The notes under the pieces: generated by a model | The model's input: the letters and a program-made list of their open reading frames with translations, nothing else | The model's database searches: none | Told to the model about the DNA's origin: nothing | Shown here: piece after piece, positions 1 through 64,000 of the stretch | Layout: each line of letters opens with the position of its first letter | Position numbering within the stretch: position 1 is the stretch's first letter | Source of the DNA: Stenotrophomonas sp. 704A1 | GTDB taxonomy: Bacteria; Pseudomonadota; Gammaproteobacteria; Xanthomonadales; Xanthomonadaceae | Direction: 5' to 3' | DNA length: 64,000 bases | NCBI RefSeq assembly: GCF_030549525.1 | Contig: NZ_CP130831.1 | Coordinates: forward strand, 1,761,501 to 1,825,500 | Program-made: the position numbers and the translations under genes

Positions 1-679
1 TCATGGCCAATTGCGCGTGGCCTTGTCGGACGGCATTACGCCCTCGCGCTTGCCGGCCGTGCTGGCGCTATGCCGGCAGGAGGAGCCGGAAGTCGAAATA
101 CGGTTCTTCGAGGTGCCGCTGTCGCAGCAGATCAAGGGCCTGCATGACGACCTGTACGACGTGGGGTTCACGCAGTCCGATGAAGTGGGTGATGGCATCA
201 CCGCCATACCTGTCTGGAGCGACCCGATCATGGTGGCGGTGCCCGCACGGCATCCGCTGCTAGCCCACAAGCGCATTCCGCTGGATGAACTGCTGCGCTA
301 TCCGCTCGTCCTGTGTGATCCGCAAGTGTGTGAAGGCCCCGCCAAGCACGTCGATCGGATACTGCGCCGGGTGGACATGGAGCCATTGGTCGCAGAACGA
401 GTCGCTTCGTGTGATTTGATGATGGCGCTGGTATCGGCCGGCTTCGCGCTTGGTCTGGCAGGTGCCGCGCGTATTGCCGCCAGCCATGAACCGGGCGTAG
501 TCGCCCGGCCGCTGGCGCTGCGCGTGCCACCGCTAACGACCTACCTACTGCACGCCGCAGGCGAGCCGTCCGAGGAGCTTGCGCGGTTCATTGAGCGCGT
601 GCAGGCCGTCGAATCACCGGAACCCCCAAGGCCCAAGCCGGGCCATCATTCCGATTCCCTGGAGGAACCTGCGCCATGA
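1..679 (+). CDS. LysR-family transcriptional regulator, C-terminal part (5' end outside window)
   Basis: About 225 C-terminal residues are visible; the reading frame is open to the left edge, so the N-terminal winged-helix DNA-binding domain lies outside the window. What is seen matches the effector-binding domain of LysR regulators: the opening LRVALSDG strand, a central segment with VWSDPIMVAVPARHPL, and a C-terminal LVSAGFALGLAGAA segment. Its stop overlaps the next gene (a lipoprotein) as ATGA, so the two are translationally coupled and belong to the conjugative element. A role in controlling the transfer region is inferred from position; the effector is unknown. Confidence 0.85.
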   Translation, partial: HGQLRVALSDGITPSRLPAVLALCRQEEPEVEIRFFEVPLSQQIKGLHDDLYDVGFTQSDEVGDGITAIPVWSDPIMVAVPARHPLLAHKRIPLDELLRYPLVLCDPQVCEGPAKHVDRILRRVDMEPLVAERVASCDLMMALVSAGFALGLAGAARIAASHEPGVVARPLALRVPPLTTYLLHAAGEPSEELARFIERVQAVESPEPPRPKPGHHSDSLEEPAP

Positions 680-954
680 AGAAGATCGTCCCATTCTTGC
701 TGGTGGCCGCGTTGACTGCCTGCGGCCAGTCCGAAACGCCTCAGAAGGCCAACACTTCGGAAGCGAATATCCCAACGGTGGAAGAACTGGCGGCCAATCC
801 CGAACGGCTCAAGGAACTGCGCCAGCAATGCAAGACCGACCGCCCGAAGCTCGGCGACGTGCTGTGCAATCGGGTGGCCGAAGCCACGCGCAAGCGGTTC
901 TATGGCGACGGCGAAACGCCGTACACGCCGCCGAAAGAACCGCCCAAGTTCTGA
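676..954 (+). CDS. EexN-family lipoprotein (putative entry exclusion)
   Basis: A 92-residue exported lipoprotein. Residues 1-16 form a short signal peptide ending in the lipobox LTAC, so Cys16 should be lipidated. The mature part contains NPERLKELRQQC and then RKRFYGDGETPYTPP (residues 72-86). Small lipoproteins of this type sit in trb regions and are annotated as entry-exclusion proteins by analogy with TrbK/EexN; function here is inferred from family and context. It starts within the stop of the LysR gene. The C-terminal motif recurs at the C-terminus of TrbJ encoded 7.5 kb downstream, which is unexpected. A terminator follows at 996-1030. Confidence 0.75.
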   Translation: MKKIVPFLLVAALTACGQSETPQKANTSEANIPTVEELAANPERLKELRQQCKTDRPKLGDVLCNRVAEATRKRFYGDGETPYTPPKEPPKF

Positions 955-995
955 TCGTTGGCGGTTCGCCGCATCGTCTTCATTTTTTGATCGAC

Positions 996-1030
996 ACGCC
1001 GCAATGCGCCTGCGCTTGCGGCGTTTTTCT
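996..1030 (+). terminator. Intrinsic terminator after the EexN-like gene
   Basis: A 9-bp stem (ACGCCGCAA with TTGCGGCGT) closes over an inner GCGC pairing and is followed by a run of five T. It lies in the 235-bp gap between the lipoprotein gene and traG. It should separate the LysR-lipoprotein unit from the traG-trb operon. Confidence 0.8.
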
Positions 1031-1189
1031 TTGGCTGGCTGTCGCACTCATTCTGTCTTTTTGCTCGACCTTTCTGCTGAAAACGGTCTTTGACCGGCAC
1101 TGACCCGGCACCGAACCTGACGCCTGCGGCACGCCCTTGTGTCGCTTCTTCCATGAGGAATCAGCGCAGGAGAAATCGGAGGCCAGGTC

Positions 1190-3193
1190 ATGCAAGGGAC
1201 GAACGTGCTGTTCGGTCAGATCGCCGTGGTATTCGGCATCGTGATCGCCGGAGTGTGGGGCGCCACACAATGGACAGCCGCGGCCCTTGGCTATCAAGTA
1301 CGCCTTGGCTCGCCCTGGTTCGACTTCCTTGGCACTTCGATTTATCACCCGTGGAAGCTGTTTGAGTGGTGGTTCTTCTTCGGCGCCTATGCGCCGGAAG
1401 TCTTCGACACCGGCGGCGCCATTGCCGGCGCCAGCGGCATGGTCGCCGTGGTCGTCGCCATCGCCATGTCGGTCTGGCGCTCGCGCCAAGCGCGCCTGGT
1501 CACGACCTACGGCTCTGCGCGCTGGGCGAACGCTCAGGACATTCGCAAAGCCGGCCTCACACAGCCGGCCGGCGTGTTCCTCGGCCAGCACGACCGCCAG
1601 TACCTGCGGCACGAAGGGCCGGAACACGTCCTGACCTTCGCGCCCACCCGCTCGGGCAAAGGCGTGGGCTTGGTGGTGCCAACGCTGCTGTCTTGGCCGG
1701 CGTCGGCCGTCATCCACGACATCAAGGGCGAGAACTGGCAGATCACCGCCGGCTGGCGCTCGCGCTTCTCGCATTGCCTGCTGTTCAACCCGACCGATGC
1801 GAAGTCGGCCGCCTACAACCCGCTGCTGGAGGTGCGACGCGGCGCGCATGAAGTGCGCGACGTTCAGAACATTGCCGACATTTTGGTTGATCCCGAAGGC
1901 GCGCTGGAGAAGCGCAACCATTGGGAGAAGACCTCGCACGCGCTGCTGGTCGGGGCCATCCTGCATGTGCTCTACGCGGGCGAGGACAAGACGCTGCGCG
2001 GCGTCGCCAACTTTCTGTCCGATCCGGCCAGCCCGTTCGAGCTGACCTTGCACCGGATGATGACCACGCCCCACCTGGGCGATGGGCCGCATCCTGTCGT
2101 CGCTTCCGCTGCGCGCGAAGTGCTCAACAAGTCGGATAACGAGCGTTCCGGCGTGTTGAGCACCGCCATGTCGTTCCTCGGCCTGTACCGCGACCCCACG
2201 GTGGCCGAAGTCACGTCGCGCTGCGACTGGCGCATTGCCGACCTGATCGCGGCAGAGCATCCGGTGTCGCTGTACCTGGTGGTGCCGCCTTCGGACATAT
2301 CGCGCACGAAGCCGCTCATCCGCCTGATCCTCAACCAGATCGGCCGGCGCCTCACCGAATCGCTCGATGGCTCCGACGGCATCGAGCGCCGCCACAAGCT
2401 GCTGCTGATGCTCGACGAGTTCCCGGCGCTGGGACGACTCGACTTTTTTGAGACGGCCTTGGCCTTCATGGCGGGCTACGGCATCCGCAGCTTCCTCATC
2501 GCGCAGTCGCTCAACCAGATCGACAAAGCCTACGGCCAGAACCATTCGATTCTGGACAACTGCCACGTCCGCGTGACGTTTGCGACGAACGACGAACGCA
2601 CGGCCAAACGCATTTCCGAGACGCTGGGCACGGCCACCGAACTGCGCGCTCAGCGCAACTACGCAGGCCATCGGCTCGCGCCGTGGCTGGGCCACCTGAT
2701 GGTGTCGCGGCAGGAGACGGCCCGCCCGCTGCTGACGCCGGGCGAAGTCATGCAGCTTCCGCCGGACGAAGCCGTGGTGATGGTGTCCAGCGTGGCGCCG
2801 ATCAAGGCGAAGAAGTTGCGCTACTACGCGGACGCCAATTTCAAGCGCCGCGTGCTGCCGCCGCCCGCGCTTGCGGATGCGCAATACGCCGACGTGCCGC
2901 CGCTGCGCCCGGACGACTGGAGCGGGCTGGCCATTCCGCCAACGCCCGCCGCACCGGCCGCCGCATCCGCTAACGGCCTGGAGAGCTTGGCCGCCGACGA
3001 CGGCGGCCCGCGCCGCCAGCCCGAGCTTTCGGAAGCCGTCGCCTACGCCCCCGAGCTGGCCGCGCCTGCGGCCGACCTCGCGCTGCTCGACGACGACGAC
3101 CTGCCGCTTCCCCTTCCTCGCCAGCTTGATCCGGCCATGCAGCGCACGGCCCGGCTGGCTTCCCTCGACCCCAACGACGGAATCGAGCTATGA
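1190..3193 (+). CDS. traG: TraG/VirD4-type coupling ATPase
   Basis: A 667-residue type IV coupling protein that links the relaxosome to the mating channel at the inner membrane. Two hydrophobic segments in the first ~100 residues anchor it. The Walker A motif APTRSGKG is at residues 151-158 and the Walker B motif LMLDEF at about 406-411. The C-terminal ~100 residues are rich in Ala and Pro. The start is an ATG preceded by GGAG about 10 bases upstream. Its 3' end overlaps the following ribbon-helix-helix gene by 4 bases. Gene content and order (traG, CopG-like, trbB...) are those of Tn4371-type elements. Confidence 0.95.
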   Translation: MQGTNVLFGQIAVVFGIVIAGVWGATQWTAAALGYQVRLGSPWFDFLGTSIYHPWKLFEWWFFFGAYAPEVFDTGGAIAGASGMVAVVVAIAMSVWRSRQARLVTTYGSARWANAQDIRKAGLTQPAGVFLGQHDRQYLRHEGPEHVLTFAPTRSGKGVGLVVPTLLSWPASAVIHDIKGENWQITAGWRSRFSHCLLFNPTDAKSAAYNPLLEVRRGAHEVRDVQNIADILVDPEGALEKRNHWEKTSHALLVGAILHVLYAGEDKTLRGVANFLSDPASPFELTLHRMMTTPHLGDGPHPVVASAAREVLNKSDNERSGVLSTAMSFLGLYRDPTVAEVTSRCDWRIADLIAAEHPVSLYLVVPPSDISRTKPLIRLILNQIGRRLTESLDGSDGIERRHKLLLMLDEFPALGRLDFFETALAFMAGYGIRSFLIAQSLNQIDKAYGQNHSILDNCHVRVTFATNDERTAKRISETLGTATELRAQRNYAGHRLAPWLGHLMVSRQETARPLLTPGEVMQLPPDEAVVMVSSVAPIKAKKLRYYADANFKRRVLPPPALADAQYADVPPLRPDDWSGLAIPPTPAAPAAASANGLESLAADDGGPRRQPELSEAVAYAPELAAPAADLALLDDDDLPLPLPRQLDPAMQRTARLASLDPNDGIEL

Positions 3194-3654
3194 GCCACTA
3201 CCGCCTCAACCTGTTCATCCAGCCGGAGCACGCCAAGCGCCTGGACGAGCTGGCCGCCAAGAAAGGCGTATCCAAGTCCAGCATCGTCGCCGCTGCTTTG
3301 GCGTCCTGGCTGTCGCCGGACGCAGCAGACCAGCGCGAGGCGGCAGTCGCCAAGCGGCTGGATCGCCTGTCGCGCCAAGCCGAGCGCATGGAGCGCGACC
3401 AGAACATCCAGATCGAGACGCTGGCGCTGTTCATTCGCTACTACCTCACGGTCAGCACACCAGTTCCCGAGGCGCACCAAGAGGCTGCCCGCGCCCAGGG
3501 CAAGGCGCGCTTCGAGCAGTTCGTTGAACAGTTGGGCCGCCACCTGCTGCGCGGGCGCAGCCTGGTGCGTGACGTGGTGGAGGAACTGCACCCCGATCCG
3601 ATGCGAATGGAGGACGCGGCGGCAGCCGCGCAAGCGCAGGAGCGTGCGTCATGA
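3190..3654 (+). CDS. CopG-type ribbon-helix-helix protein in the transfer operon
   Basis: 154 residues. The N-terminal ~45 residues (YRLNLFIQPEHAKRLDEL followed by GVSKSSIVAAAL) fit the CopG/Arc ribbon-helix-helix fold: one beta strand and two helices that bind DNA as a dimer. The rest is a long charged helix (KRLDRLSRQAERMERDQ), probably for oligomerisation. It overlaps traG and trbB by 4 bases each, so it is co-translated with the mating machinery. It is likely a regulator or relaxosome accessory factor; target sites are unknown. Confidence 0.8.
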   Translation: MSHYRLNLFIQPEHAKRLDELAAKKGVSKSSIVAAALASWLSPDAADQREAAVAKRLDRLSRQAERMERDQNIQIETLALFIRYYLTVSTPVPEAHQEAARAQGKARFEQFVEQLGRHLLRGRSLVRDVVEELHPDPMRMEDAAAAAQAQERAS

Positions 3655-4703
3655 GCGCCGCTCCGCAGTCCATGAGCGCCACGTCGCTCGACCGCCGCAT
3701 CCAGATGCTGCGCACGGCGATGGGGCCGCTGATCGCCACCGCGCTCGAAGACCCGGACGTGATGGAAATCATGCTCAACCCCGATCGCACCCTGTGGGTG
3801 GATCGGCTGTCGTCGGGCCGCGCGCCGATGGGCGTGGAGATGCCCGAGGCCGATGGCGAGCGGATCATCCGCCTGGTCGCCGCCCACGTCGGCGCGGAGG
3901 TGCATCGCGGCCAGCCGCTGCTGTCGGCGGAACTGCCCGAAACCGGCGAACGCTTCGAGGGCATCTTGCCGCCGGCTGCGCCGGGGCCGGCCTTCGCATT
4001 GCGCAAGCGGGCCATCGGTGTGATCCCGCTGGAGCGGTACGTCATCGACGGGATGATGACCAGCGTCCAAGCGGGCTTTCTCGTTCGCGCCGTGCGCGAG
4101 CGGCAGAACGTCTTGATCGCCGGTGCCACCAGCAGCGGCAAAACTACACTCGCCAATGCGCTGCTGGCCGAGATCGCCGCCACTGGCGACCGCGTGCTGG
4201 TGCTCGAAGACACGGTGGAGCTGCAATGCGCGGCCCGCGACCACGTACCGCTGCGCACGCGCGCAGGTGTGGTGTCCATGACGGAGCTGGTGCGTTCGTC
4301 CATGCGCCTGCGCCCGGATCGTGTCGTCGTCGGCGAGGTGCGCGGCGCCGAGGCGCTGGATCTCATCAAGGTGTGGGGCACGGGCCACCCCGGCGGCATC
4401 GCAACGATCCACGCCGGCTCCGCGCTCGGCGCACTGCTGCGCCTGGAGCAATTGATTCTCGAAGTGGCGGTGAACCCGCCCCGTGCGCTGATCGCCGAGG
4501 CGGTCAACGTGGTGATCCACATCGCCGGGCGCGGACGCAAGCGCCGCATCGAGAGCATCGCGCGCGTCGTCGGCTTCGACGGCGTGGGCTACCAACTGGC
4601 GGACGCGCTGGAAACGCCGTTTCCCGAGCTGCCGCCGATCCCCGATGCCGCACCCGCTGCGGCGACTTTCCCATCCCCTGACTCACTTGGAGAACTGCCA
4701 TGA
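3651..4703 (+). CDS. trbB: P-type conjugative transfer ATPase TrbB (VirB11-like)
   Basis: 350 residues, the expected size for the VirB11/TrbB hexameric secretion ATPase that powers the type IV channel at the cytoplasmic face. Walker A GATSSGKT lies at residues 158-165. The Asp box VLVLEDTVEL, the Walker B-like segment RPDRVVVGEVRG and the His box GTGHPGG followed by IATIHAGS are all present, so the enzyme should be active. It overlaps the CopG-like gene and trbC by 4 bases each. Confidence 0.96.
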   Translation: MSAAPQSMSATSLDRRIQMLRTAMGPLIATALEDPDVMEIMLNPDRTLWVDRLSSGRAPMGVEMPEADGERIIRLVAAHVGAEVHRGQPLLSAELPETGERFEGILPPAAPGPAFALRKRAIGVIPLERYVIDGMMTSVQAGFLVRAVRERQNVLIAGATSSGKTTLANALLAEIAATGDRVLVLEDTVELQCAARDHVPLRTRAGVVSMTELVRSSMRLRPDRVVVGEVRGAEALDLIKVWGTGHPGGIATIHAGSALGALLRLEQLILEVAVNPPRALIAEAVNVVIHIAGRGRKRRIESIARVVGFDGVGYQLADALETPFPELPPIPDAAPAAATFPSPDSLGELP

Positions 4704-5092
4704 CGCAGACGACCGTTCCTGCTTTCCGTGTTTCCGTAAATCCGCCTTCGCACCTGTTCAACCTGGCGCGGTTGCGCAGCCTGGCCCGCCCTGCGGAGCA
4801 AGGGCTGCTGCTGGCCGCGCTGCTGCTGTTCCTGGCCGGAACCGCACAGGCTGCCGGTTCCTCGATGCCGTGGGAAGGCCCGCTGCAATCCATTCTCGAA
4901 TCCATCCAGGGGCCGGTGGCGCGCATCGTCGCGGTCATCATCATCATCGCCACGGGCCTCGCGCTCGCCTTCGGCGATACGTCGGGCGGCTTCCGCAAGC
5001 TGATCCAGATCGTGTTCGGTCTGTCCATCGCGTTCGCAGCTTCGAGCTTCTTCCTGTCGTTCTTCAGCTTCTCCGGCGGGGCTGTCGTATGA
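4700..5092 (+). CDS. trbC: TrbC/VirB2-type pilin
   Basis: 130 residues. A long N-terminal signal region (hydrophobic around residues 32-50, ending near AGTAQAAG) is followed by two hydrophobic helices, about residues 70-90 and 98-120. This is the layout of VirB2/TrbC prepilins, which are processed and assembled into the conjugative pilus. The gene overlaps trbB upstream and trbD downstream as ATGA. Confidence 0.9.
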   Translation: MTQTTVPAFRVSVNPPSHLFNLARLRSLARPAEQGLLLAALLLFLAGTAQAAGSSMPWEGPLQSILESIQGPVARIVAVIIIIATGLALAFGDTSGGFRKLIQIVFGLSIAFAASSFFLSFFSFSGGAVV

Positions 5093-5361
5093 GTGCCCCC
5101 GACACCTTCGCGGACGGCTTCGAGGTGCCGCTGCATCGGTCGCTCACGGAGCCGATCCTGCTTGGCGGTGCGCCGCGCACCGTGGCGATTGCCAACGGCA
5201 CGCTGGCCGCCGCTGTCGGGCTGGGCCTGCAACTGTGGATTCCGGGTGTGGTGCTCTGGATCGTCGGCCATTCGCTGGCGGTGTGGGGAGCGCGCGTCGA
5301 TCCGCAGTTCATGGCCGTGTTCGCCCGGCACATCAAGCACCGCCCGCTGCTGGACGTGTGA
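5089..5361 (+). CDS. trbD: TrbD/VirB3-type membrane protein
   Basis: 90 residues with one hydrophobic hairpin at roughly residues 38-65. The N-terminal segment FEVPLHRSLTEPILLGGAPR is typical of TrbD/VirB3. These proteins sit in the inner membrane and work with the VirB4-type ATPase in pilus assembly. The start ATG overlaps the trbC stop; a longer upstream reading frame is a different-frame artefact. trbE follows after 12 bases. Confidence 0.92.
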   Translation: MSAPDTFADGFEVPLHRSLTEPILLGGAPRTVAIANGTLAAAVGLGLQLWIPGVVLWIVGHSLAVWGARVDPQFMAVFARHIKHRPLLDV

Positions 5362-5373
5362 GGGGACGCCGCC

Positions 5374-7827
5374 ATGCTGAACCTTGCCGAATACCGCCAG
5401 CGCCCGGCCTTGCTCGCCGACTGGCTGCCGTGGGCTGGATTGGTTGCGCCGGGCGTCGTCTTGAACAAGGACGGCAGTTTCCAGCGCACGGCCCGGTTTC
5501 GCCGGCCTGACCTCGACAGCGCGACGCAAGGCGAGCTGATTGCCACGTCAGCGCGATTGAACAACGCATTGCGCCGCATGGGTTCGGGCTGGGCGCTGTT
5601 CATCGAAGCCGAGCGCCGGCTTGCCGCCGACTATCCGCACTCGGAGTTCCCCGAGCCGCTGTCGTGGCTCGTGGAGGAAGAACGCCGGGCCACGTTCGAG
5701 GAATCGGGCAGCCACTTCGAGAGCGGCTATCACCTGACGCTGGTGTACCTGCCGCCCGAAGAATCCCGTGCCCGTGCAGCCAAGATGCTCTACGAGAACA
5801 CGCCGACGAATGGCGTGGACTGGCGCGAGCGGCTGCAAGCCTTCGTCGCGGAGACGGATCGCGTCTTTGACCTGCTCGATGGCGTGATGCCGGAAATCGC
5901 CTGGCTCGATGACAGCCAGACGTTGACCTACCTGCACGCCACCATCTCGACGCGACGCTACCGCGTCGGCGTGCCCGAAGTGCCGTTCCACCTCGATGCG
6001 TTGCTGACCGATTCCGCCCTGGTCGGCGGGCTGGCGCCCATGCTGGGCGACCAGCACCTGCGCGTGGTGTCGGTGCGGGGCTTCCCGACCTCGACCTGGC
6101 CGGGGATTCTGGATGACCTCAACCGCCTCGGCTTTGCCTACCGCTGGAGCACGCGCTTTCTCTGCCTGGACAAAGCCGAGGCGGAACGGGAGTTGGGACG
6201 CCTGCGCCGCCAGTGGTTCGCCAAGCGCAAGAACGTCATCGCGCTCCTGCGCGAAACGATCTTCCAGCAAGAAAGCCCGCTGGTCGATACCGACGCCAGC
6301 AACAAGGCGGCCGACGCCGACGCAGCCTTGCAGGAGCTGGGCAGCGATCAAGTTGCCTTCGGCTACTTCACCGCCACGGTGACGGTGCTCGATGCCGACC
6401 CGGCCGTGGCCGACGAGAAGCTGCGCATGGTGGAGCGTGTCATTCAAGGACGCGGCTTCATCACCATCCCGGAAACGCTCAACGCCGTGGATGCGTGGCT
6501 GTCGTCCATTCCGGGCAACGCCTACGCCAACGTGCGTCAGCCCATCGTCTCGACGCTGAACCTGGCGCACATGATGCCCCTGTCGGCGGTATGGGCCGGG
6601 CCGGAGAAGAACGACCACCTCGACGGCCCTCCGCTGATCGTTACTCGCACCGATGGCGCGACGCCGTTCCGGCTGGTCACGCACATCGGCGACGTGGGCC
6701 ACACGCTGGTCGCGGGGCCGACCGGCATGGGCAAGTCGGTTTTTCTCGCCACGCTGGCAATGCAGTTCCGCCGCTATCGCGGCTCGCGCATCTTCGCGTT
6801 CGACATGGGCCGCTCGATGCGCGCCACGGTTCTCGGGTTGGGCGGCGAGCACTACGACCTCGGGACGGATGGCGAAATCGCCTTCCAGCCATTGGCACGC
6901 ATCGACCGCGAAGGCTACCGCACCTGGGCGGCCGAATGGATCGAAGGCCGCTTGCTGCATGAGGGCGTGGCGGTCGGCCCCGACGAGAAGGCGGCTATCT
7001 GGTCGGCGTTGGGAAGCCTCGCCGGTGCGCCGTTGGAGCAGCGCACGATGACGGGGCTTTCCGTGCTGCTGCAATCGAACACGCTGCGGCAGGCGCTGTC
7101 GCCCTATGTGCTCGGCGGTGCCCACGGCAAGCTGCTGGACGCCGACCATGACCGGCTCGGCATGGCCAACGTGCAGTGCTTCGAGATGGAGGAGCTGATG
7201 CACAGCAAGGCCGCCGTCATGGCCGTGCTGCATTACCTCTTTGCGCGCTTCGATGAACGCTTCGACGGTGCGCCCACGCTGCTGATCCTAGATGAAGCGT
7301 GGCTGTTCCTCGATGACCCGGTGTTTGCCGCGCGTATCCGGCAATGGCTCAAGACGCTCAGGAAAAAGAACGTCAGCGTCATCTTCTCCACGCAGAGCCT
7401 CGCGGACGTCAAGGAATCGAGCATCGCGCCCGCGATCATCGAGAGCTGCGCGAGCCGCATTTTCCTCGCCAACCCGCAGGCGACCGAGCCGCAGATTCGC
7501 ACGATCTACGAGGGCTTCGGCCTCAACAGGCGGCAGATCGAAATCGTCGCCACCGCGCAGCCCAAGCGCGACTACTACTACCAATCCCGCCTCGGCAACC
7601 GCCTGTTCGACCTCGACCTGGGGCCGGCGACGCTGGCGTTCGCGGGTGCTTCCACGCCGCAGGATCAGCGCGACATAGACCGCGTGCTGCTGGACGCCGG
7701 CGTGCCCGGCTTCGCGGGCGCCTGGCTGCGCCATCGCGGCCTCGATTGGGCGGCCGAGCTGCTGCCCTCGTTCCCCGGCCTTGCGCCGGGTTCCCTCGCT
7801 GACCAACCCCTGGAGAACCTGCCATGA
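5374..7827 (+). CDS. trbE: TrbE/VirB4-type ATPase
   Basis: 817 residues, full length for the TrbE/VirB4 family, which drives pilus assembly and substrate transfer at the inner membrane. An N-terminal CagE/TrbE/VirB domain is followed by a C-terminal ATPase with Walker A GPTGMGKS near residue 448 and Walker B LLILDEAW near residue 637-644. SVIFSTQSLAD and the late ASRIFLANP segment are also typical. It overlaps trbJ by 4 bases. Confidence 0.96.
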   Translation: MLNLAEYRQRPALLADWLPWAGLVAPGVVLNKDGSFQRTARFRRPDLDSATQGELIATSARLNNALRRMGSGWALFIEAERRLAADYPHSEFPEPLSWLVEEERRATFEESGSHFESGYHLTLVYLPPEESRARAAKMLYENTPTNGVDWRERLQAFVAETDRVFDLLDGVMPEIAWLDDSQTLTYLHATISTRRYRVGVPEVPFHLDALLTDSALVGGLAPMLGDQHLRVVSVRGFPTSTWPGILDDLNRLGFAYRWSTRFLCLDKAEAERELGRLRRQWFAKRKNVIALLRETIFQQESPLVDTDASNKAADADAALQELGSDQVAFGYFTATVTVLDADPAVADEKLRMVERVIQGRGFITIPETLNAVDAWLSSIPGNAYANVRQPIVSTLNLAHMMPLSAVWAGPEKNDHLDGPPLIVTRTDGATPFRLVTHIGDVGHTLVAGPTGMGKSVFLATLAMQFRRYRGSRIFAFDMGRSMRATVLGLGGEHYDLGTDGEIAFQPLARIDREGYRTWAAEWIEGRLLHEGVAVGPDEKAAIWSALGSLAGAPLEQRTMTGLSVLLQSNTLRQALSPYVLGGAHGKLLDADHDRLGMANVQCFEMEELMHSKAAVMAVLHYLFARFDERFDGAPTLLILDEAWLFLDDPVFAARIRQWLKTLRKKNVSVIFSTQSLADVKESSIAPAIIESCASRIFLANPQATEPQIRTIYEGFGLNRRQIEIVATAQPKRDYYYQSRLGNRLFDLDLGPATLAFAGASTPQDQRDIDRVLLDAGVPGFAGAWLRHRGLDWAAELLPSFPGLAPGSLADQPLENLP

Positions 7828-8549
7828 AGAAGCGTCTTATCGCCGCCGCCATCGCGGCCATGCTTTGCACCGCCACCGCCCATGCGCAATGGGTCGTAGT
7901 CGATCCCACCAACCTCGTGCAGAACACGCTGACCGCGATCCGCACGCTGGAGCAGATCAACAACCAGATCCAGCAGCTCCAGAACGAAGCGCAGATGCTG
8001 ATGAACCAAGCGCGCAACCTCGCCAGCCTGCCGTCCAGCGTGGCGAACCAGTTGCGCGCCAATCTGGCGACGACCGAGCGACTGATCGCCCAGGCTCGCG
8101 GCTTGGCCTACGACGTGACGAATCTGGATCGGGAGTTCGCGCGCCTGTATCCCGAGCAGTACGCCGCCACCGTCAGCGGCGACCAGATGTACCGCGATGC
8201 GCAGGAGCGTTGGCGAAACACGCTCAACGGCTTGCAGACCACGATGCAGATGCAGGCGCAGGTGTCGCAGAACCTGGGCGAAGACGAAAGCGTGCTGGCC
8301 GACCTCGTGGGCAAGAGCCAGTCGGCCCAAGGCGCGCTGCAAGCGATGCAGGCCATGAACCAACTGCTGGCCTTGCAGGCCAAGCAGTCGATCCAGTCGC
8401 AGAGGCTCCAGATCACGCAAGACCGGGCCGCTTCGCTGGAGCTGGCACGTCAGGCGGCGGCCACGGAGCGCGCCCGCGAGGTACGCCGGCGTTTCATGGG
8501 CGACGGCACCCCGTACACGCCGCAGCGCGTGGATTTCTACGGCAACTGA
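7824..8549 (+). CDS. trbJ: TrbJ/VirB5-type minor pilus protein
   Basis: 241 residues with a cleavable signal peptide (about residues 1-22, ending ATAHA). The mature protein is mostly helical and rich in Gln, with long coiled-coil-like stretches (LEQINNQIQQLQNEAQML), as in TrbJ/VirB5, which sits at the pilus tip or base in the periplasm. The C-terminus carries RRRFMGDGTPYTPQ, almost the same motif as in the EexN-like lipoprotein encoded at 676. The next gene, a second EexN-like lipoprotein, starts 12 bases later, matching the trbJ-trbK arrangement of RP4. Confidence 0.9.
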   Translation: MKKRLIAAAIAAMLCTATAHAQWVVVDPTNLVQNTLTAIRTLEQINNQIQQLQNEAQMLMNQARNLASLPSSVANQLRANLATTERLIAQARGLAYDVTNLDREFARLYPEQYAATVSGDQMYRDAQERWRNTLNGLQTTMQMQAQVSQNLGEDESVLADLVGKSQSAQGALQAMQAMNQLLALQAKQSIQSQRLQITQDRAASLELARQAAATERAREVRRRFMGDGTPYTPQRVDFYGN

Positions 8550-8561
8550 CGGGAGGCCGCC

Positions 8562-8882
8562 ATGCGATACGTCCTCGCCCTGTGTGCCGCGCTGCTGGCC
8601 GCTTGCAGCGAACAGCCGGCCACCAACCTTCCCGATGCCCTGGCCGCCGATCCCGTGCGGCTCAAGGCATTGCGCGCGCAATGCGCCGCCGACCGGCAGG
8701 CCACGGGCGAGGACGCTTGCCGCGCCGCCGCCGAAGCCTTCCGGCGGCGCTTCTTCTCCGGCCAGGCCGGGCCGGATGAATACCAGACGCTGGCCGACCT
8801 GCCGCCGATCCCGCCCAGCTTCGAGGAACCGGCCGATGGCGTGGCGCCGGCCGTTCCCGCCGAACCGGAGGACACGCCATGA
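8562..8882 (+). CDS. EexN/TrbK-like lipoprotein (second copy)
   Basis: 106 residues. The signal peptide ends in lipobox LAAC at Cys15. The mature part (DPVRLKALRAQCAADR followed by AAEAFRRRFFSG) aligns by eye with the lipoprotein at 676 (NPERLKELRQQCKTDR), so the two are paralogues within one element. Its place between trbJ and trbL is that of trbK, the RP4 entry-exclusion lipoprotein, which supports an exclusion role; this is inference. It lacks the GDG-PYTP motif of the first copy. It overlaps trbL as ATGA. Confidence 0.75.
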   Translation: MRYVLALCAALLAACSEQPATNLPDALAADPVRLKALRAQCAADRQATGEDACRAAAEAFRRRFFSGQAGPDEYQTLADLPPIPPSFEEPADGVAPAVPAEPEDTP

Positions 8883-10261
8883 ATGACGTGACCATCATCG
8901 ACCAGTTCCTCAACACATTCGCCGCCTACATCGACTCGGGTTTCGGACTGCTGCGGAGCGAAGTGGCGTTCCTCACGGCCACGCTGATCGTCATCGACAT
9001 GACGATCGCCGGCCTGTATTGGGCCATGAGCCATGCCACCGGCCAAGGCGAGGACGTGATCGCCAAGCTGCTGCGCAAGGTGCTCTACGTCGGTGCCTTC
9101 GCCTACATCATCAACAACTTCAACTGGCTGGCCAGCATCGTGTTCCGCTCGTTTGCGGGACTAGGCATCACCGCCACCGGCTCGGCCATCACGATGGAGA
9201 ACTTCTTGCAGCCGGGCCGGCTGGCGAAAACTGGCCTTGACGCGGGCGGGCCGATCTTCCTTCAGCTCGACGACATGATGGGATTTCCCGAGGTGTTCTT
9301 GAACCTCGATGCCATCTTGGTGCTGTTCATCGCTTGGCTGGTCGTGGTGCTCTGCTTCTTCGTGCTGGCGATCCAGCTTTTCATCACGCTGATCGAGTTC
9401 AAGCTGACCACGCTCGCCGGCTTCGTGCTGGTGCCGTTCGCGCTGTGGAACAAGACGAGCTTTCTGGCGGAAAAGGTGCTGGGCAACGTCGTGGCCTCCG
9501 GCGTCAAGGTGCTGGTGTTGGCCGTGATCGTCGGTATCGGCTCGGGCCTGTTCACTCAATTCCAAGTCCATCCCGATGAGCCGTCCCTCGACCATGCGCT
9601 GGTCATCATGCTGGCCTCGCTCACTTTGCTGGCGCTCGGGATCTTCGGCCCTGGCATCGCCACGGGCCTTGTGTCCGGTGCGCCGCAGCTCGGCGCGGGC
9701 GCGATGGCGGGCGCGGCCATCGGCGCAGCCGGAACGGCGGTGGCCGTCGGTGCCGCCGCAACTGGCGTGGGCGGTGCGGTGGCGGCTGGCGCGCGCATGG
9801 CCCCGGCTGCCGCCAAGCTGGCCGGCAGCGGTGCGCGCGCCGCCACGTCGGCGGCCAGCAGCGCGAAATCTGCGTTCCAGGCCGGTTCCGCCGCCGCCGG
9901 CGGTGGCGCGAAAGGCGCAATGGCCGGCCTAGGCAACGTCGCCAAGACCGGCGCGCAGGCAGCCGGGCGAGGCGCCGCATCCCGTGCCTCCGCTGTCGGG
10001 CAGCGCATGGCTGCTCCCTTCCGTGCTGGCTGGAATGGCGCTGCGGCTGACAGTGGCGCGGGTGCGGCATCCGGTCAGGGTGCCGGCGAGGCCACGCCCA
10101 GCGCCAGCAGCGCGCAGACGCAGGAACAACCTGCCTGGGCGAAACGACTGCATCGCCGCCAGCAGCTCACCCATGCCGCGACCACCACCGCCCACGCGCT
10201 GCGCGGTGGCGACGGCGGCGGCTCCGGCCAAGGGCCGAGCCTGCGCGATTCCGATTCATAA
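8879..10261 (+). CDS. trbL: TrbL/VirB6-type polytopic membrane protein
   Basis: 460 residues. The first ~270 residues hold about six hydrophobic helices (for example LVVVLCFFVLAIQLFITLI), forming the inner-membrane part of the mating channel. From about residue 275 the protein turns into a long Ala/Gly/Ser-rich low-complexity tail of ~185 residues, commonly seen in TrbL. The start overlaps the upstream lipoprotein gene; trbF begins 12 bases after the stop. Confidence 0.93.
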   Translation: MNDVTIIDQFLNTFAAYIDSGFGLLRSEVAFLTATLIVIDMTIAGLYWAMSHATGQGEDVIAKLLRKVLYVGAFAYIINNFNWLASIVFRSFAGLGITATGSAITMENFLQPGRLAKTGLDAGGPIFLQLDDMMGFPEVFLNLDAILVLFIAWLVVVLCFFVLAIQLFITLIEFKLTTLAGFVLVPFALWNKTSFLAEKVLGNVVASGVKVLVLAVIVGIGSGLFTQFQVHPDEPSLDHALVIMLASLTLLALGIFGPGIATGLVSGAPQLGAGAMAGAAIGAAGTAVAVGAAATGVGGAVAAGARMAPAAAKLAGSGARAATSAASSAKSAFQAGSAAAGGGAKGAMAGLGNVAKTGAQAAGRGAASRASAVGQRMAAPFRAGWNGAAADSGAGAASGQGAGEATPSASSAQTQEQPAWAKRLHRRQQLTHAATTTAHALRGGDGGGSGQGPSLRDSDS

Positions 10262-10273
10262 GGAGAACTGACC

Positions 10274-10978
10274 ATGCGATTCAAGAAACCGCAGGTGCGC
10301 TACGCCGACACGCCGCAGCCTGCCACGCCGTACCAAGCTGCCGGCCAGGTGTGGGACGACCGTATCGGCTCGCCGCGCGTGCAGGCGAAGAACTGGCGGC
10401 TGATGGCCTTCGGATGCCTGACGCTCGCGCTGCTGATGGCCGGCGGCCTGGTGTGGCGGTCAGCGCAGTCCATCGTGACGCCCTACGTCGTGGAGGTGGA
10501 CAACGCGGGCCAAGTGCGTGCGGTCGGCGAAGCAGCCACGCCCTACAAGCCCAGCGATGCGCAGACCGCGTACCACCTCGGCCGCTTCATCGGCTTGGTG
10601 CGCTCGCTGTCCATCGACCCCATCGTCGTGCGCCAGAACTGGCTCGACGCCTACGACTACACCACCGACAAGGGCGCGGCCGTGCTCAACGACTACGCGC
10701 GGGTCAACGACCCGTTCGCTCGCATCGGCAAGGAGTCGGTGACGGTGCAGATCACCAGCGTCGTGCGCGCCAGCGACACGTCTTTCAACGTGCGCTGGAC
10801 GGAACGCCGCTACGTCAACGGCGCCGCGGCGGGCCTGGAGCGGTGGACGGCCGTGGTGTCCATCGTGCTCCAACCGCCGCGCACCGAAGAACGCCTGCGC
10901 AAGAACCCCCTGGGCATCTACGTCAACGGCCTGTCATGGAGCCGCGAACTGGATTCTTCCGAAGGAGCCATGCCATGA
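10274..10978 (+). CDS. trbF: TrbF/VirB8-type inner-membrane protein
   Basis: 234 residues. A cytoplasmic N-terminus (~45 residues) is followed by one transmembrane segment (LMAFGCLTLALLMAGGLVW) and a periplasmic VirB8-like domain with RWTERRYVNG and LGIYVNGLSWSREL near the end. VirB8 homologues nucleate the periplasmic channel. A RBS (AAGGAG) lies before the ATG. It overlaps trbG by 4 bases. Confidence 0.94.
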   Translation: MRFKKPQVRYADTPQPATPYQAAGQVWDDRIGSPRVQAKNWRLMAFGCLTLALLMAGGLVWRSAQSIVTPYVVEVDNAGQVRAVGEAATPYKPSDAQTAYHLGRFIGLVRSLSIDPIVVRQNWLDAYDYTTDKGAAVLNDYARVNDPFARIGKESVTVQITSVVRASDTSFNVRWTERRYVNGAAAGLERWTAVVSIVLQPPRTEERLRKNPLGIYVNGLSWSRELDSSEGAMP

Positions 10979-11967
10979 ATGATCTTTTCCGTAATTCCGC
11001 TTTGCCGGTGATCCTGCTTGCCTTGGCGGGCTGCGCCACGCAGGGCAAGCCGCCGCCGACCATCTCACTCGATGAGCCGGTGCAGGCCCAGCCGCTGCCA
11101 GAGCCGCCCGCGCCGGTGGAGGTGGTGGCCGTGCCCGAGGTGCTGCCGATGCCCGCGCAGTTGAAGCCGTTGCCCGAAGCCGAGGACGCCAAACCTGTGC
11201 CGGAGCCGGCAGACGAGAAGGTGCGCGTTTCGCGTGCCAATGCCGAGGCGCGCGTCGCGCCCACGCGCGAGGGCTACGTCAACGCGATTCAGGTGTGGCC
11301 GTATAGCGATGGTGCGCTGTACCAAGTCTATGCAGCCGTGGGCCGCGTGACCGTGGTTTCGCTCCAGCCGGGCGAGGAGCTGGTGTCGGTGGCCGCCGGC
11401 GATACCGTGCGCTGGATCGTGGGCGACACATCGAGCGGCAGCGGCGCCGACCTGCGAGTGAACGTGCTGGTCAAGCCGATCCGCTCGGGCCTCAAGACCA
11501 ATCTCGTCATCACTACCAATCGCAGGACGTACCTGCTGGAGCTGGCCTCGACGGAAAAGACGTGGATGGCATCCGTGTCTTGGGAATACCCGCGCGACCG
11601 AATGCTGGCCTTGCAGCGCCAGGCGCAAGCGGCCAGCACCGCCGCGCCGGTCGATAGCGGGCTGGCGCTGGAGAACCTGCGCTTCCGCTATGCCATCAGC
11701 GGCAGCAATCCGCCGTGGAAGCCGCTGCGTGCCTTCGACGACGGGCAGAAGGTCTATATCCAGTTCCCGCCCGGTATCGCTCAGGGTGAATTGCCGCCCT
11801 TGTTCGTGATCGGGCCGGAAGGCGACGGGCAATTGGTCAATTACCGCTTCCGCTCGCCGTACTACATCGTGGATCGGCTATTCGGTGCCGCCGAACTGCG
11901 CCTGGGTGGCGACAAGGGCGACGTGGTGCGAATCGAGCGCACGGATAGCGTGGCACGGAGGAACTGA
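10975..11967 (+). CDS. trbG: TrbG/VirB9-type outer-membrane channel protein
   Basis: 330 residues. It starts at the ATG overlapping the trbF stop; this gives a signal peptide with a lipobox-like LAGCAT (Cys20), so it may be a lipoprotein. A Pro-rich linker (about residues 25-75) precedes the VirB9-like domain, with repeated beta strands such as VRWIVGDTSSG and LVITTNRRTYLLEL. With TrbI it should form the periplasm-spanning core complex. A longer in-frame upstream extension inside trbF is not needed. Confidence 0.93.
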   Translation: MNDLFRNSALPVILLALAGCATQGKPPPTISLDEPVQAQPLPEPPAPVEVVAVPEVLPMPAQLKPLPEAEDAKPVPEPADEKVRVSRANAEARVAPTREGYVNAIQVWPYSDGALYQVYAAVGRVTVVSLQPGEELVSVAAGDTVRWIVGDTSSGSGADLRVNVLVKPIRSGLKTNLVITTNRRTYLLELASTEKTWMASVSWEYPRDRMLALQRQAQAASTAAPVDSGLALENLRFRYAISGSNPPWKPLRAFDDGQKVYIQFPPGIAQGELPPLFVIGPEGDGQLVNYRFRSPYYIVDRLFGAAELRLGGDKGDVVRIERTDSVARRN

Positions 11968-11969
11968 CC

Positions 11970-13244
11970 ATGAGCCAGGACGACACCCCTGACCTCGCCA
12001 CGCCGCAGGCGGGCAAGGTCGCGCCCGAGGCGGTGGCGCTGCGCGCCCAGCCGCGCCCGGTCACGCGCCTGAATCGGCGCACGCTGGCCATCCTCGTCGG
12101 CGGCCTGTCGGTCGCCGTACTCGGGGCCACGATCTGGTCGCTGCAACCGCAGCGGCGCGGTGCCAATGAGCAGACCGAGCTTTACAACGTCGATCGCGTG
12201 TCGAAGTCCGAAGGGCTGGATGGCCTGCCTTCGGACTACTCGAAGATGCCGCCGAAGGTGCCCGAGCTGGGGCCGCCGCTGCCGGGTGATCTCGGCCCAG
12301 CCATCGTGAACTCGCAGCGGCCGGTGACGCCGACGTATGTACCGCCGGGCCATGACCCCGAGGATGCCTTGCGCAAGGAGGCCGACGCGGCGGCGGCCTC
12401 GTCGGTGTTCTTCCGCTCGGGCGGTCAAGGCCAGGCAGCCGCCACGGTGGCGCAGGCGGCGCCGGGTGCGCCTGGTGGTGCAAGCACGCTGGCGGCCTTC
12501 GATCCGCTCACCGCTGGGCCAGCCTCGACGGCGGCTCAGCCTGCCGACCCGACCGCCGTGCAGAACCGGCAAGACCAGAAAGAGGCGTTTCTGAAAGCCG
12601 GTTCTACGGAAACCCGCAATTCCGGCAATCTGGCGCTGCCGGCGTCGCCCTATCAGGTGATGGCTGGGACGGTGATCGCGGGCGCGCTGGTGACAGGCAT
12701 CAAGTCCGATCTTCCGGGCGACGTGATCGCCACGGTGACGGAGCCGGTCTATGACACGGCCACCGGCAAGTTCCTGCTGATCCCGCAGGGATCGCGCATC
12801 CTCGGACGCTACAACAGCCAGGTCAGCTACGGGCAGAGCCGCGTGCAGGTGGTGTGGAACCGGGTCATCCTGCCTGACACGTCCTCGCTGACGCTCGACA
12901 ATCTTGTCGGCACCGACCCGGCCGGCTACGCCGGCCTGGAAGACGACGTGGACTGGCATTGGAATCGCATCGTCGCGGGCGCTGTGCTGACGACGCTGCT
13001 GGGCGTCGGCGCCGAGCTGGCTGCGCCGGAGAACCGCCAGGACGGCAACCGCATCGTCATCTCCGGGCGCGACAGCGCACAGGACAGCATCAATCAGGTC
13101 GGACAGGAGATCACCCGGCGCAACATGAACATCCAACCGACGCTGACCACGCGGCCGGGCCTGCCGGTGCGGATCATCGTCAATCGGGATCTGGTGCTGC
13201 GGCCTTACCAACCGCTGTTCTTCAATCGGGGAGCTTCGCAATGA
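11970..13244 (+). CDS. trbI: TrbI/VirB10-type core channel protein
   Basis: 424 residues. The N-terminal cytoplasmic part is followed by one transmembrane helix (LAILVGGLSVAVLGATIW, about residues 33-50), a Pro/Ala-rich periplasmic linker, and a C-terminal VirB10 domain beginning near PYQVMAGTVIAGALVTGI and including LLIPQGSRILGRYNS. This protein bridges the inner and outer membranes. It starts 2 bases after trbG and overlaps the next small gene by 4 bases. Confidence 0.95.
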   Translation: MSQDDTPDLATPQAGKVAPEAVALRAQPRPVTRLNRRTLAILVGGLSVAVLGATIWSLQPQRRGANEQTELYNVDRVSKSEGLDGLPSDYSKMPPKVPELGPPLPGDLGPAIVNSQRPVTPTYVPPGHDPEDALRKEADAAAASSVFFRSGGQGQAAATVAQAAPGAPGGASTLAAFDPLTAGPASTAAQPADPTAVQNRQDQKEAFLKAGSTETRNSGNLALPASPYQVMAGTVIAGALVTGIKSDLPGDVIATVTEPVYDTATGKFLLIPQGSRILGRYNSQVSYGQSRVQVVWNRVILPDTSSLTLDNLVGTDPAGYAGLEDDVDWHWNRIVAGAVLTTLLGVGAELAAPENRQDGNRIVISGRDSAQDSINQVGQEITRRNMNIQPTLTTRPGLPVRIIVNRDLVLRPYQPLFFNRGASQ

Positions 13245-13462
13245 GCACGACCAAGAAGCTGCGGCTCGGGCCGCTGCCCAAGACCGAGAACGTCAAGCTG
13301 ACGTTCGCTTGCCCGGCCAGCCTGAAAGCCGACCTCGACCGCTACGCCGCGCTGCACGCGCAGACGTATGGCGAGCCGGTCGACACCATGACGCTGATCC
13401 CGCATATGCTGGAGGCGTTCATGGCGGGGGACCGGGGGTTTCGCAGGAAGCGATCAGGGTAA
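13241..13462 (+). CDS. DUF2274 protein, last gene of the trb operon
   Basis: 73 residues. The sequence KLRLGPLPKTENVKLTFACP followed by LKADLDRYAALHAQTYGEPV is typical of the DUF2274 proteins found directly after trbI in many conjugative elements. The central segment resembles a ribbon-helix-helix DNA-binding unit, so a regulatory role is possible but unproven. The ATG overlaps the trbI stop. It is convergent with the downstream helicase gene, only 42 bases away; no clear terminator was seen between them. Confidence 0.85.
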   Translation: MSTTKKLRLGPLPKTENVKLTFACPASLKADLDRYAALHAQTYGEPVDTMTLIPHMLEAFMAGDRGFRRKRSG

Positions 13463-13504
13463 GGGTAGTCGCACTGCTGCTTCAAGACCGAAGCGACCTT
13501 GCTC

Positions 13505-15238
13505 CTAGAGTTGATGCCCTTGCAGCAAGGCGGTTGGAGTGAACATATCGCAAAGCATCAGCACATGATGCTTGGCGCGGGTGATGCCAACCCGCGCCAG
13601 TTTGCGGCAACGAGGGTGAGGCGCAGCCTCTTGAGTGAAAAGCAGAGGGCTGCTGTTCGGATCGTCGAAAATGATTGCTGCGTCGAACTCCTTGCCCTTC
13701 GACTTGTGAATGGTCATGACGTGGATACCTCTCAGGTCGTTGCCGCCTGACAAGAGCTGGTCTTCCGCGATGGCCGTATCAAGCGCACCGCGCGCATTTC
13801 GATACGCTCCCTGCGTTTGCCAAAGTTCGGTCAGTGCTGCTGAGATACGGCGGCCACGCTGGAAGGCGACGAGCTGCTCGGCATCCTCTGCTATGACTTG
13901 AAGCGGGTTGGCGCCTGCGTTACGAAGAATGCTGCGCGCATCCAACCAATCCCGTTTCGGGTCTCCCGAGAACTCGTGTATGCGCAATGTACGTAGCGCA
14001 TCCAAGAGCTTGGATGCCACTCCGTTAGCGCGCGGGGAAGTGCCACCGCGGCTTTGTACGGCGCTTGCTGCCAACCGCTGCGCGGTGGCAAGGTTGGTAT
14101 TTCCGCCGCGTGCCCGGAAGACCGTCGCCGCAAGGTCAAGGCCGTCTGCCAAGTCCAGCAGTTCCTCCGCTGCCGGCCTGCGCGGCTCCAGCATAAACGC
14201 GACCATGCGACTCGAAAGCAGCACCGATGCTTCATCAATCATCACTCGATGCGGGATCAAGTTCGCGCCATTACCAGTCAGAGCACGGGAAACGACGTTG
14301 ACACCGCGCCCCCATGTTGCCAGTACGGCCAAGCTCTCGATGTCGCCCTGGGCGGCCTCCTTTGCGCGCTGAATGGCGATTCCGATTGCTTGGCGGATCG
14401 CGCGATCACGGTACTCTCGGTTGGCGCGATAGTTTATGCGTGATACACCCTGGTAAGCCGCGCCTCTCGGTGTGTTCAGTAGCACGTCGTTGGCGAAGGC
14501 GACGATTTCTGAATTAGGACTCCGGTGATTCTCGCCTGCCAGATCCACGCGTAGCGGTTGCAAGGCGGCCATGATGTGCGTTACTCGGTCTGAGCTGACG
14601 CCCGGCCGGAAGTCGTAAATCTGCTGGTCCAAGTCGGCGAGGCACATCATTTGCGTGCCAGCGGATAGCAGTCGAACACACTGCCACTGATCTTCTGCTG
14701 TGTCTTGCGCCTCATCCACAACGATCAACGGATAGCACGACGAGAACAGCTCGCGCAGGCGTGCGCTTCGAGACAGTAGTTCGTGAGCCTTCGGAGCGAA
14801 CAGGTCGAATGCGACCCTCCCTGTTTCCCGAAACAATCGTTGGCGCTCGACATTCCAATCGCCACCATTGTTCTCGAACTCGTGGCGCATCGCCGCCTCA
14901 TCATGAGGCATTAGTAGACGCAACGACTTTGGCGCGCCCAGCAAGTATCCGTATGCCTGCAAGATGCGCCAGAAGAACGAGTGGAACGTCTGGATTGAGA
15001 GCTTTCCTTGCAGAGCGGCAGGCAACTGCGTCTTACTCGCTTCGGCGACGCGCGCCACAGCAGCACGCGAGAAGCTGAGAAAAAGAACAGACTGACCAAG
15101 TGAAAGGCCCCGTTCGATAACGAGTCTGGCCTTTGCCAAAGCGATGGTCGTCTTGCCGCTGCCTGGGCCGCCCGTAACGAGGATCGCACCGTTCTCGTCG
15201 AGAATGCTCTGTCGCTGCGCACAGATGACCAGGGCCAT
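13505..15238 (-). CDS. gajB: UvrD/PcrA-type SF1 helicase of a Gabija-like defence pair
   Basis: 577 residues with a full SF1A helicase motif set: Walker A GGPGSGKT at residues 23-30, motif II DEAQD at 175-179, LADLDQQIYDFR near 200, ENHRSPN, IHVMTIHKSKGKEFD near 515 and RVGITRAKHH near 553. It lies 3 bases after the OLD nuclease gene on the same strand. An OLD-type ATPase/TOPRIM nuclease followed by a UvrD-like helicase is the class 2 OLD arrangement, to which Gabija belongs. It is longer than the original GajB of about 494 residues, so the symbol marks similarity of arrangement, not orthology. Confidence 0.85.
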   Translation of the reverse strand: MALVICAQRQSILDENGAILVTGGPGSGKTTIALAKARLVIERGLSLGQSVLFLSFSRAAVARVAEASKTQLPAALQGKLSIQTFHSFFWRILQAYGYLLGAPKSLRLLMPHDEAAMRHEFENNGGDWNVERQRLFRETGRVAFDLFAPKAHELLSRSARLRELFSSCYPLIVVDEAQDTAEDQWQCVRLLSAGTQMMCLADLDQQIYDFRPGVSSDRVTHIMAALQPLRVDLAGENHRSPNSEIVAFANDVLLNTPRGAAYQGVSRINYRANREYRDRAIRQAIGIAIQRAKEAAQGDIESLAVLATWGRGVNVVSRALTGNGANLIPHRVMIDEASVLLSSRMVAFMLEPRRPAAEELLDLADGLDLAATVFRARGGNTNLATAQRLAASAVQSRGGTSPRANGVASKLLDALRTLRIHEFSGDPKRDWLDARSILRNAGANPLQVIAEDAEQLVAFQRGRRISAALTELWQTQGAYRNARGALDTAIAEDQLLSGGNDLRGIHVMTIHKSKGKEFDAAIIFDDPNSSPLLFTQEAAPHPRCRKLARVGITRAKHHVLMLCDMFTPTALLQGHQL

Positions 15239-15241
15239 GGC

Positions 15242-17077
15242 TTACAGTTCCTCGGGGTCATCGGCCGCGGCCGCGTTGTCACCTGCAGCTTCTGCTCCGG
15301 CATCGACCTGCGCGGCAGGTGCTTCCTTGCGCTTCGGCTTTGGATAGCGTTGGTAGATGTCGGCGAGGAAGTCGGTAATGGTCTTGGGCAACTCGGCCAC
15401 GGCACACAGTTGCAGCAGCTTTGCCGCACCACCTTCGCCTTTCAGGCCCTTCAATGTGGAAGTGGTCAGCTTGCGTAATTCGTCGTCAGCGGGGCGGGCC
15501 GCCGGAATCCCAAACCGGCCGTCGGCATCCTCGGTGCGTAGGGCCTCCAAATACTGCCATTGCCGATCCAAGGGGGTTTCCTCAGCCATCAGCACTTCGG
15601 CACCTTTTTGCTGGATTTCTTTGGCTACCACGTAGCTACCTTGCAAGGTGGCGATTTCCGCATCCGTGCGCTTTTTGCGGTCGAAGAAGGCAAAGGCTGG
15701 AGTCCCGATTTCCTTGAAGAAGGCCCCCAACTTTTCCAGGTTCCCGTCACCATCGGCATTGATGACAGACAGGCCGGCCACGTCCAAGGGGAACAGGGCC
15801 GGATCACTGTCTTCCATCTTCTGCGCGACCACCAACAAGGCATCCTGTTCGGTGATGCCTTCACCGACGATCACGCCTTGCCCGAGCATGGCTTCGGCGA
15901 TGGCTCGGCGAAAGTTTTGTCGGTAGTTCTTGGCCTTCATGCCAGCCGGCAGCTTGATCGCCGTGCCGCTCAAGGTGCCGTGTTGGTCGCGGTTGAGCTT
16001 CAGTATCCCGTCAGGCTCGAAACGCTCGATGACGTATGGCGAGTGCGATGTAACGAAGCACTGCGAAGTTTTTTCGAGTAGGTAGTTCGCAATCCGCCGC
16101 TGTGTATGGGGCGGAAGGGCGATCTCGGGTTCTTCCATCGCAAAGATGACGTTGTCTTTCTTAAGTTCGGCGATAAAGGTCAGCAGCGCCAGCAGGAGCG
16201 TGTTCAATGTTCCGCTGCCGGTCTGTTGGAACGGGACGGCTTCCTCTCCACGCCCCATCGTCAAGAAGAAAGCGATGGTCTTCCGCAGGTGCTCACGCGT
16301 GAGCTGGGAGACGAACAGACGGGTCGAACGCCCCTCGCTGCCGGGCGCGATGTATTCCGCCAGCCTTGCCTCGATTTCATCGAGGATCGGCCCCAGCTCG
16401 GTAGCGTCAGCGTCTATCGGAGGATCAAGAGTAGCCAGACGCTTGCGAATGCTCTCCCACATCCCCTTGCGGGCTTCTTTCATGCGCAGGATGTTGTCGA
16501 GCAGCGTGCCGCGCTCCAAGCTCAATGCACGCGAGCCGGTGCGGATGGTGCGCAGGTAAAGAAAGCCTATCGCTCGTTTGACCTTAGTGGGAATTGACCT
16601 GGGATCGGCGTCGTCATCGTCGTCGCTTCGGCCATAGATCGTTTTGGCGAAGAACTGGTCCTCTTCGATGTCGTATTGAGCAGCGGTAATCAGGCGAAGG
16701 CAGAGTTCCACGTTGGGGTCGTCGGCGTTACCAATCTCACCTTCGCCGAGAACCCGCTTGTCGGCCTTGTGCCAGAACTCCAGATTGGCGGCGCAGAGCT
16801 TCTTGATGTCGTCGGTGAGATCAACGAGGACGACTTCGATGCGGAGAGGAACGGGTGTTTCGCCGTCTTCGTTCAGATAGCCTGCATTACGGAAATCGAA
16901 CTCCTCAACGGGGGGTGTTCGATTCAGGCGATCCGGCCCAAGCACAAGATCGAGTGCTTCGCAGATCGTGCTCTTGCCGACGTTGTTGCCCCCGATCAGG
17001 AGCGTATGCCCTGAGAAGTGAAGTTCGGCTTTCTTGATGCCGCGGAAGTTCTCTATCCCCAACCGTGAGACGCGCAT
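15242..17077 (-). CDS. gajA: OLD-family ATPase/TOPRIM nuclease of a Gabija-like defence pair
   Basis: 611 residues. The N-terminal ABC/SMC-type ATPase has Walker A GGNNVGKS (29-36), a signature-like QTGSGTLN (285-292), Walker B VIFAMEEPEI (310-319) and a switch His in SHSP (344-347). The C-terminal TOPRIM domain has Glu406/Glu410 in VGEGITEQD, Asp442/Asp444 in INADGDGN and Asp466 in FFDRKK, so both enzymatic sites look intact. The last ~35 residues are a Lys then Ala/Asp/Glu tail. Family members nick phage DNA when nucleotide pools drop. The gene pair is the last recognisable cargo before the tRNA region. Confidence 0.88.
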   Translation of the reverse strand: MRVSRLGIENFRGIKKAELHFSGHTLLIGGNNVGKSTICEALDLVLGPDRLNRTPPVEEFDFRNAGYLNEDGETPVPLRIEVVLVDLTDDIKKLCAANLEFWHKADKRVLGEGEIGNADDPNVELCLRLITAAQYDIEEDQFFAKTIYGRSDDDDDADPRSIPTKVKRAIGFLYLRTIRTGSRALSLERGTLLDNILRMKEARKGMWESIRKRLATLDPPIDADATELGPILDEIEARLAEYIAPGSEGRSTRLFVSQLTREHLRKTIAFFLTMGRGEEAVPFQQTGSGTLNTLLLALLTFIAELKKDNVIFAMEEPEIALPPHTQRRIANYLLEKTSQCFVTSHSPYVIERFEPDGILKLNRDQHGTLSGTAIKLPAGMKAKNYRQNFRRAIAEAMLGQGVIVGEGITEQDALLVVAQKMEDSDPALFPLDVAGLSVINADGDGNLEKLGAFFKEIGTPAFAFFDRKKRTDAEIATLQGSYVVAKEIQQKGAEVLMAEETPLDRQWQYLEALRTEDADGRFGIPAARPADDELRKLTTSTLKGLKGEGGAAKLLQLCAVAELPKTITDFLADIYQRYPKPKRKEAPAAQVDAGAEAAGDNAAAADDPEEL

Positions 17078-17200
17078 GATGCCCCCAAGAGTCCTTGCTA
17101 TTGTTGTTGCGACTACATGGTCGCCTTGCTTCCTTCATCTTCCAAACTACTGCACGCTCCCGGTAGCTCGTTGAAAGATAAAGCATCATCGAGCATTGAC
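17078..17200. other. AT-richer spacer between the defence operon and the tRNA terminator
   Basis: This holds the upstream region of the leftward defence operon. It is visibly less GC-rich than the chromosome to the right. I see no gene and no convincing promoter or attachment repeat. The reading frames across it are short. Confidence 0.5.
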
Positions 17201-17233
17201 AACAAAAGCCGCCCCTGCAGAGGCAGGGACGGC
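17201..17233 (-). terminator. Intrinsic terminator of the intron-containing tRNA-Leu
   Basis: Read on the minus strand, an 11-bp stem (GCCGTCCCTGC with GCAGGGGCGGC, one G-U pair) closes a CTCT loop and is followed by TTTTGTT. It begins 9 bases after the CCA end of the tRNA. Confidence 0.9.
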
Positions 17234-17241
17234 TTCCAAAT

Positions 17242-17552
17242 TGGTGCCCGAGGCCGGAATCGAACCGGCACGCCTTGCGGCGAGGGATTTTCTTACCACT
17301 TCGGCTTTCGCCGCCAGCGCATGCGCCGTTCGTGGTCTGGAGCACGCCTTCACCATAGCCTTGCGGCCGTAGGTGCCCGCCGTCTGCTCTCTACACCTTC
17401 CCAGGCGTTGGACCTGGGCTTGGTTCGGCGTTGGCTCGGATGCCGGAGCATCCAGGGCGTTCGCCGACTTTGACGGGCTTCACCTCTGGGGTTTCCCCCG
17501 GAGGGCTCAAATTGTTCAAGTCCCTTGTGTCTACCAATTTCACCACTCGGGC
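17242..17552 (-). tRNA. tRNA-Leu(UAA), interrupted by a group I intron
   Basis: Read on the minus strand. The 5' exon (17552-17518, 35 nt) begins GCCCGAGTGGTGAAATTGG and ends GGGACTT; the 3' exon (17291-17242, 50 nt) begins AAAATCCCT and ends TCGGGCACCA. Joined, they give an 85-nt class II tRNA: 7-bp acceptor stem, D arm, anticodon stem AGGGA/TCCCT with loop CTTAAAA (anticodon UAA), a long variable arm, T loop TTCGATT, and encoded CCA. The exons are separated by 226 nt at the boundary between U34 and A35, the position used by cyanobacterial and plastid tRNA-Leu(UAA) introns. No strong promoter lies directly upstream; transcription may come from the promoter at 17767. Confidence 0.93.
17292..17517 (-). 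ncRNA. Group I self-splicing intron (IC3-like), 226 nt, no ORF
   Basis: Read on the minus strand. It follows the exon terminal U and ends with G, as group I introns do. P1 forms between exon CTT and intron GAG, with a U-G pair at the splice site and three flanking G-C pairs. P2 is a hairpin with a GAAA loop (about 17483-17504). The R segment GAAGGTGTAGAGAGCAGACG and the S segment AAGGCGTGCTCC resemble the Azoarcus tRNA-Ile intron. P7 pairs GAGCA (17389-17385) with TGCTC (17344-17340), a compensatory change from the GACUA/UAGUC of Azoarcus. L9 is a GAAA loop (17303-17312). It is too short to encode a homing endonuclease. Confidence 0.93.
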
Positions 17553-17710
17553 GTGGCGCGACGCGCTGAAAACTCCTACCTCTCTACTGACTCCTAGTTG
17601 ACCCCTGACCACCAAGCCCAGCCATGAAGCCAAGTCTTGAATGCTCGCAAGCCATTGTCTCTATTGGCCTTCTGGCCAGGTGGCGCAAGTGGAAAGGACT
17701 TGACAAAACA
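17553..17710. other. Spacer between the two tRNA-Leu sequences; probable right-end sequence of the mobile element
   Basis: No gene is seen. The stretch is noticeably less GC-rich than the chromosome to the right. Near its right edge GGACTT (17695-17700) forms an inverted repeat with AAGTCC (17717-17722), the latter inside the truncated tRNA. That is a possible recombinase binding arrangement. Assignment to the mobile element is inference. Confidence 0.45.
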
Positions 17711-17751
17711 GATTTTAAGTCCGATGCGTCTACCAGTTTCGCCATCCGGGC
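17711..17751 (-). pseudogene. Truncated tRNA-Leu(UAA): 5' half only
   Basis: Read on the minus strand from 17751: GCCCGGATGGCGAAACTGG, then the D arm and an anticodon arm with TCGGACTTAAAATC (anticodon TAA). After 17711 the sequence stops matching a tRNA: there is no variable arm or T loop of usual form, and no TCCGGGC to close the acceptor stem anywhere before the next tRNA. A promoter-like TACAAT remains upstream. The break lies in the anticodon arm, a common integrase target. It cannot make a functional tRNA. Confidence 0.8.
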
Positions 17752-17766
17752 CTGCAGCGCGCGCCG

Positions 17767-17772
17767 ATTGTA
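17767..17772 (-). promoter_or_regulatory. -10 element (TACAAT) ahead of the tRNA-Leu pair
   Basis: On the minus strand TACAAT lies 15 bases before the 5' end of the truncated tRNA, at the right distance for a tRNA promoter. The -35 region is not convincing. It may also drive the intron-containing tRNA about 200 bases downstream. Confidence 0.55.
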
Positions 17773-17857
17773 GCGGAATCCCCTGGGGCGGCGCTGGCTA
17801 ACGAAGCGTTTACGCAGCGCGCCGCGACGCTGGGTACAGTCCGCCAACTCCAGTGGA

Positions 17858-18886
17858 ATGGCCGGCATGCACGGACGTCGCAGTCGATGGGTCGGGCGTT
17901 GCATCGCGCTGGCGCTGTTGCCGGCATGGCCGGTGGTCGCCGCGCCGCCGCCTGCCCCGGCCACGCCGGTGGTGGACATGGCCACCGTGCAGGTCACCGG
18001 CGAACAGCCTGGACCGGGCCTGTGGACAGTGACCGGTCCGCAGGGCCACGTGCTGTGGATCCTGGGCACGGTCTCGCCGATCCCCAGTGGCGTGCAATGG
18101 CGTTCGGACGAGGTCGAAAGAACGATTGCCGGTGCCGACCACGTGCTGGGCGATCCGGGGTTCTCCCTCGATGCGAAGATCGGCGTGTTCAAGGGCCTGA
18201 CCCTGCTGCCGCTGGCATTGAAGACCGCACGCGATCCGCAGGGGCGCACGCTGGACCAGATCCTGCCCGCGGCCACCCACGCGCGCTGGCTGGGGCTGAA
18301 GCAGACCTACCTGGGCAACAATCGCGGCGTGGAGAAGGATCGGCCGCTGGTCGCGTCCGGCAGGCTCTTCCAGGCCTTCCTGAAGCGCAACGGTCTGCGC
18401 GACAGCCGGCAGGTGAAGGACGCGCTCGGGCGTGCCTACAAGGCGCGTGGCCTGACCCCGGAGGACGTGCAGGTGAAGCTGAAGGTCGATGACATCCGTG
18501 GCACGTTGAAGGAACTGCAGACCACCGAAGTCGATGACCGCGCCTGTTTCGAGCGCACACTGGATACCGTCGAGTTCCAGGCGCCGGTGCTGCGCGAACG
18601 CGCCAACGCGTGGGCGCTGGGAGATATCGCCGCGCTGCGCCGCCTGTCCACCTCGCCGATGGCACAGACCTGCCGGGAGCTGCTGCAGGCATCCGACTTC
18701 GCGCGTCGGCGCGGCTGGAGCGACATGCCGTTGCAGGTCCGCGCGCGCTGGCTGCAGGGGGTCGACGCGGCACTGGCACGTCACGCCGGGACCTTCGCGA
18801 CCGTACCGGTGAGCCTGCTGCTCGGTGAAGGCTACCTGGATGCGTTGGCGCAGCGTGGCTACCGGATCGAGGCGCCACCGGAATAA
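17858..18886 (+). CDS. TraB/GumN-family exported protein
   Basis: 342 residues with a signal peptide (about residues 1-29, ending VVAAP). The mature protein contains GPQGHVLWILGTVSPIP, a strand-loop motif typical of the TraB/GumN family, and SLLLGEGYLDALAQRGY at the end, matching the family's closing motif. Family members are proposed metal-dependent hydrolases, but the function of this one is not known. It is the first complete chromosomal gene right of the tRNA region and diverges from it. Confidence 0.8.
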   Translation: MAGMHGRRSRWVGRCIALALLPAWPVVAAPPPAPATPVVDMATVQVTGEQPGPGLWTVTGPQGHVLWILGTVSPIPSGVQWRSDEVERTIAGADHVLGDPGFSLDAKIGVFKGLTLLPLALKTARDPQGRTLDQILPAATHARWLGLKQTYLGNNRGVEKDRPLVASGRLFQAFLKRNGLRDSRQVKDALGRAYKARGLTPEDVQVKLKVDDIRGTLKELQTTEVDDRACFERTLDTVEFQAPVLRERANAWALGDIAALRRLSTSPMAQTCRELLQASDFARRRGWSDMPLQVRARWLQGVDAALARHAGTFATVPVSLLLGEGYLDALAQRGYRIEAPPE

Positions 18887-18893
18887 CCACCGT

Positions 18894-18921
18894 TTGACGT
18901 CCTCGTGCTTCGTGTCATATT
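18894..18921 (+). promoter_or_regulatory. Sigma-70-type promoter of the BLUF gene
   Basis: TTGACG (18894-18899) and CATATT (18916-18921) are 16 bases apart, in the short gap before the BLUF gene. The predicted start point is about 15-20 bases before its ATG, leaving room for the GCAGGAG ribosome site. Confidence 0.6.
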
Positions 18922-18944
18922 TCCCTGCATTCCGCAGGAGAGCG

Positions 18945-19397
18945 ATGGACATGCCGTTGCACGCATACGCCTACGTCAGCACGGCCATGGAGGGATTGGA
19001 CCTGTCCGCCCTCGATGCCCTGCTGGCCGATGCAACCGCGTTCAACCGCATGGCGGGCGTGACCGGCGTGCTGATGTTCGATGGCAGCCGGTTCCTGCAG
19101 TACATCGAAGGGCCGCGCGACGGCCTGGCATCGGTGCAGGCGCGCATTGTCAACGCGCGCCGCCATGGCAGCATCACCCCGCTCGCGGCCGGCCCGATCG
19201 AAAGCCGCCGGTTCCCGCGCTGGACGATGGCCAACCGGCAGGTGGAGCCGGGGGTGCTGGCCAGCATCGCGGCGGCCCACTGGCAGGGGTTCAATCTTGA
19301 AACGGCGTGCCCGGGCGAAGGTTTTTCCCTGCTGCTGCGCGCCTGGACCGGCGATCATGGTGAACTGGAACCGGCTGCGGTCAGCCTGGGCTCCTGA
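18945..19397 (+). CDS. BLUF-domain blue-light sensor
   Basis: 150 residues. The N-terminal ~95 residues match the FAD-binding BLUF fold: the key Tyr in AYVSTA (residue 9 or 10), the Asn in AFNRMAGVTGVLMF, the signalling Gln in FLQYIEGP, and the late RRFPRWTM segment. About 50 further residues have no recognised domain, so it is a short stand-alone photoreceptor needing a partner. The ATG at 18945 is chosen for the GCAGGAG site just upstream; a longer in-frame start overlaps the previous gene. It has its own promoter. Confidence 0.88.
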   Translation: MDMPLHAYAYVSTAMEGLDLSALDALLADATAFNRMAGVTGVLMFDGSRFLQYIEGPRDGLASVQARIVNARRHGSITPLAAGPIESRRFPRWTMANRQVEPGVLASIAAAHWQGFNLETACPGEGFSLLLRAWTGDHGELEPAAVSLGS

Positions 19398-19476
19398 GCC
19401 GGGAGTGGCCTGGGGCGGTGGACCCGGTTAACCTTGTGCGCATGTTTGCCCGCAACCGGATCCCGCGCATGACCCA

Positions 19477-20796
19477 GTGCTCCCCGCAGCCGCCGACCGG
19501 ACGCCGCGCTTGAGCGCGCCGATCGGTGCGGCCCAGGCTCCGGCCCCGGCCATCATCGGCCTGGGCTATGTCGGCCTGCCGCTGGCCGTGGCGTTCGGCC
19601 GGCAGATGCCGACGCTGGGGTATGACATCGACGCCGCACGCATCGCAGAACTGGCGTCGGGCCAGGATCACACCCTGGAGATGGCGGCGGACGAACTGGC
19701 TGGCGCGTCACTGCTGCGCTACAGCAGCGACCCGGCGCAACTTGATGCCTGCAATGTCTACATCGTCACCGTGCCGACGCCGATCGATGCCTATGAGCAA
19801 CCCGATCTGGAGCCGCTGCGCTCGGCCACACGGCTGATCGCCAGCCACCTGCGTGCGGGCGACCTGGTGATCTACGAATCCACGGTCTACCCGGGGACCA
19901 CCGAGGAAGTCTGCGTGCCGCTGCTGGAGCAGGGGTCCGGGCTGCGCTTCAACGTGGATTTCCACTGCGGCTACAGCCCCGAACGGGTCAGCCCCGGCGA
20001 TCGTGGCCGGCGCCTGGCCGATATCCGCAAGATCACCTCCGGCTCCAGCGTGGAGGCGGCTGCGGTGGTCGATCGGCTGTACCAGCGCATCATCACCGCC
20101 GGTACGTTCCCGGCACCTTCCATGCGCGTGGCCGAAGCGGCCAAGGTGGTGGAGAACATCCAGCGCGACGTCAACATCGCGCTGGTCAACGAACTCGCGC
20201 TGATCTTCGATCGCCTGGGTATCGACACCCAGGACGTGCTGGACGCGGCGGGCAGCAAGTGGAATTTCCTGCCGTTCCGCCCGGGCCTGGTGGGCGGGCA
20301 CTGCATCGGCGTGGACCCGTACTACCTGCTGCACAAATCGGAGAGCGTGGGGTACCACCCCGACCTCATCCACACCGCGCGCCAGGTCAACAACCGCGTG
20401 GGCGAACATGTGGCGGCGCGGGTGCTGGCGATGCTGGCCGAGCGTGGCCGCACCCCGGCACAGTCCCGCATCCTGGTGCTGGGCGTGACCTTCAAGGAGG
20501 ACTGCCCGGACCTGCGCAACAGCCGCGCGCTGGAGCTGGCGCAGCGGCTGGCCGCCAGCGGCGCGCAGGTGCAGGTGAGCGACCCCTGGGTCGGCCCCGC
20601 GGCGCTGGCTGGCGAAGGCGTGCACTGGCTGGCCGAACCTGCCGCCGGCTGCTACGACGCGGTGGTGCTGGCCGTGGCCCACCACAGTTTCAAGGCGATG
20701 GACGAAGCGCGCATCCGCAACCTGCTGGCGCCGGGCGGCCTGGTCTACGACGTGAAATCGGCCTGGCCGCGCAGCGTGGTTGACGACCGGCTGTAG
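19477..20796 (+). CDS. tviB: UDP-sugar / nucleotide-sugar 6-dehydrogenase (TviB/WbpO-like)
   Basis: About 439 residues. NAD-binding Rossmann motif GLGYVGLP near residue 28, catalytic Cys in GGHCIGVDPYYL near residue 275, and the C-terminal domain starting VLGVTFKEDCPDLRNS. The family oxidises UDP-N-acetylhexosamines (or UDP-glucose/GDP-mannose) to uronic acids for surface polysaccharide. The start is uncertain: GTG at 19477 or TTG at 19510 both precede the Rossmann motif. No other polysaccharide genes are adjacent, so substrate is not settled. Confidence 0.85.
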   Translation: MLPAAADRTPRLSAPIGAAQAPAPAIIGLGYVGLPLAVAFGRQMPTLGYDIDAARIAELASGQDHTLEMAADELAGASLLRYSSDPAQLDACNVYIVTVPTPIDAYEQPDLEPLRSATRLIASHLRAGDLVIYESTVYPGTTEEVCVPLLEQGSGLRFNVDFHCGYSPERVSPGDRGRRLADIRKITSGSSVEAAAVVDRLYQRIITAGTFPAPSMRVAEAAKVVENIQRDVNIALVNELALIFDRLGIDTQDVLDAAGSKWNFLPFRPGLVGGHCIGVDPYYLLHKSESVGYHPDLIHTARQVNNRVGEHVAARVLAMLAERGRTPAQSRILVLGVTFKEDCPDLRNSRALELAQRLAASGAQVQVSDPWVGPAALAGEGVHWLAEPAAGCYDAVVLAVAHHSFKAMDEARIRNLLAPGGLVYDVKSAWPRSVVDDRL

Positions 20797-20840
20797 GCGC
20801 TGCGGGGTAGACTCGCAGGCAGTTGCAAACGAGGAACGCC

Positions 20841-22463
20841 ATGCACCGGTATATCGTCTACCTGCTCGCCATCCTGCTGTTTCCCCTGTGCCTGTGGCTG
20901 GCCACGATCTGGCCGGCTTGGTACTGGGGCGTTGGCCTGACCGCCGCGATGGTGGCACTGGGGACCTGGGACCTGCTGCAGAAGCGCAGCACCCTGCGGC
21001 GGAACTATCCGGTGATGGCGCATTTCCGCTATGGCCTGGAATCGATCGGCCCGGAGATCCGCCAGTATTTCGTGCAGAGCGACCTGGAAGATGTGCCGTT
21101 CTCGCGGCAGCAGCGCGCGCTGATCTACCAGCGCGCCAAGAACCAGATGGATACCGTGCCGTTCGGTACCCTGCGCAGCACCTACGCGGTGGACTACGAG
21201 TGGATCAATCATTCGCTGGCACCGACCACCATCGCCAGGCACGACTTCCGCGTGCTGATCGGCGCCAGCTGTGCGAAACCCTATTCGGCCAGCGTGTTCA
21301 ACATCTCCGCGATGAGCTTCGGCTCGCTGTCGGCCAATGCGATCCGCGCACTGAATGAAGGTGCGCGCCGTGGTGGCTTCTACCACGATACCGGGGAGGG
21401 TTCGATCTCGCCCTACCACCGCGAGATGGGCGGTGACCTGGTGTGGGAGATCGGTTCGGGGTACTTCGGCTGCCGCGATGACAAGGGCGGCTTCAGCGAG
21501 GAACGCTTCATCGCCAATGCCACGCATGACCAGGTCAAGATGATCGAGATCAAGCTGTCGCAGGGCGCCAAGCCGGGCCACGGCGGCGTGCTGCCGGCAC
21601 CGAAGGTGACCGCCGAGATCTCGGTGACCCGTGGCGTGCCGATGGGGGTGGACTGCGTGTCACCGTCGCGCCATTCGGCGTTCTCCACCCCGGTCGAGCT
21701 GCTGCAGTTCGTTGCCCGCCTGCGCGAGCTGTCAGGCGGCAAGCCGGTCGGCTTCAAGCTGGCCATCGGCCATCCCTGGGAATGGTTCGGCATCGCCAAG
21801 GCCATGCACGAGACCGGGCTGCTGCCGGACTTCATCGTGGTCGATGGTGCCGAGGGCGGCACCGGCGCGGCACCGGCCGAGTTCGTCGACCACGTGGGCG
21901 TGCCGATGCACGAAGCGCTGCTGCTGGTACACAACACCCTGGTCGGGCTGGACCTGCGCGAACGCATCCGTATCGGTGCGGCGGGCAAGGTCACCAGCGC
22001 TTTCGATATTGCCCGCACCATCGCGCTGGGCGCGGACTGGTGCAATGCAGGACGTGGTTTCATGTTCGCGCTGGGCTGCATCCAGTCGCTGAGCTGCCAT
22101 ACCGACAAATGTCCGACCGGCGTCGCCACCCAGGATCCGGCGCGCTGGAAGCACCTGGATGCACCGGACAAGGCCACGCGTGTGCACAGCTACCATGAGC
22201 ACACGCTGCATGCGCTGAAGGAGCTGCTGTGTGCGGCAGGCCTGAACGACCCCGCCGAACTGGGTCCGGAACACATCCTGCGGCGGGTGTCGCCGGTGGA
22301 GATCCGCTCGCTGGCCTCGCTGTACCGCTACCTGGAGCCGGGCGAACTGCTGCACAAGGTGCCTGACCACGCGGTGTTCCATTCGTTCTGGGCCGAAGCG
22401 CGCAGCGATTCGTTCCAGCCGCCGCCGCGCATCCAGGCCCTGCGCGCCAGCAAGTCGCGGTAA
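20841..22463 (+). CDS. FMN-dependent glutamate-synthase-like membrane protein
   Basis: 540 residues. Two hydrophobic helices fill the first ~45 residues. The rest is a glutamate-synthase central/FMN-type barrel with ISAMSFGSLSANAIRALN, GEGSISPYHRE, SQGAKPGHGGVLP, VVDGAEGGTGAAP and a Cys cluster CIQSLSCHTDKCPTGVATQ. It lacks the amidotransferase domain of GltB, so it is not the full glutamate synthase; the physiological substrate is unknown. The start at 20841 has GAGGA upstream; a longer reading frame begins inside the intergenic region. Confidence 0.85.
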   Translation: MHRYIVYLLAILLFPLCLWLATIWPAWYWGVGLTAAMVALGTWDLLQKRSTLRRNYPVMAHFRYGLESIGPEIRQYFVQSDLEDVPFSRQQRALIYQRAKNQMDTVPFGTLRSTYAVDYEWINHSLAPTTIARHDFRVLIGASCAKPYSASVFNISAMSFGSLSANAIRALNEGARRGGFYHDTGEGSISPYHREMGGDLVWEIGSGYFGCRDDKGGFSEERFIANATHDQVKMIEIKLSQGAKPGHGGVLPAPKVTAEISVTRGVPMGVDCVSPSRHSAFSTPVELLQFVARLRELSGGKPVGFKLAIGHPWEWFGIAKAMHETGLLPDFIVVDGAEGGTGAAPAEFVDHVGVPMHEALLLVHNTLVGLDLRERIRIGAAGKVTSAFDIARTIALGADWCNAGRGFMFALGCIQSLSCHTDKCPTGVATQDPARWKHLDAPDKATRVHSYHEHTLHALKELLCAAGLNDPAELGPEHILRRVSPVEIRSLASLYRYLEPGELLHKVPDHAVFHSFWAEARSDSFQPPPRIQALRASKSR

Positions 22464-22471
22464 CCGTTGTT

Positions 22472-22555
22472 GTAGAGTCGAGCCATGCTCGACTGCCTTT
22501 CGATCAGGCATCGCGACGTCGGAACGAAGAACAGCCGAGCATGGCTCGACTCTAC
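22472..22555. repeat. SMAG-type palindromic repeat, inverted pair
   Basis: GTAGAGTCGAGCCATGCTCG (22472 onward) and its inverted copy ending TCGACTCTAC (22555) flank about 35 bases. Each unit is a GTAG-headed stem-loop. This is the dimer form of S. maltophilia GTAG repeats. The copies sit between the glutamate-synthase-like gene and a GNAT gene. Confidence 0.88.
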
Positions 22556-22566
22556 AAGGAGGCATC

Positions 22567-23028
22567 ATGCAGTTCAGGACCGGCACCGAGCACGATGTCG
22601 CCATGCTGTGGGCCCTGCGCACGCGCTGCGTCCGCGAGCTGTGCAGCAGCCACTATCCGCCGCAGGTGATCGCGCCGTGGTCGGCCTCGCCACCGCCGGT
22701 GCAGTACGCGCGGCTGCTGGGGCAGGGCGGCTGCGTGGTGGCCGAGGACGCCCACGGCAGGCTGCTGGGGTTCGGCGTGTTCGACGCCGCCGGCAACGAA
22801 GTCGATGCCTTGTTCGTGGACCCCGACCATGGCGGGCAGGGCGTAGGCCAGGCGTTGATGCAGCGGCTGCTGCAGATGGCCGACCCGCAGCGGGACGTGG
22901 TGCTGTCGGCGTCGCTCAACGCGGTGCCGTTCTACCAGCGGCAGGGCTTCATTGCCGAGCGTGAGGAAGCCTATCCGCATCCCAGCGGGGTGGCGCTGGC
23001 GTCGGTGAGCATGCGCAGGCCGCGGTGA
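22567..23028 (+). CDS. GNAT-family N-acetyltransferase
   Basis: 153 residues, one GNAT domain. The acetyl-CoA pyrophosphate loop is seen in ALFVDPDHGGQGVGQALM (about residues 79-96), with SASLNAVPFYQRQGF as the closing motif. The acceptor is unknown. The gene lies between two blocks of GTAG palindromes with its RBS (AAGGAGG) right after the first block. Confidence 0.88.
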   Translation: MQFRTGTEHDVAMLWALRTRCVRELCSSHYPPQVIAPWSASPPPVQYARLLGQGGCVVAEDAHGRLLGFGVFDAAGNEVDALFVDPDHGGQGVGQALMQRLLQMADPQRDVVLSASLNAVPFYQRQGFIAEREEAYPHPSGVALASVSMRRPR

Positions 23029-23029
23029 T

Positions 23030-23155
23030 GTAGCGTCGAGCTTGCTCGACGGCTCTTGTAGAGTCGAGCCATGCTCGACTGCTCTTGTAGAGTCGAGCCA
23101 TGCTCGACTGCTTTTGATTCAGGCGATAAAGCAGTCGAGCATGGCTCGACACTAC
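23030..23155. repeat. Cluster of four SMAG-type palindromes
   Basis: Three units in direct orientation start with GTAG at 23030, 23058 and 23087, each followed by a TCGAGC...GCTCGA stem; an inverted copy spans 23131-23155, ending GACACTAC. The array fills the gap between two convergent genes and may act as a bidirectional terminator or RNA-processing site. Confidence 0.88.
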
Positions 23156-23165
23156 AAAGCAGGCG

Positions 23166-24413
23166 TCACCGCGCCGCCAACCATGCGATCACGCCTTCGG
23201 CCGCCTGCAGGCCGCTGGCGTAGCAGGCGGTCAGCAGGTAGCCACCGGTCGGCGCTTCCCAGTCCAGCATTTCACCGGCGCAGAACACGCCGGGCAGGCC
23301 GCGCAGCATCAGCGCCTCATCCAGCGCATCCAGGCGGACGCCACCGGCGGTACTGATCACTTCGGCCAGCGGTCGTGGCCGCAGCAGGCGCAACGGCAGC
23401 CGCTTGAGCGTGGTGACCACCGCCTGCAGCTCCTGGCCGGCGTCCTTGCCCAGCGTCTCGAACACCAGCGCGGTCTTCACCGCGTCCAGCCCGGCCTGGC
23501 GGCGCAGGTGCTCGCCGAAGCTGCGGCCCTTGCGCGGCTGCGAGAGGTCGGCAAGCAAGCGGGTTTCGTCACGCCCGGGAACCAGATCCAGCCACAGCCG
23601 GGCCTCGCCATCGCGGTTGATGGTCTCACGCAGATCGGCGGACAGCGCATAGATCAGGCTGCCTTCGATGCCATACGCGCTGACCACGCACTCGCCCTGC
23701 AGGGCATGCCGCTCACCGGCCGGGTCGCACCAGTGCGCCACCACAGGCTTCAGCGGTGCGCCAGCGTGGCGCTGGGCGAAGAACGGCGTCCAGGCCACGT
23801 CGAAGCCACAGTTGGCGGCCTGCAGCGGCGCGATCGCTACGCCACGCGCCTGCAACGTTGCCACCCAGGCACCGTCGCTGCCCAGCTGTGGCCAGCTTCC
23901 ACCGCCCGTCGCCAGTACCGTCGCGTCGGCATGCACGTCCACGTCGCCGTGATCGCTGGAGAAACGCAGGGCGCCGTCGTCGCTCCAGCCCAGCCAGCGA
24001 TGATTGACGTGCAGGCGCACGCCCTGCTCCTTCAGCCGGCGCACCCAGCCGCGCAGCAGTGGCGCCGCCTTGCGGTCCACAGGAAAGACACGGCCGGAGG
24101 TGCCGACATAGGTATCGACGCCGAATCCTGCAGCCCAGTCGCGCAGTGCCTGCGCATCGAAGCGGTCCAGCCAGGTGGCGACCGCGGCGGCCTGTTCGCG
24201 GTAGCGGCTGTCGAACTGCGGGCGCGGCTCGGAATGGGTGAGGTTGAGCCCGCCCTTGCCGGCAATCAGGAACTTGCGGCCGGGCGAGCCCTTGGCCTCG
24301 TACAGGTCCACCTCAAGGCCCGCTGCACGCAGGCGCTCGGCGGCGAACAACCCGGCCGGGCCGCCGCCAATGACAGCGACGCGGCGCGGCGGGAATGGAT
24401 CAGCGTTGGACAT
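23166..24413 (-). CDS. HI0933-like NAD(P)/FAD-dependent flavoprotein
   Basis: 415 residues. FAD-binding motif VIGGGPAGLFAAERLR near the N-terminus, FLIAGKGGLNLTHSEP, ATGGGSWPQLGSDG and the C-terminal GVFCAGEMLDWEAPTGGYLL, all typical of the HI0933/YhiN (TIGR03862) family. Substrate is not assigned. The ATG at 24413 is chosen because the Rossmann motif follows within 11 residues and it overlaps the stop of the FKBP gene by 14 bases; the longer frame has no support. Confidence 0.87.
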   Translation of the reverse strand: MSNADPFPPRRVAVIGGGPAGLFAAERLRAAGLEVDLYEAKGSPGRKFLIAGKGGLNLTHSEPRPQFDSRYREQAAAVATWLDRFDAQALRDWAAGFGVDTYVGTSGRVFPVDRKAAPLLRGWVRRLKEQGVRLHVNHRWLGWSDDGALRFSSDHGDVDVHADATVLATGGGSWPQLGSDGAWVATLQARGVAIAPLQAANCGFDVAWTPFFAQRHAGAPLKPVVAHWCDPAGERHALQGECVVSAYGIEGSLIYALSADLRETINRDGEARLWLDLVPGRDETRLLADLSQPRKGRSFGEHLRRQAGLDAVKTALVFETLGKDAGQELQAVVTTLKRLPLRLLRPRPLAEVISTAGGVRLDALDEALMLRGLPGVFCAGEMLDWEAPTGGYLLTACYASGLQAAEGVIAWLAAR

Positions 24414-24834
24414 CGAGCAGCTCGACATCGAACACCAGCGAGGAACCGGCCGGGATCGGGCCGACGCTGCGATCGCCGTACCCATACTCCGGCGGAATCA
24501 TCAGCGTGCGCTTGCCTCCCACCTTCATGCCGGCCACGCCCTCGTCCCAGCCCCGGATCACCTGGCCGGCACCGAGTGCAAAGGTGAACGGCTCGCCGCG
24601 TTCGACCGAGCTGTCGAAGGTCTTGCCGTGCTTGTTGTCGGCACGCTGGTCGTAGATCCAGCCGGTGTAATGCACGCTGACCTTCTGGCCCGGCAGTGCT
24701 TCGGCACCGGTGCCGAGCTGGGTGTCGATGCGCTCGAAGGCGGTGAGGGTGCCTCCCGGCGGTGGGCCGGCGGGCTCGGAGGAGCAACCAGCGGCGACAA
24801 GGGACAGCAGCAGGGGAAGCAGCAGGCGGCGCAT
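24400..24834 (-). CDS. FKBP-type peptidyl-prolyl isomerase, lipoprotein
   Basis: 144 residues. Signal peptide with lipobox VAAGC (Cys17), then a single FKBP domain: VSVHYTGWI, FDSSVERGEPFTFALGAGQVI, GWDEGVAGMKVGGKRTLMIP and SLVFDVELLDV. It should catalyse proline isomerisation in the periplasm, anchored to a membrane. The start at 24834 gives the signal peptide; longer in-frame extensions run into the divergent promoter region. It overlaps the downstream flavoprotein gene, suggesting one transcript. Confidence 0.92.
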   Translation of the reverse strand: MRRLLLPLLLSLVAAGCSSEPAGPPPGGTLTAFERIDTQLGTGAEALPGQKVSVHYTGWIYDQRADNKHGKTFDSSVERGEPFTFALGAGQVIRGWDEGVAGMKVGGKRTLMIPPEYGYGDRSVGPIPAGSSLVFDVELLDVQR

Positions 24835-24903
24835 CGGGCGTCTCCACAGGGCATGAGTCGAGGGCGGCAAGGGTAGCGCATCGGCGCCGCGTATCATGGG
24901 GGC

Positions 24904-25269
24904 ATGGCCAAACTCCTGCTCAACCTGCGCAATGTCGGCGATGACGAATACGCCGATGTCTGCGCGCTTCTCGACCAGCATGGCATTGCCTGGTACCGCA
25001 CCGAACCCAGCCCCTGGGGCATCTCCAACGGCGGCCTGTGGCTGCGCGAGGACGCCGACCAGCCGCGCGCCAAGGCGTTGATGGCCGATTACCAGGCCGC
25101 GCGCGGGGTCCGGGTGCGCGCCGAGCGCGAACAGGCGCTGCGCGACGGCACCGCCGAAACCTTCGGCAGCCTGTTCCGGCGCCGGCCGCTGTTCGTGCTG
25201 CTGGTGCTGGTGGGCATGGCGGTGGCTGCGGCGCTGGTGCTGCTGCCGTTCATGCTGTTGCGGGGGTAG
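24904..25269 (+). CDS. DUF6164-family small membrane protein
   Basis: 121 residues. The N-terminal ~70 residues (LLLNLRNVGDDEYADVCALL, then GIAWYRTEPSPWGISNGGLW) match the DUF6164 pattern and resemble DUF2007-type signal-transducing folds; one hydrophobic C-terminal helix spans residues 97-118. Function unknown. It is divergent from the FKBP gene. Confidence 0.75.
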   Translation: MAKLLLNLRNVGDDEYADVCALLDQHGIAWYRTEPSPWGISNGGLWLREDADQPRAKALMADYQAARGVRVRAEREQALRDGTAETFGSLFRRRPLFVLLVLVGMAVAAALVLLPFMLLRG

Positions 25270-25358
25270 GGCGCGGCGCGTCGCTGCAGCAGATCCCCGC
25301 TGCGCGTGGATGAACGGGCAATTCTGATCCGCGGGCGGTCTGGCGTTAAAATGGCCTG

Positions 25359-26126
25359 ATGATCGCCAACACTGCTGCCTACCATTTCGCTGTCATCGAT
25401 GACCCCCAGGGCCTGTGCGACCTGCTGCAGGCGCGTGCGCAGGCGGCCGGCCTGCGTGGCACCATCCTGGTGGCGGGCGAGGGGCTGAATCTGTTCCTGG
25501 CCGGTGAGCCGGAGGCTGTCGAGGGTTTCCATGCGGCGCTGCGCGCCGATGCGCGTTTTGCCGACCTGCGGGTCAAGACCAGTCCGAGCGAGCACCAGCC
25601 CTTCGCGCGGCTGAAGGCCAAGGTCAAGGACGAGATCATCAGCTTCCGCCGTGATGACGGCCAGCCGCTGGACTACCCGCGTGCGCCTGCGGTCGACCCG
25701 GCCACCGTGCAGCGCTGGCTGCGCCAGGGGCACGACGACGCCGGCAAGCCGGTGGTGATGCTCGATACCCGCAATCTGCAGGAGGTCGCCTACGGCACCT
25801 TCAAGGACGCGCTGGTGCTGCCGATCCACAAGTTCACCGATCTGCCCGAGGCGCTGGCCCCCCATCGTGCGGCGCTGAAGGACAGCACGGTGGTCAGCTT
25901 CTGCACCGGCGGCATCCGCTGCGAGAAGGCCGCGCTGTGGATGCTCAACGACGGCATGGACAACGTGCTGCAGCTGGACGGCGGCATCCTCGGGTATTTC
26001 GAGGAGGTCGGTGGCGAGGGCTACGAAGGGCGCTGTTTCGTGTTCGACGAGCGGGTGGCGCTGGATGCCGAGCTGAAGCCGATGGTGGACCAGCCACTGG
26101 CGGCGCCGCGCCCCAGCGCGTTCTGA
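25359..26126 (+). CDS. trhO: Rhodanese-fold tRNA uridine hydroxylase / sulfurtransferase (TrhO-like)
   Basis: 255 residues. An N-terminal ferredoxin-like domain (about 1-95) precedes a rhodanese domain with the active-site loop [15 protein letters not shown], including the catalytic Cys. This matches the YceA/TrhO family, which makes 5-hydroxyuridine at position 34 of tRNAs. It is shorter than E. coli TrhO (about 350 residues), lacking most of the C-terminal extension, so a plain sulfurtransferase is possible. Confidence 0.78.
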
Positions 26127-26212
26127 CCCGGCCGAGGCCGCTCCGCGGGAATCAGCATCCTGCCACCGGCACTGGCCGCAGCGGCCGGGCGACCCCATCG
26201 AAAGGGGATCCT

Positions 26213-27226
26213 GTGACGGAAATCCGCCTGATGATCCCATTGTCGATTCTCGACCTGGCCCCGGTCTGCGAAGGCAGCGATACCACGGCCGCCTTCGCCA
26301 ACATGCTTGAACTGGCCCAGCATGCCGACGCGCTGGGCTACCGCCGCTACTGGCTGGCCGAGCACCACAACATGCCTGGCATCGCCAGTGCGGCCACCGC
26401 CGTGCTGATCGGCCATGTCGCCGGTGGCACCCGGCGCATCCGCGTCGGCGCCGGCGGCATCATGCTGCCCAACCACGCGCCACTGCAGGTGGCCGAGCAG
26501 TTCGGCACGCTGGCGTCGCTGTACCCGGACCGCATCGATCTCGGCCTGGGGCGGGCCCCCGGTACCGACCAGCCGACCGCCCGCGCACTGCGCCGCTACT
26601 TCGACAGCGCCGACCAGTTCCCGCAGGACGTACGTGAGCTGCTGCACTACTTCGAGCCGGTGCAGCCGGGCCAGGCCGTGCAGGCGGTACCGGGTGGCGG
26701 CCTGCGGGTGCCGACCTGGATCCTTGGTTCCAGCCTGTTCGGTGCGCGCATGGCGGCCTCGATGGGCCTGCCCTACGCCTTTGCCTCGCACTTCGCGCCA
26801 GACGCGATGGACGAAGCGCTGGCGGTGTACCGCCGTGAATTCCGGCCCTCGGCCACGCTCAAGCAGCCGCACGCGATGCTGGCGCTGAACGTGGTGGCCA
26901 GTGACAGCGAAGCCGAGTCGCGGCGGCTGTTCACCAGCCAGCAGCAGAGCTTCGTCAACCTGCGGCGCGGACGCCCGGGCAGGATTCCCGCACCGATCGA
27001 CGACATCGACGCCTTCTGGGAGCCGCACGAGAAGCTGGGCGTAGAGCGGGCGCTGGCCTGCACCGTGCTCGGTGACCCGCAGCAGGTGGCCGATGGCATG
27101 GCCGCGTTCGTCGAGCGCCACCGGCCCGATGAGCTGATGCTCACCGCCAACGTGTACGACCACCGCGCACGCCTGCGCTCGTTCGAACTGGCCATGCAGG
27201 CCTGGCACGCCCGCCACGCGGGCTGA
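26213..27226 (+). CDS. Luciferase-like (LLM class) flavin-dependent oxidoreductase
   Basis: 337 residues from a GTG at 26213, chosen because the family motif [14 protein letters not shown] follows within 10 residues and a GGGGAT ribosome site precedes it. [20 protein letters not shown] and [20 protein letters not shown] are hallmarks of the bacterial-luciferase-like subfamily including YhbW. Substrate unknown. Confidence 0.87.
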
Positions 27227-27294
27227 ACACGTGCGTCACGGCGCATTGCAGCCAACTCGCGTCTGATGGGGGCTCACACCACCGGAGCCCCCAC

Positions 27295-27792
27295 ATGGCC
27301 GACACCCGCGCCGAACACATCGCCCGCCTGGCTGAACTGATCAAGGACGTGGAGGTGGCGATGTTCACCACCACCGGCGTCGATGGCCGCCTGTACAGCC
27401 GGCCGCTGGGTACCCAGCAGGTCGCCTTCGATGGCGACCTGTGGTTCGCCACCGCCGCCGACAGCCCCAAGGTGGCTGAAATTTCGCTGGATCCACGCGT
27501 CAACGTGGCCTACGCCTCGCCGTCGAAGAACACCTATGTCTCGGTGGCAGGTACGGCGCGCATCGTCGATGACCGCGCCAAGGTCGAGGAACTGTGGTCG
27601 CCGGCGATGAAGCTGTTCTTCCCCGGCGGCCCGGACGATCCGAACCTGCGCCTGATCCATGTACGCGCGGAAACCGCCGAGTACTGGGATGGGCCGGGCA
27701 CGTTGCTGGGTTCAGCGTTGAGCTTCGTGCTGTCGGCAGTGCAGGACGAGCCGGCGCAGCTGGGCGACAACGGCTTCATCGATCTGCGCTGA
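27295..27792 (+). CDS. Pyridoxamine 5'-phosphate oxidase-fold protein (general stress protein 26 type)
   Basis: 165 residues forming one split-barrel flavin-binding domain: VAMFTTTGVDGRLYSRPLG, LWFATAADSPKVAEI, VNVAYASPSKNTYVSVAGTA. This is the GSP26/YdaG family rather than true PdxH. Binding of flavin or F420 is expected from the family; the role is uncertain. It stands alone, about 70 bases after the oxidoreductase gene. Confidence 0.82.
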   Translation: MADTRAEHIARLAELIKDVEVAMFTTTGVDGRLYSRPLGTQQVAFDGDLWFATAADSPKVAEISLDPRVNVAYASPSKNTYVSVAGTARIVDDRAKVEELWSPAMKLFFPGGPDDPNLRLIHVRAETAEYWDGPGTLLGSALSFVLSAVQDEPAQLGDNGFIDLR

Positions 27793-27804
27793 TCCGGGAT
27801 CGTG

Positions 27805-27862
27805 CGCCGGGCATGGCCCGGCGCTACCGGGGTGCGTCATTCGTCGGGCATGGCCCGGCGGG
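27805..27862. repeat. GTAG-type palindromes, GC-rich subfamily
   Basis: The segment 27805-27827 is the inverted form of GTAGCGCCGGGCCATGCCCG, the same unit as at 46360. A second, partial stem (TCGGGCATGGCCCGGCG) follows near 27842. They fill the short gap between two convergent genes. Confidence 0.8.
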
Positions 27863-27865
27863 CGC

Positions 27866-28519
27866 TCAGAACCAGCGCTGGAACAGGTCCACCGTATAGC
27901 TCACCAGCTGCCCGGAACTGAAGCCGAAGAAGGCGATGGCCGCCAGCGCCGCCATCCAGTTGAACAGCATGAGCGCACCATCGCGCTCCAGCAGGGCCAG
28001 CGCGAACAGCAGCAGCTGGAAGCCGAACAGATAGTTGGTGAACGGAATCGGCAGCGACAGCAGCAGGCCGAGCAGCACCAGCAGCAGGCCACTGAAGGCG
28101 TGCGCAGGCGCCGGGTTCAGCAACTGCGGCAGGCGCGGCTTCAGCATGCGGTCGAGCCGGCGCAGCGCGCCATCGATGCGGTCGAGAAAGCGGTGCATGG
28201 TGCCGCGCCTGGGCCCGCGGCGGGCGATGAAGCCCGGCAGCCACGGCCGGCGCAGGCAGAACAGCATCTGCAGACCGATCAGGATCACCAGCGGTCCGCT
28301 GACCGCCCCGCCCAGTCCGGGAATCGGGATGAAGGCCGGCAGGATCGCCACGAACAGGAACACGCCAAAGGCGCTCTGCTGCAGGTCCTGCAGGATCTGG
28401 CCCAGTTTCATGTGCTGGGTCGGGTCGCCGAAGGCGAACATCGCCAACAGGGTGCGGATGCCCTCGTTGCGGTACTCCGGAGTGGCGCCGCCGGCGCCGG
28501 ACTCAGGCGGTGAGCTCAT
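27866..28519 (-). CDS. ExoD-family membrane protein
   Basis: 217 residues from the ATG at 28519. It has about four to five hydrophobic helices with AFGVFLFVAILPAFIPIPGL and SGPLVILIGLQMLFCLRRPW, and a repeat-like second half. This fits the ExoD family, linked to exopolysaccharide synthesis and alkaline tolerance in rhizobia; the molecular role is not known. Its 5' end overlaps the 3' end of the CorC-type gene by 17 bases, so the two are co-transcribed. Confidence 0.82.
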   Translation of the reverse strand: MSSPPESGAGGATPEYRNEGIRTLLAMFAFGDPTQHMKLGQILQDLQQSAFGVFLFVAILPAFIPIPGLGGAVSGPLVILIGLQMLFCLRRPWLPGFIARRGPRRGTMHRFLDRIDGALRRLDRMLKPRLPQLLNPAPAHAFSGLLLVLLGLLLSLPIPFTNYLFGFQLLLFALALLERDGALMLFNWMAALAAIAFFGFSSGQLVSYTVDLFQRWF

Positions 28520-29822
28520 CGGCGTGCTCGTCGGACAGGGTGCGCAGCAGCAGCTTGTCCACCCGTGCGCCGTCCAGATCGACCACCTCGAAGCGCCAGC
28601 CGGCCCAGTCGAAGTACTCGCCGGCATGCGGGATGCGCCCGAAGAAGTGGATGCACATCCCGGCCAGCGTGTAGTAGTCGCCTTCCTCGGCATCGGGCAG
28701 GTCATTGGTGCCGATCAGTTCGCGCAGGTCCTCGATCGGCAGCGAGCCGTCCACCAGCAGCGAGCCGTCCTCCCGGGTCACCACCAGGGCGTCCTCGTCG
28801 GCGTTCTCGGTCGCCTGCAGGCGGCCGACCACCGCGCCCATCAGGTCGCTGATGGTCACCAGCCCCTGGATCTCGCCGTACTCGTCCACCACCAGCGCCA
28901 TCGACTGCTGTTCTTCGCGGAAGATCTCCAGCAGCTTCATCGCATGGGTGGATTCGGATACGTACAGCGGCTCGCGCAGGGTCTGGAACAGCGCGTTGTC
29001 GCCACGCGCCATGCGTGTGGCCAGCGACTTCAGTTCAAGCACGCCGACCACGTCCATGTCGTTGTCGCGGTACACCGGGTACCGTGAGAACTCATGCTCG
29101 GCCATGATCTCCAGGTTCTTGTCCAGGCCGGCGAGCGTATCCAGCCAGGCGATCCGGTTGCGCGGGGTCATCAGGCTGTCGGCGGTGCGGTCGCCCAGGC
29201 GCATCACGCGGTTCATCATGTCGCGTTCGTGCGCATCGATCACGCCGGCCTCGTGACTCTCGGCTACCAGCATGCGGATCTCTTCTTCGGTGACCGACGC
29301 CACTTCGTCCTTGCCCAGGCCGAACAGGCGCAGCACCAGCTGGGTGGTCCGCGACAGCAGCCAGACGAAGGGGAAGGCCATCTTGGCCAGCCAGCTCATC
29401 GGCAGCGCGACCAGGCCGGCGATGTCCTCCGACCGGGTCAGGGCCAGGCGCTTGGGCACCAGTTCGCCGAAGATCAGGGTGATGAAGGTGATCAGGGTCA
29501 CCGCCAGCGCCTTGCCCACGGCGCCGGCATAGGCAAAGCCGGGCATCAGGCCCTGGATCCAGCCGCCGATCGCCTCACCGAGCGCTTCACCGCCCAGGAA
29601 ACCGGTCAGCACACCGATCACGGTGATGCCGATCTGCACGGTGGACAGGAACGCCTCGGGCTTCTCCGACAGCTCCAGGGCCTTGGCGGCGCGCTTGGAG
29701 GTGCCGGCCAGCTGCTTGAGGCGGCTCTTGCGCGAGGTCATGACCGACATCTCGGACATGGCGAAGAAGCCGTTCAGCAGAACCAGCGCGAAAAGGATCA
29801 GGATCATTTCAAACACGGGCAT
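28503..29822 (-). CDS. CNNM/CorC-type membrane protein with CBS pair
   Basis: 439 residues. An N-terminal CNNM transmembrane domain (four hydrophobic segments within the first ~160 residues; FGELVPKRLAL is typical) is followed by two CBS domains (about 205-335, with MTPRNRIAWLDT and IQGLVTISDLMGAVVG) and a C-terminal CorC/HlyC domain. Such proteins are implicated in magnesium or cobalt efflux, though often misnamed hemolysins. Confidence 0.9.
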   Translation of the reverse strand: MPVFEMILILFALVLLNGFFAMSEMSVMTSRKSRLKQLAGTSKRAAKALELSEKPEAFLSTVQIGITVIGVLTGFLGGEALGEAIGGWIQGLMPGFAYAGAVGKALAVTLITFITLIFGELVPKRLALTRSEDIAGLVALPMSWLAKMAFPFVWLLSRTTQLVLRLFGLGKDEVASVTEEEIRMLVAESHEAGVIDAHERDMMNRVMRLGDRTADSLMTPRNRIAWLDTLAGLDKNLEIMAEHEFSRYPVYRDNDMDVVGVLELKSLATRMARGDNALFQTLREPLYVSESTHAMKLLEIFREEQQSMALVVDEYGEIQGLVTISDLMGAVVGRLQATENADEDALVVTREDGSLLVDGSLPIEDLRELIGTNDLPDAEEGDYYTLAGMCIHFFGRIPHAGEYFDWAGWRFEVVDLDGARVDKLLLRTLSDEHADELTA

Positions 29823-30034
29823 CGTCCCCGGTTGGTGACAGGGAGGGCGGGTGCTTGCGATGGCGGCAGGCGCTCAGGACCAGGGTCCGGCGCGGCGCAG
29901 GGGGATAAGGGTCGTCGTCCATAAGGTGCGCCCGAAGGCGCGTTGGCATCTTAGCAAAGGGCCGTGGCAGGGTGGCAACTGCCCGTTCAGGTTGGGCCGT
30001 TGCAGGGGGCGGACGGGTGCGGGGATACCCGTGA

Positions 30035-30052
30035 TGGTCATCTAGCCGTCAT
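30035..30052 (+). promoter_or_regulatory. Pho-box-like direct repeat upstream of DUF47-pit
   Basis: TGGTCAT (30035-30041) and CCGTCAT (30046-30052) are two 7-base repeats 4 bases apart, the spacing of the PhoB box (consensus CTGTCAT-N4-CTGTCAT). The matches are 5/7 and 6/7. A CATAAT -10 candidate overlaps the second repeat, closer than usual for PhoB activation. Confidence 0.4.
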
Positions 30053-30099
30053 AATTCCCGCTGGTGCCGTCCTTCCCGCGACGGCTGACAGGTTTCTCA

Positions 30100-30726
30100 A
30101 TGTTCTCTCTGCAGACCATTTTCGGTTCCGGCAAACAGTTCTACACCCTGCTTGATGAGGCTGCCGTCGCGGCCTCCGATGCCGCCAGGGCACTGCATTC
30201 GATGCTGCGCGAGGCCGACCGCCAGCCCGCGCTGGACGCCTTCAAGCTGGCCCGCCTGCGCGAGCGCGCCGCCTCGGACAAGATCAGCCAGGCGCTGGTG
30301 GACAGCTTCATGACCCCGATCGAGCGTGAAGACATCGAAGCGCTGGGCTCGGCCCTGTACAAGATTCCCAAGCAGATCGAGAAGTTCGCCGATCGCTATT
30401 CGCTGGCCACGACCCACCTGGAGCACATCGACTTCGCGCCGCGCGCGGCGATGCTGGAGCAGGCGGCCGGGGTGGTGGTGGAGATGGTGGCCGACCTGCG
30501 CCACATGAACCTGGACCGGATGACCGCGCTCAACGAGAAGCTGCGCTCGCTGGAGAACGAAGCCGACCGCCTGATGCTGGAGCTGTACCGCGACATCTAC
30601 TCCGGTCGCCTGGACAACCTGCAGATGTTCCTGCTCAAGGAATTCTTCGAGATCCTGGAAAAGGCCATCGACCGTTGCCGCGAGGCGGGTGTGGTGGCGT
30701 ACCAGATCGTGTTGAAGAACAGCTGA
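30100..30726 (+). CDS. DUF47/PhoU-like phosphate transport regulator
   Basis: 208 residues, almost all helical. FYTLLDEAAVAASDAARAL, FMTPIEREDIEALGSALY and the conserved LENEADRLMLELYRDIY segment mark the DUF47 (PhoU-like) family, which acts with Pit-type phosphate carriers. The pit gene starts 13 bases downstream, forming the common DUF47-pit operon. The ATG at 30100 is preceded by a weak ribosome site. Confidence 0.9.
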   Translation: MFSLQTIFGSGKQFYTLLDEAAVAASDAARALHSMLREADRQPALDAFKLARLRERAASDKISQALVDSFMTPIEREDIEALGSALYKIPKQIEKFADRYSLATTHLEHIDFAPRAAMLEQAAGVVVEMVADLRHMNLDRMTALNEKLRSLENEADRLMLELYRDIYSGRLDNLQMFLLKEFFEILEKAIDRCREAGVVAYQIVLKNS

Positions 30727-30739
30727 CGGACGCCGCCGC

Positions 30740-31861
30740 ATGTTGACCCTTGTCCTGGTGGTGATCCTGGCCGCACTCGTCTTCGAGTTCATCAACGGCT
30801 TCCACGACACCGCCAACTCCATTGCCACCGTGGTGGCGACCAAGGTGCTCTCGCCCGGCTGGGCGGTGATGCTGGCCGCCTTCATGAACCTCATCGGTGC
30901 GCTGACCGGCACCGCCGTGGCGCTCACCATCGCTTCGGGCCTGCTCAACACCAACGTGGTCGAGGTGACCCCGCAGGTGATCCTGTGCGCGCTGCTGGGC
31001 GGCATCATCTGGAACCTGATCACCTGGTGGAAGGGCCTGCCGTCCTCCTCCTCGCACGCACTGATCGGTGGCCTGTGTGGCGCCGGCCTGGCGGCGGCCC
31101 ACAACAACTGGGACGCGCTGATCTGGTCCGAGCGGCTGGGCAGCTGGGCACAGAACAAGGGCCTGCTGTGGAAGGTGTTCGTGCCGATGATCACCTCGCC
31201 GATCGCCGGCTTCCTGCTGGGCATCGTGGTGATGGTGCTGTTGTGGGCACTCATCGCCGGTCTGGCAAAGATCGGCGGTGCCATTGGCCGGCTGGCCCGT
31301 CCGCGCATCGTCAATGCGTTCTTCGGCAAGGCGCAGATCGCCTCGGCGGCTTACATGGGCTTCGCCCACGGCCACAACGATGCGCAGAAGACCATGGGCA
31401 TCATCGCGATGACCCTGATCGGTGCCGAAGCCACCGGTGCGCTGGACGACCTGCCGTCGTGGCTGGCGTTCATGCACCCGGATGCCCACGCCGGTGATGG
31501 CATCGCCATGTGGATCGTGCTGACCTGCGCGGTGGTGATGGCCGCCGGTACCGCCTCGGGTGGCTGGAAGATCATCAAGACCCTGGGCCACAAGATGGTC
31601 AAGCTGCATCCGATCCATGGCTTCGCCGCGGAGACCAGCTCGGCCACCATCCTGACCCTGGCTGCCCACTTCGGCATGCCGGTCTCGACCACGCACAGCA
31701 TCTCCACCGCGATCATGGGCGTGGGCTTCGCCAAGAACCCGCGTTCGCTGAAGTTCGGCGTGATCGAACGCATCGTCTGGGCCTGGATCCTGACCATCCC
31801 CGCGGCCGGTGGCTGCGCGTACCTGATCCTGAAGCTGTTCGAACTGTTCGGCTGGACCTGA
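30740..31861 (+). CDS. pit: PiT-family inorganic phosphate transporter
   Basis: 373 residues with about ten membrane helices in two homologous halves. The first half has the signature FINGFHDTANSIATVV, the second GFAHGHNDAQKTMGIIAM and GMPVSTTHSISTAIMG. It should import phosphate (as a metal-phosphate complex) with protons. It is shorter than E. coli PitA (about 500 residues), lacking the long central loop. A strong terminator follows. Confidence 0.93.
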   Translation: MLTLVLVVILAALVFEFINGFHDTANSIATVVATKVLSPGWAVMLAAFMNLIGALTGTAVALTIASGLLNTNVVEVTPQVILCALLGGIIWNLITWWKGLPSSSSHALIGGLCGAGLAAAHNNWDALIWSERLGSWAQNKGLLWKVFVPMITSPIAGFLLGIVVMVLLWALIAGLAKIGGAIGRLARPRIVNAFFGKAQIASAAYMGFAHGHNDAQKTMGIIAMTLIGAEATGALDDLPSWLAFMHPDAHAGDGIAMWIVLTCAVVMAAGTASGGWKIIKTLGHKMVKLHPIHGFAAETSSATILTLAAHFGMPVSTTHSISTAIMGVGFAKNPRSLKFGVIERIVWAWILTIPAAGGCAYLILKLFELFGWT

Positions 31862-31887
31862 CCTGCACGCGCAGGTTGCCCGCAGAA

Positions 31888-31915
31888 AAGCCCGCCGTAT
31901 CCCGGCGGGCTTTTT
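31888..31915 (+). terminator. Intrinsic terminator after pit
   Basis: AAGCCCGCCG pairs with CGGCGGGCTT over a TATCC loop, followed by a T run. It lies 27 bases after the pit stop. Confidence 0.93.
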
Positions 31916-32008
31916 GATGGGCCGATCCTTCCCGCAGAAAGCCCGCTGTTGTCGTTGCCTTCGCCGTTGCAGCGAGCCGGTGCCGGGCCGCAGGCCCGTC
32001 CGCACCCC

Positions 32009-32596
32009 TCAGTTGCGCTGGAACAGCGCCTGGCTGTCCTGGGCCAGCAGGCCATACACCGCCGAATCCGAAAGCTCGCCCTGGATGCGCCAACGCTGGC
32101 GCAGCAGGCCTTCGCGGTGGAAGCCGAGGCGATCCAGCACCCGTGCGGAAGGCTGGTTGCGCGGGTCGATCTCCGCCTCCACCCGGTGCAGGTGCAACGT
32201 GCCGAACAGATAGTCCAGCACCTGCTGCAGCGCTTCATGCATGTAGCCGTGGCCCTGCATGCCCGGCGCGAGCAGATAGCCGATCTCCGCCCGTGCGGCA
32301 TCGCGGTCCAGCGCGAACACCACGCAGATGCCCAGCAACGGCCCCTCCAGCGATTCGCGCAGGGCCAGCTTCAGCTGGGTGCCGGTGGCCAGGGCGGCCA
32401 GATCATCGTCGATCTGCGCACGCGCCTCGGCGGGGCGCGACCACGCCGGGTGGTTCCACCAGCGCATCACCGCGGGATCGGACTGCAGGGAGAACAGCGC
32501 CGCGGCGTCATCGCGGCGGATCGGGCTCAGTACCAGGCGCGCACTGCGCAGCGGCAGGCCGGGGAACAACGGCGGGTTGGCGGGCAATTCGGTCAT
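32009..32596 (-). CDS. RimJ/RimL-type GNAT acetyltransferase
   Basis: 195 residues from the ATG at 32596; the longer frame has no ribosome site. The GNAT pattern is LVLSPIRRDDAAALFSLQSD, AEIGYLLAPGMQGHGYMHEAL (acetyl-CoA loop) and NQPSARVLDRLGFHREGLLR, typical of ribosomal-protein or general amine acetyltransferases. Acceptor unknown. Confidence 0.88.
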   Translation of the reverse strand: MTELPANPPLFPGLPLRSARLVLSPIRRDDAAALFSLQSDPAVMRWWNHPAWSRPAEARAQIDDDLAALATGTQLKLALRESLEGPLLGICVVFALDRDAARAEIGYLLAPGMQGHGYMHEALQQVLDYLFGTLHLHRVEAEIDPRNQPSARVLDRLGFHREGLLRQRWRIQGELSDSAVYGLLAQDSQALFQRN

Positions 32597-32718
32597 CCAC
32601 GCAGGTGAGCGCGCATTATGGACCCGCCGGGTTTGCCGATGGGGGCGTAATGCCCCCGCGGCTGGCAGGCCGGGGTCAGCGCCGTCTCCGGGGAAACGGA
32701 TCCGACCCCGGGCTGCGA

Positions 32719-34608
32719 TCAGGCTTCCAGCGAAGCGAGGTCGCCCTTGCTCTCCAGCCATCCCTTGCGGTCGCTTGCACGCTTCTTGGCCAGCAGCATG
32801 TCCATCAGCGAACTGGTCTGCTCGCGGTCGTCCACAGTCAGCTGCACCAGGCGCCGGGTGTCCGGGTGGATGGTGGATTCGCGCAGCTGCGGCGGATTCA
32901 TTTCGCCCAGGCCCTTGAAGCGGGTCACGCTGACGGCACCCTTGATCTTCTCGCGCTCGATCTTGTCCAGCATCGTGCGCTTCTCTTCCTCGTCCAGGGC
33001 GTAGAACACCTGCTTGCCCACGTCGATCCGGAACAGCGGCGGCATCGCCACGAACACGTGGCCAGCATCGACCAGCGCCGGGAAGTGCTTCAGGAACAGC
33101 GCGGTCAGCAGGGTCGCGATGTGCAGGCCGTCGGAGTCGGCGTCGGCCAGGATCACCACCTTGCCGTAGCGCAGGCCGCTGATGTCATCCTTGCCCGGAT
33201 CGCAGCCGATCGCGATGGCCAGGTTGTGCACTTCTTCCGAAGCCAGCACGCTGTTGGAAGAGACTTCCCAGGTGTTCAGGATCTTGCCGCGCAGCGGCAT
33301 GATCGCCTGGAAATCCTTGTCGCGTGCCTGCTTGGCGCTGCCGCCTGCCGAGTCACCCTCGACCAGGAACAGTTCGGTGCGCGACAGGTCCTGGCTGATG
33401 CAGTCGGCCAGCTTGCCCGGCAGGGCAGGGCCCTGGGTCACCTTCTTGCGGACAACCAGCTTCTCGGTCTTCAGACGCGCGCTGGCCCGCTCGATGGCGA
33501 TCTGCGCGATCTTCTCGCCCAGCTCCACGTTCTGGTTCAGCAGCAGGCTGAAGGCATCGTGCGCGGCGCCTTCGACGAACCCGGCCGCCTGGCGCGAGGA
33601 CAGGCGCTCCTTGGTCTGGCCGCTGAACTGCGGGTCGGTCATCTTCAGCGACAGCACGAACGACACGCGGTCCCACACGTCTTCCGGGGCCAGCTTGACG
33701 CCACGCGGCAGCAGGTTGCGGAAGTCGCAGAACTCGCGCAGCGCTTCGGTCAGGCCGGTGCGCAGGCCGTTGGCGTGGGTGCCGTGCTGCGCGGTCGGGA
33801 TCAGGTTGACGTAGCTTTCCTGCACCAGCTCGCCTTCCGGCAGCCAGGCCACCGCCCAGTCAACGATCTCGGTGTCCTTCTTCAGGCTGCCGACGAACAG
33901 GTCGGCCGGCAGCGATTCGCGATCGCCCAGCTCCAGCTTCAGGTAGTCGCGCAGGCCGTCTTCGTAGTACCAGGTATCCACTTCGCCGGTGGCTTCGTCG
34001 GTCAGCTTGACCGTCAGGCCCGGGCACAGCACCGCCTTGGCGCGCAGCAGGTGCTTCAGTGCACGCACGGCGAACTTCGGCGTATCGAAATACTTCGGGT
34101 CCGGCCAGAAGCGCACGCGGGTACCGGTGTTCTTCTTGCCGACGCTGCCGACCACTTCCAGCGGGGTGGCGCGGTCGCCATTGCGGAAGGTGATGCGGTG
34201 CTCCGCACCATCGCGCTTGATGTGCACTTCCACCAGGGTCGACAGCGCGTTGACCACACTGACGCCGACGCCGTGCAGGCCGCCGGAGAAGGTGTAGTTG
34301 TTGTTGTTGAACTTGCCGCCCGCATGCAGGCGGGTCAGGATCAGCTCGACACCCGGGATCTTCTCTTCCGGATGGATGTCCACCGGCATGCCGCGGCCGT
34401 CATCGCTGACCTCGACGCTGCCGTCCTTGTACAGCGTGATCTCGATCGACCGGGCGTGGCCGGCAAGGGCTTCGTCCACCGAGTTGTCGATCACTTCCTG
34501 CGCCAGATGGTTCGGGCGCGCGGTGTCGGTATACATGCCGGGGCGGCGCTTGACCGGGTCAAGGCCGGACAGGACTTCAATATCGGCGGCGTTATAGCGG
34601 GCGTTCAT
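32719..34608 (-). CDS. parE: DNA topoisomerase IV subunit B
   Basis: 629 residues, full length. The N-terminal GHKL ATPase has DNSVDEALAGHA and FSGGLHGVGVSVVNAL; the TOPRIM domain has VEGDSAGGSAKQARDK, PLRGKILNTWEV and ADADSDGLHIATLL; the C-terminus has RFKGLGEMNPPQL. Together with ParC it decatenates chromosomes. GHGVGV-type sequence plus the lack of a GyrB-type insertion and a total length near 630 favour ParE over GyrB. Confidence 0.95.
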   Translation of the reverse strand: MNARYNAADIEVLSGLDPVKRRPGMYTDTARPNHLAQEVIDNSVDEALAGHARSIEITLYKDGSVEVSDDGRGMPVDIHPEEKIPGVELILTRLHAGGKFNNNNYTFSGGLHGVGVSVVNALSTLVEVHIKRDGAEHRITFRNGDRATPLEVVGSVGKKNTGTRVRFWPDPKYFDTPKFAVRALKHLLRAKAVLCPGLTVKLTDEATGEVDTWYYEDGLRDYLKLELGDRESLPADLFVGSLKKDTEIVDWAVAWLPEGELVQESYVNLIPTAQHGTHANGLRTGLTEALREFCDFRNLLPRGVKLAPEDVWDRVSFVLSLKMTDPQFSGQTKERLSSRQAAGFVEGAAHDAFSLLLNQNVELGEKIAQIAIERASARLKTEKLVVRKKVTQGPALPGKLADCISQDLSRTELFLVEGDSAGGSAKQARDKDFQAIMPLRGKILNTWEVSSNSVLASEEVHNLAIAIGCDPGKDDISGLRYGKVVILADADSDGLHIATLLTALFLKHFPALVDAGHVFVAMPPLFRIDVGKQVFYALDEEEKRTMLDKIEREKIKGAVSVTRFKGLGEMNPPQLRESTIHPDTRRLVQLTVDDREQTSSLMDMLLAKKRASDRKGWLESKGDLASLEA

Positions 34609-34768
34609 CTATCTTCGAAAGCTTGGAGCGACGGGCAAGTGTGCGGTCTGGACCGGGATTTTGCACGCCTGCGGTTCAGCCTCCGCCGCGGGGAGGGGGT
34701 AAAATGACAGTCGCTGGAATCTGAACGCCGGCGCCCCCATGTTCAAGCCATCCCGCGAGGAGGACTCC

Positions 34769-35002
34769 ATGAAGAAGTTGCTGACCATTGCGATCCTGGC
34801 TGCTGCCGCTGTTGCGGTGCCGCTGGTGATGGCACAGAACGCAGGCCAGCCGGCCCCGCAGCAGGGCGACCAGGCTGACAAGGCGCAGTCCGAGGCCGAC
34901 GCCAAGGCCAAGCGCCGCGCCCAGGCCAATGCGGAAATGAAGGCCAAGGGCCAGCCGGTACCGCAGCAGGAAGAGGAAGAAGAGGCGCGGAAGAAGAAGT
35001 GA
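34769..35002 (+). CDS. Small exported Gln/Lys-rich protein
   Basis: 77 residues. A signal peptide (1-23, ending PLVMAQ) precedes a hydrophilic, probably disordered tail rich in Gln, Ala, Lys and Glu, ending in EEEEEARKKK. The ATG at 34769 is chosen over an upstream one at 34739 because AGGAGG lies 7 bases before it. Function not recognised. A terminator follows at 35047. Confidence 0.7.
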   Translation: MKKLLTIAILAAAAVAVPLVMAQNAGQPAPQQGDQADKAQSEADAKAKRRAQANAEMKAKGQPVPQQEEEEEARKKK

Positions 35003-35046
35003 TCCTTCCGCCCCGGTGAGCGCTTGCCACACGGGCCCCGCCCTCG

Positions 35047-35076
35047 AACGCCCCGCCCAGCGGGGCGTTTCTTTTT
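35047..35076 (+). terminator. Intrinsic terminator before the pyrG promoter
   Basis: AACGCCCCGC pairs with GCGGGGCGTT over a 3-base loop and is followed by TCTTTTT. Confidence 0.92.
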
Positions 35077-35097
35077 GCCGATGACGCCCTCTGCCCC

Positions 35098-35126
35098 TTG
35101 GGTTGGCGGCCATCTATCTGTAAACT
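35098..35126 (+). promoter_or_regulatory. Probable pyrG promoter
   Basis: TTGGGT (35098-35103) and TAAACT (35121-35126) are 17 bases apart, just after the upstream terminator. The start point would be near 35133, giving a leader of about 270 nt before pyrG. Confidence 0.5.
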
Positions 35127-37067
<1,941 letters not shown>

Positions 37068-37155
37068 CTTGTCACGGGGGCCGCCGGCCCCCATCTTGCA
37101 TGCTTCATCCCCTGGGCACCGGCCCCGCCGGTGCAGCGGACAACAAGGAAACGCC

Positions 37156-37986
37156 ATGAAACTGTGTGGATTCGAGGTCGGGCTGGACCAGCCCCTGTTC
37201 CTGATCGCCGGCCCCTGCGTGATCGAGTCGATGCAGCTGCAGCTGGATACCGCTGGCAAGCTGAAGGAAGTCACCGACCGGCTCGGCGTGAACTTCATCT
37301 TCAAGTCCAGCTTCGACAAGGCCAACCGTACCTCCGGCACCGCCTTCCGTGGCCCGGGCATGGAAGAAGGCCTGAAGGTGCTGGCCGAAGTGAAGAAGCA
37401 GATCGGCGTGCCGGTGCTGACCGACGTGCATGAGTACACCCCGATGGACGAAGTGGCCTCGGTGGTGGACGTGCTGCAGACCCCGGCGTTCCTGGTGCGG
37501 CAGACCGATTTCATCCGCAAGGTGTGCTCGGCGGGCAAGCCGGTCAACATCAAGAAGGGCCAGTTCCTGGCGCCGTGGGACATGAAGCCGGTGGTGGAAA
37601 AGGCGAAGGCGACCGGCAACGAGCAGATCATGGTCTGCGAGCGCGGCGCCAGCTTCGGCTACAACAACCTGGTCAGCGACATGCGCTCGCTGGCGGTGAT
37701 GCGCGACACCGGCTGCCCGGTGGTGTTCGACGCCACCCATTCGGTGCAGCTGCCGGGCGGGCAGGGCACCAGCTCCGGTGGCCAGCGCGAACACGTGCCG
37801 GTGCTGGCGCGCGCCGCCGTGGCCGTCGGCATTTCCGGCCTGTTTGCCGAGACCCATCCGGACCCGTCCAAGGCGCTGTCCGACGGCCCCAACGCGTGGC
37901 CGCTGGACCAGATGGAAGCGCTGCTGGAAACCTTGATGGAACTTGACGCGGTAACCAAGAAGCACGGCTTCTCGCGCTTCGCGTGA
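37156..37986 (+). CDS. kdsA: 3-deoxy-D-manno-octulosonate 8-phosphate synthase
   Basis: 276 residues. Family motifs [36 protein letters not shown] and [16 protein letters not shown] are present. It condenses arabinose 5-phosphate with phosphoenolpyruvate to make KDO for lipopolysaccharide. It sits between pyrG and eno, as in many gammaproteobacteria. Its stop overlaps the GTG start of a small membrane protein. Confidence 0.96.
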
Positions 37987-38327
37987 GTCCTGACCCGTGG
38001 CTGGCGCTGCAGGCCCAGCGTCACCGCCGGCGGTGGCGGCAGTGGCCATGGGGCCTGATCGCGCTGGGCCTGGCATTGCTGTCGCTGTCAGGGGCGTTCT
38101 TCATCTTCATGCTGGTGGGCGCGGCGATGCGCCCGCCCGGTGACGGCGCGGGCCTCAACCTGAAGCCCTATGTCATCACCCTTGCCGTGGCCGAGCTGTT
38201 GACTGTTTCCGCCGGCATCGTGGCGTCGGTGCTGGCGTGGCGACTGAACCGGGGCAGGGCGGCCGCAGCGCTGGCCATGGTCCTGCTCTCGCTGTGGCTT
38301 GGCGTGCTGTTGCACGACCTGCTCTGA
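37983..38327 (+). CDS. Small membrane protein, first of a tandem paralogous pair
   Basis: 114 residues from GTG at 37983, overlapping the kdsA stop. Three hydrophobic segments; the first is [20 protein letters not shown], followed by a loop with MRPPGDG. The layout and the RPPG-D/E-G loop recur in the next gene, so the two are duplicates. No known domain recognised. Co-translated with kdsA by overlap; its stop overlaps the next ATG. Confidence 0.7.
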
Positions 38328-38656
38328 TGAATACGACGGCATCGCCGCGCGGGCGGCCCTGGGGCCTGGTCGCTCTGGGACTGTCGGTGCTTGCCTGGAG
38401 CAGCCTGGTGACCGCCGTAGTGGCCTTCGCGGCCAGCTTCCGGCCGCCGGGGGAGGGCGACCACGGCGTGCAGGCCATGCAGTGGTGGGTGCTGGGCGCG
38501 CTGGTCACGCTGGTGCTGTCCTTCCTGGGCAGCCTGGGGGCGATGGTGCTGGCTTGGCGGCGGCAGCGCGGGCCTGTCTGCGCTGCGGTTGCCGGCGTCC
38601 TGCTGGTGATGCTGGTGTCGCTGCTGCTGATCGTGATCGGGTCCAGCGCCGGCTGA
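38327..38656 (+). CDS. Small membrane protein, second of a tandem paralogous pair
   Basis: 109 residues. Same design as its upstream neighbour: PWGLVALGLSVLAWSSL as the first helix, then a loop with FRPPGEGD, a central helix, and VLAWRRQRGPVCAAV near the last helix (neighbour: [15 protein letters not shown]). The ATG overlaps the preceding TGA. Function unknown; a role near the envelope is only suggested by kdsA. Confidence 0.7.
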   Translation: MNTTASPRGRPWGLVALGLSVLAWSSLVTAVVAFAASFRPPGEGDHGVQAMQWWVLGALVTLVLSFLGSLGAMVLAWRRQRGPVCAAVAGVLLVMLVSLLLIVIGSSAG

Positions 38657-38671
38657 GGCCGCCCAGGCCAT

Positions 38672-40045
<1,374 letters not shown>

Positions 40046-40049
40046 GCCC

Positions 40050-40400
40050 ATGCGCGACTGGCGCTGGCTGCTGTTGCTGCTGGCCCTGCTGCTAGCATGG
40101 CTGCAGTACCGTTTCTGGTTTGGTCCGGGCAACTCGGGAGATGTGATGATGCTCGAAGCCCAGGTCACCAGCCAGGAACGGGACAATGAGGGTCTGCAGC
40201 AGCGCAACGATGCGCTGGCTGCCGAAGTGAAGGACCTCAAGGAAGGCCAGTCCGCCATCGAGGAACGCGCGCGCAGCGAGCTGGGAATGATCAAGCCCGG
40301 CGAGAAGTTCTACCGCGTGGTCGAAGATGCGCCCTCGCGACCGGCGCCGCCTGCGCCGGTCGCCGCGCAGGTGGGCGACCACCCGGCGGACGTGCCATGA
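40050..40400 (+). CDS. ftsB: Cell-division protein FtsB
   Basis: 116 residues. A short cytoplasmic start, one transmembrane helix ([17 protein letters not shown]) and a coiled coil (residues about 35-70) with the family ending [18 protein letters not shown]. The divisome partners are FtsL and FtsQ. It starts 4 bases after eno and overlaps ispD. Confidence 0.95.
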
Positions 40401-41095
40401 GCGCGGCGATCTGGGTGGTGGTTCCCGCTGCAGGGCGTGGCACCCGGTTCGGCGCACCACTGCCCAAGCAGTACCTGCAGGCGGGCGGGCAGATCCTGCT
40501 CGCCCATACCCTGGACGCACTGCTGGCGCACCCGGCCGTCGCCGGCGCGATGGTGGTGATCGGCCAGGACGATGCCGACTGGCCGGGCTGGAGCGAATGG
40601 TCCGGCAAGCCGGTATTGACCTGCGTGGGCGGTGCCACCCGCGCCGCCTCGGTGCTGGCCGGGCTGCAGGCGCTGCCGGACAGCGTGCGTGCCGATGAGT
40701 TCGTGCTGGTGCACGACGCGGCACGCCCGAACCTGTCGCTGGCCGATCTCGGGCGCCTGCTGGAAGCGGGCCGCACCGATCCGGTCGGTGCCATCCTCGC
40801 CGCCCCCGTGCGTGACACGCTCAAGCGGGCGGGCGACGATGGTGGCATCGATGGCACCGAACCGCGCGAACGCCTGTGGCGCGCGCTCACCCCGCAGCTG
40901 TTCCGCCGCCATCAGCTGATCCGCGCGCTGACCGAGGCCGCTGCCGCCGGCATTGACGTGACCGACGATGCCATGGCCATGGAGCGCCAGGGCCAGCGCC
41001 CGCTGCTGGTGGAAGGCAGCGAAGACAACTTCAAGGTCACCACCCCGGCCGATCTCGACCGGTTCGAATTCGTACTCTCCCGCCGCGCCGGCTGA
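40397..41095 (+). CDS. ispD: 2-C-methyl-D-erythritol 4-phosphate cytidylyltransferase
   Basis: 232 residues. The nucleotide loop [19 protein letters not shown] and [12 protein letters not shown] plus [11 protein letters not shown] and [13 protein letters not shown] mark IspD. It attaches CMP to methylerythritol phosphate in the non-mevalonate isoprenoid pathway. It overlaps ftsB by 4 bases; ispF follows 33 bases downstream. Confidence 0.96.
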
Positions 41096-41128
41096 CGCCC
41101 GCGCGGCCCTGCTGCAAGGGCTGCATCC

Positions 41129-41626
41129 ATGAGCACCTCCCCGTTCCCGCCCGTCCGCATCGGCCAGGGCTACGACGTCCATGCCTTCGGTGAAGGCGAC
41201 CACATCATGCTCGGTGGCATCGCGGTGCCGCACAGCTGCGGTGTCCTGGCGCACAGCGACGGCGATGTGATCCTGCATGCATTGTGCGATGCCATGCTCG
41301 GCGCGATCGCGCTGGGCGACATCGGCCAGCATTTCCCGCCCAGCGACGCGCGCTGGAAGGGGGCGGACAGCAGCGAATTCGTCCGCCACTGCGACAGCCT
41401 GCTGCGCGAACGCGGCTGGCGTGTCGGCAACACCGACATCACCGTCATCTGCGAACGCCCGAAGGTCGGCCCGCACGCGCTGGCCATGCGCGAGCGCATC
41501 GGCCAGCTGCTGCAGCTGCCGCTGGATGCGGTCAGCGTCAAGGCCACCACCTCGGAGAAGCTGGGCTTCACCGGTCGTGGTGAAGGCATTGCCGCGCAGG
41601 CCGTGGTGCTGCTGGTGGCCGCATGA
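41129..41626 (+). CDS. ispF: 2-C-methyl-D-erythritol 2,4-cyclodiphosphate synthase
   Basis: 165 residues. Metal-binding Asp and His in [31 protein letters not shown], and [20 protein letters not shown]. It forms the cyclic diphosphate in the MEP isoprenoid pathway, the step after IspD-IspE. It overlaps truD by 4 bases. Confidence 0.97.
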
Positions 41627-42654
41627 TTCCGCTTCCCCTCGCGTTCGGCGAGCCGCTGCTGCGCGCGCGCATCCGTACCACCCCCGATGATTTCCAGGTC
41701 GACGAGCTGCCGGCCTTCGAAGCCACCGGCGAGGGCGAGCACCTGCTGCTGCACATCCGCAAGCGCGGCGCGAACACCGTGCACGTGGCCAGGCTGCTGG
41801 CCCGATGGGCAGGGCTGCCGGACATGGCGGTGAGCTATGCCGGCATGAAGGATCGCAATGCCGTCACCACCCAGCGCTTCAGCGTGCACCTGCCCAAGCG
41901 CGTCGCACCGGACCTGGCTGCATTGGCCAGCGACGAAATCGAAGTGATCGATGCGACCTGGCACAACCGCAAGCTGCAGCGCGGCGCGTTGGCAGGCAAC
42001 CGTTTCAGGCTGGTGCTGCGCGACGTGCACGGCGATGCGGCTGCGATCGACGCACGGCTGCAGCAGATCGCCTCGCGCGGCCTGCCCAACTGGTTCGGTG
42101 AACAGCGTTTCGGTCGCGATGGCGGCAACGTGCCGGCGGCGCTGGCGATGTTCGCAGGCCGTCGCATGCGCCCGGACCAGCGCTCGCTGTTGCTGTCGGC
42201 GGCACGTTCGGCGCTGTTCAACCGGGTGCTGGCCGCACGGGTGGAGCAGGGCAGCTGGGACCGGCCACTGGACGGCGAAGTGTGGATGCTCGACGGCAGC
42301 CGCAGCGTGTTCGGGCCCGAGCCGTTCAGCGATGTGCTGGCCGAGCGCCTGGCCCGGTTCGATATCCACCCCAGCGCGCCGTTGTGGGGAGAGGGTGAGC
42401 TGCGCAGCAGCGATGCGGCACGCGCGCTGGAGCTGGGGGCGCTGGAGGATGAGCAGTCCCTTGCGTTGCGCGCCGGGCTGGAGAGCGCGCGGCTGAAGCA
42501 GGAGCGGCGCGCACTGCGGCTGCGCCCGGCCTTGCTGCAGCACCAGTGGCTGGGCCAGGACGTGCTGGAACTGTCGTTCGCGTTGCCGCCGGGATGCTAT
42601 GCCACCGCCGTGCTGCATGAACTCGGCCCGGTCGAAGACGCCTCACAGGACTGA
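41623..42654 (+). CDS. truD: tRNA pseudouridine(13) synthase
   Basis: 343 residues. The TruD catalytic Asp lies in [40 protein letters not shown] and [14 protein letters not shown] are family motifs. It modifies U13 of tRNAs. It is part of the ispD-ispF-truD-(surE) arrangement common in gammaproteobacteria, though here an oppositely oriented smr gene lies before surE. Confidence 0.95.
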
Positions 42655-42738
42655 TTGCCGGATGCCGTGGGCATATCCCGGCATGGCGTGGAACGCCTGA
42701 GGCATCGACTGGATCCACGCCGTGCGGGGATGCCGCGG

Positions 42739-43278
42739 TCAACGCCGCGCCAGCAGCACCAGCACTGCACCGGTGCCGCCCTGTGCGGTCGGCGCCGAAT
42801 GGAAGGCCAGCACGTCGTTGCGCAGCCGCAACAGGCGATCGACCACGTTCTTCAGCACGGGCGCGCCGCCGTCCGCCTGCAGCCCCTTGCCGTGGATGAT
42901 GCGCACGCAGCCTTGCTCGTGCGCATGTGCCTCCAGCAGGAACTGGCGCAGCATCGCCTCGGCCTGCGCGGCGGTCGCGCCATGCAGATCAAGCTCGTCC
43001 TGTACCGAGTACTGGCCGCGCTTCAGGCGCTGGAACAGGCGCGGGGGCAGGTTGTCGCGGCGATAGCTGGCCACATCGCCAGCTTCCAGCGGCGCGCTGT
43101 CGCGCAGCAGCCGGGCGAACTCTCCGGCCGCGTCGGCTTCATCGCGCTCGGCCATGCGTGCGCGCGGTTTCGGCCGTGGCGCGGCGGGCGCCGGCTCGAC
43201 CTCCCTGCGCAGCGGCGTCACCTCACCGATGGCGGCACGGAACAGTGCTGCCGGATCTTCATCTTCAGGGTGCGACAT
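42739..43278 (-). CDS. Smr-domain protein
   Basis: 179 residues from the ATG at 43278; an in-frame GTG two codons earlier is less likely. The N-terminal ~90 residues are charged and low in complexity; the Smr domain follows, with the DxH motif in ELDLHGATAAQAEAML and HGKG in VRIIHGKGLQ. Smr domains have nicking or RNA-cleaving activity. It lies antiparallel between truD and surE. Confidence 0.88.
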   Translation of the reverse strand: MSHPEDEDPAALFRAAIGEVTPLRREVEPAPAAPRPKPRARMAERDEADAAGEFARLLRDSAPLEAGDVASYRRDNLPPRLFQRLKRGQYSVQDELDLHGATAAQAEAMLRQFLLEAHAHEQGCVRIIHGKGLQADGGAPVLKNVVDRLLRLRNDVLAFHSAPTAQGGTGAVLVLLARR

Positions 43279-43487
43279 GCGCACAGGGTAAACCGCCCGC
43301 GCCGGTCTGCCTATGACCGCCCGATGTCAGCCGTGACCGCCGACAGGGTAGGACCGGCGGCCGGCTTGCGGCACAATAGCGGACGCACTTGTGGAGGTGC
43401 CGCATCCCGTCGGGATGCCGGTCATCCTCGCCCACGCTGCAAGGTGACGGAATCGAATTCTTGGAAAATCAAGCGGTTAAATCGAAG

Positions 43488-44267
43488 ATGCGCATCCTGG
43501 TCAGCAATGATGACGGTGTCGACGCTGCAGGCATCCGGATGCTGGCCTCGGTGTTGCGCGAAGCCGGTCACGAAGTCACGGTGGTCGCACCTGACCGCGA
43601 CCGCTCCGGCGCCAGCAATTCGCTGACCCTGGACCTGCCGGTCCGGCTCAAGCGCATCGACCATTACACCGTGTCGGTCGCCGGTACACCCACCGACTGC
43701 GTGCACCTGGCGCTGACCGGACTGCTGGAATTCGAGCCTGACATTGTCGTGTCCGGCATCAACAACGCCGCCAACCTCGGCGACGATGTGATCTATTCCG
43801 GCACGGTCTCGGCGGCGATGGAAGGGCGCTTCCTCGGCCTGCCGGCGGTCGCGGTATCGCTGGTCACCCGCAATCACGATCCCCGGCACTTCGAGACCGC
43901 TGCGCGCGCCGCGGTGGAAATCGTTGCCCGGCTCAAGGCCGATCCGCTGCCGGCCGACACCATCCTCAACGTCAACGTGCCGGATCTGCCGTGGAGCGAG
44001 ATCAAGGGCTTCGAAGTCACCCGCCTGGGCAACCGCCATCGCGCCGAGGGCTGCATCGCGCAGAAGGATCCGCGCGGCAACGAGGTGTACTGGATCGGGC
44101 CGGCCGGGCGTGAGCAGGACTCCGGCCCCGGCACCGATTTCCACGCCGTGCGTACCGGGCACATTTCGATCACGCCGATCCAGGTTGACCTGACCCGCTA
44201 CCAGGCCCTGGAAAAGGTCGCCAGCTGGGTGGGCGGGCTGACCGCCGCGCTGGACCAGCCGGCATGA
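43488..44267 (+). CDS. surE: 5'/3'-nucleotidase SurE
   Basis: 259 residues. Starts [16 protein letters not shown] with the metal-binding Asp pair; [27 protein letters not shown] and [20 protein letters not shown] are family motifs. It dephosphorylates nucleoside monophosphates and is linked to stress survival. The ATG at 43488 is chosen for the family N-terminus; upstream in-frame codons do not match. Overlaps pcm. Confidence 0.96.
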
Positions 44268-44941
44268 GCCCCCGCCTGCGCCTGCAGCCGGAGGCCGTTG
44301 GCATCGGCATGACCTCGCAGCGGGTGCGCGATCGTCTGGTCGATCGCCTGCGCGAAGCCGGCATCGCCGACGAGTCGACGCTGAACGCGATCCGGGTGGT
44401 GCCACGCCATCTGTTCATCGACGAGGCGCTGGCCTCGCGCGCCTATGAAGACACCGCGCTGCCGATCGGCCATGGCCAGACCATCTCGCAGCCGTGGGTG
44501 GTGGCGCGGATGACCGAAGCGGTGCTGCAGGTCGCTCCGAAAAAGGTGCTGGAAGTCGGCACCGGTTCCGGCTACCAGGCTGCCGTGCTGGGCGCGCTGG
44601 GCCTGGAGGTATACACCGTTGAGCGTATCGGCGACCTGCTGCGGCAGGCGCGCAAGCGGTTCCGTGCGCTGGGCATGAACATCCGCACCAAGCATGACGA
44701 CGGTCGTGTCGGCTGGGCCGAGCATGGTCCGTTCGACGCCATCGTGGTCACTGCAGCGGCACCGGCGCTGGTCGATGCCCTGATCGAACAGCTGGCCGAA
44801 GGTGGCCGCCTGGTCGCGCCGGTCGGTGGCCCCGGCGCGCAGTCGCTGGTGCAGCTGGACCGCCGCGCCGATGGCAGCATCGAACAACGCGTGCTGGCGC
44901 CGGTCACCTTCGTGCCGCTGCTGTCTGGCATGCTGGATTGA
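44264..44941 (+). CDS. pcm: Protein-L-isoaspartate O-methyltransferase
   Basis: 225 residues. [20 protein letters not shown] opens the conserved part; [20 protein letters not shown] and the SAM loop [16 protein letters not shown] follow. It repairs isoaspartyl residues in aged proteins. It overlaps surE by 4 bases, the classic surE-pcm pair. Confidence 0.96.
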
Positions 44942-44960
44942 ATCCACGGAGCAGGGTTGC

Positions 44961-45575
44961 ATGAAGATTTTCGGGCCGCTGTACGAGCGGGCGATGAAGT
45001 GGGCCGCGCACGAGCGTGCGCCGACCTATCTGACGGTGTTGAGCTTCGTTGAAGCAATCATTTTCCCGGTGATGCCGGAAGTGATGCTGGCGCCGATGTG
45101 CGTGGCCCAGCCCAGGCGCGGCTGGTGGTTCGCCACGCTCAGCCTGGCCGGCTCGATGGCCGGTGCGCTGGTCGGCTACGCGCTGGGTCACTACGCCTTC
45201 GAGGCGATCAAGCCGCTGTTCGAGATGCTGGGCATGCTGCCGGCGATCGAGCAGGGCATCGCCACCGTGCAGGCAAAGATGGCCGAGTCGCCGTGGGCGG
45301 TGTTCACGTTCCTGGTGCTGGGCGGCTTCATGCCGATCCCGATGAAGGTCTTCACGTGGGCTTCGGGTATCGTCGGCGTGCCGTTGCCACAGTACCTGCT
45401 GAGCATGTTGATCGGCCGCGGCAAGCGCGTCTACGTGCTGGCCGCGGTCATCCGCATCGGTGGTGCGCGTGCCGAAGCGGCGCTGCGCCGATGGATTGAA
45501 CCGCTGGGCTGGATCGCCACCGCGTTGGTGGTGGTGCTAATCGCCTGGCTTGTATGGAGGTCGAAGTTCGCATGA
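44961..45575 (+). CDS. yqaA: YqaA-type (DedA-like) membrane protein
   Basis: 204 residues with about four to five membrane segments. FVEAIIFPVMPEVMLAPMCV and FLVLGGFMPIPMKVFTWASG resemble the DedA/VTT-domain YqaA family. Function unproven; DedA relatives affect membrane homeostasis. It is inserted between pcm and nlpD and its stop overlaps the nlpD ATG. Confidence 0.85.
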   Translation: MKIFGPLYERAMKWAAHERAPTYLTVLSFVEAIIFPVMPEVMLAPMCVAQPRRGWWFATLSLAGSMAGALVGYALGHYAFEAIKPLFEMLGMLPAIEQGIATVQAKMAESPWAVFTFLVLGGFMPIPMKVFTWASGIVGVPLPQYLLSMLIGRGKRVYVLAAVIRIGGARAEAALRRWIEPLGWIATALVVVLIAWLVWRSKFA

Positions 45576-46345
45576 GTGCAGATCGTCTGAGCAAGGGAGT
45601 GCGCATCGGCGCACTGGCGTTGCTGGTATCCACCCTGGCCGCCTGTGGCACCGCCACCGTGGTCCGGCCCAGCGGCGGCGGCGGCGTGAGCACGCCGAAG
45701 ACCTCGGTGCCCAAACCGGGCCAGACCGTGGTCGTGCGCAAGGGCGACACCATCTATGCGCTGGCGCGCATCCATGACATCACGCCGGCCGACCTGATCG
45801 CCTGGAACCGCCTGGACAATCCGTCCACCATCTACCCGGGGCAGGTGATCCGTCTGTACCCGCAGGGGGCGGGCGGTGGCCGCGCACCGACCACCGTGGT
45901 GACCCCGCCACGTGGCAGCGGCAGTACCGGAACCAGCAGCCCGGCCCCGGCACCGGTCGGGCCGGTGAAGAGCAACATCGCCTGGCGCTGGCCGGCCGAT
46001 GGCGCGGTGGTCGGCCGCTACGTGGCAGGCGACGCGACCAAGCAGGGCGTGGACATCGCCGGCACCAGCGGCGCGCCGGTACGCGCCACCGCCAACGGCG
46101 TGGTGGTGTATTCCGGTGCCGGCCTGGTCGGTTACGGCGAGCTGATCATCATCAAGCACAGCGACCAGTGGCTGTCGGCCTATGGCCACAACCGCAAGCG
46201 CCTGGTGAACGAAGGCCAGAGCGTGAAGGCCGGCGAGCAGATCGCGGAGATGGGCCGTACCGGCGCGAACCGGGACATGCTGCACTTCGAGATCCGCTAC
46301 AACGGCAAGCCGGTGGACCCGCAGCAGTACCTGCCGGCGAAATAG
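45572..46345 (+). CDS. nlpD: NlpD-like lipoprotein with LysM and degenerate LytM domain
   Basis: 257 residues from the ATG overlapping yqaA. Lipobox LAAC at Cys25, a LysM domain (VVVRKGDTIYALARIHDI to QVIRLYP, about residues 53-97), a Pro/Ser/Gly linker, and a C-terminal M23/LytM domain. The usual zinc ligands are missing: the first motif reads QGVDIAGTSGAPV without the His, and the HxH position reads YGHN. This matches NlpD, which activates amidase AmiC at division rather than cutting peptidoglycan. No rpoS follows. Confidence 0.92.
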   Translation: MSADRLSKGVRIGALALLVSTLAACGTATVVRPSGGGGVSTPKTSVPKPGQTVVVRKGDTIYALARIHDITPADLIAWNRLDNPSTIYPGQVIRLYPQGAGGGRAPTTVVTPPRGSGSTGTSSPAPAPVGPVKSNIAWRWPADGAVVGRYVAGDATKQGVDIAGTSGAPVRATANGVVVYSGAGLVGYGELIIIKHSDQWLSAYGHNRKRLVNEGQSVKAGEQIAEMGRTGANRDMLHFEIRYNGKPVDPQQYLPAK

Positions 46346-46359
46346 ACCGCGCAGACACG

Positions 46360-46466
46360 GTAGCGCCGGGCCACGCCCGGCGGCTTCCACACCGCGTCCA
46401 TACACGGGTAGCGCCGGGCCATGCCCGACGGCTCTCTATAGGTAGCGCCGGGCCATGCCCGGCGAC
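46360..46466. repeat. Three GTAG-type palindromes (GC-rich subfamily)
   Basis: GTAGCGCCGGGCC(A)YGCCCG units start at 46360, 46408 and 46442, all in the same orientation, filling the gap between nlpD and a convergent gene. They match the inverted copy at 27805-27827. Confidence 0.87.
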
Positions 46467-46467
46467 C

Positions 46468-46842
46468 TCAGCCTTCCAGAATGAACGCGGCAGCGACCTT
46501 GCGGCCTTCACCGGCCAGGATGTTGAAGGTGCGCGCAGCGGCCGGGTTGTTCATCACTTCCAGGCCGATGCCCCGCGACAGGCACGCGGCCATCACCACG
46601 GCGGGCGGGAATACCTGGCGGTCGCCGGTCCCGAGCACGATCAGCGCCGGGTTCAGTGCCAGGATCGGCTCCAGGTCGGCCACCTGCAGGTCGGAGGCGC
46701 GCGCAACCGGCCACTGCTCGACCAGCTGTTCAGGGCTCAGGAAGAAGCTGCTGCCCAGCACGCGGTCGTTGACCCGCGCCGAGCGGCCGTCGGCGGCGCG
46801 CAGGCTGTAGGCGTAGTCGGGCAGTTCGTGGTTCAGCTGCAT
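46468..46842 (-). CDS. Mth938-like domain protein
   Basis: 124 residues. SLRAADGRSARVNDRVLGSS, LILGTGDRQVFP-like ALIVLGTGDRQVFPPAVV, GIGLEVMNNPAAARTFNIL and VAAAFIL match the Mth938/NDUFAF3 (DUF498) family. The human relative assembles complex I; the bacterial role is unknown. The yhbY gene lies 11 bases upstream on the same strand. Confidence 0.83.
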   Translation of the reverse strand: MQLNHELPDYAYSLRAADGRSARVNDRVLGSSFFLSPEQLVEQWPVARASDLQVADLEPILALNPALIVLGTGDRQVFPPAVVMAACLSRGIGLEVMNNPAAARTFNILAGEGRKVAAAFILEG

Positions 46843-46853
46843 GGCAGGGATGG

Positions 46854-47159
46854 TCAGCCGCGCGGCAGCACGATCTGACGCTGTTCCTTGCTGGGCCGGT
46901 ACAGCACGGCCACATGGCCGATGCGCTGCACCAGGGCGCTGTCGGTGGCCTGCACGATCTCGGCGATCATCACGTCACGGGCCTCGCGGTCCTCGGCGGC
47001 GACCTTCACCTTGACCAGTTCATGGCGCTCCAGCACCTCGTTCAGCTCGGCGAGGAAGGCCGGGGTGACGCCCTTGCCGCCGGTCTGCAGCAGCGCCTTG
47101 AGGTCGTGGGCTTGGCCGCGCAGGAAACGGGTCTGGGAAGCGGTCAGGGCGATTGACAT
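46854..47159 (-). CDS. yhbY: YhbY-family RNA-binding protein
   Basis: 101 residues. A CRM domain: LTASQTRFLRGQAHDLKALL, TGGKGVTPAFLAELNEVLERHELVKVKV (in part) and VQRIGHVAVLYRPSKE. It binds pre-50S particles. It is divergent from rlmE, the usual neighbour pair. Confidence 0.92.
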   Translation of the reverse strand: MSIALTASQTRFLRGQAHDLKALLQTGGKGVTPAFLAELNEVLERHELVKVKVAAEDREARDVMIAEIVQATDSALVQRIGHVAVLYRPSKEQRQIVLPRG

Positions 47160-47223
47160 GCAGAAAACACGGTTGAATGGGGCGATCAGGGTATCATGAC
47201 GACCCCATCAGCCCCTATTTCCA

Positions 47224-47856
47224 ATGGCTACCCGCAGCAAAAGCAGCCAGCGCTGGCTCAAGGAACATTTCTCCGACCCCTTCGTGAAGAAGGCCCAGGC
47301 CGAGGGCATGCGCTCGCGCGCGGCCTACAAGCTCGAGGAGCTTCTCGAACGTGACCGCCTGCTGAAGCCGGGCATGGTCGTGGTCGACCTTGGCGCGGCC
47401 CCGGGCGGCTGGTCGCAGCAGGTGCGGAGACAGATGGGCGACAATGGCCGGGTGCTGGCACTGGACATCCTGGACATGCCGCCGCTGGCCGGGGTGGAGT
47501 TCCTTCATGGTGACTTCAGGGAAGAAGCTGTCCTATCTGAATTCGAGGGCATGCTCGGGGATCAGCGGGTGGACCTTGTGCTGTCGGACATGGCCCCCAA
47601 TAAGAGTGGCGTGGGTGCGGTTGACCAGCCGCGGATGATGCACCTGGCAGAGCTGGCCCTGGAGTTTGCCGACAACCACCTCAAGACCGGTGGGGCGTTC
47701 CTGATCAAGCTGTTCCAGGGTGAAGGCTTTGACGACTACGTGCGCGACATGCGCCGTCGCTACGACAAGGTCTCCATCCGCAAGCCGGAAGCCTCGCGCA
47801 AGCGCTCGCCCGAGGTGTACGCCTTGGGTCAGGGAAAACGCGCCCACATGAAGTAA
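47224..47856 (+). CDS. rlmE: 23S rRNA (uridine-2'-O) methyltransferase RlmE
   Basis: 210 residues. [20 protein letters not shown], the SAM loop [24 protein letters not shown] and [13 protein letters not shown] show the complete K-D-K-E active site. It methylates U2552 of 23S rRNA. ftsH follows on the same strand after 58 bases, the standard pairing. Confidence 0.97.
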
Positions 47857-47914
47857 GCTCGCCGAGTACGCTCGACCCCAACGCAACACCGCACTGAGAG
47901 GAACACCGGAGCCA

Positions 47915-49858
<1,944 letters not shown>

Positions 49859-49880
49859 CGATCGGCGCTACGCACTGCCT

Positions 49881-49914
49881 GACGAGGCCGGGGCAACCCG
49901 GCTTCGTCATTTCC
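49881..49914 (+). terminator. Hairpin terminator after ftsH
   Basis: A 12-bp stem (GACGAGGCCGGG with CCCGGCTTCGTC) closed by a GCAA tetraloop is followed by ATTTCC. The T run is short but the stem is very stable. Confidence 0.75.
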
Positions 49915-49957
49915 GGGGCCTGGCCCGCCCTGATGTGAGCCATCTGCTGGAGCCCGT

Positions 49958-50146
49958 ATGTCCCACCCGCCGCCGCAACCGATCTCCCACAACGTCGAAA
50001 TGGTCATCGCCACCATCGTCGGCGTCGCCGTGGGCCTGACCGTGGACAACCTGCTGCTGGGCTGTGGCGTAGGCATCGCCGTCGGTGTCCTGCTGAGCAT
50101 CATCAAGACGCTGTACGTGGACCGGAAGCGCCGCCAGCAGCGCTGA
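49958..50146 (+). CDS. Small glycine-rich membrane protein
   Basis: 62 residues. Hydrophobic from about 16 to 50 with Gly spacing (VGVAVGLTVDNLLLGCGVGI), then a basic end DRKRRQQR, suggesting one or two tight helices with the C-terminus in the cytoplasm. Not recognised. It has an independent GGAG-type ribosome site and lies alone between ftsH and folP. Confidence 0.6.
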   Translation: MSHPPPQPISHNVEMVIATIVGVAVGLTVDNLLLGCGVGIAVGVLLSIIKTLYVDRKRRQQR

Positions 50147-50246
50147 TGGGGTTACGCCGGGCTTCGGCTTCGGCCGTTGCTGCTGCGGGTGCAGGGCGCC
50201 GCCCTGCCGAACTAAACTACCCGCCGTTGTTCCTGCAGGATTGCCC

Positions 50247-51143
50247 ATGTTCGATACCTCGCCCCAGCTCGATTGCGCCGGCCGCATCCTGCATCTGGAC
50301 CGTGCCCGGGTCATGGGCATCGTCAACGTCACCCCGGATTCGTTTTCCGACGGCGGCAGCCATGACACCACCGAGGCGGCGGTCGCGCACGGCCTGAAGC
50401 TGGTCGAAGAAGGCGCGGACCTGCTCGACATCGGTGGCGAATCCACCCGCCCGGGCGCCGCGCCGGTGCCGGTCGAGGAAGAACTGCGCCGGGTGCTGCC
50501 GGTGATCGAGCAGCTGGCGGCGCGGACCGCGGTGCCGATCAGCATCGATACCTTCAAACCGGAGGTCATGCGCGCGGCCGTAGCCGCCGGCGCCGGCATG
50601 ATCAACGACATCTTCGGCCTGCGCCAGGACGGCGCGCTGGAGGCGGCCGCCGAGAGCGGCGTGCCGGTGGTGCTGATGCACATGCAGGGTGAGCCGGGCC
50701 ACATGCAGGCCGACCCGCAGTACGACGACGTGGTCGCCGACGTGCATGGCTTCCTTGTGCAGCGCCTGTTCGCCGCCGAGATGGCAGGCATCGCCAGGAA
50801 GAACCTGCTGATCGATCCCGGCTTCGGCTTCGGCAAGACCACCGCGCACAACATGCTGCTGCTGGCCCGCTCCGAGCGCTTCCTGGAACTGGGGGTGCCT
50901 CTGCTCGCCGGGCTGTCGCGCAAGCGCAGCCTCGGTGAGTTGACCGGGCGTGCCTCACCGGCGGAGCGCGTCGCTGCGTCGGTGGCGGCGCATCTGATCG
51001 CCGTGCAGCGCGGCGCGCGCATCGTCCGCGTGCACGATGTCGCCGCGACGGTGGACGCGCTGCGTGTGTGGCAGGCGGTCGACGCCGTGCCGGCGATGCG
51101 GGTGGACGCCAGGCCCTCGATCCGCTGGCCGGACGACGAGTGA
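50247..51143 (+). CDS. folP: Dihydropteroate synthase
   Basis: 298 residues from the ATG at 50247; a TTG two codons earlier is in frame, but AGGA lies 6 bases before the [41 protein letters not shown] and [19 protein letters not shown] motifs are present. It makes dihydropteroate for folate and is the sulfonamide target. It overlaps miaA (TGATG). Confidence 0.96.
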
Positions 51144-52096
51144 TGGCGGCCGACCGGCGCCCGCTCGCCATCGCGGTGATGGGGCCGACCGCCAGCGGCA
51201 AGACCGCCACCGCGATCGCCCTGGCCCGGCAGCTGCAGGGGGAGATCGTCAGCGTCGACTCGGCACTGGTCTACCGCGGCCTGGATATCGGTTCGGCCAA
51301 GCCCGACGCGGCCGAACGCGCGCAGGTACCGCACCACCTGCTGGACCTGCGCGATCCCTGGCAGACCTATTCCGCGGCCGAGTTCGCCGCCGATGCCGGG
51401 CGTGTGGTGGCCGATATCATTGCCCGTGGCAGGATGCCGATCCTGGCCGGTGGCACCGGACTGTATTTCCGTGCCCTGCTGCAGGGGCTGTCGCCGATGC
51501 CGGAGGCCGACCCGGCGATGCGCGAGGTGCTGAGCGCCGAGGCCGCCGATCGCGGCTGGGCCGCCCTGCATGCGGAGCTGGCCACCGTCGACCCGGCCGC
51601 CGCCGCGCGCATTCACGCCACCGACCCCCAACGCATCCAGCGGGCGCTGGAGGTCTACCGCCTGACCGGCATCCCGATCAGTGAGTGGCAGCGCCGGCCC
51701 GGTGTGGCGCCGCTGCCGGTGCGCACGCTGAAGCTCGTGCTCGCCCCCGGCGAGCGGGCGGTCCTGCACCGGCGCATCGAGGCCCGTTTCGACGGCATGC
51801 TTGCCCAGGGCTTTCTCGACGAGGTACGTGCGCTGCGCCGGCTGCCGCAGATGGCCGCCGTCGCTGCGCCGCTGGACCTGCCGGCGGTGCGCGCGGTGGG
51901 GTACCGGCAGGCCTGGGAATACCTGGACGGGCAGGGCGATGCCAACCGGTTCCGTGACAGGGCGATCTTCGCCACCCGGCAGCTGGCCAAGCGCCAGCTG
52001 ACCTGGCTGCGCGGCGAGCTTGATGCACGCTGGTTCGACCCCCATATCGACCAGGAGCGGCTGGCGGCCGCGGTGTCGGCCTTCGTCGCACGCTGA
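51143..52096 (+). CDS. miaA: tRNA dimethylallyltransferase
   Basis: 317 residues. P-loop [34 protein letters not shown] and [17 protein letters not shown]. It adds a dimethylallyl group to A37 of UNN-reading tRNAs, which include the tRNA-Leu(UAA) and tRNA-Ser types relevant in this window. miaA-hfq-hflX is the conserved gammaproteobacterial order. Confidence 0.97.
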
Positions 52097-52190
52097 ACCG
52101 ACGCTGGCCGTGTACCATCATGGGCCGGCACGCGGCTCGGGCTCGCGGCAACGGCCGGCAACCAATAAGAACAATAATCAGGAGTGTGCA

Positions 52191-52466
52191 ATGTCCAAGG
52201 GGCAATCGCTGCAGGATCCTTTCTTGAACGCACTGCGGCGCGAACGCGTGCCGGTTTCGGTGTACCTGGTCAACGGCATCAAGCTGCAGGGCACGATCGA
52301 GTCGTTCGATCAGTTCGTCGTCCTGCTGCGCAACACCGTCAGCCAGATGGTCTACAAGCACGCCATCTCCACCGTGGTGCCCGCGCGCAACGTCAAGGTC
52401 GGCCCGGGGGGGGGTTATGTGCAGTCAGGTGAAAATGGTCAGGCGGGTGATGAAGCAGACGAGTAA
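52191..52466 (+). CDS. hfq: RNA chaperone Hfq
   Basis: 91 residues. Sm1 ([20 protein letters not shown] and [20 protein letters not shown]) and Sm2 ([15 protein letters not shown]) are intact. The ATG has an AGGAG site. After residue 70 the linker reads VGPGGGYV, encoded through a run of nine G (52406-52414), followed by an acidic tail. It mediates small-RNA regulation. Confidence 0.97.
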
Positions 52467-52480
52467 TACCGGAGCGGTGA

Positions 52481-53791
52481 ATGTTTGACCGCTCGAAGAA
52501 GGGTGAACACGCCCTGCTGATCCAGCCGCATTTCGGCAAGCTGGAAGACGATGTGCTGGAGGAGTTCGGTGATCTGGCCCGCTCGGCAGGGGCCAGCATC
52601 GCTGCGACCATCACCGCGCGCCTGGACCGGCCCAATCCGTCGACGCTGATCGGCAGCGGCAAGCTGGACGAGATCAAGGCGGCGGTCGAAGCGACCGGCG
52701 CCGATCTGATCCTGGTCAACCATGCGCTGAGCCCGGGGCAGGAGCGCAACCTGGAGCGTTTCCTTGAGCGCCGGGTGATCGACCGCACCGGGCTGATCCT
52801 GGACATCTTCGCCCAGCGCGCGCACAGCCATGAAGGCAAGCTGCAGGTCGAGCTGGCGCAGCTGCGCCACCTGGCGACGCGCCTGGTGCGTGGCTGGACC
52901 CACCTGGAGCGCCAGCGCGGCGGTTCGATCGGCCTGCGCGGCCCGGGTGAAACCCAGCTGGAAACCGACCGCCGCCTGCTGCAGAAGCGGGTCGAGCAGC
53001 TGCAGAAGCGACTGGAGAAGGTCGAGGTGCAGCGCACACAGATGCGCCGGGCGCGCCTGCGCAGCGAGCTTCCGCGCGTTGCGCTGGTGGGCTACACCAA
53101 TGCCGGCAAGTCGACGCTGTTCAACGCGCTGACCGGCGCCGAGGCCTATGCGGCCGACCAGTTGTTCGCCACCCTGGACCCGACGGTGCGCCGCATCGCG
53201 GTGCCCGGTGGCAGCGTGGTGCTGGCCGATACCGTGGGGTTCGTGCGCGATCTGCCGCATGACCTGGTTGCCGCGTTCCGGTCGACGCTGTCCGAAGCGC
53301 GCGAGGCCGATTTCCTGCTGCACGTGGTCGACGCAGCCGATCCGCACCGCGAGGAGCGCATCGCCCAGGTCGATGAGGTGCTGGCCGCGGTCGGCGCCGG
53401 CGACCTGCCGCAGCTGCTGGTGTTCAACAAGATCGACCGCATCGACGGTGCCGGCGTGCGCCACGATGGCCAGGACGGGGTGCCCGATGACGCCCGTCGC
53501 GAGCGGGTGTGGATTTCCGCGCGCGACGGCCAGGGCATGGAGCTGCTGCAGTCCGTGCTGGGCAAGCGCCTGGGCCTGCAGCACGTCACCGGCGAACTGC
53601 GCCTGCCGTCCAGCGCCGGTCGCCTGCGTGCGCGCCTGCACCAGCTGGAGGTGATCCGCAGCGAGCAGGCCGACGAGGACGGCTGGCTGCTGCAGGTCGA
53701 TCTGCCGATCGCCGAGGCCGAGAAGCTGGCCGCCAGCAGTGACGGCGCGCCGATCCGCGCGCTGTTGCCGGAGAAGCCGCCGGAGTGGTGA
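52481..53791 (+). CDS. hflX: GTPase HflX
   Basis: 436 residues. An N-terminal HflX domain and coiled coil (LLQKRVEQLQKRLEKVEVQR) precede the GTPase domain with VALVGYTNAGKSTLFNAL, DTVGFVRDLPHDLVAAFRST and NKIDRID. GGSIGLRGPGETQLETDRR is the family signature. It rescues stalled ribosomes. It follows hfq by 14 bases. Confidence 0.96.
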   Translation: MFDRSKKGEHALLIQPHFGKLEDDVLEEFGDLARSAGASIAATITARLDRPNPSTLIGSGKLDEIKAAVEATGADLILVNHALSPGQERNLERFLERRVIDRTGLILDIFAQRAHSHEGKLQVELAQLRHLATRLVRGWTHLERQRGGSIGLRGPGETQLETDRRLLQKRVEQLQKRLEKVEVQRTQMRRARLRSELPRVALVGYTNAGKSTLFNALTGAEAYAADQLFATLDPTVRRIAVPGGSVVLADTVGFVRDLPHDLVAAFRSTLSEAREADFLLHVVDAADPHREERIAQVDEVLAAVGAGDLPQLLVFNKIDRIDGAGVRHDGQDGVPDDARRERVWISARDGQGMELLQSVLGKRLGLQHVTGELRLPSSAGRLRARLHQLEVIRSEQADEDGWLLQVDLPIAEAEKLAASSDGAPIRALLPEKPPEW

Positions 53792-53875
53792 GCCTGTGCC
53801 GGGCCCCGCCCGGCGCGCGCGACACGACCGCTCAACTGCGGTACAACGTGCAGGTTCTTCTTCCCCGCGATCCCG

Positions 53876-54370
53876 ATGTCCTTCCCCACCGACGCCGATC
53901 TCCATGCCCAGGCCGCCGCGCTGGGACAGCGCCTGCAGCAGGCCTCGCTGCAACTGGTCACCGCTGAAAGCTGCAGCGGCGGCTGGATCGCCAAGAGCAT
54001 GACCGATATCGCCGGTTCCTCGGCGTTCTTCGACTGCGGCATGGTGGTGTACAGCTACGAGGCCAAGCAGCGCCTGCTGGGCGTGCGTGCACAGACGCTG
54101 GAACAGTTCGGCGCGGTCAGTCGCGAAACCGTGCTGGAAATGGTGTCCGGCGCACTGGTCAATTCCGGGGCCGGCATCGCGGTGGCGGTCACCGGCATCG
54201 CCGGCCCGGGCGGCGGCAGCGCGGACAAGCCGGTCGGCAGTGTCTGGATCGGGTGGAAGCGCCGTGGCGGCTACGCCCGTGCCGAACTGTTCCACTTCGA
54301 CGGCGACCGCGAAGCCATCCGCCGGCAGACCGTGGCCGCGGCATTGCGCGGCATCGACGCCCAGCTGTGA
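53876..54370 (+). CDS. pncC: Nicotinamide-nucleotide amidohydrolase (CinA C-terminal type)
   Basis: 164 residues. LVTAESCSGGWIAKSMTDI, GMVVYSYEAKQRLLGV, GAVSRETVLEMVSGAL and AVTGIAGPGGGSADKPVGSV match the stand-alone CinA C-terminal/PncC family, which recycles NMN. The N-terminal CinA domain is absent, as in many gammaproteobacteria. Confidence 0.93.
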   Translation: MSFPTDADLHAQAAALGQRLQQASLQLVTAESCSGGWIAKSMTDIAGSSAFFDCGMVVYSYEAKQRLLGVRAQTLEQFGAVSRETVLEMVSGALVNSGAGIAVAVTGIAGPGGGSADKPVGSVWIGWKRRGGYARAELFHFDGDREAIRRQTVAAALRGIDAQL

Positions 54371-54405
54371 CATGCTGCTCCGGCAATCCACCGGAGTAGG
54401 CAACG

Positions 54406-56088
54406 ATGTGGGAGACGCTGGGTACCGTCCGTGACCTTGGCCGGCTGCAGGAAATCGCTGCGGTCCTGATCCGTTACGGCTTTGGCGATGTCGTGCGCCG
54501 CATCGGACTGGCCACCGTGCTGGAGCGCGCCGGTCGCCTGCTGCACTGGAACGAAGAGCGCCAGGAAATGCTGCGCATGACCGCGCCGGTGCGCGTGCGC
54601 AGTGCGTTGCAGGATCTCGGCCCGACCTTCGTCAAACTGGGGCAGGTGCTGGCGACCCGCGTCGACCTGCTGCCGCCGGACTGGATCACCGAGCTGTCCG
54701 AACTGCAGAACGCCGTGCCGGCGCTGCCCTACGCAAAGATCCGGGAACAGCTGGAGAGCGACCTGGGTGCGCCGCCGGTGCAGGTGTTCGCGTTCCTGGA
54801 CGAAACCCCGATGGCCGCCGCGTCGCTGGCCCAGGCCCACCGCGCACGCCTGCACGACGGCCGCGAGGTGGTATTGAAAGTCCGTCGGCCGGGTATCCGC
54901 GACGTGGTCGAGGCGGACCTGCGCCTGTTGGCGCGGCTGGCCGAGATCGTCGAAGCGCGCCTGCCGGATCTGCGCCGCTACCGTCCGGCCGAAGTGGTGC
55001 AGCAGTTCACGGTGTCGCTGCGGCGCGAGCTGGATTTCGCCGCCGAATGCCGCAACGCCGAGCGCATCGCACGCAATTTCGATGGGCGTGACGACATCCT
55101 GATCCCCGGCGTGCACTGGCAATGGACCTGCGAGAGCCTGAACGTGCAGGACTTCGTCGACGGCCTTCCCGGCCGTGACCTGGCCGCGGTCGATGCCGCC
55201 GGCCTGGACCGTCGTGAACTGGCGCGGCGGGGGGCCGACATCGTATTGAAGATGGTGCTGGAGGACGGCTGCTTCCACGCCGATCCACATCCGGGCAACA
55301 TCATCTACCTGCGCGACGGCCGTATCGGCGTGATCGATTTCGGCATGGTCGGTGCCCTGTCCGAAGTGCGCCGTTTCCAGGTCGCGCAGCTGCTGCATGG
55401 CCTGGTCGAACAGGACCCGCAGGGGGTGGCCGACGTGCTGCTGGACTGGGCGGGCGGGGTGGAGGTGGACGAGAACCGCCTTCAGCACGACATCAGCCAG
55501 TTCGTCGACCAGTATCGCGGCGTGCCGCTGAAGGACCTGCGGATCGGCCTGATGCTGGGCGACATCACCCAGCTGCTGCGCAGCTACAGCCTGACCCTTC
55601 CGGCCGACCTGGCGCTGATGATCAAGGCCTTCCTGACCCTGGAGGGCATGGGGCGCCAGCTCGACCCGGACTTCGACATGGCCAGCGCTGCCCGCCCGTT
55701 CCTGGAGCGGGTGGTGCTGCAGCGCTACGCGCCCCGGGCGCTGCTCAAGCGTGGCCGGCGCAGCCTGCTGGGCATGATCGACTTCGCCGGCGAACTGCCG
55801 CGCGACCTGCGCAAGCTGGTCCAGGCGGCCCGCCGCGGGCGCCTGCAGCTGAAAGTGGAAACCAGCGCGCTGCAGGGATTTGGCGACCAGGTCAATCGCG
55901 CCGCCAACCGGCTGGTGATGGGCATCGTTACCGCAGCGCTGATCATCGGCAGTTCGATCGTGATGCACAGCGTCGGCGGCGTCTCCAGCCGCTGGCTGCT
56001 GGCACTGGGCGTCGGCGGCTTCATTGGCGCCGGATTCTGCGGCGTCTGGATCCTGTTCTCGATCTGGAGAAGCGGCAAGCACACCTAG
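54406..56088 (+). CDS. ubiB: UbiB/AarF-type kinase-like protein
   Basis: 560 residues. The KxGQ motif is in FVKLGQVLATR (about residue 78), with AAASLAQAHRARLHDG, the catalytic FHADPHPGNIIYL and DFGMVGAL, and a two-helix membrane anchor at the C-terminus (about 502-555). It supports ubiquinone synthesis or lipid handling. It is not next to other ubi genes here. Confidence 0.9.
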   Translation: MWETLGTVRDLGRLQEIAAVLIRYGFGDVVRRIGLATVLERAGRLLHWNEERQEMLRMTAPVRVRSALQDLGPTFVKLGQVLATRVDLLPPDWITELSELQNAVPALPYAKIREQLESDLGAPPVQVFAFLDETPMAAASLAQAHRARLHDGREVVLKVRRPGIRDVVEADLRLLARLAEIVEARLPDLRRYRPAEVVQQFTVSLRRELDFAAECRNAERIARNFDGRDDILIPGVHWQWTCESLNVQDFVDGLPGRDLAAVDAAGLDRRELARRGADIVLKMVLEDGCFHADPHPGNIIYLRDGRIGVIDFGMVGALSEVRRFQVAQLLHGLVEQDPQGVADVLLDWAGGVEVDENRLQHDISQFVDQYRGVPLKDLRIGLMLGDITQLLRSYSLTLPADLALMIKAFLTLEGMGRQLDPDFDMASAARPFLERVVLQRYAPRALLKRGRRSLLGMIDFAGELPRDLRKLVQAARRGRLQLKVETSALQGFGDQVNRAANRLVMGIVTAALIIGSSIVMHSVGGVSSRWLLALGVGGFIGAGFCGVWILFSIWRSGKHT

Positions 56089-56145
56089 TGCGCTTGCCGC
56101 AGCGGTTGCCGCCGGGAACTGCGGCATCGCGCAGCGATTCCTGGA

Positions 56146-56175
56146 AAGCCGAGCCATGCTCGGCGGCTTTTGCTT
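56146..56175 (+). terminator. GTAG-repeat-derived hairpin after ubiB
   Basis: AAGCCGAGC-CAT-GCTCGGCGGCTTTTGC forms a hairpin with a short T run, using the same stem as the SMAG repeats but without the GTAG head. It lies about 60 bases after the ubiB stop and before the lexA promoter. Confidence 0.6.
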
Positions 56176-56242
56176 TCGCCTTTGTCTATGGCAGCCGGGC
56201 CGTGCCCAACCGGCCCGCACCACGCCATGGCGTACCCGGCAC

Positions 56243-56270
56243 TTGCAGTCCCGTGCGTTAGTAGTAATAC
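56243..56270 (+). promoter_or_regulatory. lexA promoter
   Basis: TTGCAG (56243-56248) and TAATAC (56265-56270) are 16 bases apart; the -10 lies inside the LexA operator. The expected start point (about 56277-56280) falls on or just before the lexA ATG at 56279. Confidence 0.6.
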
Positions 56271-56276
56271 TACTAA
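56258..56276. promoter_or_regulatory. LexA operator (SOS box)
   Basis: A perfect 19-base palindrome, TTAGTAGTAATACTACTAA, 2 bases before the lexA ATG. It agrees with the xanthomonad LexA-binding pattern TTAG-N6-TACTA and covers the -10 element, so LexA represses its own operon. Confidence 0.93.
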
Positions 56277-56278
56277 CC

Positions 56279-56914
56279 ATGGACCTGACCGACACCCAGC
56301 AGGCGATCCTGCAGTTGATCGCCGAGCGTATCGAGAGCGAGGGCGCGCCGCCGTCGCAGACTGAAATTGCCCGTGCGTTCGGCTTCAAGGGCGTTCGCGC
56401 GGCGCAGTACCACCTGGAGGCGCTGGAACAGGCTGGAGCGATCCGTCGCATCCCCGGGCAGGCCCGCGGGATCCGCCTGGTGCAGGCGCCGCAGGTGGAG
56501 AAGCTCGCCGAGCCGGAGCTGCCGGACAGCGTGCTGCGTCTGCCGGTGCTGGGCCGGGTCGCGGCAGGCCTGCCGATCAGCGCCGATATCGGCTCGGATG
56601 ATTTCGTGGTGCTGGACCGGGTGTTCTTCTCGCCGGCACCGGACTACCTGCTGAAGGTGCAGGGCGACTCGATGATCGACGAGGGCATCTTCGACGGTGA
56701 CCTGATCGGCGTGCACCGTACCCGCGATGCCCATTCCGGGCAGATCGTGGTGGCGCGTATCGATGACGAGATCACGGTCAAGCTGCTGAAGATCGCCAAG
56801 GACCGCATCCGCCTGCTGCCGCGCAACCCCGATTACAAGCCGATCGACGTGCTGCCGGACCAGGATTTCTCGATCGAGGGCCTGTACTGCGGGCTGCTGC
56901 GGCCCAATCGTTGA
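56279..56914 (+). CDS. lexA: SOS repressor LexA
   Basis: 211 residues. N-terminal winged helix (PPSQTEIARAFGFKGVRAAQ), the Ala-Gly cleavage site in VAAGLP (about residues 96-97), catalytic Ser in GDSM and Lys in EITVKLLK. The start codon lies 2 bases after the operator, leaving no room for a ribosome site, so the transcript is probably leaderless. recA and recX follow on the same strand. Confidence 0.95.
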   Translation: MDLTDTQQAILQLIAERIESEGAPPSQTEIARAFGFKGVRAAQYHLEALEQAGAIRRIPGQARGIRLVQAPQVEKLAEPELPDSVLRLPVLGRVAAGLPISADIGSDDFVVLDRVFFSPAPDYLLKVQGDSMIDEGIFDGDLIGVHRTRDAHSGQIVVARIDDEITVKLLKIAKDRIRLLPRNPDYKPIDVLPDQDFSIEGLYCGLLRPNR

Positions 56915-57116
56915 ACGCTTCACCCTGCATTTTCCGCGGTCTTTTGTGGCGATTCTCTGGTTCCGCTGAGGTTGGTACGGATGTCCGATAATTTTTTTCC
57001 GAGCGCCGGGCAGAATCTCAGCCTGTGCGATACGCCAGCCTTAAAGTGAACCCATGGCCAAGAAGACTTCCAAAGACAGCACCTCCAACGACGTGACCTC
57101 TGCAAGGACCAATACG

Positions 57117-58154
57117 ATGGACGAGAACAAGAAGCGCGCCCTCGCTGCAGCTCTGGGCCAGATCGAAAAGCAGTTCGGCAAGGGCTCGGTGATGCGGATG
57201 GGTGATCGCGTGGTCGAGCCCGTCGAGGCGATCCCGACCGGTTCTCTGATGCTCGACATCGCATTGGGCATTGGCGGCCTGCCGAAGGGCCGCGTGGTCG
57301 AGATCTACGGCCCGGAGTCCTCGGGCAAGACCACCCTGACCCTGCAGGCCATCGCCGAGTGCCAGAAGATGGGCGGCACCGCTGCCTTCATCGACGCCGA
57401 GCATGCCCTGGATCCGATCTATGCGGCCAAGCTCGGCGTGAACGTCGACGACCTGCTGCTGTCGCAGCCCGATACCGGTGAGCAGGCACTGGAAATCGCC
57501 GACATGCTGGTGCGCTCCGGCTCGGTGGACATCCTGGTGGTCGACTCGGTGGCGGCACTGACCCCGAAGGCCGAAATCGAAGGCGAGATGGGCGACCAGC
57601 TGCCGGGCCTGCAGGCCCGCCTGATGAGCCAGGCGCTGCGCAAGCTGACCGGCAACATCAAGCGCTCCAACACGCTGGTGGTGTTCATCAACCAGCTGCG
57701 CATGAAGATCGGCGTGATGATGCCGGGCCAGAGTCCGGAAGTGACCACCGGCGGCAACGCGCTGAAGTTCTACGCGTCGGTCCGCCTCGATATCCGCCGC
57801 ATCGGTGCGATCAAGAAGGGCGACGAGATCATCGGCAACCAGACCAAGATCAAGGTCGTCAAGAACAAGCTGGCGCCCCCGTTCAAGCAGGTCATCACCG
57901 AGATTCTGTACGGTGAAGGCATCAGCCGTGAAGGTGAGCTGATTGACATGGGCGTGGAGGCCAAGCTGGTCGAGAAGGCCGGTGCCTGGTACAGCTACGG
58001 CGATGAGCGCATCGGCCAGGGCAAGGACAACGCCCGCGGGTATCTGCGTGACAACCCGCAGGTGGCGTCGAAGCTCGAGGCTGAACTGCGCGAGAAGTTC
58101 CAGCCGACCGAAGCCGCCCGCGAGGAAGGCGACGACGAAGGCGACGACGAGTAA
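57117..58154 (+). CDS. recA: Recombinase RecA
   Basis: 345 residues. [20 protein letters not shown] opens it; Walker [10 protein letters not shown], the L1/L2 loops including [20 protein letters not shown] and the acidic end [10 protein letters not shown]. The start at 57117 is chosen over an in-frame ATG at 57054 because the family N-terminus begins here and AAGGA lies 10 bases upstream. No LexA palindrome was seen in its 200-base upstream gap. Confidence 0.96.
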
Positions 58155-58164
58155 GGCTTGCTGT

Positions 58165-58202
58165 GGGGCAGGGCGGCGCCGTCAGTGACGTCGCCCTGTC
58201 CC
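58165..58202 (+). promoter_or_regulatory. Stable hairpin between recA and recX
   Basis: An 11-bp stem (GGGGCAGGGCG with CGCCCTGTCCC, one G-U pair) encloses a GTCAGTGAC inner hairpin. There is no T run after it. It may limit readthrough into recX or stabilise the recA end. Confidence 0.5.
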
Positions 58203-58265
58203 GCAGATTCGGTATTCCCCGACGGGGGAGGCGCCAGGGACGGCGCATTTTGATGGAAGGCGAGC

Positions 58266-58757
58266 ATGCATGATTCCGACGCTCCGGCACCCGGTCGCAA
58301 GCGCCGTGTCCGCGAACAGACACCGGTCCAGCGGGCGCTGGGGCTGCTGGTGCGACGTGAGCATTCGCGCAAGGAACTGACCCGCAAGCTGACGTCCCGC
58401 GGGATCGAAGGGGAGGCCGCGCAGGCCGCGGTCGACAAGCTGACCGAGGCCGGCTGGCAGGATGACACCCGGTTCGCCGAGAACCTGGTCCGCATGCGTG
58501 CCACGACCGGGTACGGGCCGATCCACGTGCGCGCCGAGCTGGGTACCCATGGGCTGGACAGCGAGCAGATCGCGGCCGCGATGGACAGCTATGAGGGCGA
58601 TTGGCAGGAAAACGCCCGTGATCTGGTCCGTCGACGCTTCGGCGAGGCCGGTCCGCAGGACCTGGCGCAGCGCCGCAAGGCTGCCGATCTGCTGGCCCGG
58701 CGCGGTTTCGACGGTGACAGCATCCGCCGCGCGACCCGCTACGACCCGGATGACTGA
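58266..58757 (+). CDS. recX: RecA regulator RecX
   Basis: 163 residues, mostly helical repeats: [40 protein letters not shown] and [15 protein letters not shown] [14 protein letters not shown]. It inhibits RecA filaments. It lies about 110 bases after recA, beyond the hairpin. Confidence 0.93.
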
Positions 58758-58863
58758 GACTGGCGGCGCTGGGCCTGATACCCTTTGAGGTTTCGGCGGT
58801 CCGTCACGACCCCGGCCACTGCGGCCGGTGGCGCGGACCCCGGCCCGCAGACTGCCAGCCCCC

Positions 58864-61512
58864 ATGAACGCATCCGCCAAATTCACCACCTCCCAGATCC
58901 GTAGCGACTTCCTTGAATTCTTCAAGGGCAAAGGCCACACCATCGTGCCGTCGGCACCGCTGGTGCCGGGCAACGATCCGACCCTGCTGTTCACCAACTC
59001 CGGCATGGTGCAGTTCAAGGATGTGTTCCTGGGGGCGGAGAAGCGCAGCTACGTGCGCGCGGCCGACGTCCAGCGCTGCCTGCGCGCCGGCGGCAAGCAC
59101 AACGACCTGGACCAGGTGGGCTACACCGCCCGCCACCACACCTTCTTTGAAATGCTGGGCAACTGGTCCTTTGGCGATTACTTCAAGAAGGACGCCATCG
59201 CCTGGGCGTGGGAGCTGCTGACCCAGGTCTGGAAGCTGCCGGCCGAGCGCCTGCTGGTCACGGTCTACCAGACCGATGACGAGGCCTACGCGCTGTGGCG
59301 CGACATGATCGGCGTGCCGGAAGCACGTATCGTGCGCATCGGCGACAACAAGGGTGCACCGTTCGCGTCGGACAACTTCTGGCAGATGGCCGACACCGGC
59401 CCGTGCGGCCCGTGCACCGAGATCTTCTACGATCACGGTGACCATATCGCCGGTGGCCCCCCGGGCTCGCCGGATGAGGACGGCGACCGCTTCATCGAAA
59501 TCTGGAACCTGGTGTTCATGCAGTTCGATCGCCAGCCCGACGGCACCCTGGTGCCGCTGCCGGCGCCGTGCGTGGATACCGGCATGGGCCTGGAGCGCCT
59601 GGCGGCGATCCTGCAGCACGTGCACACCAACTACGAGATCGACCTGTTCCAGGCGCTGATCCGCAAGGCGTCCGAGCTGACCGGCACCGCCGACCTGGAA
59701 AACAAGTCGCTGCGCGTGATCGCCGATCACATCCGGGCCTGTTCGTTCCTGATCGTTGACGGCGTGCTGCCGTCCAACGAAGGCCGTGGCTATGTGCTGC
59801 GCCGGATCATCCGCCGCGCCCTGCGCCATGGCTGGATGCTCGGCGTGCGCCAGCCGTTCTTCAGCCGGCTGGTGCCGACCCTGGTCGAGCAGATGGGCGA
59901 GGCCTATCCGGAACTGCCGGCGGCGGTGGACACGGTCACCCGTGCGCTGCAGGCCGAGGAAGAGCGTTTCGCTGAAACCCTCGATGCCGGCATGAAGATC
60001 TTCGAGGACGTGGCCGCCAAGGCCAGCAATGGCGTCATCCCGGGCATCGATGCTTTCCGCCTGTACGACACCTATGGCTTCCCGCTGGACCTGACCCAGG
60101 ACATCGCCCGCGAGCGCGATCTGACGGTCGACATCGCCGGCTTCGATGCCGCGATGGAACAGCAGCGCGAGACGGCGCGTGCGGCCGGCAAGTTCGGCGG
60201 TGGCGTGACCCTGCCGGCCGAGCTGGTCGCCACCCTGACCCCGACCGTGTTCCTGGGCTATGACAGCCTGCAGTCCGGCGACCTGCGGGTGCTGGCCCTG
60301 CTCAAGGACGGTCGTCCGGTGCAGTCGGCCAGCGCCGGCGATGCGGTGATCGTGATCACCGACCGGACCCCGTTCTACGCCGAATCCGGCGGCCAGGTCG
60401 GCGACACCGGCGTGCTGGGCGGGCAGGGCGTGCGCCTGGCCGTGACCGACACCCAGAAGTTCGCCGGCCAGTTCCATGGCCACGTCGGTACCCTGGCCGA
60501 GGGCCAGCTGAAGGTCGGTGATGTGCTGTCCGGCCAGGTCGATGGCGAGCGCCGTGGCGCCACCATCCTCAACCATTCGGCCACCCACCTGCTGCATGCG
60601 GCACTGCGCGAAGTGCTCGGTACCCATGTGCAGCAGAAGGGCTCGCTGGTCGCGCCCGACCGCCTGCGCTTCGACTTCTCGCACTTCCAGCCGATCAGTG
60701 CGCAGGAGCTGGCGCTGATCGAGCGCAAGGTCAACCAGCAGGTGCGCGCCAACAACGCCGCCGAAGTGCACACCATGGGCATGCAGGAAGCGCTGGATTT
60801 CGGCGCGATGGCCCTGTTCGGCGAGAAGTATGGTGAGCGCGTGCGCGTGCTGAAGATGGGGGATTACTCCACCGAGCTGTGTGGTGGTACCCACGTCAAC
60901 CGTACCGGCGACATCGGTCTGTTCAAGATCACCTCCGAAGGCGGTGTGTCGGCCGGCGTGCGCCGCATCGAGGCGGTTACCGGCCAGGGCGCCCTGGACT
61001 ATGTGGATGCCGAAGAGGCCCGCCTGGCCGAAGCGGCCGAGCTGCTGGGCGGCAGTGCCGCCGATGTGGTCGAGAAGATCCGTGCCCTCGGCCAGCGCCA
61101 GAAGCAGCTGGAACGCGAACTGGACGCGGTGAAGGCCAAGGTCGCGGCCGGCGCCACGGCCGACCTGTCCGGCCAGGCCGTCGAGGTCGCCGGTGTGAAG
61201 GTACTGGCGGTGCGCCTGGAGGGCTTCGATGCCAAGGCGCTGCGTGATGCCATGGACCGCCTGAAGCAGCAGCTGGGTGACGCGGTGATCGTGCTGGCCG
61301 GCGCCCAGGACGGCAAGGCCGCCCTGGTCGCGGGCGTGAACGGCAGTGCAATGGGCAAGGTCAAGGCGGGGGAACTGTTGTCCCATATCGCCGGTCAGAT
61401 CGGGGGCAAGGGCGGCGGACGCCCGGACCTCGCCCAGGGTGGTGGCGAGGACGGGCCCGCCCTTGCCACCGCGCTGGCTGCGGTTGTCGAATGGGTCAGC
61501 CCCCGCCTGTGA
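58864..61512 (+). CDS. alaS: Alanine-tRNA ligase
   Basis: 882 residues. Class II motifs in the N-terminal domain ([47 protein letters not shown]), the editing domain with [16 protein letters not shown] and the zinc Cys/His set ending [13 protein letters not shown], and a C-terminal DHHA1 domain. The family N-terminus fixes the start at 58864. csrA follows, as in most gammaproteobacteria. Confidence 0.97.
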
Positions 61513-61523
61513 TGAATCCCCGG

Positions 61524-61552
61524 CCGTCCCCCTCCTTGTAGGAGCGGGACGG
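61524..61552 (+). other. Hairpin after alaS
   Basis: CCGTCCC-C-CTCC pairs with GGAG-C-GGGACGG over a TTGTA loop, 12 bases after the alaS stop. No T run follows, so termination is uncertain. Confidence 0.5.
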
Positions 61553-61600
61553 CTGACGGTACCATTGCGAAATCTTTTCCCTTTGTCGTGGGCACGCTTC

Positions 61601-61631
61601 TTGACGGAGCGTCAAGCCGGTGGGGGATACC
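61601..61631 (+). promoter_or_regulatory. Possible csrA promoter
   Basis: TTGACG (61601-61606) is followed 19 bases later by GATACC. The spacing is long, so the match is weak. It is about 60 bases before the csrA ATG. Confidence 0.35.
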
Positions 61632-61662
61632 CTTCCACACGGTTCCATGGAGACTTGCAAAA

Positions 61663-61866
61663 ATGTTGATCCTGACTCGCCGCGTCGGCGAAACCCTGAT
61701 GATCGGTGACTCGGTGAGCGTCACCGTGCTCGGCGTCAAGGGTAACCAGGTGCGTATCGGCATCACCGCGCCGAAGGACGTCGCTGTGCATCGCGAAGAG
61801 ATCTACCAGCGCATCCAGCGCGGTGACGACGCCGGCAGCACCGGTGGTGAAAATTCTGCGGAATAA
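61663..61866 (+). CDS. csrA: Carbon storage regulator CsrA
   Basis: 67 residues. [20 protein letters not shown], then [20 protein letters not shown] and REEIYQRIQ, the complete CsrA/RsmA RNA-binding fold. It binds GGA motifs in mRNA leaders. It is followed by the tRNA-Ser gene, the usual neighbour. Confidence 0.97.
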
Positions 61867-61869
61867 CGC

Positions 61870-61899
61870 TTTACCTTCGCGCGTGATTAACGTTATGAT
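61870..61899 (+). promoter_or_regulatory. tRNA-Ser promoter
   Basis: TTTACC (61870-61875) and TATGAT (61894-61899) are 18 bases apart, with the tRNA beginning 45 bases after the -10. Confidence 0.6.
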
Positions 61900-61944
61900 T
61901 CACGCCCCGCTGAGGTGCAACGCACCAGATGCGGTGAAAACCCC

Positions 61945-62037
61945 GGAGTGATGCCCGAGCGGCTGAAGGGGCTCCCCTGCTAAGGGAGTATAGGGTCAAA
62001 AGCTCTATCGAGGGTTCGAATCCCTCTCACTCCGCCA
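61945..62037 (+). tRNA. tRNA-Ser(GCU)
   Basis: 93 nt from GGAGTGATGCCC to CACTCCGCCA. The acceptor stem GGAGTGA pairs with TCACTCC, the anticodon stem CTCCC/GGGAG has loop CTGCTAA (anticodon GCU), the variable arm is long as in serine tRNAs, and CCA is encoded. Confidence 0.97.
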
Positions 62038-62050
62038 GATGCAAAAGAAG

Positions 62051-62084
62051 CGCCCGCAGATCATCGATCTGCGGGCGTTTCTCT
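62051..62084 (+). terminator. Intrinsic terminator after tRNA-Ser
   Basis: CGCCCGCAGATC pairs with GATCTGCGGGCG over an ATC loop and is followed by TTTCTCTTT. It lies 13 bases after the tRNA. Confidence 0.95.
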
Positions 62085-62113
62085 TTGTGCCTCCCCCGTG
62101 CTGCCGGCGAGGT

Positions 62114-62959
62114 TCAATCGACCACCGCGTGGGCCCGCACCGGGACAGCCACGCTGCCCCCTGCAGGCGCCGCCGCATGCAGCTGGAAGCCCGCAGCCGG
62201 CAATGCATCCAGACCGGTCAGGTGCTCGATGATGGGAATGCCGGCGGCGCTCAGCACGGCGTGCACCGGAGGCGACTGCGCGGTGGTGTCGTCGAGGGAG
62301 GGCGAATCGATGCCGACGATCAGCGCGCCGTGGTCACGCAGGTAGATCGCCGCCTTTGCGGTCAGGAACGGATGTCCGCCCGCGGCGTAGTGCGGCGTGC
62401 CCCAGTGGCGGTCCCAGCCGGTGTGCACCAGCACCGCCCGGCCGCGGCAGTCGAAAGGCACGAAGTGATGCCAGTCGAGTGCGCGCTGGCGCGCGCCGAC
62501 GACGCTGACCACGACCCCCGGAACGGCCGCGACGCCATGCAGCTCCCTCCCGTCGAGGTCCTGCCCATGGGCAATGTGGTGCCCGGGCGTCGCGCTGCCG
62601 GTGCCGTGGGTGGCGATGCTGTCGCTGCGGCCGCGACGTGGCAGGGGATCAGCAATGCGCGGGGTGGGCAGGTCGTGCCAGCCCAGCGCGCTGTTCCCGC
62701 CCGCATGGCTGAGGTTGATGATGGCGCGCGCGCCGGCATCCGCAGGCGCGGTCATGCGCTTGTGCGGCTCTTCGATGATCCGCTTGTTGAGGATGCGCAG
62801 CTGGCCGACCATCAGCAGGCGCATGTCCGCGATGAGGTAGGCGGCGAGCGCATCGTCATCGATGTCGTCGCTGTCGATATCCAGGCGGAAGCCCTGGCCC
62901 TGGATGCCGCCGCCATTGCTGAACTCCACCTCGAAATCAAAACAGACGCGCTTCTCCAT
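62114..62959 (-). CDS. Cyclase-family protein with extra N-terminal domain and altered metal motif
   Basis: 281 residues. Residues 1-70 form a separate unit (FSNGGGIQGQGFRLDIDSDD, then ADMRLLMVGQLRILNKRIIE). Residues ~78-281 match the cyclase/arylformamidase fold: INLSHAG, GRAVLVHTGWDRHWG and GALIVGIDSPSLDD. The expected metal motif HxGTHxDxPxH reads HGTGSATPGHH at 118-128, so the central His and Asp are replaced by Gly and Ala. Activity as a metallohydrolase is therefore doubtful. It shares a strand with the CGNR gene 6 bases upstream, suggesting an operon. Confidence 0.75.
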   Translation of the reverse strand: MEKRVCFDFEVEFSNGGGIQGQGFRLDIDSDDIDDDALAAYLIADMRLLMVGQLRILNKRIIEEPHKRMTAPADAGARAIINLSHAGGNSALGWHDLPTPRIADPLPRRGRSDSIATHGTGSATPGHHIAHGQDLDGRELHGVAAVPGVVVSVVGARQRALDWHHFVPFDCRGRAVLVHTGWDRHWGTPHYAAGGHPFLTAKAAIYLRDHGALIVGIDSPSLDDTTAQSPPVHAVLSAAGIPIIEHLTGLDALPAAGFQLHAAAPAGGSVAVPVRAHAVVD

Positions 62960-62965
62960 TGCCGC

Positions 62966-63538
62966 TCATCCCTTCAGTGAGTCCTGCACACGCCGGGCCC
63001 TGTGCGCCCGGACCTTGGCGCGATTGCCGCAGCCCTGCTTCGACGAACACCAGCGCCGCTTGCCCGGGCGCGAGGTGTCCTCGAACACCATGGCGCATTC
63101 GGGGCATTGCCGTATCCGCTGCCGCCTCGGGCCCGCCAGCAGCATCAGGGCGTCTTCGGCGAGCACGGACAGCGCTGCATCGACCGGCCGCGCGCTCACC
63201 CGCCGCAGCACGCCGTTGCCAAGCTGTGGCCGTGGCGGCATCTGCAGTGCCGCGCGGTTGAGGTGTTCAAGGTCGGGCTGGGCGAACGCACGGCCGTGGA
63301 TCGCCTGCAACGCGCATCGATGGATGGCCTCGCGCAGCGATTGCGCCGCGAGCAGCTCGGCGTGGGTGGGTGCGGAAGGGGGAGCGTCGGGCCACAGGCC
63401 GGCCTGGTCCAGCCAACCGGCAAGCGCGGCTGGGTCGACCAGGCGTTCGCGGCCAGTGCCTGCGCGATCACCGAACGTATCGACAAAGTCCAGCGCGGGG
63501 GTGCCGGCGATGAATTCATGTTGGCGGCGCTGATCCAT
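62966..63538 (-). CDS. ABATE/CGNR zinc-finger transcriptional regulator-like protein
   Basis: 190 residues from the ATG at 63538. The N-terminal ABATE domain begins HEFIAGTPALDFVDTF; the C-terminal zinc finger has RQCPECAMVFEDTSRPGKRR, CSSKQGCGNRAKVRAHRAR, the CGNR signature with four Cys. It is likely a stress or metabolite regulator, possibly of the adjoining cyclase gene; this is inference. A GTAACCCCTTATTGTGGTTAC inverted repeat partly lies just upstream (63539-63561). Confidence 0.87.
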   Translation of the reverse strand: MDQRRQHEFIAGTPALDFVDTFGDRAGTGRERLVDPAALAGWLDQAGLWPDAPPSAPTHAELLAAQSLREAIHRCALQAIHGRAFAQPDLEHLNRAALQMPPRPQLGNGVLRRVSARPVDAALSVLAEDALMLLAGPRRQRIRQCPECAMVFEDTSRPGKRRWCSSKQGCGNRAKVRAHRARRVQDSLKG

Positions 63539-63561
63539 GTAACCACAATAAGGGGTTACAT
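63539..63561. promoter_or_regulatory. Inverted repeat upstream of the CGNR gene
   Basis: GTAACC (63539-63544) and GGTTAC (63555-63560) form an inverted repeat around CACAATAAGG immediately before the CGNR start codon, a good candidate operator for autoregulation. Its position at the start codon suggests a short or absent leader. Confidence 0.5.
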
Positions 63562-63718
63562 GGGCCGGGCACAAGTGCAGCGGCCGCATGCGGGGGCGGC
63601 GGCGTGGGTTGGCGGCGGTTCAGCAGCGGCCCTTGCCGGCGGCGCCGGCAGCGCGCAGCATCGGTGCGCTGCCCCCCGCACACCCTGCAGCATCCTCTTC
63701 ACTCGAACGGAGCGTCGT

Positions 63719-64000
63719 ATGAAGCTGTTGCCTGTCGTGCTGTTGTCCACCCTGCTGCTGCCGGCGTCGCCGTTGCTGGCGGCCGATGCCACCCCGTCAC
63801 CGTCACCGCTGCTGGGCCGCTGGGCGCTGGACATCGCCACGTCTGCGTTGCCCGAAGCGCAACGCCCACAACGGGTCGAGCTGGAATTCCGCGACGTCGG
63901 TGGCGGCCGCTGGAGTTCCCACGTGGACATCGTGCTGCACGACGGCAAGCCGATGACATCGGCCGGCACGCTGGCCCTGGATGGCACGCCGGGGCCGTTG
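63719..64000 (+). CDS. Exported protein of unknown function (3' end outside window)
   Basis: The first 94 residues are visible. A signal peptide (MKLLPVVLLSTLLLPASPLL, cleavage near LAAD) is followed by LLGRWALDIATSALPEAQRP and VELEFRDVGGGRWSSHVDI, which looks like the start of a lipocalin-like or small beta-barrel domain. The ATG has an ACGGAGC site upstream. The frame is open to the window edge; no family assignment is made. Confidence 0.75.
   Translation, partial: MKLLPVVLLSTLLLPASPLLAADATPSPSPLLGRWALDIATSALPEAQRPQRVELEFRDVGGGRWSSHVDIVLHDGKPMTSAGTLALDGTPGPL

Follow-up and report, generated by a model that had tools for sequence, protein, structure and literature searches.

A group I intron within the replacement tRNA-Leu(UAA) gene of a putative integrative and conjugative element lodged in a split host tRNA gene

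Group I introns are known in cyanobacterial tRNA-Leu(UAA) and in Azoarcus tRNA-Ile. Published accounts, in the portions available to us, describe group I introns in tRNA-Ile2 of Acidovorax and Burkholderia (PMC8450103) and introns in tRNA-Leu-TAA of Beggiatoa and Thiomargarita, so that gammaproteobacterial tRNA-Leu introns are already on record (PMC4853749). A separate body of work concerns mobile elements and tRNA genes: the genomic islands treated by Islander restore the tRNA at one end (PMC4383910); tRNA-dependent lysogeny of actinobacteriophages, established by experiment in 2024, uses a short core, leaves the tRNA unrebuilt and requires a cognate tRNA carried by the phage (PMC10865867); and in Sinorhizobium prophage tRNAs substitute for host ones (PMC11476347). 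The word "intron" occurs once in the text of PMC10865867, in a reference title, and is absent from that of PMC11476347.

The locus that we describe here, from Stenotrophomonas sp. 704A1, shares features with each of these systems. As in tRNA-dependent lysogeny, going by the accessible text of PMC10865867, a tyrosine integrase is associated with an attB in a tRNA gene, a short core and a carried cognate tRNA, but here the element is a predicted integrative and conjugative element (ICE), lies outside the Actinobacteria and has a group I intron in its replacement tRNA. It has a tyrosine integrase at a tRNA gene, as do the islands in the available description of Islander (PMC4383910), whereas here neither tRNA half is restored and the tRNA is replaced by a gene of its own elsewhere on the element. 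Finally, as in known bacterial cases, a group I intron splits a tRNA, here in the anticodon loop, but in the available text of PMC8450103 and PMC4853749 the intron-bearing tRNA is not tied to an element that broke the host copy. Within the accessible text of the open-licence literature searched, we found no report of a replacement tRNA that a mobile element carries and a group I intron splits, nor this combination with an ICE, which would extend tRNA-dependent integration from phages to conjugative elements of that kind.

The window analysed, a stretch of 64,000 nucleotides, holds on its minus strand at 17552-17242 two tRNA halves with 226 nt between them and the break in the anticodon loop, and we confirm it as a tRNA-Leu(UAA) gene whose anticodon loop is split by a group I intron. 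Its parts are as follows.

17518..17552, minus strand: 5' exon of the element-borne tRNA-Leu(UAA), 3' terminus ..GGGACTT
17292..17517, minus strand: group I intron, 226 nt, P1-P9, final base G
17242..17291, minus strand: 3' exon, starting AAAATCCC.. and running to the encoded CCA
17340..17389, minus strand: P7, strands GAGCA (17389-17385) and TGCTC (17344-17340)
17376..17381 and 17472..17477, minus strand: P3, with its 3' strand (17381-17376) between the P7 strands and its 5' strand at 17477-17472
17209..17226, minus strand: hairpin resembling a terminator, with a T-rich tail, downstream of the tRNA, a consensus match only

An earlier note on this DNA had placed an intron-split tRNA-Leu(UAA) at these positions, and ARAGORN bears it out: with introns allowed, it calls tRNA-Leu(taa) with a spliced length of 85 nt, an intron of 226 nt and the junction between gactt and aaaat, and the spliced product forms a cloverleaf with a UAA anticodon and a long variable arm. 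In its default mode the program calls nothing at 17552-17242, its sole call in the window being a tRNA-Ser. Upstream of the gene we found no promoter-like site; the intron is predicted to splice out of the pre-tRNA.

That the intron belongs to group I had been made to hang on an Rfam match, which failed to appear: RF00028 gave no match at the gathering level in the window, none up to E 10 in 17100-17900 and none at E 0.001 over the whole genome. The group I claim stands nonetheless, because RF00028 at the gathering level also missed all 16 of the sampled loci that carry related introns and because covariation is strong; we therefore take the model, a detection aid for group I introns and no defining trait of them, to be insensitive for this one. 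Intron-split tRNA genes of this class are thus overlooked both by ARAGORN in default mode and by Rfam.

The covariation comes from an alignment of 75 intron-bearing tRNA genes (74 distinct), taken from 109 parsed genes after removal of entries with a wrong start, of some near-duplicates and of the long form from Burkholderia. Over a 67-pair structure spanning P1-P9 and the P3/P7 pseudoknot, 98.1% of cells were paired versus 83.0% in shuffles, 39 pairs had changed on both sides versus 30.0, and the covariation score was 0.413 versus 0.145, a value equalled in none of 500 shuffles. Sliding the partners by 1-3 columns lowered pairing to 30-46%, in a comparison that favours the unslid version because the window sequence served as the template for the structure. 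Covariation was seen in P2, P3, P4, P5, P7 and P8, and P2-P8 lie outside the search pattern that found most of the aligned sequences; that pattern comprised P9b, the intron end and the 3' exon start, where conservation, including that of the last G, proves nothing. The two helices of the pseudoknot covary across the 75 genes, with changes on both sides in four of six P3 pairs (99.8% of cells paired) and in three of five P7 pairs (100% of cells paired). The P7 changes among relatives are CG 44 / GC 30, UA 45 / CG 29 and AU 61 / GC 10 / UA 3. In the window copy every one of the core pairings P1, P3, P4, P6, P7 and P9 is present, and the minimum free energy z-score is -3.08. The core may resemble that of Azoarcus, of subgroup IC3.

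At the 5' splice site (alignment columns 35/66), 66 of the 74 distinct rows have U.G and eight have C.G; a separate pattern-based count of this site was dropped as evidence, as the pattern itself demanded U or C. In the tRNA-Leu(CAA) introns of L053, L113, L173 and L174, C replaces U at this position, giving C.G and not U.G. The last intron base is G in the window copy (ARAGORN) and in 54 of 54 viral tRNA-Leu introns, which were found by a core pattern; for the genome loci described below, this G was built into the search.

The intron-bearing gene starts about 160 bp inside the end of a larger element. With G000 denoting the genome that contains the window, the features of the element and of the host tRNA that it interrupts are these.

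17711..17751, minus strand: 41-nt 5' half of the host tRNA-Leu(UAA) that the element has split, breaking off after ..GGACTTAAAATC into TGTTTTGTCAAGTCC
17711..17719, minus strand: 9-bp core CTTAAAATC, common to both element ends
17553..17710, minus strand: element end TGTTTTGTCAAGTCC.., kept in related elements
1..17719: window part of the predicted 56.4-kb ICE (whole element G000:C1:1722794-1779219)
1190..3193, plus strand: TraG coupling protein
3651..4703, plus strand: TrbB ATPase
5374..7827, plus strand: TrbE
7824..8549, plus strand: TrbJ
8879..10261, plus strand: TrbL
11970..13244, plus strand: TrbI (Pfam TrbI above cut-off; NCBIfam models below theirs)
13505..15238, minus strand: GajB (Gabija, UvrD-type helicase; E 4.6e-205)
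15242..17077, minus strand: GajA (Gabija; E 4.1e-236)

The host tRNA 3' half lies at G000:C1:1722748, about 56.4 kb from the 5' half, and is preceded by an unrelated ..CTCTGG followed by the core. The two halves flank the element with 56,417 bp between them, and joining the flanks yields an 87-nt tRNA identical to the tRNA in 18 of 25 loci of relatives. Neither element end rebuilds the host tRNA, because the ends have only the 9-bp core in common. The site thus lies in a tRNA gene, with a short core, a tRNA left unrebuilt and a cognate tRNA on the element, as in tRNA-dependent integration. A tyrosine integrase (Phage_integrase and Arm-DNA-bind_3) adjoins the host 3' half, and the element also encodes an RlxS-like relaxase (E 6.8e-196, below the curated cut-off) and a ParB-like protein, likewise scoring below its curated cut-off. 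With an integrase, this relaxase, a coupling protein and genes of a type IV secretion system (T4SS) between direct repeats, the 56.4-kb element is, as judged from its genes, an ICE. In its trb-type conjugation genes, RlxS-type relaxase and ParB-like protein it may resemble the Tn4371-like ICEs. GajA and GajB are adjacent and form a Gabija defence pair (13505-17077) beside the tRNA at the element end. The intron-bearing gene, which the earlier note had read as the host's own tRNA-Leu, belongs instead to this integrated element. Elsewhere in the window, 58154-58249 matches the Xanthomonas sRNA sX7 in Rfam.

We consider it highly probable that a 56.4-kb ICE integrated into the anticodon loop of the host tRNA-Leu(UAA) and that its own intron-bearing tRNA-Leu(UAA) supplies the lost function. 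Direct observation covers the split host gene, the element between its halves, the finding of no tRNA-Leu(UAA) other than the intron-bearing one, the covariation in the core and the recurrence of this arrangement elsewhere. We infer that the element's integrase would have recombined attP with the anticodon loop and thereby broken the host gene, that the element's own tRNA copy would be transcribed and that its intron would splice out, allowing the cell to survive. The cell would then depend on the element unless it excised exactly.

Such dependence is suggested by the tRNA complement of G000. Twelve tRNA matches, chosen for a long arm or for a weak score, were read and comprise Leu CAA, UAG, CAG (three) and GAG, together with Ser, Tyr and two not called by ARAGORN; no second tRNA-Leu(UAA) appeared among the long-arm tRNAs read or with a pattern for the intact tRNA. 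That pattern matched 56 of 61 genomes in a set of relatives that includes G000. The five unmatched genomes are G000, G061, G063, G071 and G082, and intron-bearing tRNA matches were long in G000, G061 and G071, partial (two) in G063 and weak in G082. An element-borne intron tRNA would account for the apparent absence of tRNA-Leu(UAA) from some genomes. UUA codons number 6 in 16755 across 41 element open reading frames (ORFs) and 1 in 10526 across 25 host-side ORFs, picked by a codon-position rule, and because they are so rare the cell's dependence could be mild. Another stretch of the same genome, G000:C1:4553600-4553760 (L047, L387), is tRNA-like with repeated T-arm-like hairpins and lies 5' of another gene, which we presume to be RtcB-like, making the stretch perhaps a Y-RNA-like RNA; a permuted-tRNA reading of G000:C1:4553648 was dropped.

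The arrangement recurs in other genomes. A genome scan with a pattern of the intron 3' end and the tRNA-Leu 3' exon found at least 119 stretches with a related intron-bearing tRNA-Leu, a number at odds with the rarity supposed by the earlier note, and the record titles of the listed stretches name Alpha-, Beta- and Gammaproteobacteria, Acidobacteria, Bdellovibrionales and others. In a strict scan, a broken tRNA-Leu 5' half lay within 2.2 kb upstream in 28 of the 119 listed loci and a broken half lay downstream in none of them; upstream sequence extended over at least 800 bases in 109 loci and at least 2100 in 91, so some halves may be missed in the 28 loci with less than 2.1 kb. A looser scan added two upstream halves (L061, L097). 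The isotype of the half was that of the intron-bearing tRNA in 28 of 28 cases, 25 UAA (one of which, L075, lacks one loop base) and three CAA, the CAA type making up only 11 of the 119 listed loci, with five not typable (L142 having been wrongly counted as typed).

By their structure, nine of the 28 loci are like the window, with TGTTTTGTCAAG-like ends (type A, to which the window and the same-genus L050, both outside the 119, also belong), four have AAAAAGTC-like ends (type B) and ten have a recombinase-like ORF between the half and the intron-bearing tRNA (type C), while L111 and L073 stand apart and the remaining three are tRNA-Leu(CAA) loci. The one type C ORF tested with Pfam gave only a weak match to Phage_int_SAM_3 (E 6.1e-6); from its C-terminal motif we take it to be a tyrosine recombinase. 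In a Variovorax locus (L084), 311 of 311 nt are identical to the window gene and lie beside a different host half, which indicates that the tRNA moved recently between hosts. The pattern for an intact tRNA-Leu(UAA) was unmatched in 25 of 29 element genomes, although absence is weak evidence for many of the genomes besides G000, whose assemblies are drafts or come from metagenomes. Of the four matches, two proved to be 3' halves at the opposite end of the element, one lay on an AT-rich, organelle-like contig and one was a real intact tRNA-Leu(UAA), which G124 has besides its intron copy.

Elements were also sampled by features other than the intron. Among 369 genomes searched with the family A end, only G000 matched. 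The family B end matched in 126 of 385 genomes, a level that by eye a reversed control resembled (uncounted), and of 30 loci fetched three passed a stricter re-scan and none had a tRNA half. The tRNA-Leu(CAA) end matched in ten of 399 genomes, and one of the ten loci (L356, in G1226) has a tRNA half, an intron-bearing tRNA-Leu(CAA) and a 3' half 67 kb further on. With the family A integrase, 300 genomes of the order of Variovorax yielded 11 matches in eight genomes: L314, with 92% identity, adjoins the 3' half of a tRNA-Leu(UAA), and its genome has an intron-bearing tRNA; L321 adjoins the 3' half of a tRNA-Leu(CAA), and its genome has a tRNA-Leu(CAA) that is apparently intact and free of an intron, while no intron copy was found there; and the other nine had no such 3' half within the fetched stretch. 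The family C integrase-like protein gave 12 matches in ten of 289 genomes, the query's own included, of which three lie by an intron-bearing tRNA-Leu, eight by tRNA-Met, tRNA-Arg or tRNA-Leu(UAG), and one where no tRNA was found.

Two accounts of the intron itself deserve weight. According to the first, which we hold at about even chances, the intron is a passenger: the intron-bearing version is common in the gene pool of phages and elements and has no role in integration. A viral scan gave at least 120 stretches, and 112 of the 120 listed (L194-L313) parse as intron-bearing tRNAs, a further result against rarity. Their isotypes by ARAGORN, all with anticodon-loop introns, are Leu, Arg, Phe, Met, Thr, Lys, Gln and Ser, and 21 calls of "Tyr(ata)" are read as mis-split Leu(UAA); a 2014 review, in the part available, places all phage introns observed to date in protein genes. 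The 10-mer spanning the joined exons recurs elsewhere in the viral stretch in five of 112 cases, versus six of 112 in a reversed control, and given this abundance in viral contigs with no link to attachment sites, elements may carry the intron version simply because it is the one in circulation. The anticodon loop hosts the group I introns of bacterial tRNAs as well as many integrase sites, which makes their overlap partly automatic, and the 119 loci were selected by their intron and hence are silent on elements with intronless replacements.

According to the second account, which we regard as somewhat less likely than not and for which the evidence is mixed, the intron hides the attachment core in the DNA and splicing restores it in the RNA. 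Having broken an essential tRNA gene, an element would have to bring a replacement, whose identical anticodon loop would again present the integrase core as a possible target; a core in the replacement could lead to self-integration, to splitting of the circular element and to tandem arrays. Because the core is the anticodon loop, it is not mutable in tRNA-Leu(UAA), and a replacement without the intron would hold the entire CTTAAAATC. Such introns recur in several element types, with both the UAA and the CAA isotype of tRNA-Leu, and phage Daredevil has one in its tRNA-Lys(UUU), which argues against a mere passenger. The intronless tRNA of phage Fionnbharth departs from that phage's attP-like site to either side of the loop (GCTTTTAAC versus ACTTTTAATC), which again argues against a passenger and fits a need to avoid the core; the intronless tRNA of phage Mollymur retains a 9-bp match to its attP-like site, which does not fit and favours the passenger. 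We do not claim a shield for phages in general, because the 112 viral stretches, Daredevil among the five that matched, gave no link to attachment sites. If true, the shielding of the core would be a testable reason for a self-splicing intron to persist, an essential gene being made a poor target for a travelling recombinase.

In Daredevil, a Gordonia phage (L192, NC_048021.1), ARAGORN in intron mode calls a tRNA-Lys(ttt) with a 238-nt intron at 42131-41820 on the minus strand, in an unannotated gap beside the integrase that we reached through a blastn match. An attP-like GGACTTTTAATCCGC lies about 155 bp from this tRNA, and its exons, if joined, would by visual comparison share 16 bp with the attP-like site of the phage itself. 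The gene bears on the published statement, in the available text, that Daredevil has no tRNA of its own, a figure legend there adding that it lacks tRNA-Ile2-CAT (PMC10865867). As for the clear plaques of this phage, the tRNA-Lys may not work, or they could have another cause.

That the intron-bearing gene of the window is a degenerate pseudogene, its intron no longer splicing and UUA being read otherwise, seems to us very improbable: the rarity of UUA would allow it, but the core helices are all formed, the Variovorax copy is identical and no other tRNA-Leu(UAA) was found among the tRNAs read or with the intact-tRNA pattern. Less probable still is that the host's own tRNA-Leu(UAA) gained a group I intron and that the nearby tRNA fragment is incidental, a view that could draw on the 91 of 119 listed intron loci without an upstream half within 2.2 kb but is refuted for this locus by host halves that sit at the two ends of one element, by flanks that rejoin into the tRNA of relatives and by the identity of the 311-nt gene in Variovorax.

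An intron-bearing tRNA-Leu(UAA) also occurs on the plasmid pCTX-M3 (L031:3780-4300), where a type B end lies in non-tRNA sequence that resembles an anticodon stem and is followed by the intron tRNA, which adjoins an AAA ATPase gene and aac(3)-IId. This stretch matches 1291 plasmid records, 1285 of them at 99% identity or more, and 645 of 5426 complete E. coli genomes; the match covers at least 80% of the query in 1225 of the plasmid records and in 578 of the genomes, the short matches containing only the tRNA 3' end.
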